Positions 1-64,000 of a stretch of 64,000 nucleotides of DNA are shown here, piece after piece. The DNA lies in the NCBI RefSeq assembly GCF_012910715.1, contig NZ_JABBHF010000006.1, positions 186,001 to 250,000 on the forward strand. Direction: 5' to 3'. The notes under the pieces were generated by a model that saw nothing but the letters and a program-made list of their open reading frames with translations, searched no databases and was not told the DNA's origin. The stretch comes from Flavivirga algicola. Lineage in GTDB: Bacteria > Bacteroidota > Bacteroidia > Flavobacteriales > Flavobacteriaceae. Each line of letters begins with the position of its first letter. The first letter of the stretch is position 1. The translations under genes were made by a program, and so were the position numbers.

Positions 1-194
1 CTCAAATATTCTAAAGTTCTTATTAATAATGTCATATTAACTTTTGATTTCTTTAAAAATAGTTTTACGAATGGGAATTACCCGCTATAGAGTTTATTTC
101 TTTGTGTATAATAAATAGGGTAAGTGCCGATTTATTATAGATTATATTTATGGAGTAGTAATTTTTAGTGTTTTTTTATGTATAAATCTTCTTT
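1..194. other. Left-edge non-coding stretch
   Basis: No open frame with protein-like composition is seen on either strand. This is downstream of the minus-strand glycosyltransferase gene, so it should hold the 3-prime end of that transcript, but I find no GC-rich hairpin followed by a T-run that would mark a terminator. Whether the polysaccharide operon continues to the left cannot be seen. Confidence 0.5.
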
Positions 195-1355
195 TTATTT
201 AAATAGATTATTATATTCTATTAATATGGCTTCCCAAACTCGTTTTCTTTCAAATTTTGAAATTATATTTGCTCTGGATTTAATGCCCATTTCCTTAGCT
301 TCTTCAAGGTTATCTAAGATATAATTCATCTTATCGTAAATAGCCATAGAATCTTTTACGGGTATAATGAATCCATGCTCTTTATTAGTGATTATTTCAT
401 TACATCCATTAATATTTGTAACAATAGCTGGCAAAGCCATAGCCCCTGCTTGCATGACGACATTAGGGAAACCTTCTCTATAGCTTGGAAATACTAATGC
501 ATTTGATATAGCAAAATAAGGACGTACATCATCTACCCATCCAGTTGAAATAATTTTTTTGTTAGTTTGAATGATTTCCATTGATTTAGGAAGAAGCGGG
601 TCTAATTCGTTTTCATACGTACCTACAAGCAATAGTTTTATGTTGTTATGTTCTTTACTTATTTTATCAAAAGCTATCATTAATTCATTAATACCTTTGT
701 CTGAAACAAGTCTACCAACATATACAAACACGAAATCATTATCACTAATATTTAAACTTTCTTTTAGTTTTCTTTTTTTGTTTTCATCATTAATCACTTT
801 AGAGTCAAAATAAGAAGTATCAATACCATTGGAACTCCCATTGGCTATAACTTTTAACTTACTTTCTTTTGCAAAGTTATGTTCAAGAACGATATCTTTT
901 AATCCGAATGAATTAGGATAAATTTTGGTTGCACAAGCATAAGTGATTTTTTCAACAGTATTAAGGATTATCCTTTTAACACCTGTTGCTTCTACCAATG
1001 GCAAACCAGCTATTGTATGTAACCTATGGGGTACTCTTGCAAATTTAGCAGCAAGCATAGATAATGTTCCTGCTTTTGGTGTGTGAGAGTGTACAATAAA
1101 TGGTTTCTCTTTTTTAAATAATTTATATAAGTTCCAAAGTGCATAGAGGTCTTTAAAAGGTGTGATTTTTCTGGTCATTTCTACGGCTAGCGTGGGCACT
1201 CCTTCATATTCGGATACATTATCCAGATCATTATCTTTTCCTTTGGATGAAACAGCTAAAACATCAAAATAATCCGTCATGTATCTTAACTGTCCTTGCA
1301 GTAAACCACTAAGCGATAATGGCACTGTGGTAATCCTAATTAATTTTTTTTTCAT
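195..1355 (-). CDS. GT4-family glycosyltransferase
   Basis: A 386-residue cytoplasmic GT-B glycosyltransferase that probably adds a sugar from a nucleotide-sugar donor to a lipid-linked surface-glycan intermediate. The N-terminal half has the GT4 acceptor-domain pattern (HSHTPKAGTLSMLAA near residue 90). The C-terminal half has the donor-site hallmarks VYVGRLVSDKG and YREGFPNVVMQAGAMALP. The second glutamate of the usual EX7E motif reads Q here, a variant I believe is common in this subfamily. There is no signal peptide or membrane segment. It lies 133 bp after the seven-GNAT array on the same strand and is the only sugar-transferring enzyme in the window, linking the locus to polysaccharide assembly. 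Donor and acceptor cannot be predicted. Confidence 0.9.
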   Translation of the reverse strand: MKKKLIRITTVPLSLSGLLQGQLRYMTDYFDVLAVSSKGKDNDLDNVSEYEGVPTLAVEMTRKITPFKDLYALWNLYKLFKKEKPFIVHSHTPKAGTLSMLAAKFARVPHRLHTIAGLPLVEATGVKRIILNTVEKITYACATKIYPNSFGLKDIVLEHNFAKESKLKVIANGSSNGIDTSYFDSKVINDENKKRKLKESLNISDNDFVFVYVGRLVSDKGINELMIAFDKISKEHNNIKLLLVGTYENELDPLLPKSMEIIQTNKKIISTGWVDDVRPYFAISNALVFPSYREGFPNVVMQAGAMALPAIVTNINGCNEIITNKEHGFIIPVKDSMAIYDKMNYILDNLEEAKEMGIKSRANIISKFERKRVWEAILIEYNNLFK

Positions 1356-1387
1356 AGATTGGTTAAGTTGCTCCTAAATGAGCGCTT

Positions 1388-1395
1388 CAAATATA
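1388..1395 (-). promoter_or_regulatory. Possible -7 element for the GT4 gene
   Basis: On the minus strand this octamer reads TATATTTG, matching the Bacteroidota -7 consensus TAnnTTTG. It sits 33 bp upstream of the GT4 start in the only sizeable gap after the GNAT array. No clear -33 TTG is found at the expected distance, so this is a weak call. Confidence 0.35.
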
Positions 1396-1488
1396 TAAAA
1401 GTAATTTATTCTTGGTTGATTTTCTCTTTCTAATGCCATGTTTTAGGATAAACAGCTCTTTTATTTTAGTTATGGTAATCAGTTAGAT

Positions 1489-2643
1489 TTACCTTACAAA
1501 TGATATACTTTGAAACTTATTTTTCCCTTTGATTAAAAAAGCATTATTTGTAGTATTTTTTAAAACAATTATATCACTATAATGATCCTTTGAATTGTAA
1601 ATAAAGCTGCAAATGTACTTTTTTAAAAACGAATAATTTTTAGAATTATGATCAATTTTTTTATGTGTTTCAAACATAAAAGTATCATTCAACTCAAAGG
1701 ATTCAATAATCACATTATTCTTATTGTTTTTATTCCTGCGAAAGAACATGTTAATTATTGGAATGATCTCGTTAATCTTTTTTGATTTTAAAAATTCTTT
1801 AATTAGTATTTTCTTTATATATATATGGACTTTAAAGCTAATTGTGTTACATGTTTTTTTGTAAAGTATTATGTGGTTATACCTATAAACATTATTGCTC
1901 CACCTTCGTTTATAATCCATACCGCCAACACCCATTTCAAAAAGAATATATCCATGGTTTGTGCACCATTCAATTTGCTTATAAATTTCTACATGCCCTA
2001 AGCCAAATTTTGAATAATTAATATCATAAGAAGATAAATAGCTGAATAAAACTTTGTCAAAATGATAATTTAACGAAATTTCTATTGGTTCATCTTTGTT
2101 ATAAATTACAAATAACGAGGCATTATTATTAATGATTTCTGAATAGGTGTTTTCTAGTAAATAATTCCATTCGTGTAAATTTTTATGTAATTCGTTACGT
2201 TCCTCAAACCTTTCTATTATCATATCATACAAAGCTTGCATAATAAAGTTATAATCTGTTTTTGAGATATCACCATAAAACATCTTATATTTAATATCGA
2301 AACAAGTTTCTAAGCGTCTTACATATCTCGTATAAATGTTTCTTTTTTTTGAATTAAATTGACGTTGCATATATGAGCCAATTGTATCTGAAGGATTAAG
2401 TAAAATAGAATATCCCCAATTATATTGGGGTATTATTTTTGTTTTGAAAGAAGCATCTCTAAGGTTTAATTTAAAATATTCAGGTATTAGTCTGTAAGAA
2501 TAGAAGGTTTTATTTTTTGAATTGTAATCAATTGCTTCATTATAAACCTTTAGGTTAAAATACTCAAAACTTTCATATAGTTGATTAATATCATCACTTT
2601 TGAATAATACTGGAAAGATTGGTATTCTGTTTTTTTTATTCAT
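1489..2643 (-). CDS. GNAT-fold (Acetyltransf_6/CelD-like) transferase, paralogue 1 with C-terminal module
   Basis: A 384-residue soluble protein, last of seven tandem paralogues. The central part matches the Acetyltransf_6 pattern: the YGDISKTDY segment, a helix ending RFEERNE, the core LFVIYNKDEPIEISLNY, then SSYDINYSKFGLGH and the family-defining FEMGVGGMDYKRRW. After the GNAT core there is an extension of roughly 100 residues ending FLIKGKNKFQSISF, shared with the next four paralogues. The family moves acyl or aminoacyl groups to amines, often on sugars or peptides. Here the substrate is inferred only from context: a surface glycan served by the carrier-protein and MBOAT genes upstream. 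No signal peptide, so cytoplasmic. Confidence 0.75.
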   Translation of the reverse strand: MNKKNRIPIFPVLFKSDDINQLYESFEYFNLKVYNEAIDYNSKNKTFYSYRLIPEYFKLNLRDASFKTKIIPQYNWGYSILLNPSDTIGSYMQRQFNSKKRNIYTRYVRRLETCFDIKYKMFYGDISKTDYNFIMQALYDMIIERFEERNELHKNLHEWNYLLENTYSEIINNNASLFVIYNKDEPIEISLNYHFDKVLFSYLSSYDINYSKFGLGHVEIYKQIEWCTNHGYILFEMGVGGMDYKRRWSNNVYRYNHIILYKKTCNTISFKVHIYIKKILIKEFLKSKKINEIIPIINMFFRRNKNNKNNVIIESFELNDTFMFETHKKIDHNSKNYSFLKKYICSFIYNSKDHYSDIIVLKNTTNNAFLIKGKNKFQSISFVR

Positions 2644-2656
2644 TTAAGTTTTAATA

Positions 2657-3865
2657 CTAATTTATAACTGTTAACTTCTGGTATTTTTTAGTGCCTTTAA
2701 AATAAAAGGTTTGGTCATCATCTAAATCGATATAAATTGTTACATCATGAACGAATTCTTGCGTTTTATGTAAAAAGTAATTCAGTGGTTTTATTAGGAA
2801 ACCATATGCTTCATTGTTTAAATCAATTAGCCTTAATTTTTCAAGCTCTGGAATTTTTGAAATATTATGATCTACATCAATCTTATTTTGAGTAGTTTTT
2901 ATATCCCCAGATTTAACAATTTTATATTTATACTTTGCATAGTAGCCGTATAGTTTATGGAAATTAATTTTTTTTAGAAAGTTAATTAGTTGATAGCGTG
3001 TTTTTAACTTTAATATTCTAAAATGAACGCGCATATAAGCCGTAATAGATTTAGAACTGAAAATTATATTTTCATTATAAATGTAACTTTCATTTACATA
3101 TTTTCTTTTATGTAAAAAATCGCCTCTTCCCATATCAAATAGTTTAAAGTTATTTTCATAGGCCCATTCCAGGTGATTTACCATATTTATGTGTCCCAAA
3201 TTAAACATCTGATAATCTATATTATAACAGCTATTCCAATGAAAAATGGTATCGCCATCAATAAAATTTAATGTGATGTTTATAGGCTTTTTTTTATAAT
3301 AAATACAAAATATAGCTGCTTGCTTTTTTAATAGCAAAGGATACATCATCTCCTGATATAATTTTAAATATGGTAATTCAAAATTAAACTCTTCTTTTTG
3401 TGAAAAACGTCGTTTTGTTATTAAAATTAATTCTTTAAAGATATTTTGATATTCTTCTTTTAATATATCACCATAAAAAATTTTATACTCTGGAGCAATA
3501 CATAAATCCAGTCGCTTTCTGTATCTTTTTAATTGCGATTTTCTAGGCCTACCTAATTTATTATTAAGATAATCCTCTAGGTTACTAAATGCTGTTAAAT
3601 TTATTAAATACCCTTGGTAAAGCGGAGCAGACAGAAGTTTTAAAGACATGTTTGTCTTATCAAGTTCTGTTAAAAAATAATCGGGAATGTCCTTTATATA
3701 ATATATCTTATTTTTAAATTTAGATATTGATTTTGCATTAGTTTCATAAACCGTAGTATTTAAAAGCGTATTCGTTATTTTTTTACAAAAAGCAGGAAGG
3801 CTTTTGTTTTTAAAAAAAAGATCTAAAAAAAAACTTAATTTAATATGTCTCACATTTAAACCCAT
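2657..3865 (-). CDS. GNAT-fold (Acetyltransf_6/CelD-like) transferase, paralogue 2 with C-terminal module
   Basis: At 402 residues this is the longest of the seven paralogues. The shared core is clear: YQGYLINL, the basic segment RKSQLKRYRKRLD, FYGDILKEEY, AIFCIYYKKKPINITLNF, CYNIDYQMFNLGH and the terminal signature FDMGRGDFLHKRKY. The usual YK.KW is altered to HKRKY, and YSKF to YQMF, so its substrate pocket may differ. It ends with the common C-terminal module (FYFKGTKKYQKLTV). It is 13 bp from paralogue 1 and 21 bp from paralogue 3, so co-transcription is likely. Function beyond probable acyl or aminoacyl transfer is unknown. Confidence 0.72.
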   Translation of the reverse strand: MGLNVRHIKLSFFLDLFFKNKSLPAFCKKITNTLLNTTVYETNAKSISKFKNKIYYIKDIPDYFLTELDKTNMSLKLLSAPLYQGYLINLTAFSNLEDYLNNKLGRPRKSQLKRYRKRLDLCIAPEYKIFYGDILKEEYQNIFKELILITKRRFSQKEEFNFELPYLKLYQEMMYPLLLKKQAAIFCIYYKKKPINITLNFIDGDTIFHWNSCYNIDYQMFNLGHINMVNHLEWAYENNFKLFDMGRGDFLHKRKYVNESYIYNENIIFSSKSITAYMRVHFRILKLKTRYQLINFLKKINFHKLYGYYAKYKYKIVKSGDIKTTQNKIDVDHNISKIPELEKLRLIDLNNEAYGFLIKPLNYFLHKTQEFVHDVTIYIDLDDDQTFYFKGTKKYQKLTVIN

Positions 3866-3886
3866 TTATTCTGTTTGGTATAAATC

Positions 3887-5065
3887 CTAATGATTTATTG
3901 TTAGTAATTGGCTTTTGTTTTTAGCTTTTAAAAGAAACTTATTTGAAGTACCGCTTAGTTTACCAATAGTTACATTATCTAAAGACGTATTTGCTAAAAA
4001 TAAAAAATTATAAACGGGTTTTCTTAAAAAGATATATTGATTGTCTAAGTTAATATCTATTTCAAATATTTGATCTGTGATTTTTGCATTATTATCTATA
4101 AGTATGGTTGTGGCTTTTTTATTTTTAAAAAAGGTAGTTATTCCAAATAAATACCTTTTCAAATCTTTATATTTTGTATCTAAATTGTGTTTTTTTAAAA
4201 ACCTGTAGCATTTGTATTTAATAGTTTCTTTTATAGTAATATAATAACTGATTAAAGTAAGTTTTATAGAGTTGGAATTGTAAATTATATAAATGTAATA
4301 ATCATGTTTTTTGGTTGCCCATTTTGATTTATAATAGTCATATCCCTTTAAAAGATCATAAATTTCAAAGTTGTTATCAATACACCATTCTATATTTTTT
4401 AGCATATCAATTGATCCTAAATGAAATTTTGAGTAATCTACATCATAACCACTTATAATATAGTAAGCTAGTTTTTTTTTACACATATTTACTCTAATGC
4501 TTATAGGCTTTTCGTTATCGTAAATCACAAATAAACATGCTTCTTTTTTCAATATCATATCATATACAACATCATGATATCCTTTTAAATGCTGTAATTC
4601 ATAATTCTTTTCTTGTTTTTCGGCAAACCGCCTTATTAATAAGTCTTTTAAAACAATAAATAGTCTATCATACTCTTCTTTGGTTATATTGCCATAATAC
4701 GAAACATATTTAATTTTAAAACAAGATTTTAACCTATTTTCATAACGCCTGAAATTTGACCTGCTTTTAGTAGTAAAATTATTTTGTAAATATTCCTGTA
4801 TATCTTTAAAAGGGGCAAGTTCTACTAAATGCCCTTTAAGAGTCTTAGTTTTGTTAATGACAATATTTTTTGCTTGCTGAAATAGCTCAATATCTACATA
4901 ATCGGAGACATCCTTAAATATTAATACTTGTTTATTTAAATCTAATTCAGAATCAATGTTTTTATTATAATATACATTTTTTTGATAAATAACTTTATTG
5001 CAAATAGGAGGTAGGCTATTCTCTGTGAAAGCTTTTAAAAATGTTATGTTATTAGCTTTATCCAA
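3887..5065 (-). CDS. GNAT-fold (Acetyltransf_6/CelD-like) transferase, paralogue 3 with C-terminal module
   Basis: A 392-residue paralogue with KGHLVELAPF, SRSNFRRYENRL, YYGNITKEEYD, LFVIYDNEKPISIRVN, SGYDVDYSKFHLGS and YDLLKGYDYYKSKW. These are the same ordered blocks as its neighbours and match the Acetyltransf_6 layout, with the DLxxGxxxYKxxW signature near residue 260. The C-terminal module ends FLLKAKNKSQLLTI. Only two bases separate it from paralogue 4, indicating tight co-translation. It is clearly diverged from paralogues 1 and 2, so the array is not a recent simple amplification. Cytoplasmic; substrate unknown. Confidence 0.73.
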   Translation of the reverse strand: MDKANNITFLKAFTENSLPPICNKVIYQKNVYYNKNIDSELDLNKQVLIFKDVSDYVDIELFQQAKNIVINKTKTLKGHLVELAPFKDIQEYLQNNFTTKSRSNFRRYENRLKSCFKIKYVSYYGNITKEEYDRLFIVLKDLLIRRFAEKQEKNYELQHLKGYHDVVYDMILKKEACLFVIYDNEKPISIRVNMCKKKLAYYIISGYDVDYSKFHLGSIDMLKNIEWCIDNNFEIYDLLKGYDYYKSKWATKKHDYYIYIIYNSNSIKLTLISYYITIKETIKYKCYRFLKKHNLDTKYKDLKRYLFGITTFFKNKKATTILIDNNAKITDQIFEIDINLDNQYIFLRKPVYNFLFLANTSLDNVTIGKLSGTSNKFLLKAKNKSQLLTINH

Positions 5066-5067
5066 AA

Positions 5068-6240
5068 TTATTGAAACGTTATTTTTTGGACATTTTTTTC
5101 TCCTTTTATCATATAAGTGTTTAATTTGTTTTTTAATTGAAATACCTCAATAGTACTTAATTGTTCTTTATTATGATATAAAAAAGTATATACTGGCCTT
5201 TTTAAGAAACTTAAAGAGTCATCATTTAAATCAATTTTAATTAATTGTTTGTCTAAAACCATTTGAACATTGTTGGTGACTATTATATTTTGCGAATCAT
5301 CTTCAACTTTATTTTTGTATAAAAAATCCAAAAATTTATGATACATAATATCTACATTTAATTTTTTCAGAATATTAATTGTTTTATAAAAAATATGAGT
5401 TTTAAAAATTATTATGTGAGCAATAATAGTTGCTAATAAAGATTTTGAATTATAAATTACATGCTTTTGATAATAAAATTCGGCATCAATCAGCTTATTT
5501 TTATAGGGGTAATTACCTTTTAATAAATCATAGACTTCAATACTGTTTTCAAAGCACCAACGAAGTTGTTGTAGAAAATTAATGAAACCGATAGAAAACT
5601 TAGAATAATCAATATCATAACTTTTTACATAGCCATAAATAGTTTTGTTTCTTAATAAATTCAGGTAAAAACTAATAGGTTTATTATCATTATAGATAAC
5701 AAACAAAGCGGCCTTTTTACTGTTAATTAGAGGGTATGCAATTTCATGATATATTTCCCAACGAAACAAGTCATGGTTTTCTATTTTCTTTTCCAAAAAT
5801 CTTTTCTGTAGCATTTTTTGAAAAGTATCAAAAAGGTAATCATAGTTCTCTTTTGATATATGACCATAATAACACTTATATTCAATATTAAAACAAGCTT
5901 CCAGTTTATTTTGATAAAGTCTAAATCTTTTAGGAGTTTTAAATTTAGTTTTTAAATAGTTTTGTGTGTCAGTATAATTTTCAGGAAAAATTAATGAACC
6001 TTTAAAAGTGTTAATATGTTTAGATTTCCAGTCTTTTTTGGTAATGTACCCTTTTAAATAACTGGGAAAATCGTAAAGGCAATATAAATTGCTTTTACTT
6101 TCATTTTTTAACCCTTTACTGTTATAAATAGTATTGCCAGAAAAATTATTAACAACTTTATTATAAATAGGGAAGGGCCTTTCTCTTTCAAGAAAAGCAT
6201 TTAATACATTATAATATTCTGGTTTTACTTTTTTTAGCAT
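5068..6240 (-). CDS. GNAT-fold (Acetyltransf_6/CelD-like) transferase, paralogue 4 with C-terminal module
   Basis: A 390-residue paralogue that is visibly the closest relative of the next gene. Both begin MLKK and share FLER, the YCxYDFP block, KSKxINTxKGSL, the YYGxISKxxY block, VIYNDNKPIS/VIFNNNKPIS and YDLLKGNYPYKNK against FDLLKGSYPYKIK. Their C-terminal modules end in the near-identical KGEKNVQKITF, and the DNA encoding it (5086-5107 and 6275-6296 regions) is nearly unchanged. This points to a more recent duplication than the rest of the array. The usual tryptophan after YK is replaced by leucine in both (YKxKLID). Soluble; probable surface-glycan acyl or aminoacyl transferase by context. 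Confidence 0.73.
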   Translation of the reverse strand: MLKKVKPEYYNVLNAFLERERPFPIYNKVVNNFSGNTIYNSKGLKNESKSNLYCLYDFPSYLKGYITKKDWKSKHINTFKGSLIFPENYTDTQNYLKTKFKTPKRFRLYQNKLEACFNIEYKCYYGHISKENYDYLFDTFQKMLQKRFLEKKIENHDLFRWEIYHEIAYPLINSKKAALFVIYNDNKPISFYLNLLRNKTIYGYVKSYDIDYSKFSIGFINFLQQLRWCFENSIEVYDLLKGNYPYKNKLIDAEFYYQKHVIYNSKSLLATIIAHIIIFKTHIFYKTINILKKLNVDIMYHKFLDFLYKNKVEDDSQNIIVTNNVQMVLDKQLIKIDLNDDSLSFLKRPVYTFLYHNKEQLSTIEVFQLKNKLNTYMIKGEKNVQKITFQ

Positions 6241-6257
6241 TTTTAGATTTTTATATA

Positions 6258-7442
6258 CTATCGAAAAGTGATTTTTTGGACATTTTTTTCTCCTTTTATA
6301 AAAAAGGAATCATCCTCGTTTTTATACTTGAATAGCTTTATATTGTTTATTGACTCTTGATTAGCGTATAAAAAATTGAATATCGTTCTTTTTAAAAAAG
6401 AGTAAGCTTCGTTATTCAAATCAATTTCTCTAAGCTCATCGTCTAGTGCTGTTTTAACATTATTATTAATAATGATTTTTTGTAAATCATTTTCAACCTT
6501 GCTTAATTCTTTATTTCTGTATTTGTAGTTTATATATTTATAGTAAATAACATTAACATTTATTTTTTTTAACAGTTTAACTAAAAAGTAAAAAGCTTTT
6601 GTTTTGGCTATTATTGCTTTTGCAGATATCGTTGTTAGAAATGAATTTGAGTTGTATACTACATGCTTTTGAAAGTCGTATTTAGTATCAATCAATTTTA
6701 TTTTATAAGGATAGCTACCTTTTAATAAATCGAAAATTTCAATCCCATTGTTGTAGCACCAATCCAGTTGTTTTATAAAATCTGTAAAACCAATGTAGAA
6801 TTTTGAATAATCGATATCATAAGTTCTAAGGTAACCATAAATAGTATTTCCTCTCACAAAATTCAAACAAATACTAATTGGTTTATTGTTATTAAAAATA
6901 ACGAATAAAACGGCTTCTTTACTATTAATTAATGGATATGCGATTTCATAATAAATATCCCAACGAGATAAATCGTAATTCTGGATTTTTTTTTCTATAA
7001 AACGTTTTTTTGTCATTTTGTGAAATGCTTCAAAAAGATATTCGTATTCATCTTTTGAAATATTTCCATAATAAGCTTTATATTCAATATTAAAACAAGT
7101 CTCTAACCTTTTTTGGTATGTTCTAAATTTAGACCTTCTACCAGCACTAAACTTGCTTTTTAAATACGCTTCAACATTTTTGTAGTTTTTTAGGAGAATT
7201 AATGATCCCTTATAGGTGTTTATGCTTTTTGATTTCCATCCTTTTTTTACAATGGTCCCTTCAAAATAACCGGGAAAATCATAAATACAATATAAATTAT
7301 TATTAGCTTCATATTCTGAGTTCTTATAAATTAAAGATCCAGAAATTTTATTTGTTATTTTATTGTAAACAGGCAAAGCCTCTTTTCTTTCAAGAAAAGT
7401 GCTTAAAACATCTAAAGATTCTGGGGTTATTTTTTTTAACAT
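6258..7442 (-). CDS. GNAT-fold (Acetyltransf_6/CelD-like) transferase, paralogue 5 with C-terminal module
   Basis: A 394-residue sister of paralogue 4 with the same block order: an N-terminal region with ERKEALPVYNKI, KGSLILLKNY, SKFRTYQKRLETCFNIEYKAYYG, VLFVIFNNNKPISICLN, TYDIDYSKFYIGF and FDLLKGSYPYKIK. The C-terminal module carries DLNNEAYSFLKR and closes with FIKGEKNVQKITF. The matching DLNNEAY segment also appears in paralogue 2, showing the module is a real shared domain. It lies 17 bp upstream of paralogue 4. Substrate unknown. Confidence 0.73.
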   Translation of the reverse strand: MLKKITPESLDVLSTFLERKEALPVYNKITNKISGSLIYKNSEYEANNNLYCIYDFPGYFEGTIVKKGWKSKSINTYKGSLILLKNYKNVEAYLKSKFSAGRRSKFRTYQKRLETCFNIEYKAYYGNISKDEYEYLFEAFHKMTKKRFIEKKIQNYDLSRWDIYYEIAYPLINSKEAVLFVIFNNNKPISICLNFVRGNTIYGYLRTYDIDYSKFYIGFTDFIKQLDWCYNNGIEIFDLLKGSYPYKIKLIDTKYDFQKHVVYNSNSFLTTISAKAIIAKTKAFYFLVKLLKKINVNVIYYKYINYKYRNKELSKVENDLQKIIINNNVKTALDDELREIDLNNEAYSFLKRTIFNFLYANQESINNIKLFKYKNEDDSFFIKGEKNVQKITFR

Positions 7443-7465
7443 TTTAATGTTATTTTGCTGTACTC

Positions 7466-8407
7466 TTATTTATAATTAAAAAGGAGTTTGTCAAAATTAA
7501 TCAACGTGCCAATAATATTCTTGTCTCTTAAGAACTGAATAAGCTTTAGTTCCTGCACTATAATTCGTGAACAGATTCTAGATAATATAGATTTTTTGCT
7601 ATAAAAAAGATGATACATGAAAGTATATTTATGATTGCACCATTTCTCTTTGTAATATGTCTTTCCCATTGATAAATCGAATACATTTATGTTATTTTTT
7701 ATAAGCCACTCAAGATGAATTAGCATACTAATATCTCCCATGTTATATTTTGAATAATTTGTATCAAAGGTTTGAATGTGGCTAAATACAATATCATTTA
7801 AATGATAATTTAAGGTAATAGCAATGGGGGTTATATCATTATAAACAACGTGCAAAGACGCTTTTTTGTCTAAAATTTTCTGATAAGTTGTACTTTGTAA
7901 CTCCTTCCAAGTCGATAGATATCGGTTATGCATTTTTTTTTCATTAAATCTATTTTTTAATAGTTTGTAAAATGTCTTAAAAATAGTATCGTATTCATTT
8001 TTTTCAATAAATCCATGGTGGAATTCCGAAAAGATTTTATGGTTTTTATAGAGCTTGTTTTTTTTAGAATTTAAGTTTTTTTTATTCCTCTTGCTTAAAT
8101 TTTTAGTTATATAATCACTGGCATCTTTGTACCCAACTGTATTTATCAAATAGCCACTGTATTGAGGGATTACCTTATGTACTATGTCTGGACTTAATTC
8201 ATTTAATTTGAATTGAATATAATTGGGGACATCTTTGATCATTTTGATTTTTTTGAAATTAAAATCAGCAATATCTTTTTTAACCTTAAGACTTTTTTGA
8301 GATAAACTGTTTATAGCATAATTTGAAAAGAAAATACTAATTTTAGTTTCTATAAATAAGTCAAAAATTAAATGATTACTTTGAGAAGAAAATAGTTTAC
8401 TTAACAT
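7466..8407 (-). CDS. GNAT-fold (Acetyltransf_6/CelD-like) transferase, paralogue 6, short form
   Basis: At 313 residues this paralogue has the GNAT core but lacks the C-terminal module carried by paralogues 1 to 5. The core blocks are YSGYLINTVGY, NKKNLNSKKNKLYKNH, FHHGFIEKNEYD, LHVVYNDITPIAITLNYH, TFDTNYSKYNMGD and FDLSMGKTYYKEKW, a good match to the Acetyltransf_6 signature. The YYG found before the second block in other copies is FHHG here. It ends soon after a basic segment, as paralogue 7 does, so the short forms lie at the promoter-proximal end of the array and the long forms at the distal end. Confidence 0.72.
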   Translation of the reverse strand: MLSKLFSSQSNHLIFDLFIETKISIFFSNYAINSLSQKSLKVKKDIADFNFKKIKMIKDVPNYIQFKLNELSPDIVHKVIPQYSGYLINTVGYKDASDYITKNLSKRNKKNLNSKKNKLYKNHKIFSEFHHGFIEKNEYDTIFKTFYKLLKNRFNEKKMHNRYLSTWKELQSTTYQKILDKKASLHVVYNDITPIAITLNYHLNDIVFSHIQTFDTNYSKYNMGDISMLIHLEWLIKNNINVFDLSMGKTYYKEKWCNHKYTFMYHLFYSKKSILSRICSRIIVQELKLIQFLRDKNIIGTLINFDKLLFNYK

Positions 8408-8472
8408 TAAAACTAATTTACTCTTTAATTTTTTTGTTTCAAAAAAATCTCTTTAAAAGGAAAACATAGCAG

Positions 8473-9474
8473 TTATTTTGCATATTTTTTTTTATTTAAG
8501 ATAAAAGATAATTCATGAATAAGATGGGTTAGGTTATTCTTTCTAAGAAACAATTTGAATTTGAAAAACTGCTTGTATAAGAATGCAATTAATTTAGATT
8601 TAAATGATTTCTTGTCGTAAAATATATGGTATTCCAACATATAATTTTTATTTGCCCATCTCTTTTTATATTCAAAATATCCTTTAGAAAAATCCAAGGC
8701 CGAAATATTATTTTTAAAACACCATTCAAGCTGTTTCATTAAACTTACTGTACCTAATCTGTATTTTGAATAGTTTATATCAAAGGTTCTTATAACATCA
8801 ATCATATTGGTTTTTGAAAAATTTAGCAATGTTATAGCTATAGGAGTACTTCTATTGTAAACAACAAAAAGACCAGCCTGTTTTTTCTTCATCATTGGAA
8901 ATGTTACTTTTTTATAAAATTCCCATTCAACAGGATTAAGATTATTGTTTACTGTTTTTTTTTCAAGAAACCGCTTTTTTAGAAGGAAATTAAAACTTGT
9001 AAAGAGTGATTCGTAGTCATCATTAGTTATATCATCTAAATACATTTTATAACTAATTCCGTAATCAGATTCGAGCTTCTTTTTATAACTATTAAATTTA
9101 TAACGACTTTTCTTACTAATAACATCCAACATATATTTATGAAGATTATCGTAATTATTTAAATCACATATAAATCCAGGGTATTGCCTTATTTTATAGC
9201 AGCTTAATCCATTAACTGCTTTAGGAATATCCGTATTAAAATCCTGTACATCGTATACAATAAATGTTTTGCCTTTATAATCATTGGAAATTTTATCTGA
9301 TAAATTATACGAAATCCCTTTAGTATTAGTAGCTCCTGTATTAAAGTAAACTGGAATTTTTTTGTGTTTTACAAAAGTAATCATATCAATAAAGCTAAAC
9401 TCATTAGCTGTTAATCCAGCGTTAAAATGATTTAGCCAAATTGTTTTAAATATCTTTTGTAGATATGGATTCAC
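8473..9474 (-). CDS. GNAT-fold (Acetyltransf_6/CelD-like) transferase, paralogue 7, short form
   Basis: A 333-residue paralogue without the C-terminal module and the first of the seven to be transcribed. It shows YPGFICDLNNYDN, SRYKFNSYKKKLES, MYLDDITNDDYESLF, LFVVYNRSTPIAITLLNF, TFDINYSKYRLGT and LDFSKGYFEYKKRW. The last block is close to the canonical Acetyltransf_6 motif. It begins one base after the upstream SGNH gene stops (stop at 9476-9478, start at 9474), which ties the GNAT array to the MBOAT/SGNH genes as one transcription unit. Probably cytoplasmic; substrate not known. Confidence 0.74.
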   Translation of the reverse strand: MNPYLQKIFKTIWLNHFNAGLTANEFSFIDMITFVKHKKIPVYFNTGATNTKGISYNLSDKISNDYKGKTFIVYDVQDFNTDIPKAVNGLSCYKIRQYPGFICDLNNYDNLHKYMLDVISKKSRYKFNSYKKKLESDYGISYKMYLDDITNDDYESLFTSFNFLLKKRFLEKKTVNNNLNPVEWEFYKKVTFPMMKKKQAGLFVVYNRSTPIAITLLNFSKTNMIDVIRTFDINYSKYRLGTVSLMKQLEWCFKNNISALDFSKGYFEYKKRWANKNYMLEYHIFYDKKSFKSKLIAFLYKQFFKFKLFLRKNNLTHLIHELSFILNKKKYAK

Positions 9475-9475
9475 T

Positions 9476-10426
9476 TTAATTTATAGATTTTTTTGTTTTT
9501 AAATAATTCTTAATATCTATACTTAGCAGCTTAGTGAATTTTTTTGCACTTTCAGATTCTAAGTGAGAACCGTCATAAGCTATAAATTCATTTGATCGTT
9601 TTGAATAGTTAAAATATGGAATACTATGTTTTTTAGAAATGCTATCAAATTGAGAGTCAAAATTTTTCCAATTATCATTTTCAAATTTTACTACATCTAA
9701 ATCTGAAGGCATTCTTATTACAAAAACCTTTCCTTTGGTTTTAAGGTATTCTATAGTTTTAACAAAATATTTAATTCTATATTTTGAAATCCTCAGTTTT
9801 TTTATCTCACGATTATAATAATCTGTGGTTTGTTCTTTCCAGAAAGCCATATCTTTACTATCATTCTCTTTAGCTAAAGCAATTTCATTCCACCCATTTG
9901 GATGAGACATAAAATAATCAAGATTCTCTTTGTTAAAAAGAGAATTATATAGGGGTTGTTGATATTTTGAAATGATATAATCGAAATTAGGTTTTGAGGT
10001 TAAATTATCAATACTACCAATAATTGCCTCTTTATCTAAATCATAAATTTTGTCATCTTTAATTTCAGCACGAACTGTGAAATTCCCTGGGCTGATCGAG
10101 ACTATAAAAAGTCCATTAATGTTATTAGTACTCAGTTTTTTATCGATACCTTGTAAATATACTTCACCGAAAGCCGATTGATGTGCGTTCATTGAAAAAT
10201 TCACTATAGGTTTATCATAGTTGCTAAGCTCTTCTTCTAGAATGAATGGGTCTATTCCCTGATCTGCTCTGGATAAACCGATAATTAAACTTCCAGCATC
10301 CTGATTTACTTTATTATAGAATTGATCTACATATCCCTTAGAAAGTTTATATACAAAAAAAAAGTATATTCCTGCAAAGAGTATAAAATACAACAATAAT
10401 TGAACAATAAACTTTTTTAATGACAT
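9476..10426 (-). CDS. Membrane-anchored SGNH-like protein (DltD/AlgX-type partner), copy 2
   Basis: A 316-residue protein with one N-terminal membrane segment (residues 6-26) and a periplasmic SGNH-like domain. Block I reads IIGLSRADQG with Ser52, and block V reads YDGSHLESES with Asp285 and His288, so a Ser-Asp-His triad can be formed. Such proteins partner MBOAT transferases and finish acyl or aminoacyl transfer outside the membrane. I chose the ATG at 10426 rather than the upstream in-frame ATG at 10474. It starts just after the preceding MBOAT stop, whereas the longer version would overlap it and add 16 residues before the signal anchor. It is related to the 11889-12809 gene in layout. 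Confidence 0.78.
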   Translation of the reverse strand: MSLKKFIVQLLLYFILFAGIYFFFVYKLSKGYVDQFYNKVNQDAGSLIIGLSRADQGIDPFILEEELSNYDKPIVNFSMNAHQSAFGEVYLQGIDKKLSTNNINGLFIVSISPGNFTVRAEIKDDKIYDLDKEAIIGSIDNLTSKPNFDYIISKYQQPLYNSLFNKENLDYFMSHPNGWNEIALAKENDSKDMAFWKEQTTDYYNREIKKLRISKYRIKYFVKTIEYLKTKGKVFVIRMPSDLDVVKFENDNWKNFDSQFDSISKKHSIPYFNYSKRSNEFIAYDGSHLESESAKKFTKLLSIDIKNYLKTKKSIN

Positions 10427-10430
10427 ATCG

Positions 10431-11876
10431 TTAAAATTGAAAATATATAAAAGTGTTTTGCCTATTAATAGCAAATAAAACTATGATTAAAATATAGCCT
10501 ACATACATACTGTATCTAACATATTTTGTACGATGTGTGACCAATTCGTATACCTTACTATTTCCTTTGTAATAATGTATAGTTTGTACAATTATTATTA
10601 GTGTTATACTTATAAATAACTCTAAATAGTTATTTAGAATATTAATATGTAGACTACCAAAATTAAACATGTTTTTATAATATGTTAAAGCATGTGTTAT
10701 TGAAGGTGATCTAAAAAATATTAACGATGAAAACAAATAACCTATAACTATAAACCAACCGCAAAAAGAAACAAATTTCTTTGGAAAATTAAGAAAGTTG
10801 AAAATCTTATTCCTTGTTTTAAGTGTTCCAATTTCTATAATTAACAATAACGCATTTAATAAGCTCCAAATCACAAAAGTCCAATTTGCCCCATGCCAAA
10901 GACCATTTACAATAAATACAATTAATACGGCTGTTACTCTACTAAATTTGTATTTTCTAACCAAAGGGGCATAGATATAGTCTCTTAGCCAATTTGTTAA
11001 AGATATATGCCACCTTTGCCAGAATTGCGATGTAGAAGTTGAAAAAATCGGACGATTAAAATTGGCCATTAAATCGTAACCCAATGTTTTTGCCGCTCCG
11101 ATTGCAATAGATACATATGCAGAAAAATCGTAATAAATTTGAAAACTGAAAAATATAAAACCTAAAACTAATGATAGAGCATGTGGAGAATCTGGGTTAT
11201 CGAACGCTGCATCAACATACAAGCCTAACCTATCTGCTACAACAACTTTTAAGAAGAACCCCCATGCCATAAGTATAAGTCCTTTTTTTATATCGGGTAT
11301 GTTAAGATTTATTTTTCGTTTAAGTTGGGGGATTAATCTTGAAGCCCTTTCAATAGGGCCAGCTACTAGCTGAGGAAAAAATGAGACGTACAATGCAAAA
11401 ACCCCAAAGTGCTTTTCTGGCAGAACCTTACCTTTGTATACATCTATTGTATAGCTTAAAGTTTGAAAAGTATAAAAACTAATACCTACAGGTAATAATA
11501 TTTGATTAAAATTGTAAGAACCAGCAGTATTTCCACTTTCTATAATATTTAAGTCAAAGAATTTTAATAAACCTTCTATAGATGACGTAAAAAAGAACAA
11601 GTATTTAAAAACAAAGAGTATTCCTATATTGGTGCATATACTTACATATAGAAGTACTTTTTTTATCTTATTGGATGAATCTGGCATTTTTAATGCACAG
11701 AAGTAATCCACTATAGTTGATATTAACAGTAGAATTATCAGTGATGGTTCATGCGCCATGTAAAAAAAGTAACTAGCCAATAAAAGCCATAACCACCTAT
11801 ATTTGTGAGGTAACGTATAAAACCCAATAATTACTATCGGAAAAAAAAGTAAGAATTCAAATGAGTTAAATAACAT
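10431..11876 (-). CDS. MBOAT-family membrane O-acyltransferase (AlgI/DltB-like), copy 2
   Basis: A 481-residue polytopic membrane protein. The start MLFNSFEFLLFFP, LLPVGISFYTFQTLSYTIDVY (about 127-147), VAGPIERASR (171-180) and FWQRWHISLTNWLRDYIYAPL with His290 are hallmark MBOAT/AlgI segments. The invariant catalytic histidine is in GLWHGANWTF (His328). The family takes an activated acyl group from the cytoplasmic side and passes it across the membrane to a polysaccharide or teichoic acid. Placed between two SGNH genes, it forms the second of two MBOAT-SGNH pairs. The donor is inferred to be the carrier protein encoded at 14275-14514. Confidence 0.93.
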   Translation of the reverse strand: MLFNSFEFLLFFPIVIIGFYTLPHKYRWLWLLLASYFFYMAHEPSLIILLLISTIVDYFCALKMPDSSNKIKKVLLYVSICTNIGILFVFKYLFFFTSSIEGLLKFFDLNIIESGNTAGSYNFNQILLPVGISFYTFQTLSYTIDVYKGKVLPEKHFGVFALYVSFFPQLVAGPIERASRLIPQLKRKINLNIPDIKKGLILMAWGFFLKVVVADRLGLYVDAAFDNPDSPHALSLVLGFIFFSFQIYYDFSAYVSIAIGAAKTLGYDLMANFNRPIFSTSTSQFWQRWHISLTNWLRDYIYAPLVRKYKFSRVTAVLIVFIVNGLWHGANWTFVIWSLLNALLLIIEIGTLKTRNKIFNFLNFPKKFVSFCGWFIVIGYLFSSLIFFRSPSITHALTYYKNMFNFGSLHINILNNYLELFISITLIIIVQTIHYYKGNSKVYELVTHRTKYVRYSMYVGYILIIVLFAINRQNTFIYFQF

Positions 11877-11888
11877 TGAATATTTGAT

Positions 11889-12809
11889 TTAGTTTTTAAC
11901 TATGGAGTCACAAAGTGCTTTTGTGAACGCCTTACCGCCATGCTTATCTATATGATGACCATCATAGGTGTCATATTGAAGTTCTCCAGAATTATTAAAA
12001 TCAAAATAAGGAGTTTCATTAATGTTTGCAATAGAATCAACTATAGTATTTAATTTTGGATAATAAGAGTTTTCAAGATCTAAAAATTCTTTACTAATAG
12101 GCATTCTTATTAAGTAAACTTTACCATACTTTTTTAATTCTTCAATGAGGGTATTGAAACTGTTAACTCTGAAATCTGATATTTTATACATATCTCTATC
12201 ATCAAGAAATAAATCTATTTGGTGCTTTCTCCATGTATCAAAAACTAAAGTATCTGTTGGCAGATTAGATTCCTCTAGCCAGCCATCTTTATGAGTTTCA
12301 GAATTTTTTCTAAATAAAGCCTTGAAGTGGAAATAAGCCATATTTTTAAAAAAATATTCATAATTTGGATTGATATCTACAAAGCTCATATTGTGAGGTG
12401 GCTGATTTGCTTCTCTAAATTCACCTAAATCATTCCTAAACCCATCCTTTGAAGTTAAAAAATCTGGTGTTATAGATATAATAAATAATCCGTTAGTGGC
12501 TGTTTTATCTACTTTTTTGAGGATACTTTTAGTGTATAAAGGACCTGAAATAGCCTGTGCTCCCGTAAAACTATAATTTAATATAGGAAGGTCATATTGC
12601 TTTTTATTATTATTAAAATATTGATTAATTACACTGGGTTGGATTCCCTGAAAACTCCTTGAATCACCAATTATTATTGATTTAACTTTTGGGGTAGTAA
12701 ATTTTGGATAAAAATAATCAACATTACCTCCATAATTCATCAAAATCGCAGTAATTATTCCAAAGCAAACAACAAAAAAAACGCTTAGTTTAATTAAAAG
12801 TAGTTTCAT
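11889..12809 (-). CDS. Membrane-anchored SGNH-like protein (DltD/AlgX-type partner), copy 1
   Basis: A 306-residue protein with a single N-terminal membrane segment (residues 4-25) and a periplasmic SGNH-like domain. Block I is IIGDSRSFQG (Ser50) and block V is YDGHHIDKHGG (Asp283, His286), the canonical GDS and DxxH arrangement. The middle YLIRMPIS resembles VFVIRMPS in the second SGNH protein, so the two are paralogues that diverged well before the present. Six bases separate it from the upstream MBOAT gene. The inferred role is accepting or transferring the acyl or aminoacyl group on the outer face of the inner membrane. Confidence 0.8.
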   Translation of the reverse strand: MKLLLIKLSVFFVVCFGIITAILMNYGGNVDYFYPKFTTPKVKSIIIGDSRSFQGIQPSVINQYFNNNKKQYDLPILNYSFTGAQAISGPLYTKSILKKVDKTATNGLFIISITPDFLTSKDGFRNDLGEFREANQPPHNMSFVDINPNYEYFFKNMAYFHFKALFRKNSETHKDGWLEESNLPTDTLVFDTWRKHQIDLFLDDRDMYKISDFRVNSFNTLIEELKKYGKVYLIRMPISKEFLDLENSYYPKLNTIVDSIANINETPYFDFNNSGELQYDTYDGHHIDKHGGKAFTKALCDSIVKN

Positions 12810-12815
12810 AATTAT

Positions 12816-14264
12816 TTAGAATTGAAAGTAAATGAATGTTTCTGAGCTTTTTCCAAAAAATAATATTAACAAGAATAGAAAGATATAAGAACTCCATCTT
12901 AAAAAAATATTATAATTTTTAATTTCAAAGTCATGCTTTTTTTCTCGATTATTCCATTCAATAAAAAAGAATATAAAAAGTAAAAATATGGTTATCATAT
13001 AATTAGAACTAAACATTCCTTGAGGGATTGAAAAAATGTCATAAGAAAAAATGGAAACAATGTAGTTTATAGCTTCTTTAATACTATTAGCCCTAAAAAA
13101 GACATCGGTTAGCATGATTAAAACAAACAATAACAACATCTTAATGAATTCAATAATTGAAGGAAAAAGTTTTCCTTTCGCAACAATTTCTGAAGAATTC
13201 ATTTTACCAGAATAAACTAATGGAATGAAATAAATTCCGTGTAATAATCCGTAAAAAACAAAAGTCCAATTTGCACCATGCCAAAATCCTACTAGGACAA
13301 ATGTTGCAATAATTGAGATAATTAATCCATTTTTCTGATATCTCCTTAGGCTAAATGAAAGCGGCGTAAATACATAATCCATCATCCATGTAGTTAAGGA
13401 TATATGCCATTTTCTCCAAAAATCACTGATGTTGGTTGAAAAGAAAGGAGTTGAAAAATTACGCATTAATTGAATACCAAATAATTTTGATACACCAATC
13501 GCCATATTTGAGTATCCAGAAAAATCTGCGTATAGCTGTATCGCATAGAAAAAGGCTCCTAGAATGAGTGTGCTACCAGTTTGCCCCTCAAAATTATCAA
13601 AAATTGGATTAGCTATAGAAGCACAATTTTCCGCAATAACAATTTTAGCAAATAACCCCCATAATATCTGTCTGAGCCCATCAACAAAAATCTCATAAGA
13701 AAATTCTCTCCTTTCTTGGATTTGAGGCATCATTTTAGATGCTCTTTCAATTGGTCCAGAAAGGATTTTGGGGAAATAAGCAACAAAAAGAGAAAATTCT
13801 AAGAAATTGTGACTTGGATCTATTTCTTCGTTATAAACATCAATTAAATACCCTAGTGTTTGAAAAGTAAAAAAACTAATCCCTAAAGGAAGTAGAATAG
13901 CAAGAGTTGTATAACTTGAAGTTATTCCAAAGACATTTACTAGCTCCACAAAACTTTCATAAAAAAAGTTGAAGTACTTAAAATATAGTAAAAGCCCAAC
14001 ATTAAATACAAGTCCTAAATATAAAAATCGCCGTTGCTTGGTTTCATCATCAACTTCTTTCCTTATTTTTAAAGCCAAATAATAGTTTATTATAATGCTA
14101 GCTATTAGTAAAAATAAGAATCGCCAATCTGCCCAGGCATAAAAAAAAACACTAGAGGCTAGTAATAATACATTTTGAGCTACCTTGTTTTTTCTAAAAA
14201 AACTCCAATAAAGGAAAAGAACAGGTAGGACAAACACTACAAACTTTATAGAATTAAAAACCAA
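12816..14264 (-). CDS. MBOAT-family membrane O-acyltransferase (AlgI/DltB-like), copy 1
   Basis: A 482-residue polytopic protein with the full MBOAT signature set: MVFNSIKFVVF, LLPLGISFFTFQTLGYLIDVY (124-144), LSGPIERASKM (168-178), DFWRKWHISLTTWMMDYVFTP with His287, and GFWHGANWTF with the catalytic His329. It starts ten bases after the carrier-protein gene, the position DltB-type proteins hold relative to their carrier in many operons, so it is the better candidate for direct use of the charged carrier. It is only distantly like the second MBOAT, suggesting two acceptor sites or two acyl groups rather than gene dosage. Confidence 0.93.
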   Translation of the reverse strand: MVFNSIKFVVFVLPVLFLYWSFFRKNKVAQNVLLLASSVFFYAWADWRFLFLLIASIIINYYLALKIRKEVDDETKQRRFLYLGLVFNVGLLLYFKYFNFFYESFVELVNVFGITSSYTTLAILLPLGISFFTFQTLGYLIDVYNEEIDPSHNFLEFSLFVAYFPKILSGPIERASKMMPQIQERREFSYEIFVDGLRQILWGLFAKIVIAENCASIANPIFDNFEGQTGSTLILGAFFYAIQLYADFSGYSNMAIGVSKLFGIQLMRNFSTPFFSTNISDFWRKWHISLTTWMMDYVFTPLSFSLRRYQKNGLIISIIATFVLVGFWHGANWTFVFYGLLHGIYFIPLVYSGKMNSSEIVAKGKLFPSIIEFIKMLLLFVLIMLTDVFFRANSIKEAINYIVSIFSYDIFSIPQGMFSSNYMITIFLLFIFFFIEWNNREKKHDFEIKNYNIFLRWSSYIFLFLLILFFGKSSETFIYFQF

Positions 14265-14274
14265 AATAAATAAT

Positions 14275-14514
14275 TTAAATTTTACTTTGAATTACAGAGA
14301 CTAAGGATCCCATGTTCTTCAGCTTATTTAAATCTCTTAGTTTAAATTTAATATTAAAAGCTTCTTCAATTTTTGTTATTATCATCATATGCGATAACGA
14401 ATCCCATCCATCAACATCTTTGGCTGTTAATTCGTCATGCATTTCAAAATTATTATGCTCTAATGTAGACTCTAAGACACCACTTATAGTTTCTTTTATC
14501 GTTAAGGTTTCCAT
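14275..14514 (-). CDS. Stand-alone acyl/aminoacyl carrier protein
   Basis: A 79-residue carrier-protein fold. The phosphopantetheine attachment site is Ser39 in DGWDSLSHMMIITKIEEAF, followed by the typical helix III region with FKLRDLNKLKN. It is acidic and has no fused catalytic domain. It lies 12 bases after the adenylation gene and 10 bases before an MBOAT gene, which is the DltA-DltC-DltB logic. The cargo is inferred to be an amino acid or small carboxylate loaded by the adjacent ligase. A phosphopantetheinyl transferase is not present in the window and would have to be supplied elsewhere. The usual fatty-acid AcpP has a different recognition helix, so this is a dedicated carrier. Confidence 0.92.
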   Translation of the reverse strand: METLTIKETISGVLESTLEHNNFEMHDELTAKDVDGWDSLSHMMIITKIEEAFNIKFKLRDLNKLKNMGSLVSVIQSKI

Positions 14515-14526
14515 GGTTATTTATAT

Positions 14527-16014
14527 TTATTCAGTAAAAAGTTTTGTTAATTTATTTCGATCTGTTTTTCCATTGGAATTTAGAGGAAAACTGCCAACAA
14601 ATTTAATTTGTGTTGGAATCATGTATTTAGGTAGCTTATCATTTAATTTTTTCAACAATTCTTTAGTGTCAATTGGTTCTGATTCTATTACCAAACCTAT
14701 TTCAGTATTTTTAATATTATTGGTAAAAGCTACTGCTACAGTATTTATCTTGTTTAAGGAAGCCTTTGCATGAAACTCTATTTCGGATAATTCAACTCTA
14801 AAACCTTGAATTTTAGCCTGAAAATCAACCCTCCCCAAATATAAAACATCACCATCTTTATCAGCACGGCATAAATCACCCGTTCTATAAAACCTTGTTT
14901 CCTTTCCTTTATAATATTTATTGAAAAATACTTGCTTGTTTTTTTCTTCGTTTCTCCAATAGCCAGGTGTTAATTGTAAACCACTTAAGCATAATTCTCC
15001 TTCTTTTCCTGTTTCAACTTCATTATTGTCATCATCTACTATAATAGTTGATGTATTTATCATGTCTTTACCAATTGTTAAAACCCCATTATGTGTTTTA
15101 TTTTCACCATTTCTTTTGTAAGTGTAATCCATGCAATAAATCGTGCACTCAGTAGGGCCATAAACATTGGCAATTGTTGCATTTGGAATACATTTACTCC
15201 ATTCTTCTGTGACATCCAAAGGCAAAGCTTCCCCACAGAATAAACTAAATTTCATTGATGGGCAATTAATTTCGTCAAAATAAGGTCTTAAATAATGTAA
15301 TATAGAAGGAACCATTAGTGAATAAGTTAATTCATGGTCTTCCATTAATTCAAAAATATAACTATACTTAATCTCATCTTTTGGAATAGTATAAACACAG
15401 GCACCTTTAAGTAAAGGGGCTAGATATGAAACAACAGATAAGTCGAATGTTAATTCAAACATTTGCAAACATCTATCATTTTCTGTAATTGTATAATCTA
15501 AAGCCCATTGAGCCTCCATAAAACTAGAGAGATTTCCAAAAGTTATTGGTACACCTTTGGGAGTTCCCGTTGTTCCCGAAGTAAAGAATATATAGGCAAA
15601 ATCTTCATTTGATATTTCAGAAGGGTTTAAATCGATATCTGAGTTACTAAGGTTTTCCGTCATTATCGAATTAAAATTGTTAAAAACCTTCCTAGATGAA
15701 GAATCGAGAATTGTAACAATATCTGCTTGCTTTATTACTGCCAAATTCCTGTCATCTGGAAAATCTGGATTTAACGGAACGTAAGCTTTACCTTCCATCC
15801 ATAATGCAATTATTGAAGCATATGTATAAATATCATCATTAGTGATTAATCCAATAAAGCATTCCGTACTCTTTACATTATTCTTTAAAGCAAATCTTAT
15901 ATTAGATATAATTTGGGCTAAATCTTCGTACGTATAATATGTATTACTAATGTAAAAAGCATTGTTTGTATAATTAGTAATAATAGACGACTGTATTTCT
16001 AAAGTTAAGTTCAT
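14527..16014 (-). CDS. Free-standing amino-acid-type adenylation enzyme (DltA-like AMP-forming ligase)
   Basis: A 495-residue ANL-superfamily adenylating enzyme with no fused carrier or condensation domain. Motifs in order: FFTSGTTGTPKG (P-loop, 143-154), FDLSVV (190-195), NVYGPTEC (283-290), FYRTGDL (375-381), GRVDFQAKIQGFRVE (394-408) and NGKTDR with the C-terminal lysine at 483. Asp191 in FDLS aligns with the residue that binds the substrate amino group in amino-acid-activating domains, including DltA, so the substrate is more likely an amino acid than a fatty acid. It is the first gene of the minus-strand unit and should charge the carrier protein that follows. The exact amino acid cannot be read with confidence. 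Confidence 0.9.
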   Translation of the reverse strand: MNLTLEIQSSIITNYTNNAFYISNTYYTYEDLAQIISNIRFALKNNVKSTECFIGLITNDDIYTYASIIALWMEGKAYVPLNPDFPDDRNLAVIKQADIVTILDSSSRKVFNNFNSIMTENLSNSDIDLNPSEISNEDFAYIFFTSGTTGTPKGVPITFGNLSSFMEAQWALDYTITENDRCLQMFELTFDLSVVSYLAPLLKGACVYTIPKDEIKYSYIFELMEDHELTYSLMVPSILHYLRPYFDEINCPSMKFSLFCGEALPLDVTEEWSKCIPNATIANVYGPTECTIYCMDYTYKRNGENKTHNGVLTIGKDMINTSTIIVDDDNNEVETGKEGELCLSGLQLTPGYWRNEEKNKQVFFNKYYKGKETRFYRTGDLCRADKDGDVLYLGRVDFQAKIQGFRVELSEIEFHAKASLNKINTVAVAFTNNIKNTEIGLVIESEPIDTKELLKKLNDKLPKYMIPTQIKFVGSFPLNSNGKTDRNKLTKLFTE

Positions 16015-16295
16015 TTGAAAAATAAATTTATTGGAGGGGCAATAATTACGCCGCTAACATATAATATTCATTTTAAATATTAGTAATTTATTCTATGAAA
16101 AAACTAAAATATTCGGTGTAATAAGGTTTTAAAGAATTATTTAGTAGACATGGGAATAAGCTATTAAAATGAATGGTGTAAAAAATGTCTACAACTTGTT
16201 AAAACAATTCCTATGTAATTGATTATAAGCACAAAAAGATGCATAAAACTTATTAAAGGTTGTTAACAATTTTTCTAAAATATTCTTTTTTAAAT

Positions 16296-16303
16296 TAAAT
16301 TTG
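16296..16303 (+). promoter_or_regulatory. Candidate -7 promoter element, beta-helix lipoprotein gene
   Basis: TAAATTTG matches TAnnTTTG. It lies about 220 bp before the lipoprotein start in the 512-bp divergent gap (16015-16526), giving a long leader. A clear -33 TTG at 19 bp is not seen. The leader contains a short hairpin TTGGA-GAA-TCCAA (16322-16334). I found no TAnnTTTG on the minus strand for the adenylation gene. Confidence 0.4.
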
Positions 16304-16385
16304 CAGCCATTATTTTTTAGATTGGAGAATCCAAACTAACTCTTTATGCGTATATAGGAGCAAGTTTAAAACCTTTAAATGGTAC

Positions 16386-16419
16386 TTAATCGTAAAAAAA
16401 AGCTTTTAATCGATTAAAA
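16386..16419. promoter_or_regulatory. Palindromic operator candidate in the divergent gap
   Basis: A perfect 16-bp palindrome TTTTAATCGATTAAAA covers 16404-16419. Its core half TTAATCG also occurs at 16386-16392, exactly 20 bp (about two helical turns) upstream of the copy at 16406-16412. This pattern fits two adjacent sites for a dimeric repressor controlling the lipoprotein gene, the polysaccharide operon or both. No regulator gene is adjacent. The rest of the gap shows no gene. Confidence 0.4.
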
Positions 16420-16526
16420 ATCAAAACAAAAGCGCGGTTTGTCGAAAAAATAAGTCATTTAAACGGTTTTTTTAAAATTATTTTTACTATTGATATAGAT
16501 TACTAACACCCCAAATCATGATTATT

Positions 16527-18488
16527 ATGAAAAAGATTTTGAACCCCATGCTGTTTATTTTGCTATTTACGCTCTCATTAACATCTTGTAATAAAGAAGA
16601 ATTGTTTGTTGAAGAAGTCGTTATTAAAGAGGAGGAACCAAAAGATAATGAAGACACAACTCCAGAGGATACAGAACCTGAGGATACGAATACAATTTTG
16701 CCATGTGATTTTACGCTAGATAATGTAGCACCAAATTCCACAATAATAATAAATTGTATTATGGACTTAGATGGTAAAACTATAAACCTTCCTGAGAATA
16801 CGACCATAAAATATGAAGGAGGAGATATTATAAATGGGACACTTAATTTTGGAGATAATGGAATTATAGGAGGAGAACTATTAAATTCTACACTAACCAT
16901 AGTAGGGTCGTCACCCCAAATTAAAGACCCTGTTTTCAACTTCGATCCTAAAAGATGGGGTATCGTTGAAGGTAAAGTGTCTGATGAAATTGCTAAAAAG
17001 AATAAAGATATACTAAATGAATTAATGGTTCAATCAAAAAATTTAGGAGTTACAACTTTTAAAATTGATAAACTTGACGCATATTTTAAAGTAGAAGGAG
17101 ACGCTAGCAATGCCATGCCAGTACTTCAGGCTGTTAAAATACCATCAGATTTTAATTTTATCATGTCCGATAATACACATATGAGGGTACAACCTAATGA
17201 TTACCCCTATAGTACCTTATTATCGATACATTTAGGTTCCAATATTGTCATAGAAGGAGGAAATCTCCATGGAGATAGAGATGAACATGATTATTCTCAA
17301 TATCAAGTGCATGACTGGGGGCATTTGCTTACTATTAGAGGGGGTAATTCTGTATTAGTTAAAAATGTGACAATGATGGATGCCATGGCCGACGGTTTAG
17401 ATGTACAAGGCGAAGGGCATGCCGTTAATCCAGATTATAGACCAACCAGAAATTTATTAGTTACAGGATGTAAATTCATTAGAAATAGGAGAAATAATGT
17501 TTCAATAACGGCGGTAGATGGAATGACTATAGAAGATTCTGATTTCATTGATGCTAGTATTAATACTGCAAAATCTCAAGGTACTGCTCCAGGTTGGGGA
17601 CTTGATATTGAAGCATTAAAGCCAAATGAATTAGCAGAAAATATTATTTTAAAAAATAATAGAGAAAGCGGAAGTAGAAAAGGAGCTTTTATAGTTGCAA
17701 TAGGGGATAGAGTAACAATTGAAGGTAATACTTTAGAAAATCCAATTGTCTTACAAAGTGCAACAGAATGTGTCGTTAGAAACAACAATATTGTTGCTAA
17801 GTCGGATATTATGAAGTCCAACGGTTCGGGAATCATCACTGGGCGTGCAGATAGAGGTAGTGCAGTACATAGCAATAGTGTATATGATAATACTGTTGCA
17901 GATTTTTCAACAGGTATAACAGTGGCAAATTCAAATATGAAAGTCTATAATAATACTATTAATAACTGTGGAAGAGGTATAGCCATAGAAGGTGTTGCTG
18001 GTGTTGAAAACAGTGAAGTCTATAGAAATACTATTAAAAGTAATGCGGATAGAAGTGCAGGTATTTCAATGGCGGCAGAAATAAATAATGTGATTGTTAG
18101 AGATAATAATGTGGACGTTGTAAGATTTGGTGTTGTTTTTCAGAATGTAAATAACACTGCTAGCTCCGTAAATTATAAACTTGAATTTAAAGGAAATACG
18201 ATCGTAGGAGGTAATACAACGACGATGACTACTTCCAATAATATTGATTTAATTGAAAATTCTTTTAATAAAAACTTTGAATTTTATACTTGCTCAAATT
18301 TAAATATTATTGGCAATACGGTTACATCAAATAGTAAACCGCCATTATACTTGAGAACTGAAAATTCAAACATAGCTCTTAGAGGGAATATAATGAGTGC
18401 GCCACAAAATGTGGAATGTATAGATATATTGGAAGGGTCTGGTAACGATATTAATTCTATTGTTATGGAAAATAATTCCTGTAATTAA
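16527..18488 (+). CDS. Lipoprotein with right-handed parallel beta-helix domain
   Basis: A 653-residue lipoprotein. The signal peptide ends with the lipobox LTSC, followed by an acidic, Thr/Pro-rich linker (EEEPKDNEDTTPEDTEPEDT). From about residue 205 onward short turns repeat, each with patterns such as NVSITAVDGMTIEDSDF, NNIVAKSDI and NSEVYRNTIKSN, typical of the pectate-lyase-like beta-helix (Beta_helix family). Such folds occur in polysaccharide lyases and C5 epimerases. I chose the second ATG (16527) because it directly precedes a lysine-rich signal peptide. It is divergent from the MBOAT/GNAT locus, so processing the same glycan is a reasonable but unproven inference. Confidence 0.8.
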   Translation: MKKILNPMLFILLFTLSLTSCNKEELFVEEVVIKEEEPKDNEDTTPEDTEPEDTNTILPCDFTLDNVAPNSTIIINCIMDLDGKTINLPENTTIKYEGGDIINGTLNFGDNGIIGGELLNSTLTIVGSSPQIKDPVFNFDPKRWGIVEGKVSDEIAKKNKDILNELMVQSKNLGVTTFKIDKLDAYFKVEGDASNAMPVLQAVKIPSDFNFIMSDNTHMRVQPNDYPYSTLLSIHLGSNIVIEGGNLHGDRDEHDYSQYQVHDWGHLLTIRGGNSVLVKNVTMMDAMADGLDVQGEGHAVNPDYRPTRNLLVTGCKFIRNRRNNVSITAVDGMTIEDSDFIDASINTAKSQGTAPGWGLDIEALKPNELAENIILKNNRESGSRKGAFIVAIGDRVTIEGNTLENPIVLQSATECVVRNNNIVAKSDIMKSNGSGIITGRADRGSAVHSNSVYDNTVADFSTGITVANSNMKVYNNTINNCGRGIAIEGVAGVENSEVYRNTIKSNADRSAGISMAAEINNVIVRDNNVDVVRFGVVFQNVNNTASSVNYKLEFKGNTIVGGNTTTMTTSNNIDLIENSFNKNFEFYTCSNLNIIGNTVTSNSKPPLYLRTENSNIALRGNIMSAPQNVECIDILEGSGNDINSIVMENNSCN

Positions 18489-18513
18489 AACAACAATAAG
18501 CAATTATAAATAC

Positions 18514-18554
18514 AAAGACACGGGCACATCAATATTGATGTGCCCGTGTCTTTT
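18514..18554. terminator. Very strong intrinsic terminator
   Basis: A perfect 40-base inverted repeat (18514-18553) with GC-rich arms containing GACACGGGCACATC, flanked by A and T runs on both sides. It lies 25 bases after the beta-helix lipoprotein stop and, being symmetric, could terminate from both directions. The next gene (18755) converges from the other strand. Confidence 0.9.
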
Positions 18555-18754
18555 ATAAAAGCTTATAAAAAAACCTATTTGGCACCCAGAGAAGCTACTA
18601 AAAAGTGGTAGTATCTCACCAAGTGTGAAAAGATTAAAAAGTCAAACCTTCGGTGTTTATTATTTACACACTTACAGGATAATGTCTTTAATCCTTTCCA
18701 TATCTTAATTGTAAATCTGTTTGTTGACAAGGTATTTAGGTTTGTATTTTGTTT

Positions 18755-20014
18755 TTATTCCTCAAAGATACTTAGCAGTTTATTTTCTAGATTTTTATCT
18801 CTTTCTCTTTGCTCAAATAATTTATCTAATGCTTTGTTTGCTAGTGATTTGTAATACGATATCTTTTCTTCTGGGTTCTCTTTTATCAGTTTTTTAAAGG
18901 TTTTACTAGCCTTTTCTATATCTTCATTAAGCACATAAGCAGTTGCTAAATATTCCCAAGCATACATTTGACTATACGAAGATAATTTATGATAAATAGA
19001 TGTTAAGTGCTCACAAATTTTTAAAAATTCCGGGTAATTTGGTTTGTGGTTTTTATAGATTAAGCAAAGGTTTAAAGTGCCTGCCTCTGTGGGTAGAATT
19101 TGATAACAACGCCTCCACCATTTTTCTGCATTGTCATAGTCCTTTAATCCATTATACCATAGTCCCAAATAATTACATGCGCTTTCATGTTCTTTAATTG
19201 CTTCTGTTATCTTCTTTGATTTTTTCCCAGTGTACGGTTTAATGTCTTCTAAGTATGGTTCAAGACTATCTATGGCTGCCTTGTTACGGATTTCCTTGCT
19301 TTCATTTTCTTTTTCAACCAATATATGTCGTGCTTTAAACAGCTCCTTGCTAATATCACTTTCACTAGGATAATTTGGGAGAGGATTAATACCAATCTGC
19401 TTGAAAAGAGTTTTTCCAGGTTCAGTGACTTCTTTATCCCAAAGCGATAACAACAATTTTTTATTTTCATCGGTAGTAACAAAATCGGCTATGACTTTTT
19501 TACGAATTTCTACTTCAGGAACTACTCCTTTATACATAGGAACTGTACATTCCTCGTTAAAATCGCCAAAGCTCTTCATAAAGACCGAGGCTCCTTTCAT
19601 GATATAAGGTTTAATTTCCGTATCCTCTAATAATTTTTGAGCTATAGTCGCCAGCACGGCACAATACTGAAACATCTCAAAATCTGTACTGTATTCATAA
19701 TTTTTTTCCCATGCTTTATTTAGTGTTGGCGGCCCCCAAAGGTCTTCAACACCTTCCAAAACCTCACTACCAGACGATTCATCTATTTTATTTTTCAGGA
19801 CTTGCATCTCATCTTTAGAATAAATTCCTAACGCATAGTCAACAGCATCATAATCATTATCATCATCATCATAATCCAGATATTGGTTTCTTAAAAGAGC
19901 TATTTTTTTTATAGATTCTTTTTCATAATTCACCACCTTTTTTAAAAATGTAGATTTGTATTCTTTGAATAGGTATTGGGTGATCTCTTCAAACCATTTC
20001 ATTTCTTCTTTCAT
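18755..20014 (-). CDS. TPR-containing cytoplasmic protein of unknown function
   Basis: A 419-residue soluble protein with no signal peptide. Residues from about 270 form tetratricopeptide-like helical pairs: YLGLWYNGLKDYDNAEKWWRRCYQI, then AWEYLATAYVLNEDIEKASKTFKKLI, the spacing expected of TPR units with a terminal EKISYYKSLANKALDKLFEQ helix. The N-terminal 250 residues are not recognised. They include a striking acidic run YDDDDNDYDAVDY at 48-60. It is transcribed away from the S8-protease group across a 250-bp gap holding that group's promoter. TPR proteins usually scaffold partners, so a link with the neighbouring genes is possible but not shown. Confidence 0.65.
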   Translation of the reverse strand: MKEEMKWFEEITQYLFKEYKSTFLKKVVNYEKESIKKIALLRNQYLDYDDDDNDYDAVDYALGIYSKDEMQVLKNKIDESSGSEVLEGVEDLWGPPTLNKAWEKNYEYSTDFEMFQYCAVLATIAQKLLEDTEIKPYIMKGASVFMKSFGDFNEECTVPMYKGVVPEVEIRKKVIADFVTTDENKKLLLSLWDKEVTEPGKTLFKQIGINPLPNYPSESDISKELFKARHILVEKENESKEIRNKAAIDSLEPYLEDIKPYTGKKSKKITEAIKEHESACNYLGLWYNGLKDYDNAEKWWRRCYQILPTEAGTLNLCLIYKNHKPNYPEFLKICEHLTSIYHKLSSYSQMYAWEYLATAYVLNEDIEKASKTFKKLIKENPEEKISYYKSLANKALDKLFEQRERDKNLENKLLSIFEE

Positions 20015-20186
20015 TTTATGGTTTTAATAATTGTATTTGTTAGTTATTTTAAGCGTAAATATAATTAAAATTTGAAGTTAGTTTTATCCCTGAAAACCGT
20101 GATATATTTTTTAACAATCTTTAGAAATAAATAAATGGTAAAGGTGAGGGCTTTTTACTGAAATTATAGAACAGTGATAAGAAATA

Positions 20187-20202
20187 TACCCGCTAATGGG
20201 TA
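20187..20202. promoter_or_regulatory. Palindrome TACCC-N6-GGGTA upstream of the S8-protease group
   Basis: TACCCGCTAATGGGTA lies about 24 bp upstream of the -7 element for the 20265 gene, directly before the likely -33 TTTG (20206-20209). A second TACCC-N6-GGGTA palindrome lies at 42191-42206, upstream of a different protease group. The position fits an activator or repressor site. Confidence 0.5.
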
Positions 20203-20205
20203 TTT

Positions 20206-20233
20206 TTTGATTGCTTGTATGAAAATACATTTG
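20206..20233 (+). promoter_or_regulatory. Promoter for the secreted protein/S8-protease group
   Basis: A TTTG at 20206-20209 and TACATTTG at 20226-20233 match the Bacteroidota -33 and -7 elements with a 16-bp spacer, slightly short of the usual spacing. The start codon of the first gene is at 20265, leaving a short leader. Confidence 0.55.
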
Positions 20234-20264
20234 TCATAATTATTAACCATTAAAAATTAAAATT

Positions 20265-20831
20265 ATGTTTATTAATAAGGCATTTGTTTACTGTGGGCTA
20301 TTTTTTCTTTTTTCATCATTTTTATATGCGCAAGATTCAAAAAATTATAACGGTAGTTTAATTGAATATTTAACAGAAGCTAATCTTAATATAGAAACAA
20401 AAATGATTACAGAATACTGTAATTGTTCCGATAAAAAAAGCTTAGTCATACTCTATCAAGAAACTGCTATAGGTTTTAACACTATTTTAAATAGGTACAT
20501 ATCAGAGCTGACCCTACTTCGTTCGAAAAAAGCCATTAAAAAATTCAACATAATTAATAGTAATAATTGGTTAAGAACAGATCCTTTCATTAAGTCTGCA
20601 TCAAAAGCATTAGCGAAATTTCAAAGATTTTCTGGTTGTGATAGTAATAGGAGAGGGTTTTTACCATCATCCGTAGCGATTTCTGAGATTGCAGGGATAG
20701 CAGATACCATTATAGGCCTTATTAACTCAGCTAAGGAAAGAAAAGATGTTCAAAAAGAACAGCTTATAAAGATTCTAGAAACGCTTAAAATACCATCCAT
20801 ACAATCTTATGAATGCAAAAATGAGAACTAA
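20265..20831 (+). CDS. Secreted protein of unknown function
   Basis: A 188-residue protein with a clean signal peptide (hydrophobic YCGLFFLFSSFLYAQ, cleavage after YAQ near residue 23). The mature part is mostly helical, with a CNCSDKK motif near 52-58, a cysteine at the GCDSNRRGF segment and another close to the end (YECKNEN), allowing periplasmic disulfides. I do not recognise a family. It is the first gene after the TACCC palindrome, 63 bp before the S8 protease gene and on the same strand, so it is probably co-transcribed. It might be a substrate, inhibitor or partner of that protease. Confidence 0.6.
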   Translation: MFINKAFVYCGLFFLFSSFLYAQDSKNYNGSLIEYLTEANLNIETKMITEYCNCSDKKSLVILYQETAIGFNTILNRYISELTLLRSKKAIKKFNIINSNNWLRTDPFIKSASKALAKFQRFSGCDSNRRGFLPSSVAISEIAGIADTIIGLINSAKERKDVQKEQLIKILETLKIPSIQSYECKNEN

Positions 20832-20894
20832 TAAAACTAAAATAATCGAAATAACCAGAGCGTGTTATTAAAAGATGCTTAAATAGTAAAAGAG

Positions 20895-22436
20895 ATGAAA
20901 AAAACATATAAAATAAGAGGTAAAGAAATTAGTGTAGAGAAAATAGATAGCATTAAAGCAATTAAGCCATTTTTAAATACACGAACTAGTTTTGAAAAAG
21001 TAATTAAAGAAGTAGATCCATATGCACGCGAAACTTTTGAAACACTAAAAAAGAACCATAATACGGAAGTAGATAATTTAGAAGCATTTGCAAATGCAGG
21101 ATGGGTTTTTGTAGCACCTAAAGCGGGTGTATTATCCAGTAGCAGACAATTTGATAAATTACGTGATGATTCTTTAGAATCTATACATAACGTTTACACA
21201 AATGAAACTGGCGGCATATTTATTGACACGAATAGCCTTATTATAAAATTTCGGCCTGAAGTAGGTAAAAAAGGTCTAAAAAAGATACTTAGTGATCATG
21301 CATTAGGAATAATTAGGGAATTAAAATTTGCTCCTAATCTATTTGAGGTGGAATTATTTGAAGGAGAAGATATAATAGATAAAGCCAATGAAATGAGCGG
21401 AATAGATGAAGTCATCTATATTGAACCTCAAATGATTTCATATATTGCCCAACGATTAAAACCTTCAGACCCCTATTATGGAAAACAATGGCATTTAAAT
21501 AACAATGGTACCAATGGTGGTAAATTAGGAGCTGATATTAAAATTGAACCTGCTTGGAAAATTAGTCAGGGTAGAGGAGTAAAGTTAGCAATTATTGATA
21601 ATGGTTTTGATGTCCAACATACAGATATTAATCCGTCTATTTATCAATTGTCAGCTGGTTATTTTTTACAAAATGGGTATTTTCGTAACTCTTTAATAGG
21701 TTTCCCCGATAGCAATCATGGTACATTTTGTGCAGGAATGGCATTGCCACGTATAAATAATCTTGGCATTGTTGGTTCTGCCAATGAAGCAGAGTTTATA
21801 CCCATTGCATGTCTTCCCGACCAGGTAGGAACACAGAGCACATTAGCTCGTTCTGTAGCATATGCAGCTAACCCAAATTTAGAGGTATCACATTTAACCC
21901 CAGATAAGGGAGCAGATGTTATTGCCTGTAGTTTAGGGCCAAATGGAGCAAATTGGACGATGGAATCTGTTCTGGAAGATGCAATAAACTATGCAACAAC
22001 TTATGGGAGGAATGGTAAAGGTACACCTGTTTTTTGGGCTGTTAGTAATGGTAACTATACCATAAATGGAAAAGATGGTACAGATGAGGTGAGTGCTTAC
22101 GAGAAAACTATAGCTGTGGGTCGTTCTAACAAGAACGATTTGGAAGATGGATCTGCTTATGGAGCTGAGCTTGATTTTTTAGCTCCAGGAGCAGATGTAT
22201 TTAGCTGCAAATCAGGTAATAAGTATGGAATGGGTACAGGGACTAGTTATGCCGCTCCATTAGCGGCTGGCGTAGGGGCACTTTTAATTGGAAAAGACCC
22301 AAACTTAAGCTGGCTACAAGTACGGGATATTATTCGGAAATACTGTGATAAGGTAGGAGGTGTTACATATGATGCCTCTGGTCATAATCCTAAATATGGT
22401 TATGGTAGAATCAATGCTTATGAAGCATTGAAATAG
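20895..22436 (+). CDS. Subtilisin-family (S8) serine protease without a signal peptide
   Basis: A 513-residue protein with a complete S8 catalytic domain: Asp235 in LAIIDNGFDVQHTD, His275 in SNHGTFCAGM, an oxyanion asparagine in WAVSNGN (N387) and Ser451 in GTGTSYAAPLAAG. An N-terminal region of about 190 residues precedes it. Its part from 105 to 185 (IIKFRPEVGKKGLKKIL ... IDEVIYIEPQ) looks like a fervidolysin-type propeptide that folds back to inhibit the enzyme. Most relatives are exported, but here the first 25 residues are charged (MKKTYKIRGKEISVEKIDS) with no hydrophobic core, so the protein seems cytosolic. A membrane protein gene follows 76 bp downstream. Confidence 0.92.
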   Translation: MKKTYKIRGKEISVEKIDSIKAIKPFLNTRTSFEKVIKEVDPYARETFETLKKNHNTEVDNLEAFANAGWVFVAPKAGVLSSSRQFDKLRDDSLESIHNVYTNETGGIFIDTNSLIIKFRPEVGKKGLKKILSDHALGIIRELKFAPNLFEVELFEGEDIIDKANEMSGIDEVIYIEPQMISYIAQRLKPSDPYYGKQWHLNNNGTNGGKLGADIKIEPAWKISQGRGVKLAIIDNGFDVQHTDINPSIYQLSAGYFLQNGYFRNSLIGFPDSNHGTFCAGMALPRINNLGIVGSANEAEFIPIACLPDQVGTQSTLARSVAYAANPNLEVSHLTPDKGADVIACSLGPNGANWTMESVLEDAINYATTYGRNGKGTPVFWAVSNGNYTINGKDGTDEVSAYEKTIAVGRSNKNDLEDGSAYGAELDFLAPGADVFSCKSGNKYGMGTGTSYAAPLAAGVGALLIGKDPNLSWLQVRDIIRKYCDKVGGVTYDASGHNPKYGYGRINAYEALK

Positions 22437-22512
22437 GATGATGCCAACTCTTATTAGCATTAAGGGATGATATACGTCTGATTAAATAACTAAAATCAAA
22501 ATTTTTAATATC

Positions 22513-23166
22513 ATGAAAGTTTTTATAAAATATTGGTGGCTATTGCTGCTACTACTAATTGTAACATTGATTTTTTTTATGAAATTCAATGAGATAACCC
22601 CTGGTACTGAATGGCGTAATGAGCCAGAAAAAATCTTGGCGGGAATGGCTGCTGGCTTAATCGTTGTAGGAACACTCCTAGATCAGTTTATTGCTGTATT
22701 TTTTCGGGAAAATGAAGAAACGCAAATAAAAAGAAGAATAGTTGAGTCAAGACTGTATGCGTATCAGGAAAAAAGAAGAATGAGAAGAAAAGATATTCTT
22801 AGAGAGGAGTTGAACAATCGTGATGGTAATAGATCTGAAACCATTAACAGACTAGAAATAGAGTCCAATGCTCTAGAAGCTTCCATCATTAAGGAAAAAG
22901 AGCAGATATCTAACCTTAATACAGAAAGAACAACTTACATACAAATGGTAGCTTTTGGTATAGGTTTAGTGTTAGCCACAGCTGGAATTAGGACACTCAC
23001 ACCATTTATTGTCATACCTGACGAGGCTACAGGTTTAAATTTTAAACTCTTATTTTTTTGTGACATTTTATTCACAGCAGCACTACTTTCTGGAGGCACA
23101 GCGGGCATTCACCAGTTTTTAGACATTATTAGAGATTCATGGAAACGACATGGAGTTACTACTTAG
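22513..23166 (+). CDS. Four-helix membrane protein with central coiled coil
   Basis: A 217-residue inner-membrane protein, family not recognised. Hydrophobic segments lie at about 8-25, 43-62, 147-163 and 176-200. Between the second and third is a long charged helix (about 70-140, with EKRRMRRKDILREELNNR and NALEASIIKEKEQISNLN) that should form a cytoplasmic coiled coil. The layout suggests an anchor or sensor rather than a transporter. It follows the cytosolic S8 protease on the same strand, making a membrane-tethered protease module plausible, but this is only inference. Confidence 0.6.
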   Translation: MKVFIKYWWLLLLLLIVTLIFFMKFNEITPGTEWRNEPEKILAGMAAGLIVVGTLLDQFIAVFFRENEETQIKRRIVESRLYAYQEKRRMRRKDILREELNNRDGNRSETINRLEIESNALEASIIKEKEQISNLNTERTTYIQMVAFGIGLVLATAGIRTLTPFIVIPDEATGLNFKLLFFCDILFTAALLSGGTAGIHQFLDIIRDSWKRHGVTT

Positions 23167-23293
23167 CTCAAAAGTTTTTAACCACAACAGTATCTTGAAG
23201 CAAAATGAATAAAGGTAAAGTTCGAGTTAGTTTTTGTTGAATACTTTTTTAAACAAAGATGTAGGAGAAAATGAAGCTTAAATAATTCAGTAA

Positions 23294-25384
23294 CTAATCT
23301 CTATTTTTATTACTTCGGATAACAAAAACCACCAAGCCAATTACTATTGCAGTAATAATACCAATAATCCAGTAAAATATTGTGGTTACACTTGAAGCCA
23401 AGTCATCATTAAGAATAGGAGTATCAAAACGGTTATTTTTTGCTTCGCTTTTTGGGATATAAATATAATAGGCTATAATTTTTTCTACTTCTTTGATTTT
23501 GGTATAGTAATCTTCAAAATCTTCAGGTTTTACATAGTTACTTTTATTTTGATAGTCATAATTAATATACAGAATATCTTGTGCAGCATTCATTTTAGAC
23601 TTCATCGAAAAATCGAAACTTTTAGATTTTATGCTAATATTATCTTTAGTAATACGCCATCGGCTTGGTAGTTTAACCGTAATTTGATGTTTTTTATGTG
23701 TCGGATAGTATAATGCAAATGGTGTTTTTCGTTCTTTTTCATTAGGAGAGGCAAAAACGTCCAAAATACTGTATGGCGTAAATTCTACAGTAATGTTTTT
23801 ATCTTTTCCAATCATTGGCGTCCAAATATTATTGATTTTATACGACTCTTCAACAAGTATTTTATTAGCTAAGCTGTCGTCATCAAAAATGGGGTCTTTT
23901 AAAATTTCAACACCATCATAAAGATTGTCATAATAGTTTTTAAAATCTTTACGTACGGAAGATATACTACTCGATTTATATCTTGCTCGTATGATATCAG
24001 CTTCGGCTTCTCGATACACCGTCATAATGTTTAGAGTACCTGGTCCACCAACAGTAGGTAAGTCGAATGTGTCAAACACTTCTACCAAATCTTCGCTTTT
24101 AGGTGTAATATGTTCTAAAGAAGTAACTCCATTTTTTATGACCAAAGCTTTTCCGTAATTTGGAAATGAAACCGATTCGTAACTCCCAAATTGATTGTTT
24201 GTTGTTGGATCGTAAAACAAATTAGTGTTCGTACTATCCACAACTTTTACAACGACATGGTCAAATACTTTTGGTGATGGTAAAAACTGGTGAAGTGATT
24301 CACCATAAATTGTATTAATCAATACAGGATAAGCCTTAATACCCATACTGCGTAGCATGGTAACCATGAGCCAACTTTTATCTTTGCAATCTCCAAAACG
24401 TCGTTCGAGCACTTTGTTTGGTGAAAAAGGTTTGTATGCGCCAATGCCAGATTCTAAGCCTAGGTACCTAATTTCATCTTGCACAAATTTGAGTGTAGCC
24501 GAAATACGTTGGCCTTCATATTCAGAGCTATTTTTTATTTGCTCAATTTTCGCTTGAAGCGATTTTGATGGTTTTACATTATCTTGATATATATTCAACG
24601 CCCAATCTACAACAGCATCCCAAGTTTCAAAATCGCTAACAAATACGTTTTGGTATGGCAAATACCAACTGGGGGTATTCTCTTCAAACGTTGGGGGTTT
24701 TGTTAAGGTTGTGGTCCAATTATAAGTTGTATAACCGTTCTTATGTGCTATTTTGGGCTCAATATCCGAATTTAGTGTCTTGTATACTAGTTTCTTATTA
24801 GATATTAGATAATAATTAATTTTGCCTACGGGCTGAAAATTGTTTAGTGTTGTACCTCCAGAAAAATGATTACCATGTATGGGGTTAAAACCTTTAACGG
24901 TGTAGCTTATATCTACAATATCACCATTACGAATATCGGTTAAATTAGCTATGGCATTAAGGCTACCGTTGTAAATATAACTTTCTGCATTAGACTCTTG
25001 CCTTATGTTTTGAAAATCATTAATATTAAGTTTATTAATGATTTTTCCATTTCGTAATACCGTTATGTTATGTAAGAACAACTGCTGGTATGTAGGATCA
25101 TAATTAATAGATATTGACGAGCCATCTTGCACACCAACGTTATCTGTTATTTTACGTACTACACGGATATACCGTTCTTTTTTGGGAATATGGATTTGCT
25201 CATCATCAAGTAATGTAAGTAACCCGTATGAAATCTCGTTTAAGTCAATATCTGGATTTTTATCATAAGATTGATTCAAGACCCATTGTGGTGTGTTACT
25301 AACTTTTATTTGAGCGTAACAAATACTAAAACTAAAAAGAAAAATGACAGTAAAAAAGTAGTGGTTAATGGTTTTAAAGGTCAT
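23294..25384 (-). CDS. DUF3857 / transglutaminase-like exported protein
   Basis: A protein of about 696 residues with a signal peptide (FFTVIFLFSFSICYAQ), an N-terminal DUF3857 region (about 60-230: RYIRVVRKITDNVG, TVLRNGKIINKLN, NGDIVDISYTV) and a transglutaminase-like domain. The catalytic cysteine is in RFGDCKDKSWLM (C335 counted from the ATG at 25390) and the histidine in FDHVVVKV (H378). A final hydrophobic helix (TIFYWIIGIITAIVIGLVVFVI) anchors the C-terminus. The ATG at 25384 is preferred over 25390. This domain pair is frequent in Bacteroidota and of unknown physiological role. It converges on the S8 group and is not obviously part of it. Confidence 0.88.
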   Translation of the reverse strand: MTFKTINHYFFTVIFLFSFSICYAQIKVSNTPQWVLNQSYDKNPDIDLNEISYGLLTLLDDEQIHIPKKERYIRVVRKITDNVGVQDGSSISINYDPTYQQLFLHNITVLRNGKIINKLNINDFQNIRQESNAESYIYNGSLNAIANLTDIRNGDIVDISYTVKGFNPIHGNHFSGGTTLNNFQPVGKINYYLISNKKLVYKTLNSDIEPKIAHKNGYTTYNWTTTLTKPPTFEENTPSWYLPYQNVFVSDFETWDAVVDWALNIYQDNVKPSKSLQAKIEQIKNSSEYEGQRISATLKFVQDEIRYLGLESGIGAYKPFSPNKVLERRFGDCKDKSWLMVTMLRSMGIKAYPVLINTIYGESLHQFLPSPKVFDHVVVKVVDSTNTNLFYDPTTNNQFGSYESVSFPNYGKALVIKNGVTSLEHITPKSEDLVEVFDTFDLPTVGGPGTLNIMTVYREAEADIIRARYKSSSISSVRKDFKNYYDNLYDGVEILKDPIFDDDSLANKILVEESYKINNIWTPMIGKDKNITVEFTPYSILDVFASPNEKERKTPFALYYPTHKKHQITVKLPSRWRITKDNISIKSKSFDFSMKSKMNAAQDILYINYDYQNKSNYVKPEDFEDYYTKIKEVEKIIAYYIYIPKSEAKNNRFDTPILNDDLASSVTTIFYWIIGIITAIVIGLVVFVIRSNKNRD

Positions 25385-25608
25385 GCACATTGATTAGAAA
25401 ACAAATAAACTAAAAATATTTCGTAAATCAGGGCAACATAGCGTATATAATTTAAAATGAAAGGTTTATTGAATGGCTGTTGACATTATATAACTTCAGT
25501 TAGGCACCATAAAATTTAGACTTTTTGTTTTAATATTCAATGAAATCCATTTTTCAAGGGGCAAAAGGGTAGAGACCAAATGTAAATATGGTATAGTTAT
25601 CAATTATT

Positions 25609-26304
25609 TTACAATTTTGCTAAAGCTTCCAATTTTTCAAATACTAAAACCTTATACATAGCACTCACAGGAACTTCATTATTTTCAATTTGCAAATAGG
25701 TTCTAGTTGCCTTTGTCACCCTGTCTAAATTGGCAATGTAAGATTTATGTGTACGTTGGAAATTTTTAGATAATAATGTTGAGATATTGATAAGCGTTTC
25801 GGTAATCAGGTACATTCTAGAATCTGTAAAGATTTTTAAATAATTCCCAAAACTTTGGATATACAGAATGGATTTAAATGAAATGTTAACGGGCAAACCA
25901 TCATGTTTTATTTGAAGTTCTTCATTTTTAGTATGTGCTTTAGATTCTGTTATTTTTGAAGTTGGGACTTTGTTTATTGCTTTTAAAAAACGTTCAATTT
26001 TTATTGGTTTTAATAAATAATCTACCACACCATAGTCATAACTTTCTAATGCATATTCAGAATAAGCCGTTGTTAAAATAACTTTAGGTGGATTCAGCAT
26101 AGAACGTAAAATTTCCATACCATTAAGCTCTGGCATTTCTATATCCAAAAAAATAAGGTCAAGGTCATTTTGCTGAGCAAAATTGATAAATTCAAGCGGA
26201 TTCCCAGTACTTAATACTATTTCAAAATTATCAATTTTAGAACAGTAATCTTCTAATACTTTACGAGCCAGTATTTCATCATCTATGATACCAATTTTAA
26301 TCAT
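25609..26304 (-). CDS. LytTR-family response regulator
   Basis: A 231-residue regulator with a receiver domain (acidic pocket DDE at 8-10, phospho-acceptor Asp54 in IFLDIEMPELNG, LLKPIK lysine near 98) and a C-terminal LytTR DNA-binding domain (about 130-231, with ILYIQSFGNYLKIF and FQRTHKSYIANL). Its ATG overlaps the stop of the kinase gene by one base (TAATG), so the pair is translationally coupled. LytTR proteins bind short repeated elements and often autoregulate. Targets here are unknown; the divergent 27529-30517 genes are the nearest candidates. Confidence 0.95.
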   Translation of the reverse strand: MIKIGIIDDEILARKVLEDYCSKIDNFEIVLSTGNPLEFINFAQQNDLDLIFLDIEMPELNGMEILRSMLNPPKVILTTAYSEYALESYDYGVVDYLLKPIKIERFLKAINKVPTSKITESKAHTKNEELQIKHDGLPVNISFKSILYIQSFGNYLKIFTDSRMYLITETLINISTLLSKNFQRTHKSYIANLDRVTKATRTYLQIENNEVPVSAMYKVLVFEKLEALAKL

Positions 26305-27317
26305 TACCTGTGTTTTGTTATTGAATCTTTTAAATCAATAGATAAATTTACACGATATTTTTCTTCCAGATCATCAATTTCCAATAAATGAGAATTAGGA
26401 TATAACAGATTTAAGCGTCTTTTCACATTCTCAAGCCCCATTCCTGTTCTTTTAGATTCAGAAATTACTGAAGGTTTTGAGTTGATCACAGAAAAACGAA
26501 GGGTGCTGTTTTTAATGGAAACAGAAATGTCTATAGCACTCTGTTCATTAGTACTTTGAGCACCATGCTTAACAGCATTTTCAACGAATGGAATTAGCAA
26601 CATTGGAGCAATTTTTAAGTTCAACAAATCGCCTTCAATAAAAAACTCAACATGACAACGTTTACTCAGTCTTTTTTCTTCGAGCAATACATAGTTCTCT
26701 ATAAATTCAAGTTCTTCTTTTAATAAAACTGTGTCTTTTTTAGAACTCTCTAATTGATACCTCATTAATTCTGACAACTGCATAACAAGATCTGGCGTTT
26801 CAGGAGATTGCTGTCTAGAAAGGGCATAAATACTATTTAAGGAATTAAATAAAAAATGAGGATTCACCTGGGCTTTTAAATAATTAAGTTCCATGCCTTT
26901 CTGCAGCTTTTCTTTTTCGTCATTGTCTCTACGAAAAATCACATTTCTTCGTAAAAAGAAAGCAGCCATACCAGTTCCAGTTGTATAGATAAGAAAAAAG
27001 AACATTTTAGAAACACCATACCAACCAGATACATGATGCCACTTCAAATAAGAACCAAGAAATATGCTTCCAATAAGAAGTGTACCGAATAAAAAATATC
27101 TCTTCTTATCAAAGAGATAAGGAATAAAGACAAAGTGGTTTATCCAAATGACAACCATAATAATAACGGCATAATTAAGCCCATGTGTATAAATAGGAAA
27201 ATTTGTGTCAAGCTTATCTTTTATTAACCACATACTCAGTATTTCAAGCATAGCAACCAATAGAAAGGCGCCTGCATTAATTAGTATGGTATCGGTTAAA
27301 GACTTTTTAAACATCAA
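26304..27317 (-). CDS. LytS-type sensor histidine kinase
   Basis: A 337-residue membrane kinase. Four hydrophobic helices fill residues 10-125, followed by a short linker and the His_kinase (LytS/YehU) domain with the phosphorylated histidine in QVNPHFLFNSLNSIYAL (H154). The C-terminal ATPase part has PMLLIPFVENAVKHG (N box) and TGMGLENVKRRL (G box). No separate extracellular sensor domain is visible, so the membrane helices probably do the sensing. Coupled to the response regulator by a one-base overlap. A 211-bp gap separates it from the divergent lipoprotein gene. Confidence 0.95.
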   Translation of the reverse strand: MMFKKSLTDTILINAGAFLLVAMLEILSMWLIKDKLDTNFPIYTHGLNYAVIIMVVIWINHFVFIPYLFDKKRYFLFGTLLIGSIFLGSYLKWHHVSGWYGVSKMFFFLIYTTGTGMAAFFLRRNVIFRRDNDEKEKLQKGMELNYLKAQVNPHFLFNSLNSIYALSRQQSPETPDLVMQLSELMRYQLESSKKDTVLLKEELEFIENYVLLEEKRLSKRCHVEFFIEGDLLNLKIAPMLLIPFVENAVKHGAQSTNEQSAIDISVSIKNSTLRFSVINSKPSVISESKRTGMGLENVKRRLNLLYPNSHLLEIDDLEEKYRVNLSIDLKDSITKHR

Positions 27318-27528
27318 CGTTGTTATGAGTGCTATTAAAAGTGTATAAAGATACTATCTATAAATACAGATTTCCATAATTTCTTTACAAAAGCAGTATA
27401 TCAATGACGAAATGGTGTTGTCATTTAACTGTTCAATACATCCTGTTTATGATTTTAAACATGGATTATACGATACTTTTATCCTATAGTTGTCATTCAT
27501 AGCAAAACTCATACAAAAACAAATTAAC

Positions 27529-28425
27529 ATGAAAACTCTAATAATTAAAAGCGCAATATTGGTATTGGTAATAGTTTTAAGTGCTTGTAACAATGAGACA
27601 TCAGAAATAAAAGAGAATGTTACTTCAACTGATGAGCATCTATACTTTGGGTATAAGCTACCAGGGCTAACGCCTGAAGTTTTTATTCCTAAAAAAAGTG
27701 CTTCTCAAGATTGGACATTAGGTAATGCAGACGCTTTAGATATACAGGAGTTTTACTTTACCTATACGGGAAATAATCCCTTTGAGCCAGCTGTTGTAGT
27801 TTATAAACAAGGCGGTAACTCCTATAAAACCAATAAATACTCATTTCGCCATAGAGGCTCTAAAAATAACAACATATTATATTCAAGACACAACTATATT
27901 GAGCGTACGGTTTCGGGTTGGTCAAAAATGAAAAGTCTGGGCGCCATGTTTGACAGAGACGATTGGGGTATTATGGTCTTGTCGGTTTCTGATAAAGGGA
28001 CGATCGTTTTTGATGATTATAAAAATAATGATGTTATACGTATGTCAAGGATTGTAGACGGTAAGCGGGAAGCACCAAAACTACTTGGCAAGCAGATTAA
28101 CTCGGGTAAATGGACAGCGCATCCCTTTATAGCACCAGATGAATCCTTTTTAATATGGGGTAGCGAACGAGAAGATGGCTATGGTAGATCTGATAATTAT
28201 ATCAGTTTTAAACAGCAGGATGGTTCATGGGGACCCGCTGTAAATATGGGAGATAAGATAAACTCAGAATTGGTAGAAAATGGTGCCTTTTTAACACCAG
28301 ATGGAAAATACCTGCTTTTTTCAAGGTCTGAAGAAAAAGTAAGGGAAGACGGAAGTATCTATTGGGAGTCAACAAAGTATTGGGTTGACGCTAAAATCAT
28401 TGAAGCGCTAAGATCTAAAAAATAA
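27529..28425 (+). CDS. PD40/WD40-like beta-propeller lipoprotein
   Basis: A 298-residue lipoprotein (lipobox LSAC, Cys near residue 20 from the chosen start). I start it at 27529 (MKTLIIKSAILVLV) because the upstream in-frame ATG would put 13 charged residues before the signal peptide. Propeller-like blades include WTAHPFIAPDESFLIWGSER and ENGAFLTPDGKYLLFSRSEE, the PD40 pattern with aspartate-lined turns. Such proteins often bind peptides or sugars at the cell surface. It is the first gene of a run with a serine hydrolase and an esterase, divergent from the LytS/LytTR pair, which may regulate it. Confidence 0.75.
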   Translation: MKTLIIKSAILVLVIVLSACNNETSEIKENVTSTDEHLYFGYKLPGLTPEVFIPKKSASQDWTLGNADALDIQEFYFTYTGNNPFEPAVVVYKQGGNSYKTNKYSFRHRGSKNNNILYSRHNYIERTVSGWSKMKSLGAMFDRDDWGIMVLSVSDKGTIVFDDYKNNDVIRMSRIVDGKREAPKLLGKQINSGKWTAHPFIAPDESFLIWGSEREDGYGRSDNYISFKQQDGSWGPAVNMGDKINSELVENGAFLTPDGKYLLFSRSEEKVREDGSIYWESTKYWVDAKIIEALRSKK

Positions 28426-28443
28426 TCTACTGCCATTTAAGTA

Positions 28444-29646
28444 ATGAAAATCATGAAAAACAAAACAATATTATTACTTCTAATATTACTTATACTAACA
28501 AATAGTGGCTTTACGCAGCAAACTAATAGCGTTGCACCAGAGGCTACAATAGCAGAATCCAGGCTTTCATTCTGGGAGATACCGTATCTTAAAAAAGCTT
28601 TTATAAATGCAGTACCCGCAGATAGAAATGATGGTGTTCCTGTAGGCGAATTAGGTGTTGACGGAGGTAATAAAGCTATGATGCTTAAGCTGGCACAAGA
28701 GATTGCAGACAATAAACATGATCCTTTTGATAGCTTTCTTATTGCTTACAAAGGCAAGTTGCTTTTTGAATCTTATTATAGAAGAGGCCGTATCAATCTA
28801 CCTCATTTTCAAGCGTCAGCAACTAAAGCTTATACCTGTTTAGCACTTGGTCGTGCTATCCAGTTGGGATATTTGACCATGACCGATTTAGACAAGCCAT
28901 TAGTTAGTTTTCTTAAAGACATAGACACAACAAATTTGGTTGATGGTGCAGAAAAGATAACGTTACACAAGGCAATGACAATGTGTTCTGGCATTCGTAT
29001 CAGTAAAGAACAGCGAGAAGCATTTAAGAAAACTCCAGCTCAATTAAAAAGTCAAAAACAAGTTCAAACCTTTCTTGAACATAGTGCACCTATTACAACA
29101 GCATCTCAAAGCTTTTTATATCAAGACGACCCAAGGTTAGTCATGCAGGTTATTGAAGCCCTTGTGCCTGAAACCGCCAAAGATTTTATCAAAAAAGAAC
29201 TTCTTGATAAAATGGACATATCAACTTATGGTTGGGAAACCGATGTTAACGGTCTACCAAGGTCGGGAAGTCGATCTAGTATGACATCGCGTGATATGGT
29301 CAAATGGGGCATCTTAACTGCCAACAAAGGTAAATGGAATGGAGAACAACTTGTTCCAGAAGCCTTTATCAACAAAGCAACTAGCAGGATGCTCTATACT
29401 GGCGATGATGACGTTTACGGTGGTGGTACAGATGTCTCAAATCAAGGATACGGTTATTACTGGTGGAGTGCTGATTTAAAATATGGTGATAAAAGCTACT
29501 TCTGCGTATCTGCACAAGGGGGTGGTGGCCAATATATCATTCTAATTGAAGAACTTGATTTAATGGTTGTGGTTACTTCTCATGAAAACAATAACAGCAC
29601 CTTGCAAATGGTTGCAGAACGCGTCTTACCAGCTTTTATTAAGTAA
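28444..29646 (+). CDS. Beta-lactamase/penicillin-binding-like serine hydrolase
   Basis: A 400-residue exported protein of the class C beta-lactamase-like family. The signal peptide is ILLLLILLILTNSGFTQ. The SxxK motif is SATK (S125-K128), followed by the usual ALGRAIQLGYLTMTDLDKPL helix. The C-terminal region has QGYGYYWW and the AQGGGGQYI strand in the place of the KTG-type motif. Enzymes of this family act as D,D-peptidases, esterases or amidases, and true antibiotic resistance is unlikely on this evidence. It lies 18 bp after the propeller lipoprotein gene and 16 bp before an esterase gene, so the three form an operon. Confidence 0.9.
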   Translation: MKIMKNKTILLLLILLILTNSGFTQQTNSVAPEATIAESRLSFWEIPYLKKAFINAVPADRNDGVPVGELGVDGGNKAMMLKLAQEIADNKHDPFDSFLIAYKGKLLFESYYRRGRINLPHFQASATKAYTCLALGRAIQLGYLTMTDLDKPLVSFLKDIDTTNLVDGAEKITLHKAMTMCSGIRISKEQREAFKKTPAQLKSQKQVQTFLEHSAPITTASQSFLYQDDPRLVMQVIEALVPETAKDFIKKELLDKMDISTYGWETDVNGLPRSGSRSSMTSRDMVKWGILTANKGKWNGEQLVPEAFINKATSRMLYTGDDDVYGGGTDVSNQGYGYYWWSADLKYGDKSYFCVSAQGGGGQYIILIEELDLMVVVTSHENNNSTLQMVAERVLPAFIK

Positions 29647-29662
29647 TATTAAAATCTAAATA

Positions 29663-30517
29663 ATGAAAATCATCTGTTTTGCCTTTATACTTGTGATATC
29701 ATTCAGTCATGTTTTTGCCCAAAAAAGTAATAGAAACCATACTAAGAAATCACATTTAGAGCTGCCTCATATAGAAGTGATTCCTGTAACGGAAACCAGG
29801 ACAGGTAGACAGTATGATCTTTATGTGAAACTTCCAGAAGGCTATTCAGAAAATGATCATATTGAGTATCCTGTGATTTATTTTACAGATGCCATGTGGC
29901 ATGTAGAACTATTATCGGGTATTACGGCATATATAATGGAAAAAGCCATTTTGGTTGGTGTTTCCTGGCAAAAGGATATTGATAAAGACTTAAAAAAGGA
30001 AGTAGGAGTACACGTGAGCAGATATCGAGATTACTCTATTCGAAAATCAAATGATAAAGAACGTCAAGCCAGGTATCAATTTGGAGCAGCCAATAACCAT
30101 TTGAATTTTATTAGAAATGATGTCATTACATATGTAGAAAACAATTACCGAACCGAGGCTGATAATCGTACTTATTTTGGATATTCCATGGGAGGTGAAC
30201 TAGGAGCATATATATTATTAACCCAACCTGATACTTTTAGAAACTATATTCTGGGTAGCCCTTCGCTTCATAATGATATTCAGTTGCTTTCTGAGTTTAA
30301 GTTTAAACATAAAAGGCTAAATGCCAATGTGTTTATTTCATATGGTGCCTTAGAGAAAAAATTGGGTAAAAGTGCAAAAACGTTTATTGGTATGCTTAAA
30401 TCCAGAAATGACACAAGTTTGTTTTTAAAGCATATAGTTATTGAAGGGAGTCATCAAACGGCCTTTCCTATAACTTGTGTACAAGGTATACATTGGTTAT
30501 CAGACTTGATAAAATGA
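29663..30517 (+). CDS. Exported alpha/beta-hydrolase esterase (esterase D/IroE-like)
   Basis: A 284-residue exported hydrolase with a signal peptide ending VFAQ (residue 20). The nucleophile elbow is GYSMGGE (Ser175) and the likely catalytic histidine is His264 in EGSHQTAFP. The fold pattern (RQYDLYVKLPEGY near the start, PVIYFTDAMW, then a lidless core) matches the siderophore-esterase/esterase-D group. It is the last gene of the propeller lipoprotein-hydrolase operon. A decayed copy of its last 24 codons lies at 31998-32098, keeping the reading frame and the catalytic histidine. Confidence 0.88.
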   Translation: MKIICFAFILVISFSHVFAQKSNRNHTKKSHLELPHIEVIPVTETRTGRQYDLYVKLPEGYSENDHIEYPVIYFTDAMWHVELLSGITAYIMEKAILVGVSWQKDIDKDLKKEVGVHVSRYRDYSIRKSNDKERQARYQFGAANNHLNFIRNDVITYVENNYRTEADNRTYFGYSMGGELGAYILLTQPDTFRNYILGSPSLHNDIQLLSEFKFKHKRLNANVFISYGALEKKLGKSAKTFIGMLKSRNDTSLFLKHIVIEGSHQTAFPITCVQGIHWLSDLIK

Positions 30518-30578
30518 CTTTGAATTTTGAACTGACTTAATTCTCCTTAAAAGCTTCTTTAATAAAAAATTTATGGTG

Positions 30579-30612
30579 TCATGTTTTCATGACTTATATC
30601 ATGAAAACATGA
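30579..30612. repeat. Perfect 14-bp inverted repeat
   Basis: TCATGTTTTCATGA and TCATGAAAACATGA are separated by six bases, 62 bp after the esterase stop. It could act as a terminator-like hairpin or an operator; a long T-run is missing. The VKA-repeat lipoprotein gene begins 47 bp downstream. Confidence 0.6.
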
Positions 30613-30658
30613 ACAACGATTGTTTAATTTTAAATAGTATAAAAGTTAAACTTTAGTT

Positions 30659-31810
30659 ATGAAAAATTCAAATCAATCATGCGGTCTAATTATTTGTTAT
30701 AATTTATTTATTCTTGGTTTTTTATTTTTATTCACGGCCTGTAATAATGGTCCCTCAAAAGATAAAACAAGTAAAACGGAAACAAATATTATTGAAAAAG
30801 TTGAAGAGACTTATTGGAATGTTAAAGCCATTGATCCCAATGGACAAAGCTTAGATATAAAAGTCTTTGATAATACAGGAAAACCTTTCGATGTAAAAGC
30901 CATTCAAAACTCTAATCAAGACAAGCTATTAGATGTAAAAGCTATGGTAAATGGAGAGAAATTACCAGTTAAGATTTTAGTTAGTAAAAATCAATTTACT
31001 CCTGTTGTGGCTATTACTAATAACGGTAGTGCTTACAAACTTCAAGCAATAACTCCAGAAGGCGAAAAAATACAGGTCATAGGCGTCGTTAGATTTGGGA
31101 ATATTGTCATTATGAAGGCTATTACCAAAAAAGGGAAGTTTTATGGCGTGAAAGCTATTTCGCCCACTGGAAAACTTAATGATATTAAAGGTGTAAAAAT
31201 CAATCCACAAGATAGAGAAATGACTTCAAAGGGTCATAACATCTATGCGCATGTTAAAGCTATGCATCCATCTGCTAATGAAGATGATTTTGAATTACCG
31301 AAGAAAAATATAGCAAAAGGCATTTATGAAAGTGATTTTGAAAGAATTACCTGGAATATTAAAGCGGTAACAACCGAAGGTAAAAATCTGGATGTAAAAG
31401 CTTTTGATGCCGAAGGCCATGCATTTGATGTAAAAGCAACACAAGACTCAAAACAACATAGTTTTATGAATATAAGGGCTTTTGTTGAAGGGGCAGAATT
31501 ACCAGTTAAAATATTGCAAAATACAGACGAATATGCACCTATTAAGGCTATTGGAACAGACGGTACTATTTATGATATCAAAGCCTTAACAGATGATCAT
31601 GTAAAACTAGATGTAAAAGGCGTTAGTCGTTCAGGCAATATTATTGATGTTAAAGCCATAAATGAAAAAGGCGATTTTTATGGCGTGAAAGCGTTTGCTC
31701 CAGATGGAAAACTTAATGCCGTAAAAGGTATTAAGATTTTTGAAAGAGAAGTAGAAATGAGAATAAAAGGTAATCCGGTATATGCGCATTTAAAAGCTAT
31801 AAGTCAATAA
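30659..31810 (+). CDS. Lipoprotein with two 150-residue VKA-rich repeats
   Basis: A 383-residue lipoprotein (lipobox FTAC, Cys28). The mature protein is an almost pure tandem duplication: repeat 1 covers residues 52-203 and repeat 2 covers 231-383. Each has the same order of short strands: WNVKAI/WNIKAV, FDVKA, LPVKIL, FYGVKA, GKLN and YAHVKAM/YAHLKAI. Within each repeat the unit xVKAxxxxG recurs about every 15-20 residues, a rhythm that fits a beta-rich solenoid or propeller. I do not recognise a named family. The linker between repeats is acidic. The stop codon directly abuts a dispersed-repeat remnant. Confidence 0.7.
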   Translation: MKNSNQSCGLIICYNLFILGFLFLFTACNNGPSKDKTSKTETNIIEKVEETYWNVKAIDPNGQSLDIKVFDNTGKPFDVKAIQNSNQDKLLDVKAMVNGEKLPVKILVSKNQFTPVVAITNNGSAYKLQAITPEGEKIQVIGVVRFGNIVIMKAITKKGKFYGVKAISPTGKLNDIKGVKINPQDREMTSKGHNIYAHVKAMHPSANEDDFELPKKNIAKGIYESDFERITWNIKAVTTEGKNLDVKAFDAEGHAFDVKATQDSKQHSFMNIRAFVEGAELPVKILQNTDEYAPIKAIGTDGTIYDIKALTDDHVKLDVKGVSRSGNIIDVKAINEKGDFYGVKAFAPDGKLNAVKGIKIFEREVEMRIKGNPVYAHLKAISQ

Positions 31811-31811
31811 T

Positions 31812-31980
31812 TAGGAGTGAAGTGAGTGGGCATGTGTATGGAATGGAATAATATTACCGAACACATTAATTAGTGTCCTCTAATTTTTTAATATTCAATC
31901 AAATATGCTAAATAGCACCAATAGTATGATTATTAAAGCAAATAGACATGTCTACAATTACATTACTAACTCGTAATTGA
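31812..31980 (+). repeat. Dispersed element copy A with decayed parD start
   Basis: From TAGGAGTGAAG through GTGTATGGAATGG and TATGATTATTAAA this stretch follows the sequence just upstream of the intact parD gene (51778-51908). It ends with ATGTCTACAATT (from 31948), paralleling the parD start ATGTCAACAATT, but meets a stop after ten codons (31978-31980). It is the left remnant of a lost parDE cassette. Confidence 0.7.
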
Positions 31981-31997
31981 CCATAAGCGAGTTATTT

Positions 31998-32098
31998 AAG
32001 GGAGTCATCAAACGGCCTTTCCTATGACTTGTGTACAAAGTATACATTGGTTATCTGGCCTGATAAAATGATTTTGGAATTTTAGAACTAACTTGATT
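31998..32098 (+). pseudogene. Duplicated 3-prime end of the exported esterase gene
   Basis: Nearly identical to 30444-30540, the end of the esterase gene and a few bases beyond. The frame is kept for GSHQTAFPMTCVQSIHWLSG, with its stop, but no start or body exists. It is the footprint of a lost paralogue or of a duplication/deletion event, next to dispersed element copy A. Confidence 0.85.
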
Positions 32099-32111
32099 TG
32101 CTTCCATAGTT

Positions 32112-32654
32112 TTACAAATTCACACCCAGTTCAAACCCAAACCCAAGATTATCCCTAAAAACTTTTGAGGATTGTATCGTTTCAAATACGTTCACTCCTA
32201 AAACCAGTCCAAATGCTTTCCAGGGAATTATTTTAATCCCTTGATTGCTACTTAATCCAATCAAAAAGCTTTTTGATGTTGTTCCGTTTAAGTCTTTTAG
32301 AACTTCAATACCAATAGGTGCATTCAATCCTAATTCAAAATAAATACCAGGGCTTAGTTTGATTAACCCATTAAAACCAGGAGCGATATTAAAAGTTTCT
32401 AAAGATTTATAGCCTCTACGTTTAACTACTTCTGTTTTAGCGCTATTTTGTCCAAAAGACACTTCAAAAGGCAGAATAAAATCGGTATCGTTATCATCAA
32501 AACCAATATAACTTACTTTCCAGCCATCATAATTTTTACTAAACGTCTTCTTAAAGTTAAAGGTGTCAAACCAATTATCGGTATCACTATCTTCTTGAGA
32601 AAAACTTAATAAAGTACTCATAATCAGTATTATTAAAAGATATGTGTGTCTCAT
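32112..32654 (-). CDS. Exported outer-membrane-type protein
   Basis: A 180-residue protein with a signal peptide (YLLIILIMSTLLSFSQ). Alternating hydrophobic and polar stretches such as GLIKLSPGIYFELGLNAPIGIEV and AFGLVLGVNVFETI, with aromatic residues and a final GFGFELGVNL ending on a hydrophobic residue, suggest a small beta-barrel or an outer-membrane-associated sheet. No named family is recognised. It follows the lipocalin-like lipoprotein gene by four bases and probably shares its transcript. Confidence 0.65.
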   Translation of the reverse strand: MRHTYLLIILIMSTLLSFSQEDSDTDNWFDTFNFKKTFSKNYDGWKVSYIGFDDNDTDFILPFEVSFGQNSAKTEVVKRRGYKSLETFNIAPGFNGLIKLSPGIYFELGLNAPIGIEVLKDLNGTTSKSFLIGLSSNQGIKIIPWKAFGLVLGVNVFETIQSSKVFRDNLGFGFELGVNL

Positions 32655-32658
32655 GAGG

Positions 32659-33054
32659 TTAACGACTTCGTTTATATACTACTTCTATAGCTCTTAGTTC
32701 TCTAACATCATATTTAAGAACAAGCGTTTTTGTATCTACAGAAATAATATAAGCTCTTAAAACCCCTTTGGCGTTGTCCTTAAATTCTATATAATGATCT
32801 TTTGAATTTAATGTATACTGTCCCTTTTCAATATTACCTTCGCTTTTAGAAATAAAGGTCATATTGTTATTAAACTGTATAAAATCCTCTTTTTCTTTTT
32901 TTTCAGGAGAGTACGTTTTGTTTTCAATATGATAAGCATGTAAATACCATTTGTGAGATAACAGCTCATTTTTTATTTCTTGTGCACAACCACTGGCAGA
33001 GAATAGCATGGTCATAATTACCGTGGATATCAGTGTTACTTGTATATGTTTCAT
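32659..33054 (-). CDS. Lipocalin-like lipoprotein
   Basis: A 131-residue lipoprotein with lipobox SASGC in the signal MKHIQVTLISTVIMTMLFSASGC. I start at 33054 rather than 33081, since the nine extra residues (MSQKRKIIT) precede a full signal peptide. The mature part (LLSHKWYLHAYHIENKTYSP, FIQFNNNMTFIS, KGQYTLNSKDHYIEF) follows the lipocalin-like pattern common in Bacteroidota, a small barrel that may bind a ligand. It lies 11 bp after the acyltransferase-type membrane protein gene in a likely four-gene unit with 34232-34792. Confidence 0.72.
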   Translation of the reverse strand: MKHIQVTLISTVIMTMLFSASGCAQEIKNELLSHKWYLHAYHIENKTYSPEKKEKEDFIQFNNNMTFISKSEGNIEKGQYTLNSKDHYIEFKDNAKGVLRAYIISVDTKTLVLKYDVRELRAIEVVYKRSR

Positions 33055-33064
33055 TGTAATAATT

Positions 33065-34153
33065 TTACGTTTTTGTGACATACCTGATAAACATAGACAT
33101 TGGTCCCTTTTTGTATTTTTTGCCCCATAAAACTGAGAATACCATACAGATGGAACAATAGATAAGCGCTAAGATAACAGCATGCCATTGCGTTAGGTTA
33201 TTTTCACCAAAAATGATAATACATATTATTAGCCCTATTACTACATGACTTATATAGTGTGTAAATGCCATTTGTCCTGTTTTTACAAAAAAGTTGCATA
33301 TAGACGTATGTTTTAATTTGTCAGTACCCCAAATGCAAAGGGTAATTATCATGAATGCCCAACTAATACCAGAAATCATGAATAAAGGCAAAGGCGGCAT
33401 TGGTTCTGTACCAAAAAGCGACAGTGCTTCACCAGAAGTTAAATGGATAAAGTTTTGAGACGCTTCAACAAGGCGTTTAGAGACCATTTGTATCAACACA
33501 AAAACGGTGGTTGATACGCCTAAAATGGTATTTCTAATGTATTTAGAATGCATGTTTTGTCTTCCTAGCCATATGCCAACCAGAATAAATGCGACCCAAG
33601 GTACTACAGGGTTAAAACCATTAATGAAAAAGTTTCTCATAAAGCCATTTAAACTCCATAAATCGGTGTACTCTACATTGAGCCAATTCCACCCTTTTTC
33701 ATAGTCAACAAATTCTAGTATAAACGGATATGAAAAAATCAACAACAAAATACCTATCCATAAATACACAGATTGTCTGGTCATCGCTATAGCACCAATT
33801 AGAATATAGCATCCGTAAGAATGCAGTATATCTGCGGGCCACACTAAAGTAAACATCAGTCCAAATACAAACAGGAATGCTGCACGTTTAAATAACAGCA
33901 CCTGTTTTTCTTTTAACCTTATTTTGTCATTAAAGAGCAGGTTATTTTTAATCATTAACGAGATACCTGCCCCTGCAATAACGACAAACAGAGCGGCTCC
34001 TTTACCTTGTATCATGTTTAACAAGCTTGCCAAAATACTTTCAGTATTATTAGTATTGGCCAGTACCAAATTAAAATGGACAATAATCATTATAAACACG
34101 GCCAGGGCTCTGGCTACATCGTAGCCTTGTATTCGCTGTTTATGTTGTGTCAT
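33065..34153 (-). CDS. DUF418/HGSNAT-like multipass membrane protein
   Basis: About 362 residues with nine to ten hydrophobic helices. The start QRIQGYDVARALAVFIMIIVHF is the hallmark of the DUF1624/DUF418 (heparan-alpha-glucosaminide acetyltransferase-like) group, with the conserved YDVARALA and the following histidine. The end (GQMAFTHYISHVVIG) matches DUF418. Family members are thought to move acyl groups across the inner membrane, but few are characterised. I prefer the ATG at 34153 because the longer starts add a non-hydrophobic leader. It sits between a beta-barrel gene and a lipocalin-like gene, so an envelope role is likely. Confidence 0.78.
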   Translation of the reverse strand: MTQHKQRIQGYDVARALAVFIMIIVHFNLVLANTNNTESILASLLNMIQGKGAALFVVIAGAGISLMIKNNLLFNDKIRLKEKQVLLFKRAAFLFVFGLMFTLVWPADILHSYGCYILIGAIAMTRQSVYLWIGILLLIFSYPFILEFVDYEKGWNWLNVEYTDLWSLNGFMRNFFINGFNPVVPWVAFILVGIWLGRQNMHSKYIRNTILGVSTTVFVLIQMVSKRLVEASQNFIHLTSGEALSLFGTEPMPPLPLFMISGISWAFMIITLCIWGTDKLKHTSICNFFVKTGQMAFTHYISHVVIGLIICIIIFGENNLTQWHAVILALIYCSICMVFSVLWGKKYKKGPMSMFIRYVTKT

Positions 34154-34231
34154 TTGTGTAATTATTTGAGAATTATTCATTAATAATGGGGTAATAGGAA
34201 GTCCGCTCTCTACTTCCAAGAGTAACTAATC

Positions 34232-34792
34232 TTAAAAACTATATGAAAGTGCTAATTGTAAGGCTCTGTTTTTTGCATCTCCCGTAAGTTTGGTGATATC
34301 ACGTAGCCCTAAAGAATAGCGTGCGCCAATTTCTAAATTATCAGAAATATGGTAAGCGATACCAAAAGCCCCACCATAATCTAATTTTCTAAAATTAGAC
34401 TTATTAATGCCCTTGGTAGACAATAAATAACCAATATAAGGCCCTACTTCCAGGCCAAATTTTTCAACTGGATATACCCTTACAAGAGCAGGAAGCACTT
34501 GAATGTAGTTAAGTTTTAATGTTGTTTTTTCAGCGGTATTTTTCTTTGAACGCCCACCTAAAGAGCTATAGACTAATTCAGAGCGAATGGCTATGGTTTC
34601 AGATGCTTTAAATTGCGTGAATAAACCAAAAGCAGGTCCTGTTTTTGCGCGTTCTCCTGAGGTTTTAATGGTACTACGATTGGCACCCACTTTTACACCA
34701 AACTTAAATAAGTCGTTACTTTGTGCGTTAGACGCATAGGCTAATGCTATCATTAAGATAGCTGTAAAAATTGTTCTAATTGAAATAATCAT
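34232..34792 (-). CDS. Outer-membrane beta-barrel protein (porin family, OMP_b-brl_2 type)
   Basis: A 186-residue protein with a signal peptide cleaved after SNAQ. The mature part is an eight-strand barrel: KFGVKVGANRSTIK, GPAFGLFTQFKA, IAIRSELVYSSLGG, LNYIQVLPALVRVYP, FGLEVGPYIGYLL, YGGAFGIAYHIS and IGARYSLGLRDI, ending ALQLALSYSF with the terminal phenylalanine needed for outer-membrane insertion. Its promoter region carries two inverted copies of a 19-bp operator (34867-34912) also found upstream of the adjacent AraC-type regulator, making it a likely direct target. Confidence 0.9.
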   Translation of the reverse strand: MIISIRTIFTAILMIALAYASNAQSNDLFKFGVKVGANRSTIKTSGERAKTGPAFGLFTQFKASETIAIRSELVYSSLGGRSKKNTAEKTTLKLNYIQVLPALVRVYPVEKFGLEVGPYIGYLLSTKGINKSNFRKLDYGGAFGIAYHISDNLEIGARYSLGLRDITKLTGDAKNRALQLALSYSF

Positions 34793-34866
34793 AATCTTTC
34801 ACTTTTAACTGTTATACATTTTAATTGATACCCCAAAAGTATTTCCAGGCTAACAATTAAAAGATG

Positions 34867-34885
34867 TTCCCTATAATTACAGACA
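34867..34885 (+). promoter_or_regulatory. 19-bp operator copy 1
   Basis: TTCCCTATAATTACAGACA. It forms an inverted pair with copy 2 eight bases away, in the promoter of the beta-barrel gene. Together with copy 3 it gives the consensus TTCCCTATAAWTnAnGAYA, the likely site of the AraC-type regulator encoded at 34958-36073. Confidence 0.6.
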
Positions 34886-34893
34886 AAAAATAG

Positions 34894-34912
34894 TATCCTG
34901 ATTTATAGGGAA
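34894..34912 (-). promoter_or_regulatory. 19-bp operator copy 2
   Basis: On the minus strand this reads TTCCCTATAAATCAGGATA, matching copy 3 at 17 of 19 positions. It faces copy 1. Confidence 0.6.
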
Positions 34913-34957
34913 ACCATTTTTAAGATTACAACTATTTTATTTTTAGGCGATTGTGTG

Positions 34958-36073
34958 TTATTGTGGTTTATACGCTTTTTTAAATTCCGTAGGTGTCATA
35001 TAGGTGTTTTTTCTAAAAGCGGTATAAAAAGCAGCTTTACTATTAAACCCCACATCTAGGGCAATAGCAAAAATTGTATTGGGTTTTGGTTCCAGAAGCA
35101 TGGGTTTTGCAGCTTCAATGCGGTATTTATTTATAAAATCTGAAAACCCCATGTTTGCATTTTGATTAATGGCTTGTGAAATATGATGTACAGACTTATC
35201 TAATGTATGAGCCAGGGTATTTAGTTTAATATCATAATCCAGATATAGTTTTTTAGAAACAACTAGTGTTTCAATTTGCTTGAATAACTCAGAAGAATCG
35301 GTTAAAGAAGACTTAGCGTACTTTTTCCTGGTTTTTTCAGGTAAATCTTCAAAAGCACCAGTAAAAGCAAATACAGGAAAATGCATGATAGAATAGGCTA
35401 GTACAAAGAAAAACACTGCAAATAATAGTGTTTCGGTTTTGGCATAGAACTCTAAAGTATCTAGCGTTTCGGTATTTATAACTGTGTTAAATCCGCTCGC
35501 TATTTGAATACCAATACATAAAATAATGAGCAACTTTACCCATTTATAATTAAGCTTTTGAGAAGCATTTAAATCTAAATAAACAGGGGTGTTTTTCAGT
35601 TTTATATATCCAAGCACTAATAACAGAATATTGATTGTCGTGGCTAGAATGTATTCCATTTCAATCCAGAACCAGATACCTAATGTATTGCCGGTAGCCA
35701 TTAAATCGGTGACGGTGTTGTATTCTAAAATAGGGAGGAAGAGCCCCCATCTAAGCATGGTATAACCAACAAGCATCAAGAGACATTTTTTAAGGTTAAA
35801 TTCATTTTTGGTAAATAACAAAATGAAATAGTAGAATAGGGGACCAGTAAGATGATACAATAAATAAGCTCCACCAGAAAGTATACTATTAATATCAACT
35901 TTTAGTAGTAAATAATAATCAAAAGCCGTGTAAGCATATAGAAATACCAAAACACCAAGTACATACCTGATCCTCTTATCGTTTCCTAAACCTGATGTTC
36001 TGGAAATTATAAATATGCCTAGAAAGAGCCCGAGAATGGAACTCAATAGTGGCGATATATCTAAAATACTCAT
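34958..36073 (-). CDS. Membrane-embedded AraC-family transcriptional regulator
   Basis: A 371-residue protein fusing seven hydrophobic helices (residues about 5-245) to a cytoplasmic AraC DNA-binding domain. The C-terminal part shows the first HTH (DYDIKLNTLAHTLDKSVHHISQAIN) and the second HTH with the family signature IFAIALDVGFNSKAAFYTAFRK and TPTEFKK. This layout senses a signal in the membrane and binds DNA directly, without a separate kinase. Three copies of a 19-bp sequence flank the gene: two downstream in the beta-barrel promoter and one upstream in the gap shared with the fatty acid hydroxylase gene, suggesting control of both and of itself. Confidence 0.92.
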   Translation of the reverse strand: MSILDISPLLSSILGLFLGIFIISRTSGLGNDKRIRYVLGVLVFLYAYTAFDYYLLLKVDINSILSGGAYLLYHLTGPLFYYFILLFTKNEFNLKKCLLMLVGYTMLRWGLFLPILEYNTVTDLMATGNTLGIWFWIEMEYILATTINILLLVLGYIKLKNTPVYLDLNASQKLNYKWVKLLIILCIGIQIASGFNTVINTETLDTLEFYAKTETLLFAVFFFVLAYSIMHFPVFAFTGAFEDLPEKTRKKYAKSSLTDSSELFKQIETLVVSKKLYLDYDIKLNTLAHTLDKSVHHISQAINQNANMGFSDFINKYRIEAAKPMLLEPKPNTIFAIALDVGFNSKAAFYTAFRKNTYMTPTEFKKAYKPQ

Positions 36074-36162
36074 GTGATAAAAATAAGATTTACTATTGAT
36101 ATTTTTTACACAGCATAATTATAAAAACCCGATAAAACAAGACGCCTTTTTTACAAAAACTA

Positions 36163-36181
36163 TGTCTTGATTTATAGGGAA
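36163..36181 (-). promoter_or_regulatory. 19-bp operator copy 3
   Basis: On the minus strand this reads TTCCCTATAAATCAAGACA. It lies in the 163-bp gap between the AraC-type gene and the divergent fatty acid hydroxylase gene, 26 bp upstream of a TAGTTTTG -7 element, a position suited to activation of the hydroxylase gene or autoregulation. Confidence 0.6.
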
Positions 36182-36206
36182 AGACCATTTAAGAGTATAG
36201 TGGTAG

Positions 36207-36214
36207 TAGTTTTG
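36207..36214 (+). promoter_or_regulatory. -7 element for the fatty acid hydroxylase gene
   Basis: TAGTTTTG matches TAnnTTTG and sits 23 bp before the start codon. No good -33 element is present, in keeping with an activator-dependent promoter served by the nearby 19-bp site. Confidence 0.45.
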
Positions 36215-36236
36215 CTCAGAAAACATTGAAAGGACC

Positions 36237-37088
36237 ATGAGTTTTGCAAAATTGATTTCGTTATTTGAAGAAGCACAAATAATGACCTTTATCGGCTATT
36301 TTTTCCTGTTTAATCTTGGTATCATTATCCTGGAAATACTTGTTGATGTATTTACTTTAAAGAAAAGACGTTGGAAAGATACTATTGCCAACATTTCCAT
36401 TTTTATCATAAACCAATTGCTTGAAAAAACAATAATAGGTACCATTGGAGTGGTATGCTTGGTACCTGTTTCATGGTTGTCGTTTTTTGAAATCCCGTTA
36501 CATATTTATACATGGATATTAGCCTTTTTTGTGGCTGACTTTACCTATTACTGGATGCATCGTTTAGAGCATGAACACCGCATATTATGGGCAAGCCATA
36601 GTGTACACCATTCATCTGAAGATTATAACCTGACCATTTCGCTTAGATTAAGTATTGTTGAAGGTTTATTTGAATGGTTGTTTTTAATACCAATGGTATT
36701 AGTTGGTTTTTCACCTTTTCAAGCTATTGTAGGCTTGGTGTTAGTAGCACAATTTCAAACATGGATTCATACAGAACGTATTGGTAAACTGGGTTGGTTA
36801 GATGGCATTTTTAACACACCTTCTATACATAGAGTACATCATGGTTCCAACAACAAATATTTAGATAAAAACTATGGAGGATTTTTAATTATCTGGGATA
36901 GACTTTTTGGCACCTATCAAAAGGAGGAAGAACCCGTAGTTTATGGTTTAACCAAAAACATAAATACCAATAATCCTATTAAAATTAACTTTATTGAATA
37001 CAAACATATCCTGGAGGATGTGAAACGCTGTAAAACCTTAAAAGATAAACTTAGAATTGTGTTTGGTAGTTTAATTTGGAAGCCGTAG
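36237..37088 (+). CDS. Fatty acid hydroxylase / sterol desaturase family membrane enzyme
   Basis: A 283-residue integral membrane di-iron enzyme. Histidine clusters typical of the superfamily are present: HRLEHEH, HSVHHSSE and HRVHHG, with a further NKYLDKNYGGFLIIWDRLFGT segment. Hydrophobic helices lie at about 15-40, 60-80, 88-105 and 140-170. The family hydroxylates or desaturates lipid tails; flavobacterial members may make hydroxy fatty acids or modify sterol-like or carotenoid lipids. The exact substrate is not predictable. Divergent from the AraC-type regulator gene and probably under its control. Confidence 0.93.
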   Translation: MSFAKLISLFEEAQIMTFIGYFFLFNLGIIILEILVDVFTLKKRRWKDTIANISIFIINQLLEKTIIGTIGVVCLVPVSWLSFFEIPLHIYTWILAFFVADFTYYWMHRLEHEHRILWASHSVHHSSEDYNLTISLRLSIVEGLFEWLFLIPMVLVGFSPFQAIVGLVLVAQFQTWIHTERIGKLGWLDGIFNTPSIHRVHHGSNNKYLDKNYGGFLIIWDRLFGTYQKEEEPVVYGLTKNINTNNPIKINFIEYKHILEDVKRCKTLKDKLRIVFGSLIWKP

Positions 37089-37101
37089 TTACTACAGTTT
37101 T

Positions 37102-38433
37102 TTATTCACTAACCTTTAATCGACGTGCTCTAATACTTGTGCCATTACCATCGCCAGACCATGACCCCCAAACAGCAAACAGATTGCCATCTGGTGCCGC
37201 AGCAATGGCAGGAAAGACTTGATAGCTGTCTCTATTGCTATTGACTGTAAAGACATCTCCAATGAATTTACCCGTGTCTAGCAAACGTCGTCCATATATA
37301 TCATCGCTACTATCATTAGATGATGCATCGGCTTGCCAAACTACAGCATATCCACCTCGGTGGTCTCTGGTAACGCCTAGATTTTGATCTCCGCTGGAAT
37401 TTTGGCTCAATATAATTTCATCGGTTAAAGCGTTACCGTTGTTATTGTACATACGTGCCGTGATATCGGTAACCAAAGTTTGAACGCTGTTGCATTTATC
37501 GGGGTCTTCAAGGTGTTCCCAAACAATTACAAAACTGCCATCTGCTTGTGCGGCTATATCTGGATTTTTCTGATCGCAGATTTCACGTGTGTTCACCTGC
37601 TCTTCCATGGTCATTAATGCGGAGCCTTCACTATCAAAGCGTTTAAAAACAATGGCAAGTCTTTCATTATCAATATTCAGACTTTCCCAGACCACGATAA
37701 AACCACTAGGTACGGCTGCTATTCTGGCTGTATTTTGCCATCCGTTTATAACCGTATTCACTCTAAATTCGCCATTACCTATATCATTAAAAGCAGCATC
37801 GTAAACTCGGGCGTAGATTTCACCCGCTTTTCCATCCTGATCTGAACTCTGCCAAATAATCATCAAATTCCCGTTGCTATGATAAGCGGCATAAGCAAGG
37901 TCTTGGTTAGAGTTTGTTTCTTCATTAACTCTAAATTCGGTACCCACTTTATTACCAGCGCTATTATAACGTTGGGCATACACCCCAAAACCACTACCAT
38001 CTTGGTCTTTACTGCGCCAGAGAATGATATGCGAACCGTCATCTGCCACGGCAACGGTGGGCTGACTTTGGGTAGATTTGGTTTCTGTATTTACCACAAA
38101 TTCATTGCCCCATTTAGAGCCATCTAAATTATAGCGCTGCGCTGCTACTGTATGGCCATCGCCATCCAATCCTTCGCTTTCCCAAACCACTATGGCCTTA
38201 CCATCTGGAGTAACAGCGACTTTGGGATAGTTCTGATTATTATCTTTATAGGTATTCACTTGAAAATCGTTAGCAAGAAAAGTGTACGTGTTACTACTTT
38301 CTTCACCATTTCCATTGGTATCGTCTTCTTCAATGATCTCACTATCATCATTAGACATCTCCTCAGTAGTGTCTTTAGAGCAGGAAGTAAACATAAAAAC
38401 AAGGCAAAACATAACTAAGGCTAATCGTTTCAT
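37102..38433 (-). CDS. Repeat lipoprotein, beta-propeller-like
   Basis: A 443-residue lipoprotein (lipobox FTSC) with an acidic linker (DDSEIIEEDDTNGNGEESS). The rest is made of about seven imperfect repeats of roughly 52 residues built on the pattern xxVxWxSxxxDGxGxxVYAQRYNxxGxxxGxEFxVNTxTxxxQ, as seen at VAAQRYNLDGSKWGNEFVVNT and VYAQRYNSAGNKVGTEFRVNE. Seven blades fit a beta-propeller displayed at the cell surface. The ligand is unknown. It converges on the fatty acid hydroxylase gene with a 13-bp gap. Confidence 0.78.
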   Translation of the reverse strand: MKRLALVMFCLVFMFTSCSKDTTEEMSNDDSEIIEEDDTNGNGEESSNTYTFLANDFQVNTYKDNNQNYPKVAVTPDGKAIVVWESEGLDGDGHTVAAQRYNLDGSKWGNEFVVNTETKSTQSQPTVAVADDGSHIILWRSKDQDGSGFGVYAQRYNSAGNKVGTEFRVNEETNSNQDLAYAAYHSNGNLMIIWQSSDQDGKAGEIYARVYDAAFNDIGNGEFRVNTVINGWQNTARIAAVPSGFIVVWESLNIDNERLAIVFKRFDSEGSALMTMEEQVNTREICDQKNPDIAAQADGSFVIVWEHLEDPDKCNSVQTLVTDITARMYNNNGNALTDEIILSQNSSGDQNLGVTRDHRGGYAVVWQADASSNDSSDDIYGRRLLDTGKFIGDVFTVNSNRDSYQVFPAIAAAPDGNLFAVWGSWSGDGNGTSIRARRLKVSE

Positions 38434-38498
38434 AGGTGTTTCATCTAATAGATTTAGTGTCGCTAAATTCTATAAATAGTGTTTATAGTTATGTGTCG

Positions 38499-38518
38499 TT
38501 CGTCGAAAAATCGACGAA
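38499..38518. promoter_or_regulatory. Inverted repeat TTCGTCGA-AAAA-TCGACGAA
   Basis: A perfect eight-base inverted repeat with a four-base spacer, 66 bp upstream of the propeller lipoprotein start and between it and the MarR gene. The GC-rich core stands out from the surroundings and may be an operator or small hairpin. No binding protein can be assigned. Confidence 0.45.
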
Positions 38519-38620
38519 TGGACTGAAATTTTTGTAGTTCATCGAGGAGGTGAAGCATAAATCTCTGTACTATTCCCTATTTAGTTGTTAATTATTCATT
38601 TTTATCTGCTATAAATATTA

Positions 38621-39121
38621 CTAGCTGTCCAAATAAGACGTCATTTTTTTTAATAATTCAGAAAGTAGCTGTCGTTCTTTTTCATTAAGCATCCCAACAG
38701 AAGTATCAGCTTCTTTAAATCTAACTTCTATGGCTTTATCTATCACTGTAATGCCTTTCTTGGTTAAACCAGCACGTTTTATACGTCCGTCCAGAGGGTC
38801 TGGAGAACGATAAATCAATTCCAGTTTTAGTAATCTATCTAACAGGGCAGTCATGGCACCTGAGGTAATTAAAACCGATTGCATTAATTGTTTAGGGGTG
38901 AGCTCATAAGGTGTCCCAGAGCGTCTTAAAGTGGCTAGTACATCTAGGTCTGTGTAATAAATATTATTAGAACTTAAGGCGGCATTGGCACTTTTTTCCA
39001 GGATTTTGCCAAGTTTTAAAATGCGACCAATTATTAACATGGCAGACGCATCTAAATCTGGTCTTTCTTTTTTCCAATCACTCACCAGACTGTCTAGTAA
39101 ATCTTTATTGTTTTCGCTCAT
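38621..39121 (-). CDS. MarR-family transcriptional regulator
   Basis: A 166-residue winged-helix regulator. The central HTH is in LDVLATLRRSGTPYELTPKQLMQSVLITSGAMTAL, and the wing (IYRSPDPLDGRIKRAGLTKKG) has the D-R-R-x-L-T-like motif conserved in the family. The helices at each end should form the dimer interface. It is divergent from the serine hydrolase gene, and the gap holds two 18-bp palindromes overlapping the expected promoters, the classic layout of an autoregulated MarR repressor controlling its neighbour. Confidence 0.93.
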   Translation of the reverse strand: MSENNKDLLDSLVSDWKKERPDLDASAMLIIGRILKLGKILEKSANAALSSNNIYYTDLDVLATLRRSGTPYELTPKQLMQSVLITSGAMTALLDRLLKLELIYRSPDPLDGRIKRAGLTKKGITVIDKAIEVRFKEADTSVGMLNEKERQLLSELLKKMTSYLDS

Positions 39122-39156
39122 AATAACATTTATATGTAAAACAATAATACAAAATT

Positions 39157-39174
39157 TATCTTGATATAAAGATA
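39157..39174. promoter_or_regulatory. MarR operator box 1
   Basis: TATCTTGATATAAAGATA, an 18-bp near-palindrome 36 bp upstream of the MarR start. It is the mirror image of box 2, 39 bp away centre to centre; the two form a 20-base perfect inverted repeat (39158-39177 with 39193-39212). Confidence 0.8.
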
Positions 39175-39195
39175 TTTTTGTATTATTGCTATAAA

Positions 39196-39213
39196 TATCT
39201 TTATATCAAGATA
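39196..39213. promoter_or_regulatory. MarR operator box 2
   Basis: TATCTTTATATCAAGATA, the reverse complement of box 1. It lies 15 bp before the serine hydrolase start, so bound repressor would block its transcription. TATCTT...AAGATA half-sites are typical of MarR-type repressors. Confidence 0.8.
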
Positions 39214-39227
39214 GTTAAGAAATCATC

Positions 39228-40691
39228 ATGAAAACAAAAAAAACTTTAATTATTGCATTGCGATTACTAATAGTATCATTAGGCTTAATGTTGCATAGTA
39301 ATTGTGTAGCCCAAAAAGGCGTAGCACCCATTCAGAATAATGCTAAAGCATCTAAAGCACTAGTTATAGATCTGATAGAAGCTTATATGGAATTACCCAG
39401 CACACCTCCAGGAATGTCTGTAGCTATTGGTGTAAATGACAGTATAGCGTTTGCCGAAGGTTTTGGTTTTTCTAATGTTGAAAACAAAGAAAAAGTCACT
39501 ATAAAAACCCAATTTAGAGCGGCTTCAGTATCTAAAATTATTACAGCTACCGTCTTGGCTAAATTAATAGAAGCCAAACAACTTAGTCTTAATGATCATG
39601 TACATAAATACATTCCTGCATACGCACAAAAAGCGGATCCTGTAACTATAAAACAATTATCTGGACATGTATCAGGCGTACCCCATTACTCTTATCAAGA
39701 TAAGCGCGAAAAACGTTACTATGGTAGTGTTGAAGATGCTATGCATGTGTTTTCCCATATACCTCTTTTGCATGAACCGGGAACTCAGTATAAATACAGT
39801 ACGCATGGGTATACATTACTATCGCGTGTCCTGGAAAAAGCGTCAAATAAAAACTTTCTTGAGTTACTTAATGAAACTATATGCATCCCATTAGCTATGA
39901 ATGGCACAGGTCCGCATATGATTAGTAGTCCTTCTACAGATATGACACAACTTTATGGTTTTCAAAAAAATATAGGTTATGTAAAAATTACGTCTCCAGA
40001 AGACCCAAGTTATAAGTGGGCAGGAGGGGGGCTGATGTCTACACCATCAGATCTGGTTACAATGGCAAATGGCTATATAAATGGATTTATAAAAAAAGAT
40101 ATCGTAGATACGATGTTTAGCACACAAACCTTAAACTCAGGAAAAGCAACAGGTGTCGGCGTTGGATGGCGACAAAATTGGGATATAGATAATCGAGAAG
40201 TATATGAACATGCGGGTTCCATGGAAGGCACGCGTACTGTGATCAGCCTTTTCCCAAAAGATAAGCTTTCCATTGCCATCATGTTTAATGCTTATGGCGT
40301 TTGGCGCATAGAAGAAACGGCTCATATGCTGGCATTTCCTTTTTTAACGCAATCATCACCTAAGCCTCAGCCCAAAGGTGGTGTCAAACTAGATGTCACT
40401 GTACATAGAGACGGAACCTCGGTTTTAAAGAAAGGTGAGCTTATATTAGATGGTGACAATAATCGGCTTGTTTTAGATACCGGCACTGAAGAGGAGGTAA
40501 GCTACCAACTTAAATATATGCAAAGAGATAATATATATGCTTTATTGCATCCTCATGGTATACTATACACAGAGCTATCATTTAATAATGATACTGTTAC
40601 AGGAAAAACCATGTATTATGGGAGCCCCAATATTAGTAAACCCTCTGAAAAACAGCCTTTATTTGTATTTAAAGGCCATTTAAAACAATAA
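39228..40691 (+). CDS. Beta-lactamase-like serine hydrolase with C-terminal domain
   Basis: A 487-residue exported protein: signal peptide to about residue 29 (SNCVAQ; the SNC is not a good lipobox), then a class C beta-lactamase-like domain. The nucleophile motif is SVSK (S100-K103) in FRAASVSKIITATVLAKLIEA, with YSTHGY (tyrosine motif) and HAGSMEG (third motif position). Residues from about 380 form an extra beta-rich domain (DVTVHRDGTSVLKKGE). D-stereospecific aminopeptidases and esterases share this plan. The next gene is a D-amino-acid-type PLP enzyme 10 bp away, so the pair may handle D-amino-acid peptides. Confidence 0.9.
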   Translation: MKTKKTLIIALRLLIVSLGLMLHSNCVAQKGVAPIQNNAKASKALVIDLIEAYMELPSTPPGMSVAIGVNDSIAFAEGFGFSNVENKEKVTIKTQFRAASVSKIITATVLAKLIEAKQLSLNDHVHKYIPAYAQKADPVTIKQLSGHVSGVPHYSYQDKREKRYYGSVEDAMHVFSHIPLLHEPGTQYKYSTHGYTLLSRVLEKASNKNFLELLNETICIPLAMNGTGPHMISSPSTDMTQLYGFQKNIGYVKITSPEDPSYKWAGGGLMSTPSDLVTMANGYINGFIKKDIVDTMFSTQTLNSGKATGVGVGWRQNWDIDNREVYEHAGSMEGTRTVISLFPKDKLSIAIMFNAYGVWRIEETAHMLAFPFLTQSSPKPQPKGGVKLDVTVHRDGTSVLKKGELILDGDNNRLVLDTGTEEEVSYQLKYMQRDNIYALLHPHGILYTELSFNNDTVTGKTMYYGSPNISKPSEKQPLFVFKGHLKQ

Positions 40692-40701
40692 ATTGAAGCG
40701 T

Positions 40702-41811
40702 ATGAAAACCTGGTATGACATAAATAATATAGATGTGATTGACTCTCCTTCCATAGTGCTTTATAAAGATCGTTTAGAATACAATCTTAATAAAATGATT
40801 GCTATGGTAAAGGGGCATACCGCTTTATTGATGCCACACGTAAAGACTCATAAAATGCCAGAGGTCATAAAACTAATGGTTGATTTGGGAATCAAAAAAT
40901 TTAAGGCCTCGACCATAGCAGAAGCCGAAATAGCCGCCAAATCTGGCGCAGAAACAGTTTTAATAGCGCATCAATTGGTTGGACCAAAACTAAAACGGTT
41001 TTGTGCTTTGGCCAAACACATTCCTGAAACCTCTTTTTTTACAATAATTGATAATAGTGTTTCACTTGAAAAACTTAACGCGGCAGCTAAACAGTCTCAA
41101 CTTAAAATAGGTTTCTTTATTGATATCAATAGCGGTATGAATCGTTCTGGAATCACATTAGGTCCTGATTTAGATCACATGATTAAAGAAATCCCTAAGT
41201 ATAATGCACTTAACTTTAAAGGGTTGCATGTGTATGATGGGCATTTAAGAGACAAAGATTTTGAAGACAGACAAAGTAAAATTGAAAGTGAATTAAAGCC
41301 CATAAAAGCGTTATTTAACACACTTAAAAAACAGAATTCGGATATCAACTTAATATGTGGAGGTACTCCATCATTTACATCTCATTTGCTTAGTGAAGAT
41401 AAGATGTTGAGCCCCGGGACTTGTGTACTTTGGGATTGGGGATATAGCGAAAAATTAATTGAACAAGAATTTAAATACGCTGCGTTACTGGTTTGTAGAG
41501 TGATTTCTAAACCTAAAGAGGGTATCGTCACCATTGATCTTGGACATAAATCTGTAAGCTCTGAAAACCCGATTCACCAACGCGTTAAATTTTTAAATCT
41601 GGATAATTATCAACTCATGTCCCAAAGTGAGGAGCATGGTGTTTTAAAGGTTAAAAACTGGGAGCATATAAAAGTAGGTGATGTCTTTTATGGGCTTCCG
41701 TATCATATATGTCCAACCATCAACTTACATGATGAGGTTTCAGTAATTTTAGATAATAAGTTGATAGATACCTGGGAAATTACAGGAAGAAAACGTAAGC
41801 TAAGTTTTTAA
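40702..41811 (+). CDS. Fold-III PLP enzyme of the D-threonine aldolase/D-serine dehydratase family
   Basis: A 369-residue soluble enzyme with an alanine-racemase-like N-terminal barrel. The PLP lysine is K48 in LMPHVKTHKMPEV, and the metal-binding pair typical of this family is at the end of the protein in LPYHICPTINLHDEV (His335 and Cys337). FDINSGMNRSG-like and CGGTPSFTSH segments bind the cofactor phosphate and substrate. It cleaves or dehydrates a D-hydroxy-amino acid. The ATG at 40702 is used; the in-frame TTG at 40693 is only two bases after the upstream stop. It is co-transcribed with the serine hydrolase gene. Confidence 0.88.
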   Translation: MKTWYDINNIDVIDSPSIVLYKDRLEYNLNKMIAMVKGHTALLMPHVKTHKMPEVIKLMVDLGIKKFKASTIAEAEIAAKSGAETVLIAHQLVGPKLKRFCALAKHIPETSFFTIIDNSVSLEKLNAAAKQSQLKIGFFIDINSGMNRSGITLGPDLDHMIKEIPKYNALNFKGLHVYDGHLRDKDFEDRQSKIESELKPIKALFNTLKKQNSDINLICGGTPSFTSHLLSEDKMLSPGTCVLWDWGYSEKLIEQEFKYAALLVCRVISKPKEGIVTIDLGHKSVSSENPIHQRVKFLNLDNYQLMSQSEEHGVLKVKNWEHIKVGDVFYGLPYHICPTINLHDEVSVILDNKLIDTWEITGRKRKLSF

Positions 41812-41882
41812 GTTTATTGTGTTTTAGAAATGTATATTTTTCATATGTTCTTATAATTTTATGATAATAGAATTCCAGATTT

Positions 41883-41920
41883 AAAAGTTTATAAAGCAAT
41901 TTTATATAATGTCTGATTAT
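41883..41920 (+). repeat. Dispersed element, distal part, copy E1
   Basis: A 38-base sequence (AAAAGTTTATAAAGCAA at its start) matching 52487-52524 at 37 of 38 bases. The second copy follows the intact parDE pair. Here it precedes element copy B by 16 bases, so it is the footprint of a lost cassette. Confidence 0.8.
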
Positions 41921-41936
41921 GAATTACTATTTTGTA

Positions 41937-42092
41937 TCATAATGTTCTGCGTTATGTAACTTGAGCTTTGGATAAAAGCGAAAGTTGTTACTATAGTTTC
42001 TGAAAAAATTTTATTTCAAAGGTTTTTTACGATATTAATGGAACACTTATTATGCGACGACGTAGGAGGGAAGCTTAATGTGTGTGGAATGG
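41937..42092 (+). repeat. Dispersed element copy B
   Basis: Begins ATAATGTTCTGCGTTATGTAAC and ends with GGAGGGAAG and GTGTGGAATGG, the same landmarks as copies C and D. A hairpin (AACTTGAGCTTT 41958-41969 with AAAGCGAAAGTT 41975-41986) is conserved in position but not in exact sequence. The 553-bp gap 41812-42364 holds no gene besides this, E1 and the palindrome at 42191. Confidence 0.75.
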
Positions 42093-42190
42093 TAATTGAA
42101 ATATTTTTCTTATATTTATATATCAATCACTTGATTATTAGTGATTAACACTTCCCTTTCAGAAAATAATAGCACAGGTTTTTTTTTAAT

Positions 42191-42206
42191 TACCCAATGT
42201 TGGGTA
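42191..42206. promoter_or_regulatory. Palindrome TACCC-N6-GGGTA upstream of the metalloprotease gene
   Basis: TACCCAATGTTGGGTA, the same form as the palindrome at 20187-20202. Both are followed by T-rich DNA. It lies 158 bp before the metalloprotease start; I did not find a convincing TAnnTTTG between them. Confidence 0.45.
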
Positions 42207-42364
42207 TGTTTTAGTTTTAACTAATTCGATAGTATTGTTTGACAGTACGGAAAACTCTTAAAATAATTAATATCAACAAGTTTTTAAAACTTTATAGGAT
42301 TTAATTAGACAGGGCTATAAAACCAGTATACGGTATACGATTAATCAAAGTTAAAATAAAGAAA

Positions 42365-43765
42365 ATGAATTATCAAAGAAAAGGATTGTTTTTATTATTA
42401 GCATTTATATTTTGTTCTTATTGTTTTTTAGGATGCAAAAATGAAACAGAACAAAATCAGGAAGAACCGCTTTTATTTAAAGGAAAAAGTAAAAGTACAT
42501 CCCAATTACCATTATCAATTTATTTAGGGAAGGATTCAATAGGTAGCTATAAATTCCCTTATGAAGTAGATACTATGAAGACCAGACAATGGGCTTTTGT
42601 GAAAGAGAAAGGTGCTATGCTTGCAATTCTTGAAGATTCAATCAATCTAAATACAGATGAAGGTCTTGATAGACTTGAAAATATAATAGGTTATCAAGAG
42701 ATAGATTTCAATCCTAAAATGTTAAATAATCATGATTCTTTTAGTGCAGAACTATTTGGAGATACTATAAAGTTTAATGTCGATAGTTCTGAAATATTAG
42801 ATATAAACAATGAGCTTTGGTCAGGTCAAATTCAAGACAAGAATAACTCTTCATTTATTATTTATCAAACTGATTCAATATTTAGTGCTTCATTTTACTT
42901 TAACGAAACCAAGTATGAATTAAGGTCGGAGAATGAAAACTATTTTATTGAAAGAATTGATCAAGAAAGATTTTACGATGAAGAAGAACCCCTGTATGAA
43001 TTTGATTTTGATAATGAAGATGATGTTTTAGAAGATGAGATTATTATGAAAGATACAAATGAATTTATTGACGTTCTGGTTTGTTATACTAAAACTGCTA
43101 GTGATCAATCAGGTGGAAAACTTAATATTTATAATCATATTAATCGAGCAGTAATTGAAACTAATCTATCCTATAAGAATAGCAAAGTTTCTACTCGATT
43201 AAGATTGGTCGATACAATGAAATTAAATTATAAGGAAACGGGTATTTCAAAAAATGATGTCACATGGATTCAACAAAATAAAAAGGTTAGAGATAGGAGA
43301 AATAAAGTTAAAGCGGATTTAGTAGTGTTTATGGTTGAAAATTTGAATGGAAGCTGTGGTAGAGCTTATGCGATACAAAAAAGTTTATCCACAAAATTTG
43401 CGCCTTATGCATATTGTGTAGTTAAAAAGAGTTGTGCTACAGGTTATTACTCATTTGGACATGAAGTTGGCCACCTTATGGGAGGGAGGCATGATTGTAA
43501 AAATGACAGTAATCTAACACCTTTTGAGTTTAATCATGGATTTGAGTATTGCAAGATTACAAATTCATGGAGAACAATTATGAGTTATTCTAATTGTAGG
43601 AGTAAAAGATTACCGTACTGGTCAAATCCAAATGTAAAGTATAATGGAGTATCAATGGGTGAAATTAATGGAAATACTTCATGTAAAAGTAATAACTCAG
43701 AATTATTAAATAAAGCATCTTTAACAGTAGCAAATTTTAGAATACGACAATCTCCAATTAAATAA
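42365..43765 (+). CDS. Metzincin (reprolysin-like) zinc metalloprotease lipoprotein
   Basis: A 466-residue lipoprotein: signal peptide with lipobox FLGC (Cys24), an N-terminal region of about 210 residues rich in acidic residues (likely prodomain) and a catalytic domain from about 230. The zinc site is HEVGHLMGGRHD (His366, Glu367, His370, His376), with the metzincin Met-turn in TIMSYSNC near residue 403. Several cysteines in the catalytic part suggest disulfides and an extracytoplasmic location. The adjacent 130-residue lipoprotein gene starts 17 bp downstream and looks like a protease-associated domain, so the two probably work together. Confidence 0.92.
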   Translation: MNYQRKGLFLLLAFIFCSYCFLGCKNETEQNQEEPLLFKGKSKSTSQLPLSIYLGKDSIGSYKFPYEVDTMKTRQWAFVKEKGAMLAILEDSINLNTDEGLDRLENIIGYQEIDFNPKMLNNHDSFSAELFGDTIKFNVDSSEILDINNELWSGQIQDKNNSSFIIYQTDSIFSASFYFNETKYELRSENENYFIERIDQERFYDEEEPLYEFDFDNEDDVLEDEIIMKDTNEFIDVLVCYTKTASDQSGGKLNIYNHINRAVIETNLSYKNSKVSTRLRLVDTMKLNYKETGISKNDVTWIQQNKKVRDRRNKVKADLVVFMVENLNGSCGRAYAIQKSLSTKFAPYAYCVVKKSCATGYYSFGHEVGHLMGGRHDCKNDSNLTPFEFNHGFEYCKITNSWRTIMSYSNCRSKRLPYWSNPNVKYNGVSMGEINGNTSCKSNNSELLNKASLTVANFRIRQSPIK

Positions 43766-43782
43766 ATAATTAACTTGATATT

Positions 43783-44175
43783 ATGAAAAACACCTTATTC
43801 TTAGTACTTATATGTGCATACCTAACTAGTTGTGCACCTTTAAAATCATTCAAAGTTTCTGATTCACAATATTCAGAACTAATCAAAACAATTAACAGGG
43901 GGCTAACTTTATCAAAAAGTAAAATTGATCAATCTGGTTATAAACTTAAATCTGGTTCTATAAAGATTTATATAGCAAATAATATTACGGGAGAAGCTGG
44001 AGTTGCTTTCTGGATAATTGAAGGAGGCTATAAAACGGTCAATGAAAAGGCATCATCAATCACCTATAACTTTACTGAAATATCTGATGCAGTAACATAT
44101 ATCAAATCTATAACTAAATGTTGTTTTAATATTGAATCATCCACTGGACAATCCAATACTAAAAGTGTACTATAA
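43783..44175 (+). CDS. Small lipoprotein resembling the Trypco2 domain
   Basis: A 130-residue lipoprotein (lipobox LTSC, Cys17). After a helix (YSELIKTINRGLTLSKSKI) come strands KSGSIKIYIANN, GVAFWIIEGG and SSITYNFTEI. This order resembles Trypco2, a domain known to occur beside trypsin-like and other proteases in bacterial conflict loci. The family call rests on pattern memory only. Its stop codon overlaps the start of dispersed element copy C, and the last 90 bases are duplicated, with a premature stop, at 51562-51653. Confidence 0.55.
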   Translation: MKNTLFLVLICAYLTSCAPLKSFKVSDSQYSELIKTINRGLTLSKSKIDQSGYKLKSGSIKIYIANNITGEAGVAFWIIEGGYKTVNEKASSITYNFTEISDAVTYIKSITKCCFNIESSTGQSNTKSVL

Positions 44176-44295
44176 TGTTCTGCGTTATGTAACTTTGCTT
44201 TGGTAAAAGAGAGGTATTTAACACTACTTTTTTTAATTTTTTTCTTCTAAAAACTTTCTCTACAACGACGATAGGAGGGAAGTGGAATGGGTACG
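44172..44295 (+). repeat. Dispersed element copy C
   Basis: Starts with ATAATGTTCTGCGTTATGTAAC, overlapping the stop of the Trypco2-like gene, and ends with CGACGATAGGAGGGAAG and GGAATGGG. It is identical to copy D over the first 40 bases and then diverges. The hairpin right arm is degraded here. Confidence 0.8.
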
Positions 44296-44321
44296 TTATT
44301 CAAAATATACGATTCATAGAT

Positions 44322-46109
44322 TTATATCTCAAACTGAAAACCCATATCAACACCAAACGCACCATTTAATGAATTGAAGTTTTTATTTTGAAAAGTATAA
44401 ATTGTACCACCAAAGAAAAATCTAAAATCTACAAACCTTGTTACAACAAGTCTTGTTCTTGCACCAACTTCTGGGGCTAATCCAAACATAGATTGGGTAT
44501 AAATATCAGGGTCATTACTTATAGGTTTATATTTAAACGAATTAAAATTCAAACCTGTATATAAATTAATAAATCTTGATTGAGCATACCAATGAAAAAG
44601 GATATAACCCCCAAAACTCTCTGGATACGAAAATTCATAATTATTATACTCAAACTTTGGTGATTTCTTGAGAGGGATGGTTAATCCAATTTCAATCTTA
44701 TTACTTATATAATACCCCAATTTTAATTTGGGTATTGAAATACCACCTCTTATAGTATCGTCAGGGGTTTCTAAAAATGAAATAATATTGTTTGGGACAT
44801 TATATGTTCCCATAAGAAATTTAACTGATATTCCATTTCTAACATAAGTACGGTGTTTTAAAACTGTAGGCTTACTGAGTAAACTATCTTTATGCACATT
44901 ATACAAATAAAGTTCATTAGAACTGTTGCTTTTAAAAAAATTCAAGGATGACGAATAATATCTTTGTTCAAAAGGATGTTCTCTTAGCAGTATTTTATGA
45001 ACTTTTACCTTTAACGTGTCTATACTACTTTTTAAATGAGAAGATAACAGTTTACTTCCTAAATACTTATCCGACACTAAAATATTAGGTGTTTCAGATT
45101 CAGAAGAACTTATGTTTTCTAAGTTAAAACGGTGCATAAAATTTAAATTGTTTGCTCTCCAATCTCGTTTCTTTGTTACAGTAAAAAAAATAGAATCACT
45201 GACTTTAACTTGTTTCGGCTGTTCCTTTGTTATCAATACAAATTTAATTTCATCGGAATGATTAACTCCATCACTTACTTGAAACCCAATTCTAAATGGC
45301 CCATTTTTATTTATACAAATATCTTGTATCGCAATGCTGTCTTTTATGTTTATCTTATTAAAAGTTTGATATTTTTCATCAGGATTTGGAATATTTCTCC
45401 AAGAATAAAATATATTTTTAGAATCATAATCTCCAGAATTAGATGCATCTAATTTAAGTTTAGTTCCTTTTGAAATATAAATAGTGTCTCCTGTTTTAAT
45501 TTTCTTCTGAAAAATTTCAACATCTGCGATAGGCAGACGGTTAGTTCCTTTAAAAAGTCTCTGTATAGCATTTTTAATATCTGCCAAATATTCTGATTTC
45601 TTGGGGTTTATAAAGAAGTTTTCAACTGCTATTATATTATTAATTAATACTCTTTTTAGATAATTTTTGTGCCCTTTATGATCTGATTTTAGAGTTCTAA
45701 ATAATTGAAACTGAAACTCTATTAATTCTCCTAAATTATTTGTCTTAACAGTAAGGAAATAATCATATTTAGTGAGTTTTATAATAATTTCATCTTGAAA
45801 TTCTATGTCTGCATTACTTAATGGTTTGTTACTAATTAAATCTGGTGCATTTTCTTGCTCCCACATTATTCTAGAAATTTTTGACCTAATTACTGTGTCT
45901 TCATCATAATTGTTTAATGAATAAACTTCTTTAAAATATGGTTTATCAAGAGTTGTGTTTTTTAACTCCTTTATAGTCGTTTCAATAAAAGGTCTTAAAA
46001 AACCTGGCTCATTAGAAAAAACAAGGATAGACTTACTTTCGTCAATAGTTTGAGCGAAAGAAGAAAATGTTATAAATATAAAAAGTAGGTATAGTATTAA
46101 TTTATGCAT
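44322..46109 (-). CDS. Exported protein with PKD-like and C-terminal barrel-like regions
   Basis: A 595-residue exported protein with a signal peptide ending SFAQ. Residues about 195-300 resemble a PKD-type beta sandwich (GTKLKLDASNSGDYDSKNIFYSWRN has the D-x-S-x-S-x-D pattern and the WxF-like strand). The last 170 residues (LKLGYYISNKIEIGLTI, FGGYILFHWYAQSRFINLYTGLNF, FDFRFFFGGTIYTF) alternate like an outer-membrane barrel and end GFQFEI. I do not recognise the full-length family. Its start overlaps the end of the upstream gene by 13 bases, so the two are coupled. Confidence 0.68.
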   Translation of the reverse strand: MHKLILYLLFIFITFSSFAQTIDESKSILVFSNEPGFLRPFIETTIKELKNTTLDKPYFKEVYSLNNYDEDTVIRSKISRIMWEQENAPDLISNKPLSNADIEFQDEIIIKLTKYDYFLTVKTNNLGELIEFQFQLFRTLKSDHKGHKNYLKRVLINNIIAVENFFINPKKSEYLADIKNAIQRLFKGTNRLPIADVEIFQKKIKTGDTIYISKGTKLKLDASNSGDYDSKNIFYSWRNIPNPDEKYQTFNKINIKDSIAIQDICINKNGPFRIGFQVSDGVNHSDEIKFVLITKEQPKQVKVSDSIFFTVTKKRDWRANNLNFMHRFNLENISSSESETPNILVSDKYLGSKLLSSHLKSSIDTLKVKVHKILLREHPFEQRYYSSSLNFFKSNSSNELYLYNVHKDSLLSKPTVLKHRTYVRNGISVKFLMGTYNVPNNIISFLETPDDTIRGGISIPKLKLGYYISNKIEIGLTIPLKKSPKFEYNNYEFSYPESFGGYILFHWYAQSRFINLYTGLNFNSFKYKPISNDPDIYTQSMFGLAPEVGARTRLVVTRFVDFRFFFGGTIYTFQNKNFNSLNGAFGVDMGFQFEI

Positions 46110-46714
46110 GTATGTATCTTTTCTAAAATAAGATTAGTATTATTTTTTATAATATTTTCTATTTCCTTTTTTATATCATTTTTAATGATAGATTTTGGGC
46201 TTGGACCAAATGAAGGTATTATAAATTCACTAAAAGTTAAAATACAATCATTTACTCTTATTTGTAATTCTCCTTTTAGGCTTTTATGCATTTCATTTGT
46301 ATCTTTTCCATATTTAAAAATATTACCAGTACTTGAAAAAATAATTTTATTATTTGAGGCATTATTTATTTGTATAATCCCATTTTTTTTTAGTCTCTCT
46401 TTTAATTCTTGACTATTTATACCAACTAATGAATAACTGTTATTAATTTCTTTTTCTCTTTCAATGAAAATATTAGTAGTTGAAGAGTCTGTATTGTTGT
46501 TAGTAGTAGATAAATCAATAGTCGTTGAAGAAGAGTTTGCGTTGTTAGTAGTTGTTGATGAGTCGACGTTATTTGTTTGACTTATTTTATCATTGGAAAA
46601 ATGACTAATTATAGCTAATAGACTAGCTACCGCACCTATGAAAAGTGCTATGTTTTTTAAAATTTTACTATTCTTTTTTAACCAATTGTAAAGAATATTT
46701 ATTTTTCCTTTCAT
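46097..46714 (-). CDS. Single-helix membrane protein with Asn/Ser/Thr-rich linker
   Basis: A 205-residue protein with a lysine-rich cytoplasmic start (MKGKINILYNWLKKNSK), one membrane helix (about 19-41), then a low-complexity linker of about 40 residues made almost only of Ser, Thr and Asn (NNVDSSTTTNNANSSSTT). The C-terminal half is an unrecognised alpha/beta region. It is coupled to the larger exported protein gene by overlap, which suggests the pair bridge the inner and outer membranes. The gene has no recognised regulator nearby. Confidence 0.6.
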   Translation of the reverse strand: MKGKINILYNWLKKNSKILKNIALFIGAVASLLAIISHFSNDKISQTNNVDSSTTTNNANSSSTTIDLSTTNNNTDSSTTNIFIEREKEINNSYSLVGINSQELKERLKKNGIIQINNASNNKIIFSSTGNIFKYGKDTNEMHKSLKGELQIRVNDCILTFSEFIIPSFGPSPKSIIKNDIKKEIENIIKNNTNLILEKIHTCIN

Positions 46715-46775
46715 TTAAGATAAGATTGAGCGAAATTAAATATATGACTAAATTAATCAAAAGTGGTTGAGATCT

Positions 46776-46793
46776 CATAAAATTTAGGACAAA
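46776..46793 (+). repeat. Direct repeat flanking a decayed region, left copy
   Basis: CATAAAATTTAGGACAAA matches 47230-47247 (CATAAAATTTTGGACAAA) at 17 of 18 bases, in the same orientation, bounding about 455 bp that hold a broken HTH gene. Such repeats may mark the ends of an inserted element. Confidence 0.55.
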
Positions 46794-46833
46794 TTGTGTA
46801 TGGAATCAGATTATTTATTTGAAGGACTAAAAC

Positions 46834-47030
46834 CTAAGACTTAGAATCTTTCGTAGGAATTAACAACTCCCTTATATCCACGTCCAAAATTTCAGCAATA
46901 CGCTTTAAATCCTTTAAATGCGGTTGTGATTTATTATTACACATGGAAGTAACTGTATTAGAGTTTCTATCTAATTTAGCGGCCAATTCTTTTTGGTTCA
47001 TTCCTTTTAACTTAATTTACGCTCATTCAT
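46834..47030 (-). pseudogene. Broken XRE-family HTH gene
   Basis: The open part (46834-47001, 55 codons) encodes MNQKELAAKLDRNSNTVTSM followed by CNNKSQPHLKDLKRIAEILD, a clear XRE helix-turn-helix with its recognition helix, ending in a short tail (IRELLIPTKDSKS). The expected first helix lies upstream but in another frame: ATGAATGAGCGTAAATTAAG hits a stop after seven codons, consistent with a one-base slip near 47015. Unless translation starts inside the domain, the gene is inactivated. It is too short to show a larger partner. Confidence 0.65.
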
Positions 47031-47163
47031 AAAAGCAAAACCCAGTCTTATTGAATGAATATTTTCTTTTTGGGATTATAGTTTTTAGAATTAACCATAA
47101 AAACCCTTTTCTTTTAGCTCTAGCTACTAAATCATCTAAATCCATTTTCAAGTCATTCTTCAT
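47023..47163 (-). CDS. Short ORF of unknown status upstream of the broken HTH gene
   Basis: A 46-codon frame starting MKNDLKMDLDDLVARAKRKG and ending KTGFCFYE. The first 25 residues look protein-like (charged helix), the rest does not. It is probably the start of a decayed gene inside the 46776-47247 repeat-bounded region. The remainder of the gap 46715-47424 shows no other gene. Confidence 0.25.
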   Translation of the reverse strand: MKNDLKMDLDDLVARAKRKGFLWLILKTIIPKRKYSFNKTGFCFYE

Positions 47164-47229
47164 TTTTTAGTATGCCATAGGAGTTAACCACAATACTTTG
47201 TTAAATAGCGTATATGTAAAATTTTGCTT

Positions 47230-47247
47230 CATAAAATTTTGGACAAA
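47230..47247 (+). repeat. Direct repeat flanking a decayed region, right copy
   Basis: CATAAAATTTTGGACAAA; see the left copy at 46776-46793. Confidence 0.55.
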
Positions 47248-47354
47248 ACAATAAGTTAGTGGAGCGACCATATTTTTTAAAGTAATTGATTACTAACATA
47301 TTGAAAATTCTTTTACTAAATGTAATGAGCCAATTAAATGGCATAAATTTTTAT

Positions 47355-47387
47355 AAAGGCCCATAAACATAAAATTTATGAGCCTTT
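47355..47387 (-). terminator. Intrinsic terminator of the outer-membrane receptor gene
   Basis: A stem of 13 positions with one mismatch (AAAGGCCCATAAA with TTTATGAGCCTTT) and a seven-base loop, 38 bp after the receptor stop. On the minus strand it is followed by an AT-rich run containing TATAAAAATTT. Confidence 0.7.
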
Positions 47388-47424
47388 AAACGTCGTATGA
47401 AAAAACGTAACCAAACTATTTTGA

Positions 47425-49809
47425 CTATCCGTTAGATTTTATATTTTGATTACCTAACTTATAGGAAATACTTAGACTTGCTCTTCTACTATCCCAATTA
47501 CCATGACCTCTAGAATACAATCCATTGAAGTCAGAGTAACCACTCCATCCACTTTGGTAAAAAATATCAGAGACACTTAGCTTTACATTCATTCTTTCTT
47601 TTAAAAACTTTCGTTGCAAACCTAAATTCAAGCTATATGTTGGTTCGTATAAAAACACGCCTTCCCAAATACCGGGTCCATTAAAATATCCCGATATTTC
47701 ACCTGAAATTTCATGGGGCAGTTTTAAAGTATTTTGATAGTAAATATTATAGGAAAAGCTTTCTATATCAACACTAATACCATCCCCATAATCCGCTTGA
47801 TTCCGAGAGTGACCTCCATTTAAATTAAAGTAAGCGTCCCACCAGTTGTTTATAGTAATGTGAGTATTAAAGTTAATATTGAGCACTTTTTGCTTACCTA
47901 GATTTTGCCAAGAGTACACTTTTATTCTTGGATCAATATCATCTGGACCAATGAACTGTACAATTCGGTTTTTGGTTTCACTGTATGCTAATTTTAGGTT
48001 GTATTTGTAGTTGTATGTGTAACCGATTTCTATATTATTAACAACCTCTGGACGTAAGCTTGGATTCCCATTTTGAAAAGACAATTGACTTAACTGAAAA
48101 TTAAAAGGATTTAATACTTTATAATCTGGACGGTTAATTCGGCGACCGAAATTAAAGGCAATCAAATTTTGAGAGTTGGCTTGCCAGGTTAATCCCATAC
48201 TTGGAAACCAATCTAAATAGTTTAAATCTACAGTGGGTTCCTCTAAATCTTGAGAAAAAACTTGTAAAACTCCTTTTGCCTCAGTTTTTTCAGCTCGTAA
48301 TCCCAAGGAAACGTTTAATTGTGAGCCTAAAGGTCTTGTAAAATTAAGGTAACCTGCATATACATTTTCTTTATAATTGAATTGGTTAGATTGACGATTG
48401 TTTTGTGTAAATACTCCATCAATTTCATCAAAAAACAGAAAGGAATTATCTGAATTTACGAGATTTAATTTAGTTCCTACGCTAATTTGCCCCCCAAAAA
48501 TACTATCCTTAGTGTCTAAGGTGAGCGTATAAATTTCAATATCAGTTGGTGTATCAAATTGGTTGATTAATTCTGATAATAATTCACCGTTTTGATTATA
48601 ATACTTATTAGGTAGAAACCGAATACTTTCATTTTTATAACGGCCATAATCTAAATCTAAATTTAAGCTACGCCCTTTTTTATTGTTAAATCCATAACTA
48701 ATGCTATAAGACTGTTGCTGTATTTTTTTTTTAGTATGGCTATCAGCAATCAAAGTGCTATCCAATTCATTTGTTGTGGCGTTATAAATTTCAATGGTGT
48801 TTAATACGTTTTCGTCATTATTACTAATTTGCCCATTTACTAAAAAACCTAACAAATGTTTGTTTGATAAAAAGATGTCTGAGCCAAACCTATAGTCGTA
48901 ACCTTTATTTTCTTTGTTATGTTGAACGACTTCGTTTAAGTTTAAATTGTTTTGGAAACTATTAAAATATTCATTGCCAAAAGATTGTCGATTAAACCCT
49001 CCAAAAGTTCCAAAAGCATTCACTTTTTTATTTCTATAATTTCCATTAACACTTAAATTTGTTTGTGGATATCTGCCTGGACTAAAACCACTATTAACAG
49101 TAGCATTGGTGCCTAGTTTTTTGTCCTTTTTAATGCGAATATCAATAATGCCTGCGTTTCCCTCTGCTTCGTATTGTGCACTGGGGTTCGTAATAATTTC
49201 TATGCGGTCAATTTGTTCAGAAGTTAGGTTTTGTAAATAGTTACTTAAATCTTGTCCTTTTAATGGAAGTCGTTTACCATTAACATACACAAGTACTCCA
49301 GATCTTCCTAAAACATTAATATTGTTATTGTTGTCAACCGTAATTCCAGGCGCTTTTCTTAGTAAGTTAATAGCATCTGACCCCACGCTGTTAATTGTCT
49401 TTTCTACATTAAAAATGGTTCGGTCTGGCTTAGTTTCCACCATTGGTTTACTACCCATAACAATGGTTTCTTGAAGTGTTATAGCCGCGTTTTTAATTGT
49501 TAACAGACCTAAATCTATGTGCTCTTGAGCAGATAACTGAATGTTTTCTTTTTTAAAATCAGAGAAACCAAGATAGGATGCTATTAAATAGTATGATCCT
49601 TGAGCTACATCTTTCAATTGAAAAATTCCATTTTCGTCGCTGATTACACCTTTTACTATGCTACTATCTTTGGTTTTATATAAAGCAACGTTGGCAAAAA
49701 CTATCGCTTGTTTTGACTCATCCAATAACTGCCCTTTTATAGAAGAAGATTGACCTGCTAATTGAAAGGAACAAGCTATTAATAATGTAACAAACAAAAT
49801 AAATTTCAT
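47425..49809 (-). CDS. TonB-dependent-receptor-like outer-membrane protein (OMP_b-brl_3)
   Basis: A 794-residue outer-membrane protein. After the signal peptide (FVTLLIACSFQLAGQ) comes a CarboxypepD_reg-like domain (about 22-105, IKGQLLDESKQAIVFANVAL), a plug domain (about 125-225, with INLLRKAPGITVDNNNNINV and RIEIITNPSAQYEAEGNAG) and a long barrel with the GRRINRPDYKVLNPF motif typical of the outer-membrane beta-barrel family in Bacteroidota. It ends LSISYKLGNQNIKSNG, unusual because a terminal aromatic residue is missing. No SusD partner is adjacent, so this is not a polysaccharide-utilisation locus. It is divergent from a MocR regulator that may control it. Confidence 0.9.
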   Translation of the reverse strand: MKFILFVTLLIACSFQLAGQSSSIKGQLLDESKQAIVFANVALYKTKDSSIVKGVISDENGIFQLKDVAQGSYYLIASYLGFSDFKKENIQLSAQEHIDLGLLTIKNAAITLQETIVMGSKPMVETKPDRTIFNVEKTINSVGSDAINLLRKAPGITVDNNNNINVLGRSGVLVYVNGKRLPLKGQDLSNYLQNLTSEQIDRIEIITNPSAQYEAEGNAGIIDIRIKKDKKLGTNATVNSGFSPGRYPQTNLSVNGNYRNKKVNAFGTFGGFNRQSFGNEYFNSFQNNLNLNEVVQHNKENKGYDYRFGSDIFLSNKHLLGFLVNGQISNNDENVLNTIEIYNATTNELDSTLIADSHTKKKIQQQSYSISYGFNNKKGRSLNLDLDYGRYKNESIRFLPNKYYNQNGELLSELINQFDTPTDIEIYTLTLDTKDSIFGGQISVGTKLNLVNSDNSFLFFDEIDGVFTQNNRQSNQFNYKENVYAGYLNFTRPLGSQLNVSLGLRAEKTEAKGVLQVFSQDLEEPTVDLNYLDWFPSMGLTWQANSQNLIAFNFGRRINRPDYKVLNPFNFQLSQLSFQNGNPSLRPEVVNNIEIGYTYNYKYNLKLAYSETKNRIVQFIGPDDIDPRIKVYSWQNLGKQKVLNINFNTHITINNWWDAYFNLNGGHSRNQADYGDGISVDIESFSYNIYYQNTLKLPHEISGEISGYFNGPGIWEGVFLYEPTYSLNLGLQRKFLKERMNVKLSVSDIFYQSGWSGYSDFNGLYSRGHGNWDSRRASLSISYKLGNQNIKSNG

Positions 49810-49834
49810 AAAATCTTGATGTTTAAGTATTTGA

Positions 49835-49881
49835 TTGTTTCAAAGCAAAAATAGTTTATATTTGACCCTGTAGAATGGGGT
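49835..49881 (+). promoter_or_regulatory. MocR gene promoter and putative operator
   Basis: TTG (49835-49837) and TATATTTG (49857-49864) with a 19-bp spacer are a full Bacteroidota promoter. Immediately downstream, ACCC-N9-GGGT (49865-49881) is an inverted repeat positioned over the expected start of transcription, suited to autorepression. On the minus strand TATTTTTG (49846-49853) could serve the receptor gene. Confidence 0.65.
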
Positions 49882-49897
49882 AGAATTAATAAATTGT

Positions 49898-51349
49898 ATG
49901 GGTCAGTTTTCATTGTTTAATACTATAAAAATAGATAGGGAAAGGAGTACCCCTGTTTATTTACAGCTAACAAATGCCATAATAAAGGAAATACAATCTG
50001 GTAGATTGCGACCAGGAACTAAAATGATGGGCATAAAGTCATTGGCTACTTTGTTAGATGTTAATAAAAATACCATTGAAAAGGTTTATATAGAGCTAGA
50101 ATTACAGCAATGGATAAAAAGTGTTCCAAGAAAAGGAACTTTTGTTTCTGAAAAATTACCTGAATTCCAACCCAAAAATTGGAATAACCAACCAGAAACA
50201 AAAGTTAAAAAAGGGATTAAAATCAATCCAATAAATTCATCTCCATCACGCATCACAAAAAATGATAAGGTATTAATTTTCGATGGAGGATTACCAGATC
50301 CTAGAGTTATAGATAATCAAGCTATTGGGAGAGCTCATAGGAATATTTTTAAATCAGACCGCTATTTAAACTTGTTTTCATACACAAGTGCTTATGGTGA
50401 TGAAGTGCTCCGTAAAGAATTGGTAAAATATTTAAACGATACACGTGGAATACCTTGTAATGAAGAAAACATATTAATTACCAGAGGAAGTCAAATGGCG
50501 ATATTTTTAAGTATGAAAATCTTACTTAAAAAAAATGAAGCAGCTATTGTTGGTATGCCAGGTTACTTTGGAACCAATGATGTTTTAGAATATATAGGCG
50601 CTAAAGTATTCAATGTTTCTGTTGATGAAGATGGATTGGTTGTAGATGAAATAGAAGAGATATGTAAAAAAAATAAGATTAAAGTTGTATATGTAACTCC
50701 TCATCACCATCATCCAACCACAGTAAGTTTAAGTCCAGCTAGAAGAATGAATTTGTTAAGGTTGGCAGAGACTTATGGGTTTCATATTATTGAAGATGAT
50801 TACGAATACGATTTTCACTATAGTAATGCCCCTATACTTCCATTATCTAGTTTAGATGGTCTTACAAATACAATTTACACAGGGTCATTTTCTAAAACTA
50901 TTAGCCCTGGATTAAGAATAGGTTATTTACTGGCAGATGAAAAAATAATTGAGAAAGCTGTTGAAATACGAAAAGCGATTGATTGTCAAGGAAATCCGAT
51001 AATGGAAAGAGCCATGGGTGTTTTGTTGCAGCAAGGAGAGATAGATAGAATGATTAGAAGATCGCGCAATATTTATATGCAACGTAGAGATTATTTTTGT
51101 GAGGCACTAAACACTCATTTTCCAAACGATATTGTATTTAAAGTACCAGAAGGAGGATTAGCAGTTTGGGCTAAATTTGATTCATCTATAGACTTAATGG
51201 AAGTATACAAAAAAGCCTTAGACAAAAACCTCAATTTAATTTTAGCTCCTTATTTTGGAGCATCACTTAATGCAACCCGTTTAGGCTTTGCATCTCTTAC
51301 TTTTTCTGAAATAGATAAGTATATGGGGATTTTGAAGAAAGTAATATAA
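49898..51349 (+). CDS. MocR/PdxR-type GntR regulator with aminotransferase domain
   Basis: A 483-residue regulator with an N-terminal GntR winged helix (about 10-80: PVYLQLTNAIIKEIQSGRLRPGTKM, then the SLATLLDVNKNTIEKVYIEL helix-turn-helix) and a fold-I aminotransferase-like domain. The PLP lysine is in YTGSFSKTISPGLRIGYL, and IIEDDYEYDFHY holds the aspartate that contacts the cofactor. Such proteins bind PLP or an amino-compound adduct as an effector. The receptor gene is divergent with an 88-bp gap, so its ligand may be a vitamin B6-like or amino compound imported by that receptor; this is inference. Confidence 0.94.
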   Translation: MGQFSLFNTIKIDRERSTPVYLQLTNAIIKEIQSGRLRPGTKMMGIKSLATLLDVNKNTIEKVYIELELQQWIKSVPRKGTFVSEKLPEFQPKNWNNQPETKVKKGIKINPINSSPSRITKNDKVLIFDGGLPDPRVIDNQAIGRAHRNIFKSDRYLNLFSYTSAYGDEVLRKELVKYLNDTRGIPCNEENILITRGSQMAIFLSMKILLKKNEAAIVGMPGYFGTNDVLEYIGAKVFNVSVDEDGLVVDEIEEICKKNKIKVVYVTPHHHHPTTVSLSPARRMNLLRLAETYGFHIIEDDYEYDFHYSNAPILPLSSLDGLTNTIYTGSFSKTISPGLRIGYLLADEKIIEKAVEIRKAIDCQGNPIMERAMGVLLQQGEIDRMIRRSRNIYMQRRDYFCEALNTHFPNDIVFKVPEGGLAVWAKFDSSIDLMEVYKKALDKNLNLILAPYFGASLNATRLGFASLTFSEIDKYMGILKKVI

Positions 51350-51561
51350 ACTTAGTAATCTACTTCCGAACATTTTTTAATTCTTATCGAAATCTATCGA
51401 ATACGCGATTTTTAATATAGCGCAAAAAGGTTAGCTTTTATTTTGGCGTTTTGGCTATGCGGTTGGAAATTGTGTTTAGAAATAAACGCCATAAGCGTTT
51501 AATTTATAAAAAGCAATCGAGCGCATAGGTAGCGGCAATTTTACATAATATGGAATTATAG

Positions 51562-51653
51562 CTACATAGTAACACACATCAAATCTATAACTAAACATTG
51601 TTTTAATATTGAATCATCCACTGGATAATCCAATATTAAAAGTGTACTATAAT
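51562..51653 (+). pseudogene. Duplicated 3-prime fragment of the Trypco2-like lipoprotein gene
   Basis: Matches 44084-44175 closely (for example TTGAATCATCCACTGGA in both), but a C-to-T change turns the glutamine codon into a stop and there is no start. It runs straight into dispersed element copy D, just as the intact gene runs into copy C. The preceding stretch 51350-51561 shows no gene. Confidence 0.85.
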
Positions 51654-51908
51654 GTTCTGCGTTATGTAACTTTGCTTTGGTAAAAGCGAAGTTCTTATCT
51701 AAAATCTTCTTTGATTTTTTTCTTCTCAAATGTTTCTTTAAAAAATGTAATGGAATACGCTTTGCCCGAAGCGACGATAGGAGTGAAGCGGGAATGTGTA
51801 TGGAATGGGAATATTTATCGAATACATAAATTCGCACTCTCCATTTTTGTAATATTCAATTAAATACATTAAATTGCATCAATAGTATGATTATTAAAAC
51901 ATGTATTT
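51651..51908 (+). repeat. Dispersed element copy D with parDE leader
   Basis: Landmarks in order: TTCTGCGTTATGTAAC, a hairpin of 11-bp arms (51668-51678 with 51683-51693, one G-T pair, loop GGTA), CGACGATAGGAGTGAAG, GTGTATGGAATGG and TATGATTATTAAAAC, ending at the parD start. The right half matches copy A at 31812 and the left half matches copies B and C. Confidence 0.8.
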
Positions 51909-52166
51909 ATGTCAACAATTAGAAAAACAATAACATTTACTGAAAAACAGGATAAGTGGATAAAGTCACGAATTACAATAGGAGAATTTACTAATGATAG
52001 TGAATATCTTCGTGATTTAGTAAGACGTGATCAAGCAAAAAATGCCAAATTTTCAGCACTCAAAGCAGCTATAACTGAAGGCATGGAAAGTGGTGTTAGT
52101 GATAAATCCGTTCCAGATATCATGAAGGAAGTTGAAGACCGTATGCGGGCAGATGGGCGTTTATAA
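51909..52166 (+). CDS. parD: ParD-type ribbon-helix-helix antitoxin
   Basis: An 85-residue antitoxin. The N-terminal strand STIRKTITFTEKQDKWI and helices with GEFTNDSEYLRDLVRRDQ form the ribbon-helix-helix DNA-binding domain of the ParD/CopG group. The disordered C-terminal half (AAITEGMESGVSDKSVPDIMKEVEDRM) should wrap around the toxin and neutralise it. It overlaps the toxin gene by 14 bases, the usual arrangement. A decayed start of a second copy lies at 31948-31980. It likely autoregulates its own promoter in the dispersed element upstream. Confidence 0.92.
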   Translation: MSTIRKTITFTEKQDKWIKSRITIGEFTNDSEYLRDLVRRDQAKNAKFSALKAAITEGMESGVSDKSVPDIMKEVEDRMRADGRL

Positions 52167-52443
52167 AGTATCAAGAAGCGCCGAAATTGATCTTGCCAAA
52201 ATGTATGAGTACGGCATTGAAACATTTGGATTAAAACAAGCCCAAACATATTTATCAGGAATGCATACACTATTTCAAATTTTAGCTGACAATAGTACTT
52301 TAGGACGTGATGCATCTGAATTCATTCTGTCATTAAAAAGATTTTCGTATAAATCTCACACCATTTTTTATTTATCTACAGATATTGATATTTTAATTGT
52401 TCGTGTATTAAGTCAAAGTATGGATTATGAAAATAATCTATAA
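52153..52443 (+). CDS. parE: ParE/RelE-superfamily toxin
   Basis: A 96-residue toxin starting at ATG 52153 (MGVYKVSRSAEIDLAKMYEYGIE is the normal ParE beginning; the upstream in-frame ATG at 52132 lies inside parD and is rejected). The pattern continues with QAQTYLSGMHTLFQILADN and ends FSYKSHTIFYLSTDIDILIVRVLS, with the arginine-containing last strand typical of the fold. ParE toxins usually poison DNA gyrase. The pair is intact, and it lies between element copy D and copy E2 like a cassette. Confidence 0.93.
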   Translation: MGVYKVSRSAEIDLAKMYEYGIETFGLKQAQTYLSGMHTLFQILADNSTLGRDASEFILSLKRFSYKSHTIFYLSTDIDILIVRVLSQSMDYENNL

Positions 52444-52486
52444 ATTATAACTTTCCTTAAACCTTTTACAATAAAATTCATAAAAC

Positions 52487-52524
52487 AAAAGTTTACAAAG
52501 CAATTTTATATAATGTCTGATTAT
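52487..52524 (+). repeat. Dispersed element, distal part, copy E2
   Basis: A 38-base sequence matching E1 (41883-41920) with one mismatch, 43 bp after the parE stop. It marks the right side of the parDE cassette. Confidence 0.8.
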
Positions 52525-52615
52525 AATATTGAAGATGAATTATAATTAATATTATGTAAAATAAAATATTTTATACCCCATGCTATTCCATAAATATCAC
52601 AATTATCATAAACTC

Positions 52616-53044
52616 CTAACAAAAATTTTGGTTCATACCCTTTTCTAGTGATATCATAACTTCATTTACCAGATTGGTTCTATCATTTAAAAACCTTTGA
52701 TAAAACTCAGGAATAACAACGGTAGAATCATCAAAGTTCGCTCCCCAAACCAACATTTCCAATAAAATTGGAACTAAAGAAATTCCAGTCTTGGTAAGTC
52801 CATATTGCTTTCTTGTTTTTAGTTTTTCGTATTTTTTACTAATGATAATTCCCTTTTCTTCTAACATTTTTAGTCTGTCCGATAATACATTTGTGGCCAT
52901 GCCTTCTCCTGAATCTAAAAACTCATTGTAAAACTGATATCCCTTAAATGATAAGTCTCTCATAATCAGTAAAGTCCATTTATCACCAAAAATGTCCAGT
53001 GTCCTACTTATTGGGCAATCCGATCTCTTTTCTATTTTTCGCAT
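52616..53044 (-). CDS. HxlR-family transcriptional regulator
   Basis: A 142-residue winged-helix regulator. The family start is unmistakable: CPISRTLDIFGDKWTLLIMRDLSFKG, then FYNEFLDSGEGMATNVLSDRLKMLEEKGII as recognition helix region and KQYGLTKTGISLVPILLEM. The conserved cysteine near the start may sense electrophiles or redox stress, as in HypR and YodB. The start at 53044 is used because the extra upstream residues would be encoded by the operator itself. It is divergent from a SnoaL-like gene, with two operators between. Confidence 0.93.
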   Translation of the reverse strand: MRKIEKRSDCPISRTLDIFGDKWTLLIMRDLSFKGYQFYNEFLDSGEGMATNVLSDRLKMLEEKGIIISKKYEKLKTRKQYGLTKTGISLVPILLEMLVWGANFDDSTVVIPEFYQRFLNDRTNLVNEVMISLEKGMNQNFC

Positions 53045-53051
53045 CTTATTT

Positions 53052-53068
53052 ACTTGTTTTTTGCAAGT
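53052..53068. promoter_or_regulatory. HxlR operator box 1
   Basis: ACTTGTTTTTTGCAAGT, an ACTTG-N7-CAAGT palindrome eight bases upstream of the HxlR start. It is repeated as box 2, 36 bp away. Confidence 0.7.
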
Positions 53069-53087
53069 ATTGTAATATATTTGTATT

Positions 53088-53104
53088 GCTTGTTTTTTAC
53101 AAGT
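53088..53104. promoter_or_regulatory. HxlR operator box 2
   Basis: GCTTGTTTTTTACAAGT, the same 17-bp site with two changes, 32 bp upstream of the SnoaL-like start. Tandem boxes in a divergent gap are typical for HxlR regulators. Confidence 0.7.
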
Positions 53105-53135
53105 AAACAAATTTAATCATTTAGAATAAAATATT

Positions 53136-53492
53136 ATGAATAACACAAACAAATCTTTAGAAGTCGTTCAAGCATTTTTTAATGCGATTAATATGGCAGA
53201 TATGAAAAAAGCTGCTAGTTATATGGCAGATAACCATCAATATATAGGGCCTATGTTTTCAACTACCAATCCAAAAGATTATTTTGAAGCCTTAAGCAAA
53301 TTTGAGATGGAATTTGCAGTAGAAACACAGGATTTAATTGGTTATGAAAGTTCGGTAACTCATGTGTCGACTCTAAAGGTATTGTCTCCAGTCCAGGCCA
53401 GTATCCCCTGTTGTGAGGTTTTTGATCTTAAAAACGGTAAAATAGCGCGTCAACGTTTCTTTTTTGATACCGCATTGTTTCCTAAACCATAA
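53136..53492 (+). CDS. SnoaL-like (NTF2-fold) protein
   Basis: A 118-residue protein with the SnoaL pattern: a helix (NKSLEVVQAFFNAINMADMKKAASYMADNHQYIGP) leading into a curved sheet, ending CEVFDLKNGKIARQRFFFDTA. The family includes polyketide cyclases and detoxifying enzymes, but many members have no known role. It is divergent from the HxlR gene and downstream of its operators, so it is probably induced by the signal that HxlR senses. Confidence 0.85.
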   Translation: MNNTNKSLEVVQAFFNAINMADMKKAASYMADNHQYIGPMFSTTNPKDYFEALSKFEMEFAVETQDLIGYESSVTHVSTLKVLSPVQASIPCCEVFDLKNGKIARQRFFFDTALFPKP

Positions 53493-53597
53493 AATTATTA
53501 GTAAATTAGTAAAAAGGTACTATATAAGGCTTTTGCTTTGCTATGTTAAATTTGGTCTAAATTATAAGTTCTCCTTTTATTATACGACAGATACTAG

Positions 53598-53605
53598 TAT
53601 ATTTG
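53598..53605 (+). promoter_or_regulatory. -7 element for the DedA-like gene
   Basis: TATATTTG matches TAnnTTTG 25 bp before the ATG at 53630. It also covers an in-frame TTG that would otherwise look like a start codon. Confidence 0.5.
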
Positions 53606-53629
53606 TTCGCCTTAAATTTACATGAGTAC

Positions 53630-54247
53630 ATGAAATCTAAACCGAAGTCTAAGACTGATAAAAATCGTTTACACTTACTGCATCAGTATTATAGCTATAC
53701 TGGATTTTACAGTTTTGTTTGGGATGCTATTAAAAAAGCATTACCTGTAATTCTGCTTCTTATTGTTGGAATTTATGTTTTAAATCACTTTTTTAATATT
53801 AATGATGCCTTGGTCCGTATGACCGAAACATTACCAGCTTATGGTGTATTGGCTTTCTTCTTTGTATCCGAAACGCTTTTAGGGATCATACCTCCAGAGG
53901 TTTTTATTGCCTGGTCTGGTAAAATGCCGAGTCCTTGGTTGTATCTTAGCTTTTTGGCTTTTCTATCGTATTCTGGTGGGCTTATTTCATACTGGCTAGG
54001 TGTTTTTATTACTAAAATTCCGAGTGTCCATAACTATTTGGAGGTTAAAATGGCCAAGCAGCTTAAGAATTCCAAAAAATGGGGCGGTTTTCTTATTATA
54101 GTAGGTGCTCTTTTGCCACTCCCCTTTTCAATGTCTTGCATAGCCGCTGGAATTATACACTTTCCGTTTAAAAGTGTGGTTCTTTATGGATCCTTGAGAC
54201 TATTACGTTTTGCGATCTACGGACTTATTATTTTTAACGTTTTATAA
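53630..54247 (+). CDS. DedA/SNARE-associated-like inner-membrane protein (YqaA type)
   Basis: A 205-residue membrane protein. Hydrophobic helices at about 45-65, 75-95, 105-125, 155-178 and 183-203 and the motifs FVSETLLGIIPPEVFIAWSG and GALLPLPFSMSCIAAGI fit the YqaA branch of the DedA superfamily. Members are linked to lipid-carrier recycling or flipping and membrane potential; the exact role here is unknown. The ATG at 53630 follows the promoter, while the longer TTG start at 53603 lies within it. It precedes a DUF3817 gene and an MscS gene. Confidence 0.85.
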   Translation: MKSKPKSKTDKNRLHLLHQYYSYTGFYSFVWDAIKKALPVILLLIVGIYVLNHFFNINDALVRMTETLPAYGVLAFFFVSETLLGIIPPEVFIAWSGKMPSPWLYLSFLAFLSYSGGLISYWLGVFITKIPSVHNYLEVKMAKQLKNSKKWGGFLIIVGALLPLPFSMSCIAAGIIHFPFKSVVLYGSLRLLRFAIYGLIIFNVL

Positions 54248-54284
54248 AAGTATTTAAAACCTAGGCTTTTAGCCTTTGGCATTG

Positions 54285-54292
54285 TATTTTTG
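54285..54292 (+). promoter_or_regulatory. -7 element for the DUF3817-MscS genes
   Basis: TATTTTTG matches TAnnTTTG 17 bp before the ATG at 54310. A small hairpin (AGGCT-TTT-AGCCT, about 54262-54275) just upstream may end the DedA transcript. If real, the two downstream genes have their own promoter. Confidence 0.45.
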
Positions 54293-54309
54293 TGCTTAAA
54301 AAAATATTT

Positions 54310-54600
54310 ATGTTGTCATTTATCAATATATTTCGACTGGTCGCTTTTTTAGAAGGCGTTTCCTATATTCTTTTACTCTTTATTGCCACGCCCATTAAGT
54401 ATATCTCAGGCGATCCACAATATGTAAAAATGTTGGGTATGCCGCATGGTCTTTTGTTTATGGGCTATGTTATTCTGGCTTTTATGTATAAAAAAGAAAC
54501 GGATTGGACTAAAAATCAGTTTTTAATTATACTAGTAGCCTCTGTAATACCTTTTGGTACCTTTTATGTCGACCATAAATATTTAAAACGCCTCACCTAA
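54310..54600 (+). CDS. DUF3817 small membrane protein
   Basis: A 96-residue membrane protein with three hydrophobic helices. FRLVAFLEGVSYILLLFIATPIKY, then GMPHGLLFMGYVIL and WTKNQFLIILVASVIPFGTFYVD, are the DUF3817 pattern with its conserved EG and PHG motifs. Function is unknown. Its stop codon overlaps the MscS start by one base (TAATG), so the two are translationally coupled, suggesting they act on the same membrane property. The upstream GTG at 54292 lies in the promoter and is not used. Confidence 0.85.
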   Translation: MLSFINIFRLVAFLEGVSYILLLFIATPIKYISGDPQYVKMLGMPHGLLFMGYVILAFMYKKETDWTKNQFLIILVASVIPFGTFYVDHKYLKRLT

Positions 54601-55925
54601 TGCAAGAAACCAAAGTTATAGATAGTATACAATCAAGAACAGTACAAGCCGAAACTCTAGATGCGATACAATCTGGTGACAGTTACCGTCATATAATTCT
54701 TGAATATCTTACAAAACAGGGCGTCTCAGAAAATACGGCAGAATACCTCAATATGTTTGGACTCCTCCTCATATTGCTTATTGCCATGTTTCTTCTTTAT
54801 TTTGTAATTCGAAAGATTCTGGTAAAAGCCTTTAGCCAGTTTGCTTCGGCATCAAAAACAAATTTTGATGATTTGCTGGTCACCAATAAGGTGCCTCGCA
54901 ATATTGCACATATCATTCCATTGTTGGTTGCTATGGAATTCACGCCTATTATTTTTAAGGATTTTCCAAATTTTGATGGGGTAATTGAAAAAGGACTTCA
55001 AGTATTTGCTATTGTGTTAACACTTTGGATAGTAAGGAGTTTTTTAAATACTTTAAAGGATTACTTTAAGACATTGCCTCGTCTAAAGGATAAACCTATA
55101 GATAGTTATATTCAGGTGTTTATGATTTTTGCTTGGGTGGCTGGTTTCATGTCGGCCATTGCCATCATTACCGACACCCCCTTTATCAAGTTCTTAACGG
55201 CTCTTGGTGCAGCTTCCGCCGTAATTATACTGGTCTTTAAGGATACCATTTTAGGTTTTGTGGCTAGTATTCAGGTATCCATTAACGATATGGTGCGTAT
55301 TGGCGATTGGATTACGTTTGAAAAGTATGGTGCCGATGGTGATGTGACCGAAATCAACTTAGCCACGGTCAAAGTCCAGAACTTTGATAAAACCATAACC
55401 ACCATTCCGACTTATGCATTGATTTCCGATTCCTTTAAAAATTGGCGCGGCATGGTAAATTCCGATGGTCGACGTATTAAACGTTCTATATCGATTAAAT
55501 TGGACAGTGTGCACTATCTTACTAAAGAACAATTGGAAACGTTAAGTGGTATTCAGATTATAAACCCTTATTTAAAACAGCGTCAGGCAGATATTGATAC
55601 CTATAATAGCGAGTATAACATTGATAAAACCATGCTATTAAATGGTCGAAACCTTACCAATTTAGGGGTTTTTAGAAAATATGCCCAAACCTATATTGAG
55701 AAACATTCTGCGATTAATAAGGAGATGACCATTATGGTACGTCAGTTAGCCCCTACCGCTCAAGGAATCCCTATTGAAATCTATGCTTTTAGTAACGATA
55801 AACGTTGGGCCAATTATGAATATATTATGGCCGATATATTTGATCATTTAATAGCAGCGCTCCCTTACTTTAACCTGGAGCTATTTGAGCTTCCTAGTGG
55901 CTCAAGTTTCACTTTGAAACCATAA
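54600..55925 (+). CDS. MscS-family mechanosensitive channel
   Basis: A 441-residue channel protein of the larger YnaI/MscM-like type. Membrane helices lie at about 48-70, 95-115, 130-148 and 165-185. The pore helix and the following sheet domain show FLTALGAASAVIILVFKDTILGFVASIQVSINDMVRIGDWI, with the Gly/Ala-rich pore line and the IGDWI motif of the family. The soluble end includes PTYALISDSFKNWRGM. It should release solutes on osmotic downshock. Coupled to DUF3817. Confidence 0.92.
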   Translation: MQETKVIDSIQSRTVQAETLDAIQSGDSYRHIILEYLTKQGVSENTAEYLNMFGLLLILLIAMFLLYFVIRKILVKAFSQFASASKTNFDDLLVTNKVPRNIAHIIPLLVAMEFTPIIFKDFPNFDGVIEKGLQVFAIVLTLWIVRSFLNTLKDYFKTLPRLKDKPIDSYIQVFMIFAWVAGFMSAIAIITDTPFIKFLTALGAASAVIILVFKDTILGFVASIQVSINDMVRIGDWITFEKYGADGDVTEINLATVKVQNFDKTITTIPTYALISDSFKNWRGMVNSDGRRIKRSISIKLDSVHYLTKEQLETLSGIQIINPYLKQRQADIDTYNSEYNIDKTMLLNGRNLTNLGVFRKYAQTYIEKHSAINKEMTIMVRQLAPTAQGIPIEIYAFSNDKRWANYEYIMADIFDHLIAALPYFNLELFELPSGSSFTLKP

Positions 55926-56096
55926 AAAGAAGTGTGCTTTTCAGAGTATTCTTTTCGTTATATTTTATGTTAAAAAAACATGTTATAGAATGTTTTATTG
56001 GTTTCTTCTAGTATTTTAATAATATATATATTTGCATTTTTTCCTCAAAGTAAGTAATTTATAATGCTATTTAACTTAAAAATACAATATATAATT

Positions 56097-56771
56097 ATGA
56101 GATTTTTGTGCTTTATAATTGTACTGTTTTCGTTATGCTTTCAAGCAAAAGCCCAAAATGTGGATTTTGTTTTTACTAAAGAATTAAACAATCAAATTGT
56201 ATTAAAAGAAGGCCAGTCTCCATACGTTTTTGAAATATTATCAGAGAAACATACGACTACAATTAAAAAGCCTGAAACGATTCGTATGACTAAGTTTTAT
56301 AAGAGGACTTTAGCATTTGCCAAAAAGGCTCAAAGTGATAGTGCCAAAATTGCTAAACTTAAAAAAGAATCGAGATATACTCCTGAGATTGCAAAAGAAC
56401 TTGATGAGACAGATGTGAACGATCGATTAAGAATTGCCAGAAGGAGTTTAAAGTCTGTTAAAAAATATGAAACCGTACCAAGTGAAATCATCGTTAAAAA
56501 ATATGATGAATTAAAAATAAGAAGAAGTATTTTTAAACCGCAAAATGTTATAGTTGGTGAGTTTAAATATTTAGGTTCGTATCATGTTACTAAAGCGATA
56601 GATGGCTATAACGAAAGAAGTTTAATTTCCGTTGCTGAAGCGAAAAAAAATAAGTTGACGAAAGATCATTTTCTTTTTGGTGATGTTTTTGAAGTCATTC
56701 AAAATGTTCAAACTGAAGTTATATACATGGTTTACCCAGATTTTTTAGAAAAGTATCCAGTTAAAAACTAA
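56097..56771 (+). CDS. Exported protein of unknown function
   Basis: A 224-residue exported protein with a signal peptide ending AKAQ. Starting at 56097 (MRFLCFIIVLF) gives a normal signal peptide, while the ATG at 56064 would add 11 residues. The mature part is basic and helical in the middle (KFYKRTLAFAKKAQSDSAKIAKLKK), then has a strand-rich end (IVGEFKYLGSYHVTKAIDGY). I do not recognise a family. It stands alone, with 138 bp before the next gene. Confidence 0.6.
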   Translation: MRFLCFIIVLFSLCFQAKAQNVDFVFTKELNNQIVLKEGQSPYVFEILSEKHTTTIKKPETIRMTKFYKRTLAFAKKAQSDSAKIAKLKKESRYTPEIAKELDETDVNDRLRIARRSLKSVKKYETVPSEIIVKKYDELKIRRSIFKPQNVIVGEFKYLGSYHVTKAIDGYNERSLISVAEAKKNKLTKDHFLFGDVFEVIQNVQTEVIYMVYPDFLEKYPVKN

Positions 56772-56899
56772 AAGCAATAACATACTTTAACAAGATCCTC
56801 TCTTTTTTATAACTTTTTAAGTATTAATTACATATCCATTAACGGAATTTAGTATCCTCTCAAAGTAGTTTTACAACTTCAATTAAAAACAAACAGTAT

Positions 56900-57556
56900 A
56901 TGAAGTTACAACTACAATTATTAATTCCGCTAATACTTTCCTTGATTAAAGGGTACTCACAAAGTATAGAAGACACAAAAAACACAAGTTTAGCTAACCA
57001 AACATTTTTAGAAAGAACCGAGTTTAAAATTGCTTATTCGGGTAGTATATTTTGGAATAATGGTTTAAATTTTGGTACGGAATACCTTTTAAAAGAAACT
57101 ATAAAAGTAAAGAATAGACGAGGCTCACAAAGAACAAACTCGCATCAATTCCTTTTAAATGGCAATTTAGGGTTTACAACAAACTTTGCTACTTCAACAG
57201 ATACAGGTGTTTTTACAAATTATGGAATTACCTGGAGGAGAACCAATAAAAAAGGCAAGCAATTTAGTATAGAGTTTAACCCGTTAGGATATTATCGATC
57301 TTTTTTACCAGAAACTTATAAAGTTAGTGGAGACAATGTTAAGAAAGTATTCCTTCCTGGCAGAGGGTATTATGCACCATCTATTTCTGTTGGCATTGGA
57401 AAACAACGAAAAAATAAAAAAATAACAAGACGATATTTTAATATCAATTTCATGTTACGGACTCCTTATAATGCAGGAGCCCTACCCTCTTTTAATTTTC
57501 AGTATGGATACCGTTTTAATTTTAAAAAGAAAAAGAAAAATGAAAAGATTGATTAA
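56900..57556 (+). CDS. Exported barrel-like protein
   Basis: A 218-residue exported protein (signal peptide to about GYSQ). Strand-like segments with alternating residues, such as FKIAYSGSIFWNNGLNFGTEYLL, NLGFTTNFATSTDTGVFTNYGITWRR and SVGIGKQRKN, ending with FNFQYGYRFNFKKKKK, point to an outer-membrane barrel. The end is lysine-rich, unusual for a barrel, where an aromatic end is expected. It overlaps the following hydrolase gene by 17 bases, so the two are made together. Confidence 0.62.
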   Translation: MKLQLQLLIPLILSLIKGYSQSIEDTKNTSLANQTFLERTEFKIAYSGSIFWNNGLNFGTEYLLKETIKVKNRRGSQRTNSHQFLLNGNLGFTTNFATSTDTGVFTNYGITWRRTNKKGKQFSIEFNPLGYYRSFLPETYKVSGDNVKKVFLPGRGYYAPSISVGIGKQRKNKKITRRYFNINFMLRTPYNAGALPSFNFQYGYRFNFKKKKKNEKID

Positions 57557-58583
57557 TAAATATACTTTACTATTAGTAAGTGTTCTTGCTACACTTATTT
57601 CATGTTCAGATGATGAAAATCTAGAAAACTTAAACAACACATTATTTGTGCGTCATAAAAATGCAGACATGCCTGCATACATTCATGGTAATGCTTCAGA
57701 GAAAGTATTTCTCATCATACTTCATGGAGGCCCTGGTGGTTATGGATTAAGTTACAGAGGTTCAACTATTAAAAACAAAATTGAAAAAGAATATGCAGTA
57801 GTCTATTTTGACCAAAGAGGTTCAGGAATGGCTCAAGGAAGTTATTCAAAAGATGGCATAAATGTAGATATCATGGCTGAAGATGTTTTAGCGCTCTCTA
57901 AAGTGATTAAACATAAATACGGGAACGATTCTAAGTTATTTTTAATGGGACACAGCTGGGGAGGTACTCTGGGGCCAGCTACATTATTAAAAGACCAAAG
58001 CCCTTTTTTAGGGTGGATAGATGTAGATGGTAGCCATAATGTTAAAGGCTTGTATCAAGAATACATTTCAAATTTTAAAAGAGTGGCTGCTGAACAAATA
58101 GGTATTGGGAATGATATTGAGTATTGGAGTAAAGTTATAGATTTCGTTAATGGTTTAGACTCTGAGTACAATGATATTAATGACATGTATGATTTAAACA
58201 ACGAAGCTTTTTTTGCTGAAGAAAAACTTGAAGAATCAGGGATTATTAATACGGAAGGAAGTCAAGATAATAATGTTATTTTTAAATATACTCCTTTAAC
58301 ACTGATTTGGAATGTATTAAACACACAATCCATACTAGATGAGAATCTTTTCAGAAATGTAACCTATACCGATAGACTTTCGGAAATTACGATTCCATCT
58401 TTAGTTATATGGGGTAAGCACGATATGGTAGTTCCTTTAGGATTTGCCCAGGAAGCTTACGATAATTTAGGTTCCAGCAAAAAAGAACTGGTGATTTTTG
58501 AAAAATCCGGACACTCTCCTATGTTTAGTGAGCCTGATTTATTTGCTGATAAAGTCATTGAGTTTATTAACGAGAATAAATAA
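57540..58583 (+). CDS. Alpha/beta-hydrolase lipoprotein (proline iminopeptidase-like)
   Basis: A 347-residue lipoprotein with lipobox LISC (Cys near residue 20). The fold shows the oxyanion HGGPGGYG, FDQRGSGMAQG, the nucleophile in LMGHSWGGTLG, an aspartate in WGKHDMVVP and the histidine in EKSGHSPMF. HGGPG is typical of the S33 peptidase group, so cleavage of an N-terminal proline or a related small-molecule ester is possible. The start at 57540 gives a perfect signal peptide; the track start at 57471 lies in the middle of the previous gene. Confidence 0.88.
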   Translation: MKRLINKYTLLLVSVLATLISCSDDENLENLNNTLFVRHKNADMPAYIHGNASEKVFLIILHGGPGGYGLSYRGSTIKNKIEKEYAVVYFDQRGSGMAQGSYSKDGINVDIMAEDVLALSKVIKHKYGNDSKLFLMGHSWGGTLGPATLLKDQSPFLGWIDVDGSHNVKGLYQEYISNFKRVAAEQIGIGNDIEYWSKVIDFVNGLDSEYNDINDMYDLNNEAFFAEEKLEESGIINTEGSQDNNVIFKYTPLTLIWNVLNTQSILDENLFRNVTYTDRLSEITIPSLVIWGKHDMVVPLGFAQEAYDNLGSSKKELVIFEKSGHSPMFSEPDLFADKVIEFINENK

Positions 58584-58610
58584 TTTAAAACGAACTGAAC
58601 TCATCATGAA

Positions 58611-58642
58611 AAAAGCCCTATCAAAATATTGATAGGGCTTTT
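58611..58642. terminator. Bidirectional intrinsic terminator
   Basis: AAAAGCCCTATCAA and TTGATAGGGCTTTT form a 14-bp stem with a four-base loop (58625-58628), between the convergent hydrolase and leuB genes. A and T runs on the two sides allow use from both strands. Confidence 0.92.
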
Positions 58643-58668
58643 AAAATAGTTAGTTATTATATAGAATG

Positions 58669-59724
58669 TTAAATGTTCTTTGCTAACCAGTCTCCTACTT
58701 CATTAGTTCCGTAAGCTTTTCCGCCATCGGATAAATCTTCAGTAACAATACCTTCGTTTAAAGCTTTGTTAACTACGTCTCTAATGGCTTTACCTTCATC
58801 TGCTAAACCAAAGTTTTCAAACATCATAGCGGCAGATAACACCGTAGCCATTGGGTTTGCTATATTTTTTCCAGCTGCTTGTGGATAAGACCCATGAATA
58901 GGCTCAAATAAACCGATGTTAGATCCTAAAGATGCCGAAGGCATAAGACCCATAGATCCTGAAATAACAGAAGCCTCATCTGTTAAAATGTCTCCAAATA
59001 AGTTCTCGGTGATCAATACATCATAGCTGTTAGGCCATTGTACCAATCGCATAGCTACGGCATCAACAAATTCATAACTTACCTCTACCTCTGGATAATC
59101 TTTTTCCATGGCTTGAACGGTTTCTCTCCATAAGCGAGATGTTTCTAAAACATTAGCCTTATCAACACAACATAATTTTTTAGAACGTGTCATGGCCAGT
59201 TCAAACCCTTTTTTAGCCAATCGCTGTACTTCCTCTCTCGTGTAAACACAGTTGTCGTAGGCAGTTTCCCTGTCATCTCTTCTCCCCTTTTCTCCAAAAT
59301 AAATACCACCGGTTAATTCGCGTAGAAACACAAGGTCTGTGCCTTCAATACGCTCTTTTTTTAATGGTGATTTGTCTAATAATGATGGAAAAGTAAAAGT
59401 CGGTCTTACATTAGCAAATAAGCCTAATTTTTTACGCATTTTTAATAAGCCTTGTTCAGGGCGAACCTTTGCAGATGGATCATTATCGAAACGCGGATGG
59501 CCGATAGCACCAAATAAAACCGCATCAGAAGCCACACAAATATCATGTGTTTCGTCTGGATAAGGTTCTCCAACTGCATCGATAGCTGCAGCACCTGTTA
59601 ATGCTGGTTTCCAAGTTATTTCATGTCCAAATTTTTCAGCAACAGCATCACTTACCTTGACGGCTTGATCTATTACTTCTGGTCCTATACCGTCTCCGGC
59701 TAAAAGCGCAATATTAAATTTCAT
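58669..59724 (-). CDS. leuB: 3-isopropylmalate dehydrogenase
   Basis: A 351-residue enzyme that oxidatively decarboxylates 3-isopropylmalate to 2-oxoisocaproate with NAD+, the third step of leucine synthesis. It starts LLAGDGIGPEV and includes LLKMRKKLGLFANVRP, LRELTGGIYFG, the metal-binding FVDAVAMRLVQWPNSYDVL with ENLFGDILTDEAS and the NAD-binding GLFEPIHGSYPQAAGKNIANP. It is full length for the family. It is last in a leuC-leuD-leuA-leuB operon, 21 bp after leuA, and ends at the bidirectional terminator. Confidence 0.97.
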   Translation of the reverse strand: MKFNIALLAGDGIGPEVIDQAVKVSDAVAEKFGHEITWKPALTGAAAIDAVGEPYPDETHDICVASDAVLFGAIGHPRFDNDPSAKVRPEQGLLKMRKKLGLFANVRPTFTFPSLLDKSPLKKERIEGTDLVFLRELTGGIYFGEKGRRDDRETAYDNCVYTREEVQRLAKKGFELAMTRSKKLCCVDKANVLETSRLWRETVQAMEKDYPEVEVSYEFVDAVAMRLVQWPNSYDVLITENLFGDILTDEASVISGSMGLMPSASLGSNIGLFEPIHGSYPQAAGKNIANPMATVLSAAMMFENFGLADEGKAIRDVVNKALNEGIVTEDLSDGGKAYGTNEVGDWLAKNI

Positions 59725-59745
59725 TTATTTTGTTTTATTGTAATC

Positions 59746-61266
59746 TTAATTAATTATAATGTTTAGCATTTTTTCGGTTGCTTTTATAGCAGATACCGTT
59801 TGATCTGAGTCGAGACCACGTGTTTTAAACTCTTTATCAGTATTTTTCCAGGTAATAATGGTTTCGCATAAAGCGTCAGAATGACTCCCTGGAGGGATTC
59901 TTACAGCATAATCTATTAACCCAGGCAATACCATGTCTTTCCTTTTGAAGATCGCCCTTATAGCATTCATAAAAGCATCAAATTGACCATCACCCTGGGC
60001 GTTTTCTTCAAATGTTTCATTGTTAATGGTAATAGAAACCGTTGTAGAAGGTTTTAGTCCTTTGGAATGTGTTAATACATATGAGTTCACTTTTACTTTT
60101 TCCTCATAAGTATAGTCTAAAACATCTGAAATAATATATGGTAAATCTTCTTTGGTAACGACTTGTTTTTTATCACCTAACTCAATAATGCGTTGTGTGA
60201 CCTGTCGCAAATCATCATCATCAAGTTGAAGTCCTAATTCCTGTAAATTCTTTTGAATATTAGCTTTTCCAGAAGATTTCCCTAAGGCATACTTACGGGT
60301 TCTTCCAAAGCGTTCAGGTGATAAATCGCTAAAGTATAGGTTCTTTTTATTGTCACCATCTGCATGTATTCCAGCGGTTTGTGTAAAAACATTGGCGCCA
60401 ATAACTGGTTTGTTAGCTGGAATCATAACCCCAGAAAATGTTTCAACCAGCTTGCTAACGGTATATAAGACTTTTTCGTTTACACCCGTTTCTATCTCGG
60501 GCATGAAATCATTAATAACAGCAATTGTACTGGCCATAGGCGCATTACCAGCACGTTCTCCCATACCATTTACGGTTAAATGAAGTCCATCTGCGCCTGC
60601 TTTGAGGGCTTCCATGACATTGGCCACGCCTAAATCGTAATCATTATGCGCATGAAAATCAAAATGTAGGCTCGGATACTTGTCCTTAATCTCTTCTACA
60701 AAATCGTAAGACTCTTTTGGTGTAATAATACCTAGAGTATCTGGAAGCATGATACGCTTTACCGGCTGCGTAGATAAGAACCCTAAAAACTCGAAAACAT
60801 AGGCTTTCGAATTGCGCATACCGTTGCTCCAATCTTCTAGATAGATATTGGTTTCAATGCCTTTCTCTTGGGCTAAGGAAATTGTTTCTGATATTTCTTT
60901 AAAATGCTGATTAGAAGTCTTTTTAAGCTGGTGAGTTAAATGATTTAATGAACCTTTGGTTAATAAATTTTGAACCTTGGCACCTGCTTCAATCATCCAA
61001 TCTATCGAAATTCCTTTGTCAACAAAAGTAAGGACTTCAACCGTATGCAAATAACTATTTTCTTTGGCCCAGCTAGTGACGTCTTTCACCGCTTGAAGTT
61101 CGCCTTCAGAAACTCGGGCTGAAGCTATTTCTATACGATCAACTTTTAACTCTTCTAATAAAAGTTTGGCTATGGTTAGTTTCTCTGAAGCAGAAAACGA
61201 CACGCTCGAGGTTTGCTCACCATCGCGCAATGTCGTATCCATTATTTCTATTCTCTTCATTGCCAT
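59746..61266 (-). CDS. leuA: 2-isopropylmalate synthase-like enzyme (LeuA/citramalate synthase family)
   Basis: A 506-residue DRE-TIM aldolase. The signature MDTTLRDGEQTSSVSFSA, the metal site FDFHAHNDYDLGVANVMEA and HLTVNGMGERAGNAP are present, and the C-terminal LeuA dimer/allosteric domain covers about 370-506 (VLTHSKGLKPSTTVSITIN). It joins acetyl-CoA to 2-oxoisovalerate, giving 2-isopropylmalate. The Bacteroidota form is closer in length and domain layout to citramalate synthases, so the substrate could be pyruvate, but the leuBCD neighbours support leucine synthesis. Its ATG directly follows the leuD stop. Confidence 0.9.
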   Translation of the reverse strand: MAMKRIEIMDTTLRDGEQTSSVSFSASEKLTIAKLLLEELKVDRIEIASARVSEGELQAVKDVTSWAKENSYLHTVEVLTFVDKGISIDWMIEAGAKVQNLLTKGSLNHLTHQLKKTSNQHFKEISETISLAQEKGIETNIYLEDWSNGMRNSKAYVFEFLGFLSTQPVKRIMLPDTLGIITPKESYDFVEEIKDKYPSLHFDFHAHNDYDLGVANVMEALKAGADGLHLTVNGMGERAGNAPMASTIAVINDFMPEIETGVNEKVLYTVSKLVETFSGVMIPANKPVIGANVFTQTAGIHADGDNKKNLYFSDLSPERFGRTRKYALGKSSGKANIQKNLQELGLQLDDDDLRQVTQRIIELGDKKQVVTKEDLPYIISDVLDYTYEEKVKVNSYVLTHSKGLKPSTTVSITINNETFEENAQGDGQFDAFMNAIRAIFKRKDMVLPGLIDYAVRIPPGSHSDALCETIITWKNTDKEFKTRGLDSDQTVSAIKATEKMLNIIIN

Positions 61267-61863
61267 TTATAGCATCAAACCATTTGCAAATGTTTCTATT
61301 TCGCCTTTCATGTTTTGTAGATAATCAATATCATCAAAACCATTCAGCATATTTTCTTTTTTGTAACTATTAATATCAAAAGACTCTTGAGCTCCCGTAG
61401 ATTTAATAGTAATGGTTTGCTCGGGTAAATTCACTTCTATTTCTGTATTGGCGTCTTCGTATATCGCATTGAAGATTTGTTCTGAGAACTCAGGACTCAC
61501 TTGTACTGGTAAAACACCTATATTTAAGCAGTTGTTTTTAAAAATATCTGCAAAAAAACTAGATACAACACAACGAAATCCATAATCGTAAACCGCCCAA
61601 GCAGCGTGTTCTCTAGAAGAACCAGAACCAAAATTCTTTCCTCCTACTAAAATCTTACCACTGTAAATAGGATTGTTTAATACAAAATCTTCTTTTGGCG
61701 TATCGTCCCCATTGTATCTCCAATCTCTAAATAAATTATCTCCAAACCCTTTACGTTCTGTTGCTTTTAAGAATCTAGCTGGTATAATTTGATCGGTATC
61801 AACATTTTCTAACGGTAATGGAACTGCTGTACTTGTTAGTATATTAAATTTATCGTAAGCCAT
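61267..61863 (-). CDS. leuD: 3-isopropylmalate dehydratase small subunit
   Basis: A 198-residue swivel-domain subunit that with LeuC isomerises 2- to 3-isopropylmalate. Signatures: ENVDTDQIIPARFLK, the active-site loop GKNFGSGSSREHAAWA and FKNNCLNIGVLPV. It is full length. It lies 61 bp after leuC, a gap holding a short TGCCA-TGGCA inverted repeat (about 61882-61900), and meets leuA without spacing. Confidence 0.97.
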   Translation of the reverse strand: MAYDKFNILTSTAVPLPLENVDTDQIIPARFLKATERKGFGDNLFRDWRYNGDDTPKEDFVLNNPIYSGKILVGGKNFGSGSSREHAAWAVYDYGFRCVVSSFFADIFKNNCLNIGVLPVQVSPEFSEQIFNAIYEDANTEIEVNLPEQTITIKSTGAQESFDINSYKKENMLNGFDDIDYLQNMKGEIETFANGLML

Positions 61864-61924
61864 TTTTTTAGTATTCTATTGCCAGTGTTCAGTTGGCAGT
61901 TTTATAATTATTTTTATTAGAGGA

Positions 61925-63319
61925 TTATAATAAGTCCCTTGGATCGGTTACTACGCCTGTAACTGCTGCTGCTGCTGCAACTAAAGGACTAGCAAGTAAT
62001 GTTCTGGATCCAGGACCCTGACGTCCTTCAAAGTTTCTATTAGACGTACTTACTGCATATTTTCCAGCAGGAATTTTATCATCGTTCATTGCCAAACAAG
62101 CAGAACAACCTGGTTGTCTTAATACAAAACCAGCTTCTGTTATAATATCTAAAAGGCCTTCCTCTTTAATTTTATCTTCTACTTCATGAGAACCAGGAAC
62201 CAACCAAGCAGTAACATGGTCTGCTTTTTGTTTTCCTTTTACAATAGAAGCAAAAGCTCTAAAATCTTCAATTCTACCATTTGTACAACTTCCCAAGAAT
62301 ACATAATCAATCTTTTTACCAAGCATGGAGTCATTTTCTGCATACCCCATATAGTCTAAAGACTTTTTGTAAGTAGCCACACCGCCTTCAACAGTATCGG
62401 CATCAGGAATGTTGTTAGAAATACCAATGCCCATACCTGGGTTGGTGCCATAGGTAATCATAGGTTCTATATCACTAGCCGAGAACGTTAGTTCCTTATC
62501 GAAAGTTGCATCTGCTTCAGTCTTTAAAGTTTTCCAATGTGCTACAGCAGTATCCCAAGCGTCTCCTTTTGGAGATAATGGTTTGTCTTTTAAATAGTCA
62601 AAAGTCGTTTCATCAGGTGCTATCATACCACCACGAGCCCCCATCTCAATAGACAAGTTACAAACGGTCATACGGCCTTCCATAGTCATGTTTTCAAAAA
62701 CATCACCAGCATATTCTACAAAGTATCCTGTAGCTCCAGATGTTGTTAATTTTGAAATGATATATAATGCCACATCTTTTGGCGTCACCCCTTTTCCTAA
62801 TTGCCCATTTACGTTAATGCGCATTTTTTTAGGTTTTGGCTGCATAATACATTGTGTAGACAGTACCATTTCTACTTCTGAGGTTCCAATACCAAAGGCA
62901 ATGGCACCAAAAGCACCATGTGTTGATGTATGCGAATCACCACAAACGATTGTTGCTCCAGGAAACGTAATACCGTTTTCGGGGCCTACAACGTGCACAA
63001 TTCCATTTTTTTTATGACCAAGACCCCAGTGACTAATACCATATTCGTTGGAATTATCTTCTAAAGCTTTTAATTGATTTGCCGATAAAGGATCTTCAAC
63101 TGGTAAATGTTGATTAATGGTCGGTGTATTATGATCGGCAGTAGCGAATGTACGCTCAGGATATAGAACGCTTAGACCTCTGTTTTTCAAGCCTAAAAAA
63201 GCTACTGGACTTGTTACTTCATGTATAAAATGACGATCTATAAAGAATACGTCTGGTCCACCTTCAATCTTTCTAACAACATGCGAATCCCACACTTTGT
63301 CAAACAATGTTTTACTCAT
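61925..63319 (-). CDS. leuC: 3-isopropylmalate dehydratase large subunit
   Basis: A 464-residue aconitase-family subunit with a [4Fe-4S] cluster. The cluster cysteines are in [12 protein letters not shown] and [10 protein letters not shown]. Other hallmarks: the start [53 protein letters not shown] and [26 protein letters not shown]. The start at 63319 ([10 protein letters not shown]) is the family start; the longer frame adds 13 residues. First gene of the leu operon. Confidence 0.97.
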
Positions 63320-63392
63320 AAATATCTTAAATTTTGTATTAAAACTCCTCAATGTCAAAGAAAATCCAGCATGAGAAGCTATAAGTGCCTAC

Positions 63393-63400
63393 AAATTTAT
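63393..63400 (-). promoter_or_regulatory. Possible -7 element of the leu operon
   Basis: On the minus strand this reads TAAATTTG, matching TAnnTTTG, about 73 bp upstream of leuC. No leader peptide with leucine codons, T-box or attenuator hairpin was seen in the gap 63320-63532. Confidence 0.4.
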
Positions 63401-63532
63401 GTTTTATTGCAGATATTTAAAACTTTAAGAGGCTTTGCTATAAAATTTTTATAAAATTGCTAATGGATATTGTCTTTATTGAATTTAATGCAATAGAACA
63501 ATGAAATTGATTACAATTTTTAAAACAAAGTA

Positions 63533-64000
63533 TTAAAGCAATGTTTGTTGTTTACTTTCATTAGGAACTGTTAAGGCATACCCCAATTCACTATTTAGTT
63601 TTTTTATGAAATAAGCAGATAATAAAGGAGACTCTTTTTCTATGTTTTGGTGAATAAAAAAATCAATCTCTTTAATTCCAGAATCTTTCCAAAATTTTAA
63701 TCGTTTTACCCAATCATCCAAACGGGAATAATCTGTTTGATGATTAGCCCCTACGTATCTTATAAAAGCTGTAGCATTGGTTAAACGCATGTGCATTAAA
63801 TCACGTCTACCAGCTGTGTCTACAATAACATTGGATATGTTATTTGCTTCCAATAGTTCATATAATTCTTGAGACACAGTAGGATCGTTATACCAGTTTG
63901 TATGTCTAAATTCAATAGCTAATGGGATGTCCTTTGGCCAATTTTCAACAAAAGAAATAACTCTGTTAAAATCTTTAGGAGCAAAATTGCTATGCATTTG
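63533..64000 (-). CDS. DUF72 (YecE-like) protein, 5-prime end cut by the window
   Basis: The last 155 codons of a DUF72 protein; the start lies beyond base 64000. Seen are NFAPKDFNRVISFVENWP, IPLAIEFRHTNWYND, the conserved RYVGANHQTDYSRLDDWVKRL and IDFFIHQNIEKESP, all typical of the C-terminal two thirds of the barrel-fold DUF72/YecE family, whose function is unknown. The first methionine in view is internal: in relatives, residues before NFAPK belong to the LxQLP strand. It is upstream of leuC on the same strand with a 213-bp gap. Confidence 0.88.
   Translation of the reverse strand, partial: QMHSNFAPKDFNRVISFVENWPKDIPLAIEFRHTNWYNDPTVSQELYELLEANNISNVIVDTAGRRDLMHMRLTNATAFIRYVGANHQTDYSRLDDWVKRLKFWKDSGIKEIDFFIHQNIEKESPLLSAYFIKKLNSELGYALTVPNESKQQTLL

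Follow-up and report, generated by a model that had tools for sequence, protein, structure and literature searches.

Background

The Dlt pathway, in which DltA, DltC, DltB, DltD and DltX carry out the D-alanylation of teichoic acids, has an adenylation enzyme, a carrier, an MBOAT and an SGNH protein encoded in one string. Exosortase-associated EPS loci of Gram-negatives combine an acyl-CoA ligase (TIGR03098), a carrier and a FemAB protein (TIGR03019). According to a 2025 paper (PMC12148441), PatA uses acetyl-CoA for peptidoglycan O-acetylation, and the non-Dlt MBOAT/SGNH pathways work without a carrier. PMC4448142 mentions a Dlt-like modification in a Gram-negative, the Bordetella dra locus, with D-alanine in the outer membrane. 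Among transferases, FemABX and its relatives (FemX, VlmA, PacB, DhpH and Orf11) have a double GNAT fold and a catalytic lysine (PMC12945691), and HfsK of the Caulobacter holdfast, a FemX-like tandem-GNAT protein encoded by a single gene and acting as a c-di-GMP effector, is thought to modify exopolysaccharide (PMC5362036).

Organization and conservation of the locus

The window, a stretch of 64,000 nucleotides, comes from a marine bacterium, and the genes lie within a sugar-coat (polysaccharide) cluster that reaches beyond the window on the upstream side. Gene by gene, we confirmed the contents given in a preliminary description: a ligase, a carrier, two MBOAT/SGNH pairs and seven GNATs, all on the minus strand. 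The region 1489-16014 is composed of two separately inherited modules, and its reading as a single system does not hold up.

Module 1 (A-C-MBOAT1-SGNH1, 11889-16014) begins with A, a free-standing amino-acid adenylation enzyme or loader (14527..16014; PF00501; TIGR01733, 308.8 bits; pocket DLVLLCVIYK). It is followed after 12 bp by C, a stand-alone carrier protein with a DSL serine (14275..14514; PF00550), after a further 10 bp by MBOAT1 (12816..14264; PF03062), and after 6 bp by SGNH1 (11889..12809), a putative acyl transferase to the polymer. Module 3 consists of MBOAT2 (10431..11876; PF03062, 95.7 bits), SGNH2 (9476..10474, with conserved Ser, Asp and His) and the GNAT array, which runs through G7, also called G7a (8473..9474), G6 (7466..8407), G5 (6258..7442), G4 (5068..6240), G3 (3887..5065) and G2 (2657..3865) to G1 (1489..2643). 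A GT4 glycosyltransferase gene stands after the array (195..1355; PF00534, 114.3 bits), and one adjoins G1 in module-3 genomes too.

All 21 loci whose A orthologue has at least 60% identity, near-copies included, carry the four genes of module 1 in the same order. These loci come from a single scan seeded with six peptide patterns taken from A of the window itself, which returned 47 loci in total; the locus and genome sets overlap (L055 is genome G070, L074 is G019, and L092 is the genome of G044). This supports the earlier idea of a Dlt-like route inside a polysaccharide cluster of a Gram-negative, with an adenylation enzyme and carrier feeding an MBOAT-SGNH pair. A search for the carrier in plasmids matched nine records, all below 60% identity.

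The preliminary description had also assigned MBOAT2-SGNH2 and all seven GNATs to the Dlt-like system, which is not supported. Among the 20 searchable module-1 genomes (the 21 loci minus L066), an array of six to eight G5 relatives is found in five, a single relative in 14 and none in one, and in G072, G006 and G120 module 3 stands alone, lacking any A1-type enzyme, with no carrier called beside MBOAT2 of G120. Thirteen genes forming one conserved system are thereby ruled out. Of the proposed co-occurring set, an adenylation gene, a carrier, an MBOAT and several Acetyltransf_6 genes, the first three hold together in module 1, and membership of the GNAT array is not supported. Three genomes, that of the window (G000) and the close genomes G150 and G151, have module 1 directly beside module 3, so that a functional link may still exist there.

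The adenylation enzyme and its cargo

The adenylation enzyme scores 266.9 bits on the DltA profile TIGR01734, far under the cut-off of 559.85, which rules it out as DltA proper, and 165.3 bits on TIGR03098, the ligase of exosortase-associated loci, again far below the cut-off (592.35). In a tree of 45 hand-chosen rows, the 16 A enzymes of Bacteroidota that are linked to a carrier group together in a clade (support 100/100) apart from multidomain NRPS, and an NRPS fragment is excluded as well; DltA is represented in this tree by one row on a long branch, and its placement is therefore unsure.

The pocket residues suggest a small amino acid, glycine or (D-)alanine, as the probable cargo. Residues D235, L236, L299 and C301, numbered as in GrsA, are common to the window's A and a control DltA. 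The glycine specificity of LgrA module 2 and the role of the cysteine in DltA serve as background here. A is about equally near to NRPS domains and to DltA, and D-alanine is thus not established as the cargo. In a separate case, L095 has the rumen pocket code with an MBOAT near it, a counter-example to the notion that the pocket follows the partner.

MBOAT proteins with a fused tyrosine motif

Both MBOATs of the window end in an FxYxxF motif in the form FIYFQF (12819..12836 in MBOAT1, 10434..10451 in MBOAT2). The motif was counted over 84 distinct MBOAT ORFs minus nine cut by a locus end. MBOAT1 bears this acyl shuttle, whose chemistry is described in PMC12148441, on its own C-terminus as in PatA, replacing a separate DltX; within the locus, no DltX gene lies between A, C, MBOAT1 and SGNH1. 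PatA-PatB and other fused-motif pairs likewise carry FxYxxF behind extra hydrophobic segments and have an SGNH partner. Unlike these pairs, MBOAT1 has a carrier gene beside it at all 21 loci, and unlike the Dlt pathway, module 1 belongs to Bacteroidota and a polysaccharide cluster and has its motif fused to the MBOAT rather than on a DltX between the genes. The Bordetella dra locus is likened to module 1 by its description.

On the DltB profile TIGR04091 (cut-off 375 bits), MBOAT1 scores 176.3 (residues 8-385) and MBOAT2 130.3, both below the cut-off, as compared with 445.3 for DltB of the control operon L107, in which C, D and X were assigned by size, place and motif. MBOAT1 is the nearest to DltB among five scored MBOATs of its type, the others reaching 130.3 to 149.1 bits. 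It falls in a carrier-linked clade of its own, and MBOAT2 belongs to a separate clade without carriers. The SGNH residues S50, D283 and H286 (Ser plus Asp-x-x-His) are conserved in 27 of 27 proteins, and the predicted model of SGNH1 has the SGNH fold, with PatB as the first Foldseek match.

Variation of the loader

A second pair, A2-C2, is located upstream and accompanies the acyltransferase NMTg rather than an MBOAT. Partners were surveyed for 63 A genes at 59 loci (47 plus 12, repeats kept), with 'near' defined as the same strand, at most three genes before or four after, and less than 3.5 kb; members of this surveyed set also served to build the NMTg model. The A2 rows of L006 and L038 were scored as lacking a carrier through a missed ORF call, and C2 of L006 is readable.

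The loader is composed of two tandem adenylation enzymes in L060, L063 and L064 and of a single one in others, while L041 has an FkbH-type protein in this place. A scan of the family for FkbH_N matched one of 149 genomes (G070) and none of the controls. L071 and the Eubacterium locus L098 hold an extra PF00583 GNAT between A and C, so that tailoring of the cargo by a GNAT may exist elsewhere. Relatives of the L098 MBOAT were matched 30 times, in 27 of 148 genomes. For 20 of these 30 matches we surveyed up to 1.5 kb upstream, calling carriers by size and a D/N-S motif, and both a loader and a carrier are present at ten of the 20 loci, L098 itself included. Two MBOATs of this survey end in PIYAGF instead.

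The GNAT array

All seven GNATs pass the cut-off of PF13480, a family named Acetyltransf_6, the name implying no function. None of them matches PF02388, the Pfam FemAB family, which is found in the neighbouring genes FemG (41.1) and FADg (30.4; 34.5 on TIGR03019, far below its cut-off of 260.35), and we therefore file G1-G7 as FemX-like in fold and not as family members. The predicted model of G5 has the double GNAT fold, and over both domains it fits aminoacyl-tRNA-dependent enzymes best. Judged from this predicted shape, G1-G7 probably resemble tRNA-using amino-acid transferases of the FemX type more than ordinary acetyltransferases. They differ from FemABX in forming an ordered array in a Gram-negative polysaccharide locus and in an extra C-terminal part of G1-G5 (G6 and G7 are of the short form). 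HfsK, likened by its description, is a single gene, and here an array stands beside MBOAT-SGNH pairs.

A lysine, K247 in G5 numbering, is conserved in 58 of 58 GNATs and aligns with K305 of FemX (a position counted along the 1ne9 alignment row) by way of two alignment steps, the first of moderate probability. The hhalign link is modest (probability 78.6, E 1.7e-5, 80 columns), and the GNAT profile gave no match against PDB sequences at E 0.1. A basic helix occupies residues 94-115. Basic charge is unspecific: its background mean is 0.5 (sd 3.4) but its maximum 11.0 (n=30), and it amounts to +6.7 in the formyltransferase and +5.0 in NMTg, as against -0.6 in FemG, the family that does match FemX clearly. 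The pyrophosphate-binding loop R/Q-x-x-G-x-G/A is found in none of the 58 GNATs, a test that is void because the positive control, L071, lacks it too. A single-sequence search with FemG returned no matches, nor did a search of 16 genomes from another phylum for the FemAB family, controls included.

Comparison across genomes rules out recent tandem copying, except for G4, a duplicate of G5 in three genomes. The row of GNATs is separate from module 1 and older, with the order and the one-to-one orthology of the positions kept.

Proposed route and alternative readings

The analysis shows which genes are present and in what synteny, the motifs and conserved residues, two predicted folds and the separability of the modules; the chemistry of each step is inferred, and so are cargo, acceptors and donors. 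The reading that we favour, somewhat above even, places two decoration modules side by side in one polysaccharide cluster, one for carrier-fed amino-acid export and the other with FemX-like GNATs and an O-acylation pair. A would activate a small amino acid, either Gly or Ala/D-Ala, for loading onto C, MBOAT1 would carry the amino acid across the membrane to the tyrosine in its C-terminal FIYFQF, and the serine of SGNH1 would take it over to form an ester on a polysaccharide hydroxyl. MBOAT2-SGNH2 is most likely an ordinary O-acylation pair fed by acyl-CoA. G1-G7 would attach amino acids to amino groups of a lipid-linked sugar on the cytoplasmic side, most likely with aminoacyl-tRNA as the donor.

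For the array, a quite possible but less favoured reading keeps module 1 as proposed and takes the GNATs as acyl-CoA-dependent N-acyltransferases acting on several cytoplasmic sugar amines, FemX-like in fold only; the aminoacyl-tRNA-dependent enzymes that best match G5 over both domains, the invariant lysine and the basic helix argue against it. More doubtful is that the A-C pair feeds a cytoplasmic acyltransferase while MBOAT1-SGNH1, a mere neighbour, uses acetyl-CoA. The related A2-C2 accompanies NMTg, and fused-motif MBOATs are otherwise fed by acyl-CoA (PMC12148441), but the four genes of module 1 are never apart at the 21 loci, MBOAT1 forms its own clade, and its score is the nearest to DltB of the five. 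Very improbable is one integrated system, in which the GNATs act before MBOAT1 exports the cargo, either on the amino group of the cargo while it is bound to the carrier or on the same acceptor. The abutting modules of the three genomes and the GNATs between A and C in L071 and L098 speak for it; however, the latter belong to another family, the array lacks an A1-type enzyme in three genomes, and 15 of the 20 module-1 genomes have one or no G5 relative.

Within the two-module reading, an unlikely extension is that G7-G1 form an assembly line fed by tRNA that needs neither ribosome nor NRPS, where one set amino acid per enzyme would give a defined short peptide on the amine of a sugar in the surface polysaccharide, and module 1 would add aminoacyl esters after export. 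If this is true, the kept GNAT order and one-to-one orthology would mirror the peptide sequence or the acceptor sites.

Implications

The preliminary description was aware of no system in which these parts are combined. For each single part a relative has been described; for the carrier-fed, fused-motif hybrid and for the ordered GNAT array, searches of an open-access library returned no description. Amino-acid substituents, namely a D-alanine amide and N-acetyl-alanyl sugars, are borne by marine Gram-negative polysaccharides as listed in the available part of PMC3210612, which showed none for relatives of the host organism.

Module 1 unites two described ways to feed MBOAT-SGNH machines, the carrier loading of Dlt and the fused tyrosine shuttle of PatA. 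It looks like a general cassette that sends chosen acyl groups to surface polymers, with the loader varying by genome. With an old and ordered FemX-like set placed in a polysaccharide locus of a Gram-negative, it becomes testable whether surface glycans outside peptidoglycan consume aminoacyl-tRNA.

Two modules in the decoration locus

All 13 genes that the preliminary description had joined into one integrated dlt-like locus, GNATs included, are present as described in the window (contig C34, 186001-250000, of a 5.0 Mb genome), and the spacing between them ranges from -44 to 65 bp. They form two modules, and the single-system reading is not supported: module 3 also occurs without an A1-type enzyme. 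Module 1 (adenylation enzyme A, carrier C, MBOAT1 and SGNH1; window 11889-16014) and module 3 were surveyed, with the proteins of the window's cluster as references, in 47 loci annotated from a scan of named genomes and in stretches of six more family genomes and of four of the named ones. A-C-MBOAT1-SGNH1 stand in this order in all 21 loci whose A reaches 60% identity, hosted by Flavivirga, Gaetbulibacter, Flaviramulus, Aquimarina, a Chryseobacterium MAG and other kin. C directly follows A in 17 of them, a second A in three (L060, L063 and L064) and a GNAT in one (L071). The tandem adenylation enzymes of L060, L063 and L064 (about 10001-13259) share one carrier, and their pocket codes differ. 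The neighbours of module 1 in Aquimarina are a Polysacc_synt flippase-type protein, an EpsG-type protein, a pyruvyl transferase and a UDP-sugar dehydrogenase. A is 93% identical to its counterpart in Flavivirga amylovorans, and A1-type enzymes (at least 80% identity) occur in 3/149 family genomes.

The order of module 3, MBOAT2-SGNH2-G7 to G1-GT4, is kept in seven genomes (the G072 stretch examined starts at SGNH2). Module 3 abuts module 1 in three (G000, the window's own, G150 and G151) and lies more than 10 kb away in two (G019, G070), while the adenylation-enzyme search found no A1-type enzyme in G072 and G006. Moreover, G120 has MBOAT2-SGNH2-G6-G5-G3-G2-G1 and zero adenylation matches at E 1e-40. 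Relatives of G5 occur in 37/149 genomes of the family, frequently with several side by side; among 20 searchable module-1 genomes, five have six to eight, 14 have one and one has none. G1-G5 (window 1489-7442) carry about 100 C-terminal residues past the double GNAT (285-394 in G5), an extension not found in G6 and G7. A beta-helix protein (PF13229; window 16518-18488) is divergent from the operon; a number of related clusters have a homologue adjoining MBOAT2 or A.

The polysaccharide cluster, which includes the GT4 glycosyltransferase inside the window, extends about 14 kb beyond its upstream side (locus L006). This part encodes a PaaK-like protein, two sugar-phosphate transferases (PF02397), a formyltransferase, two PglD-like proteins, the FemAB-like protein FemG, a third MBOAT-SGNH pair and FADg, an oxidoreductase with an FAD/NAD(P)-binding domain fused to a FemAB-like GNAT (L006:5784-8453). 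It also holds a second adenylation enzyme, A2 (52% identity to A), its carrier C2 and NMTg, a protein of about 360 aa with no more than weak GNAT matches (together L006:10477-13336). Fusions like FADg are also seen at L044:16463-19999 and L046:7617-11327, with longer relatives in G072 and G006 (1179 and 1236 aa). L044 encodes a 347-aa sugar-transfer-associated ATP-grasp protein (PF14397; 9058-10101) between the GT4 and PaaK-like genes; G006 and G150 have an ORF of the same size there, and the window's genome has none.

Module 1 as a Dlt/PatAB hybrid

By its gene content, module 1 is a hybrid of Dlt and PatAB. Both loader and carrier are encoded, and SGNH1 has the SGNH fold (predicted model) and catalytic residues. 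The DltB model spans residues 8-385 of the 482-residue MBOAT1, followed by hydrophobic segments (417-435, 453-471) and the acyl-shuttle motif FIYFQF. The classical arrangement is seen in a dlt operon of the Eubacterium phylum taken as control (L107: C 4742-4993, D 4990-6195, X 6098-6310, A 6205-8007, B 7970-9373), which has the motif on a 70-aa DltX-like ORF (C-terminal FIYNGF) and not on DltB (445.3 bits). That DltB is the sole exception among 75 complete distinct MBOAT ORFs, 74 of which end in FxYxxF, as does 1/1338 other ORFs. The Dlt-like working proposed earlier is supported for module 1, but module 1 does not qualify as a member of the Dlt pathway.

Cargo and partners of the adenylation enzymes

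With positions assigned by motif, the pocket of A reads D-L-V-L-L-C-V-I-Y-K and that of the control DltA D-L-L-I-L-C-L-V-A-K. D235, C301, V322 and K517 are constant in module-1 A pockets, and the other positions vary. D235 would fit an alpha-amino acid, and L299 and C301, common to DltA, a small one. By sequence, LgrA is the best PDB entry when the scores of its two domains are added; the second domain alone has 183.5 bits, GrsA 182.6 and DltA 175.4. The pocket of this glycine-activating domain was read by eye as D-I-A-N-L-C-I-I-Y-K. We infer that the cargo of A may be Gly or Ala/D-Ala.

Among 63 A genes, all 26 A1-type enzymes are accompanied by a carrier and an MBOAT and none by NMTg, and A2-type enzymes (60% identity or more) have NMTg near in 7/7 and an MBOAT in none. 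NMTg is near 19 of 26 intermediate genes and an MBOAT near six, three of which have both; one of four distant genes has an MBOAT near. In seven rumen-type Bacteroidales loci A-C is followed by an ORF of about 350 aa, which hhalign places with NMTg in one family (probability 100, E 6.5e-84). A-C-NMTg sets were found in many such loci besides L006. The A2-type (DFVTSGYVYK) and rumen-type (DVQAITFIYK) pockets are both unlike that of module 1. L072 and L073, with an MBOAT near, have the module-1-type pocket, but L095, also with an MBOAT near, does not. A transferase in the cytoplasm is therefore the probable recipient of a second activated amino acid. Marine Gram-negatives are known to have amino sugars with an N-acetyl-alanyl group (PMC3210612).

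Wider spread of the cassette

In Flaviramulus, FkbH-carrier-MBOAT-SGNH lies immediately 3' of A-C-MBOAT1-SGNH1 (L041:15609-19942; also in L055). This set encodes an FkbH-type protein (293.9 bits with TIGR01686), a 77-aa carrier, an MBOAT with terminal FIYFQF and an SGNH protein; it would be an export cassette that is likewise fed by a carrier but has a different loader, for glyceryl by family name. A PF00583 GNAT lies between A and C in L071 (1482-2147) and in the Eubacterium locus L098 (11439-12242), which belong to two distant phyla; this position would be consistent with N-acylation of the amino acid on the carrier. Of 20 loci that hold the L098 MBOAT or one of its relatives, terminal FxYxxF is found in 18, an upstream carrier-like ORF in 12, an A enzyme in 12, and both A and a carrier-like ORF in 10. 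The hybrid cassette therefore extends beyond Bacteroidota and is more general than module 1 of the window, with a loader that varies (A, two A enzymes in tandem, FkbH-type, or A with a GNAT).
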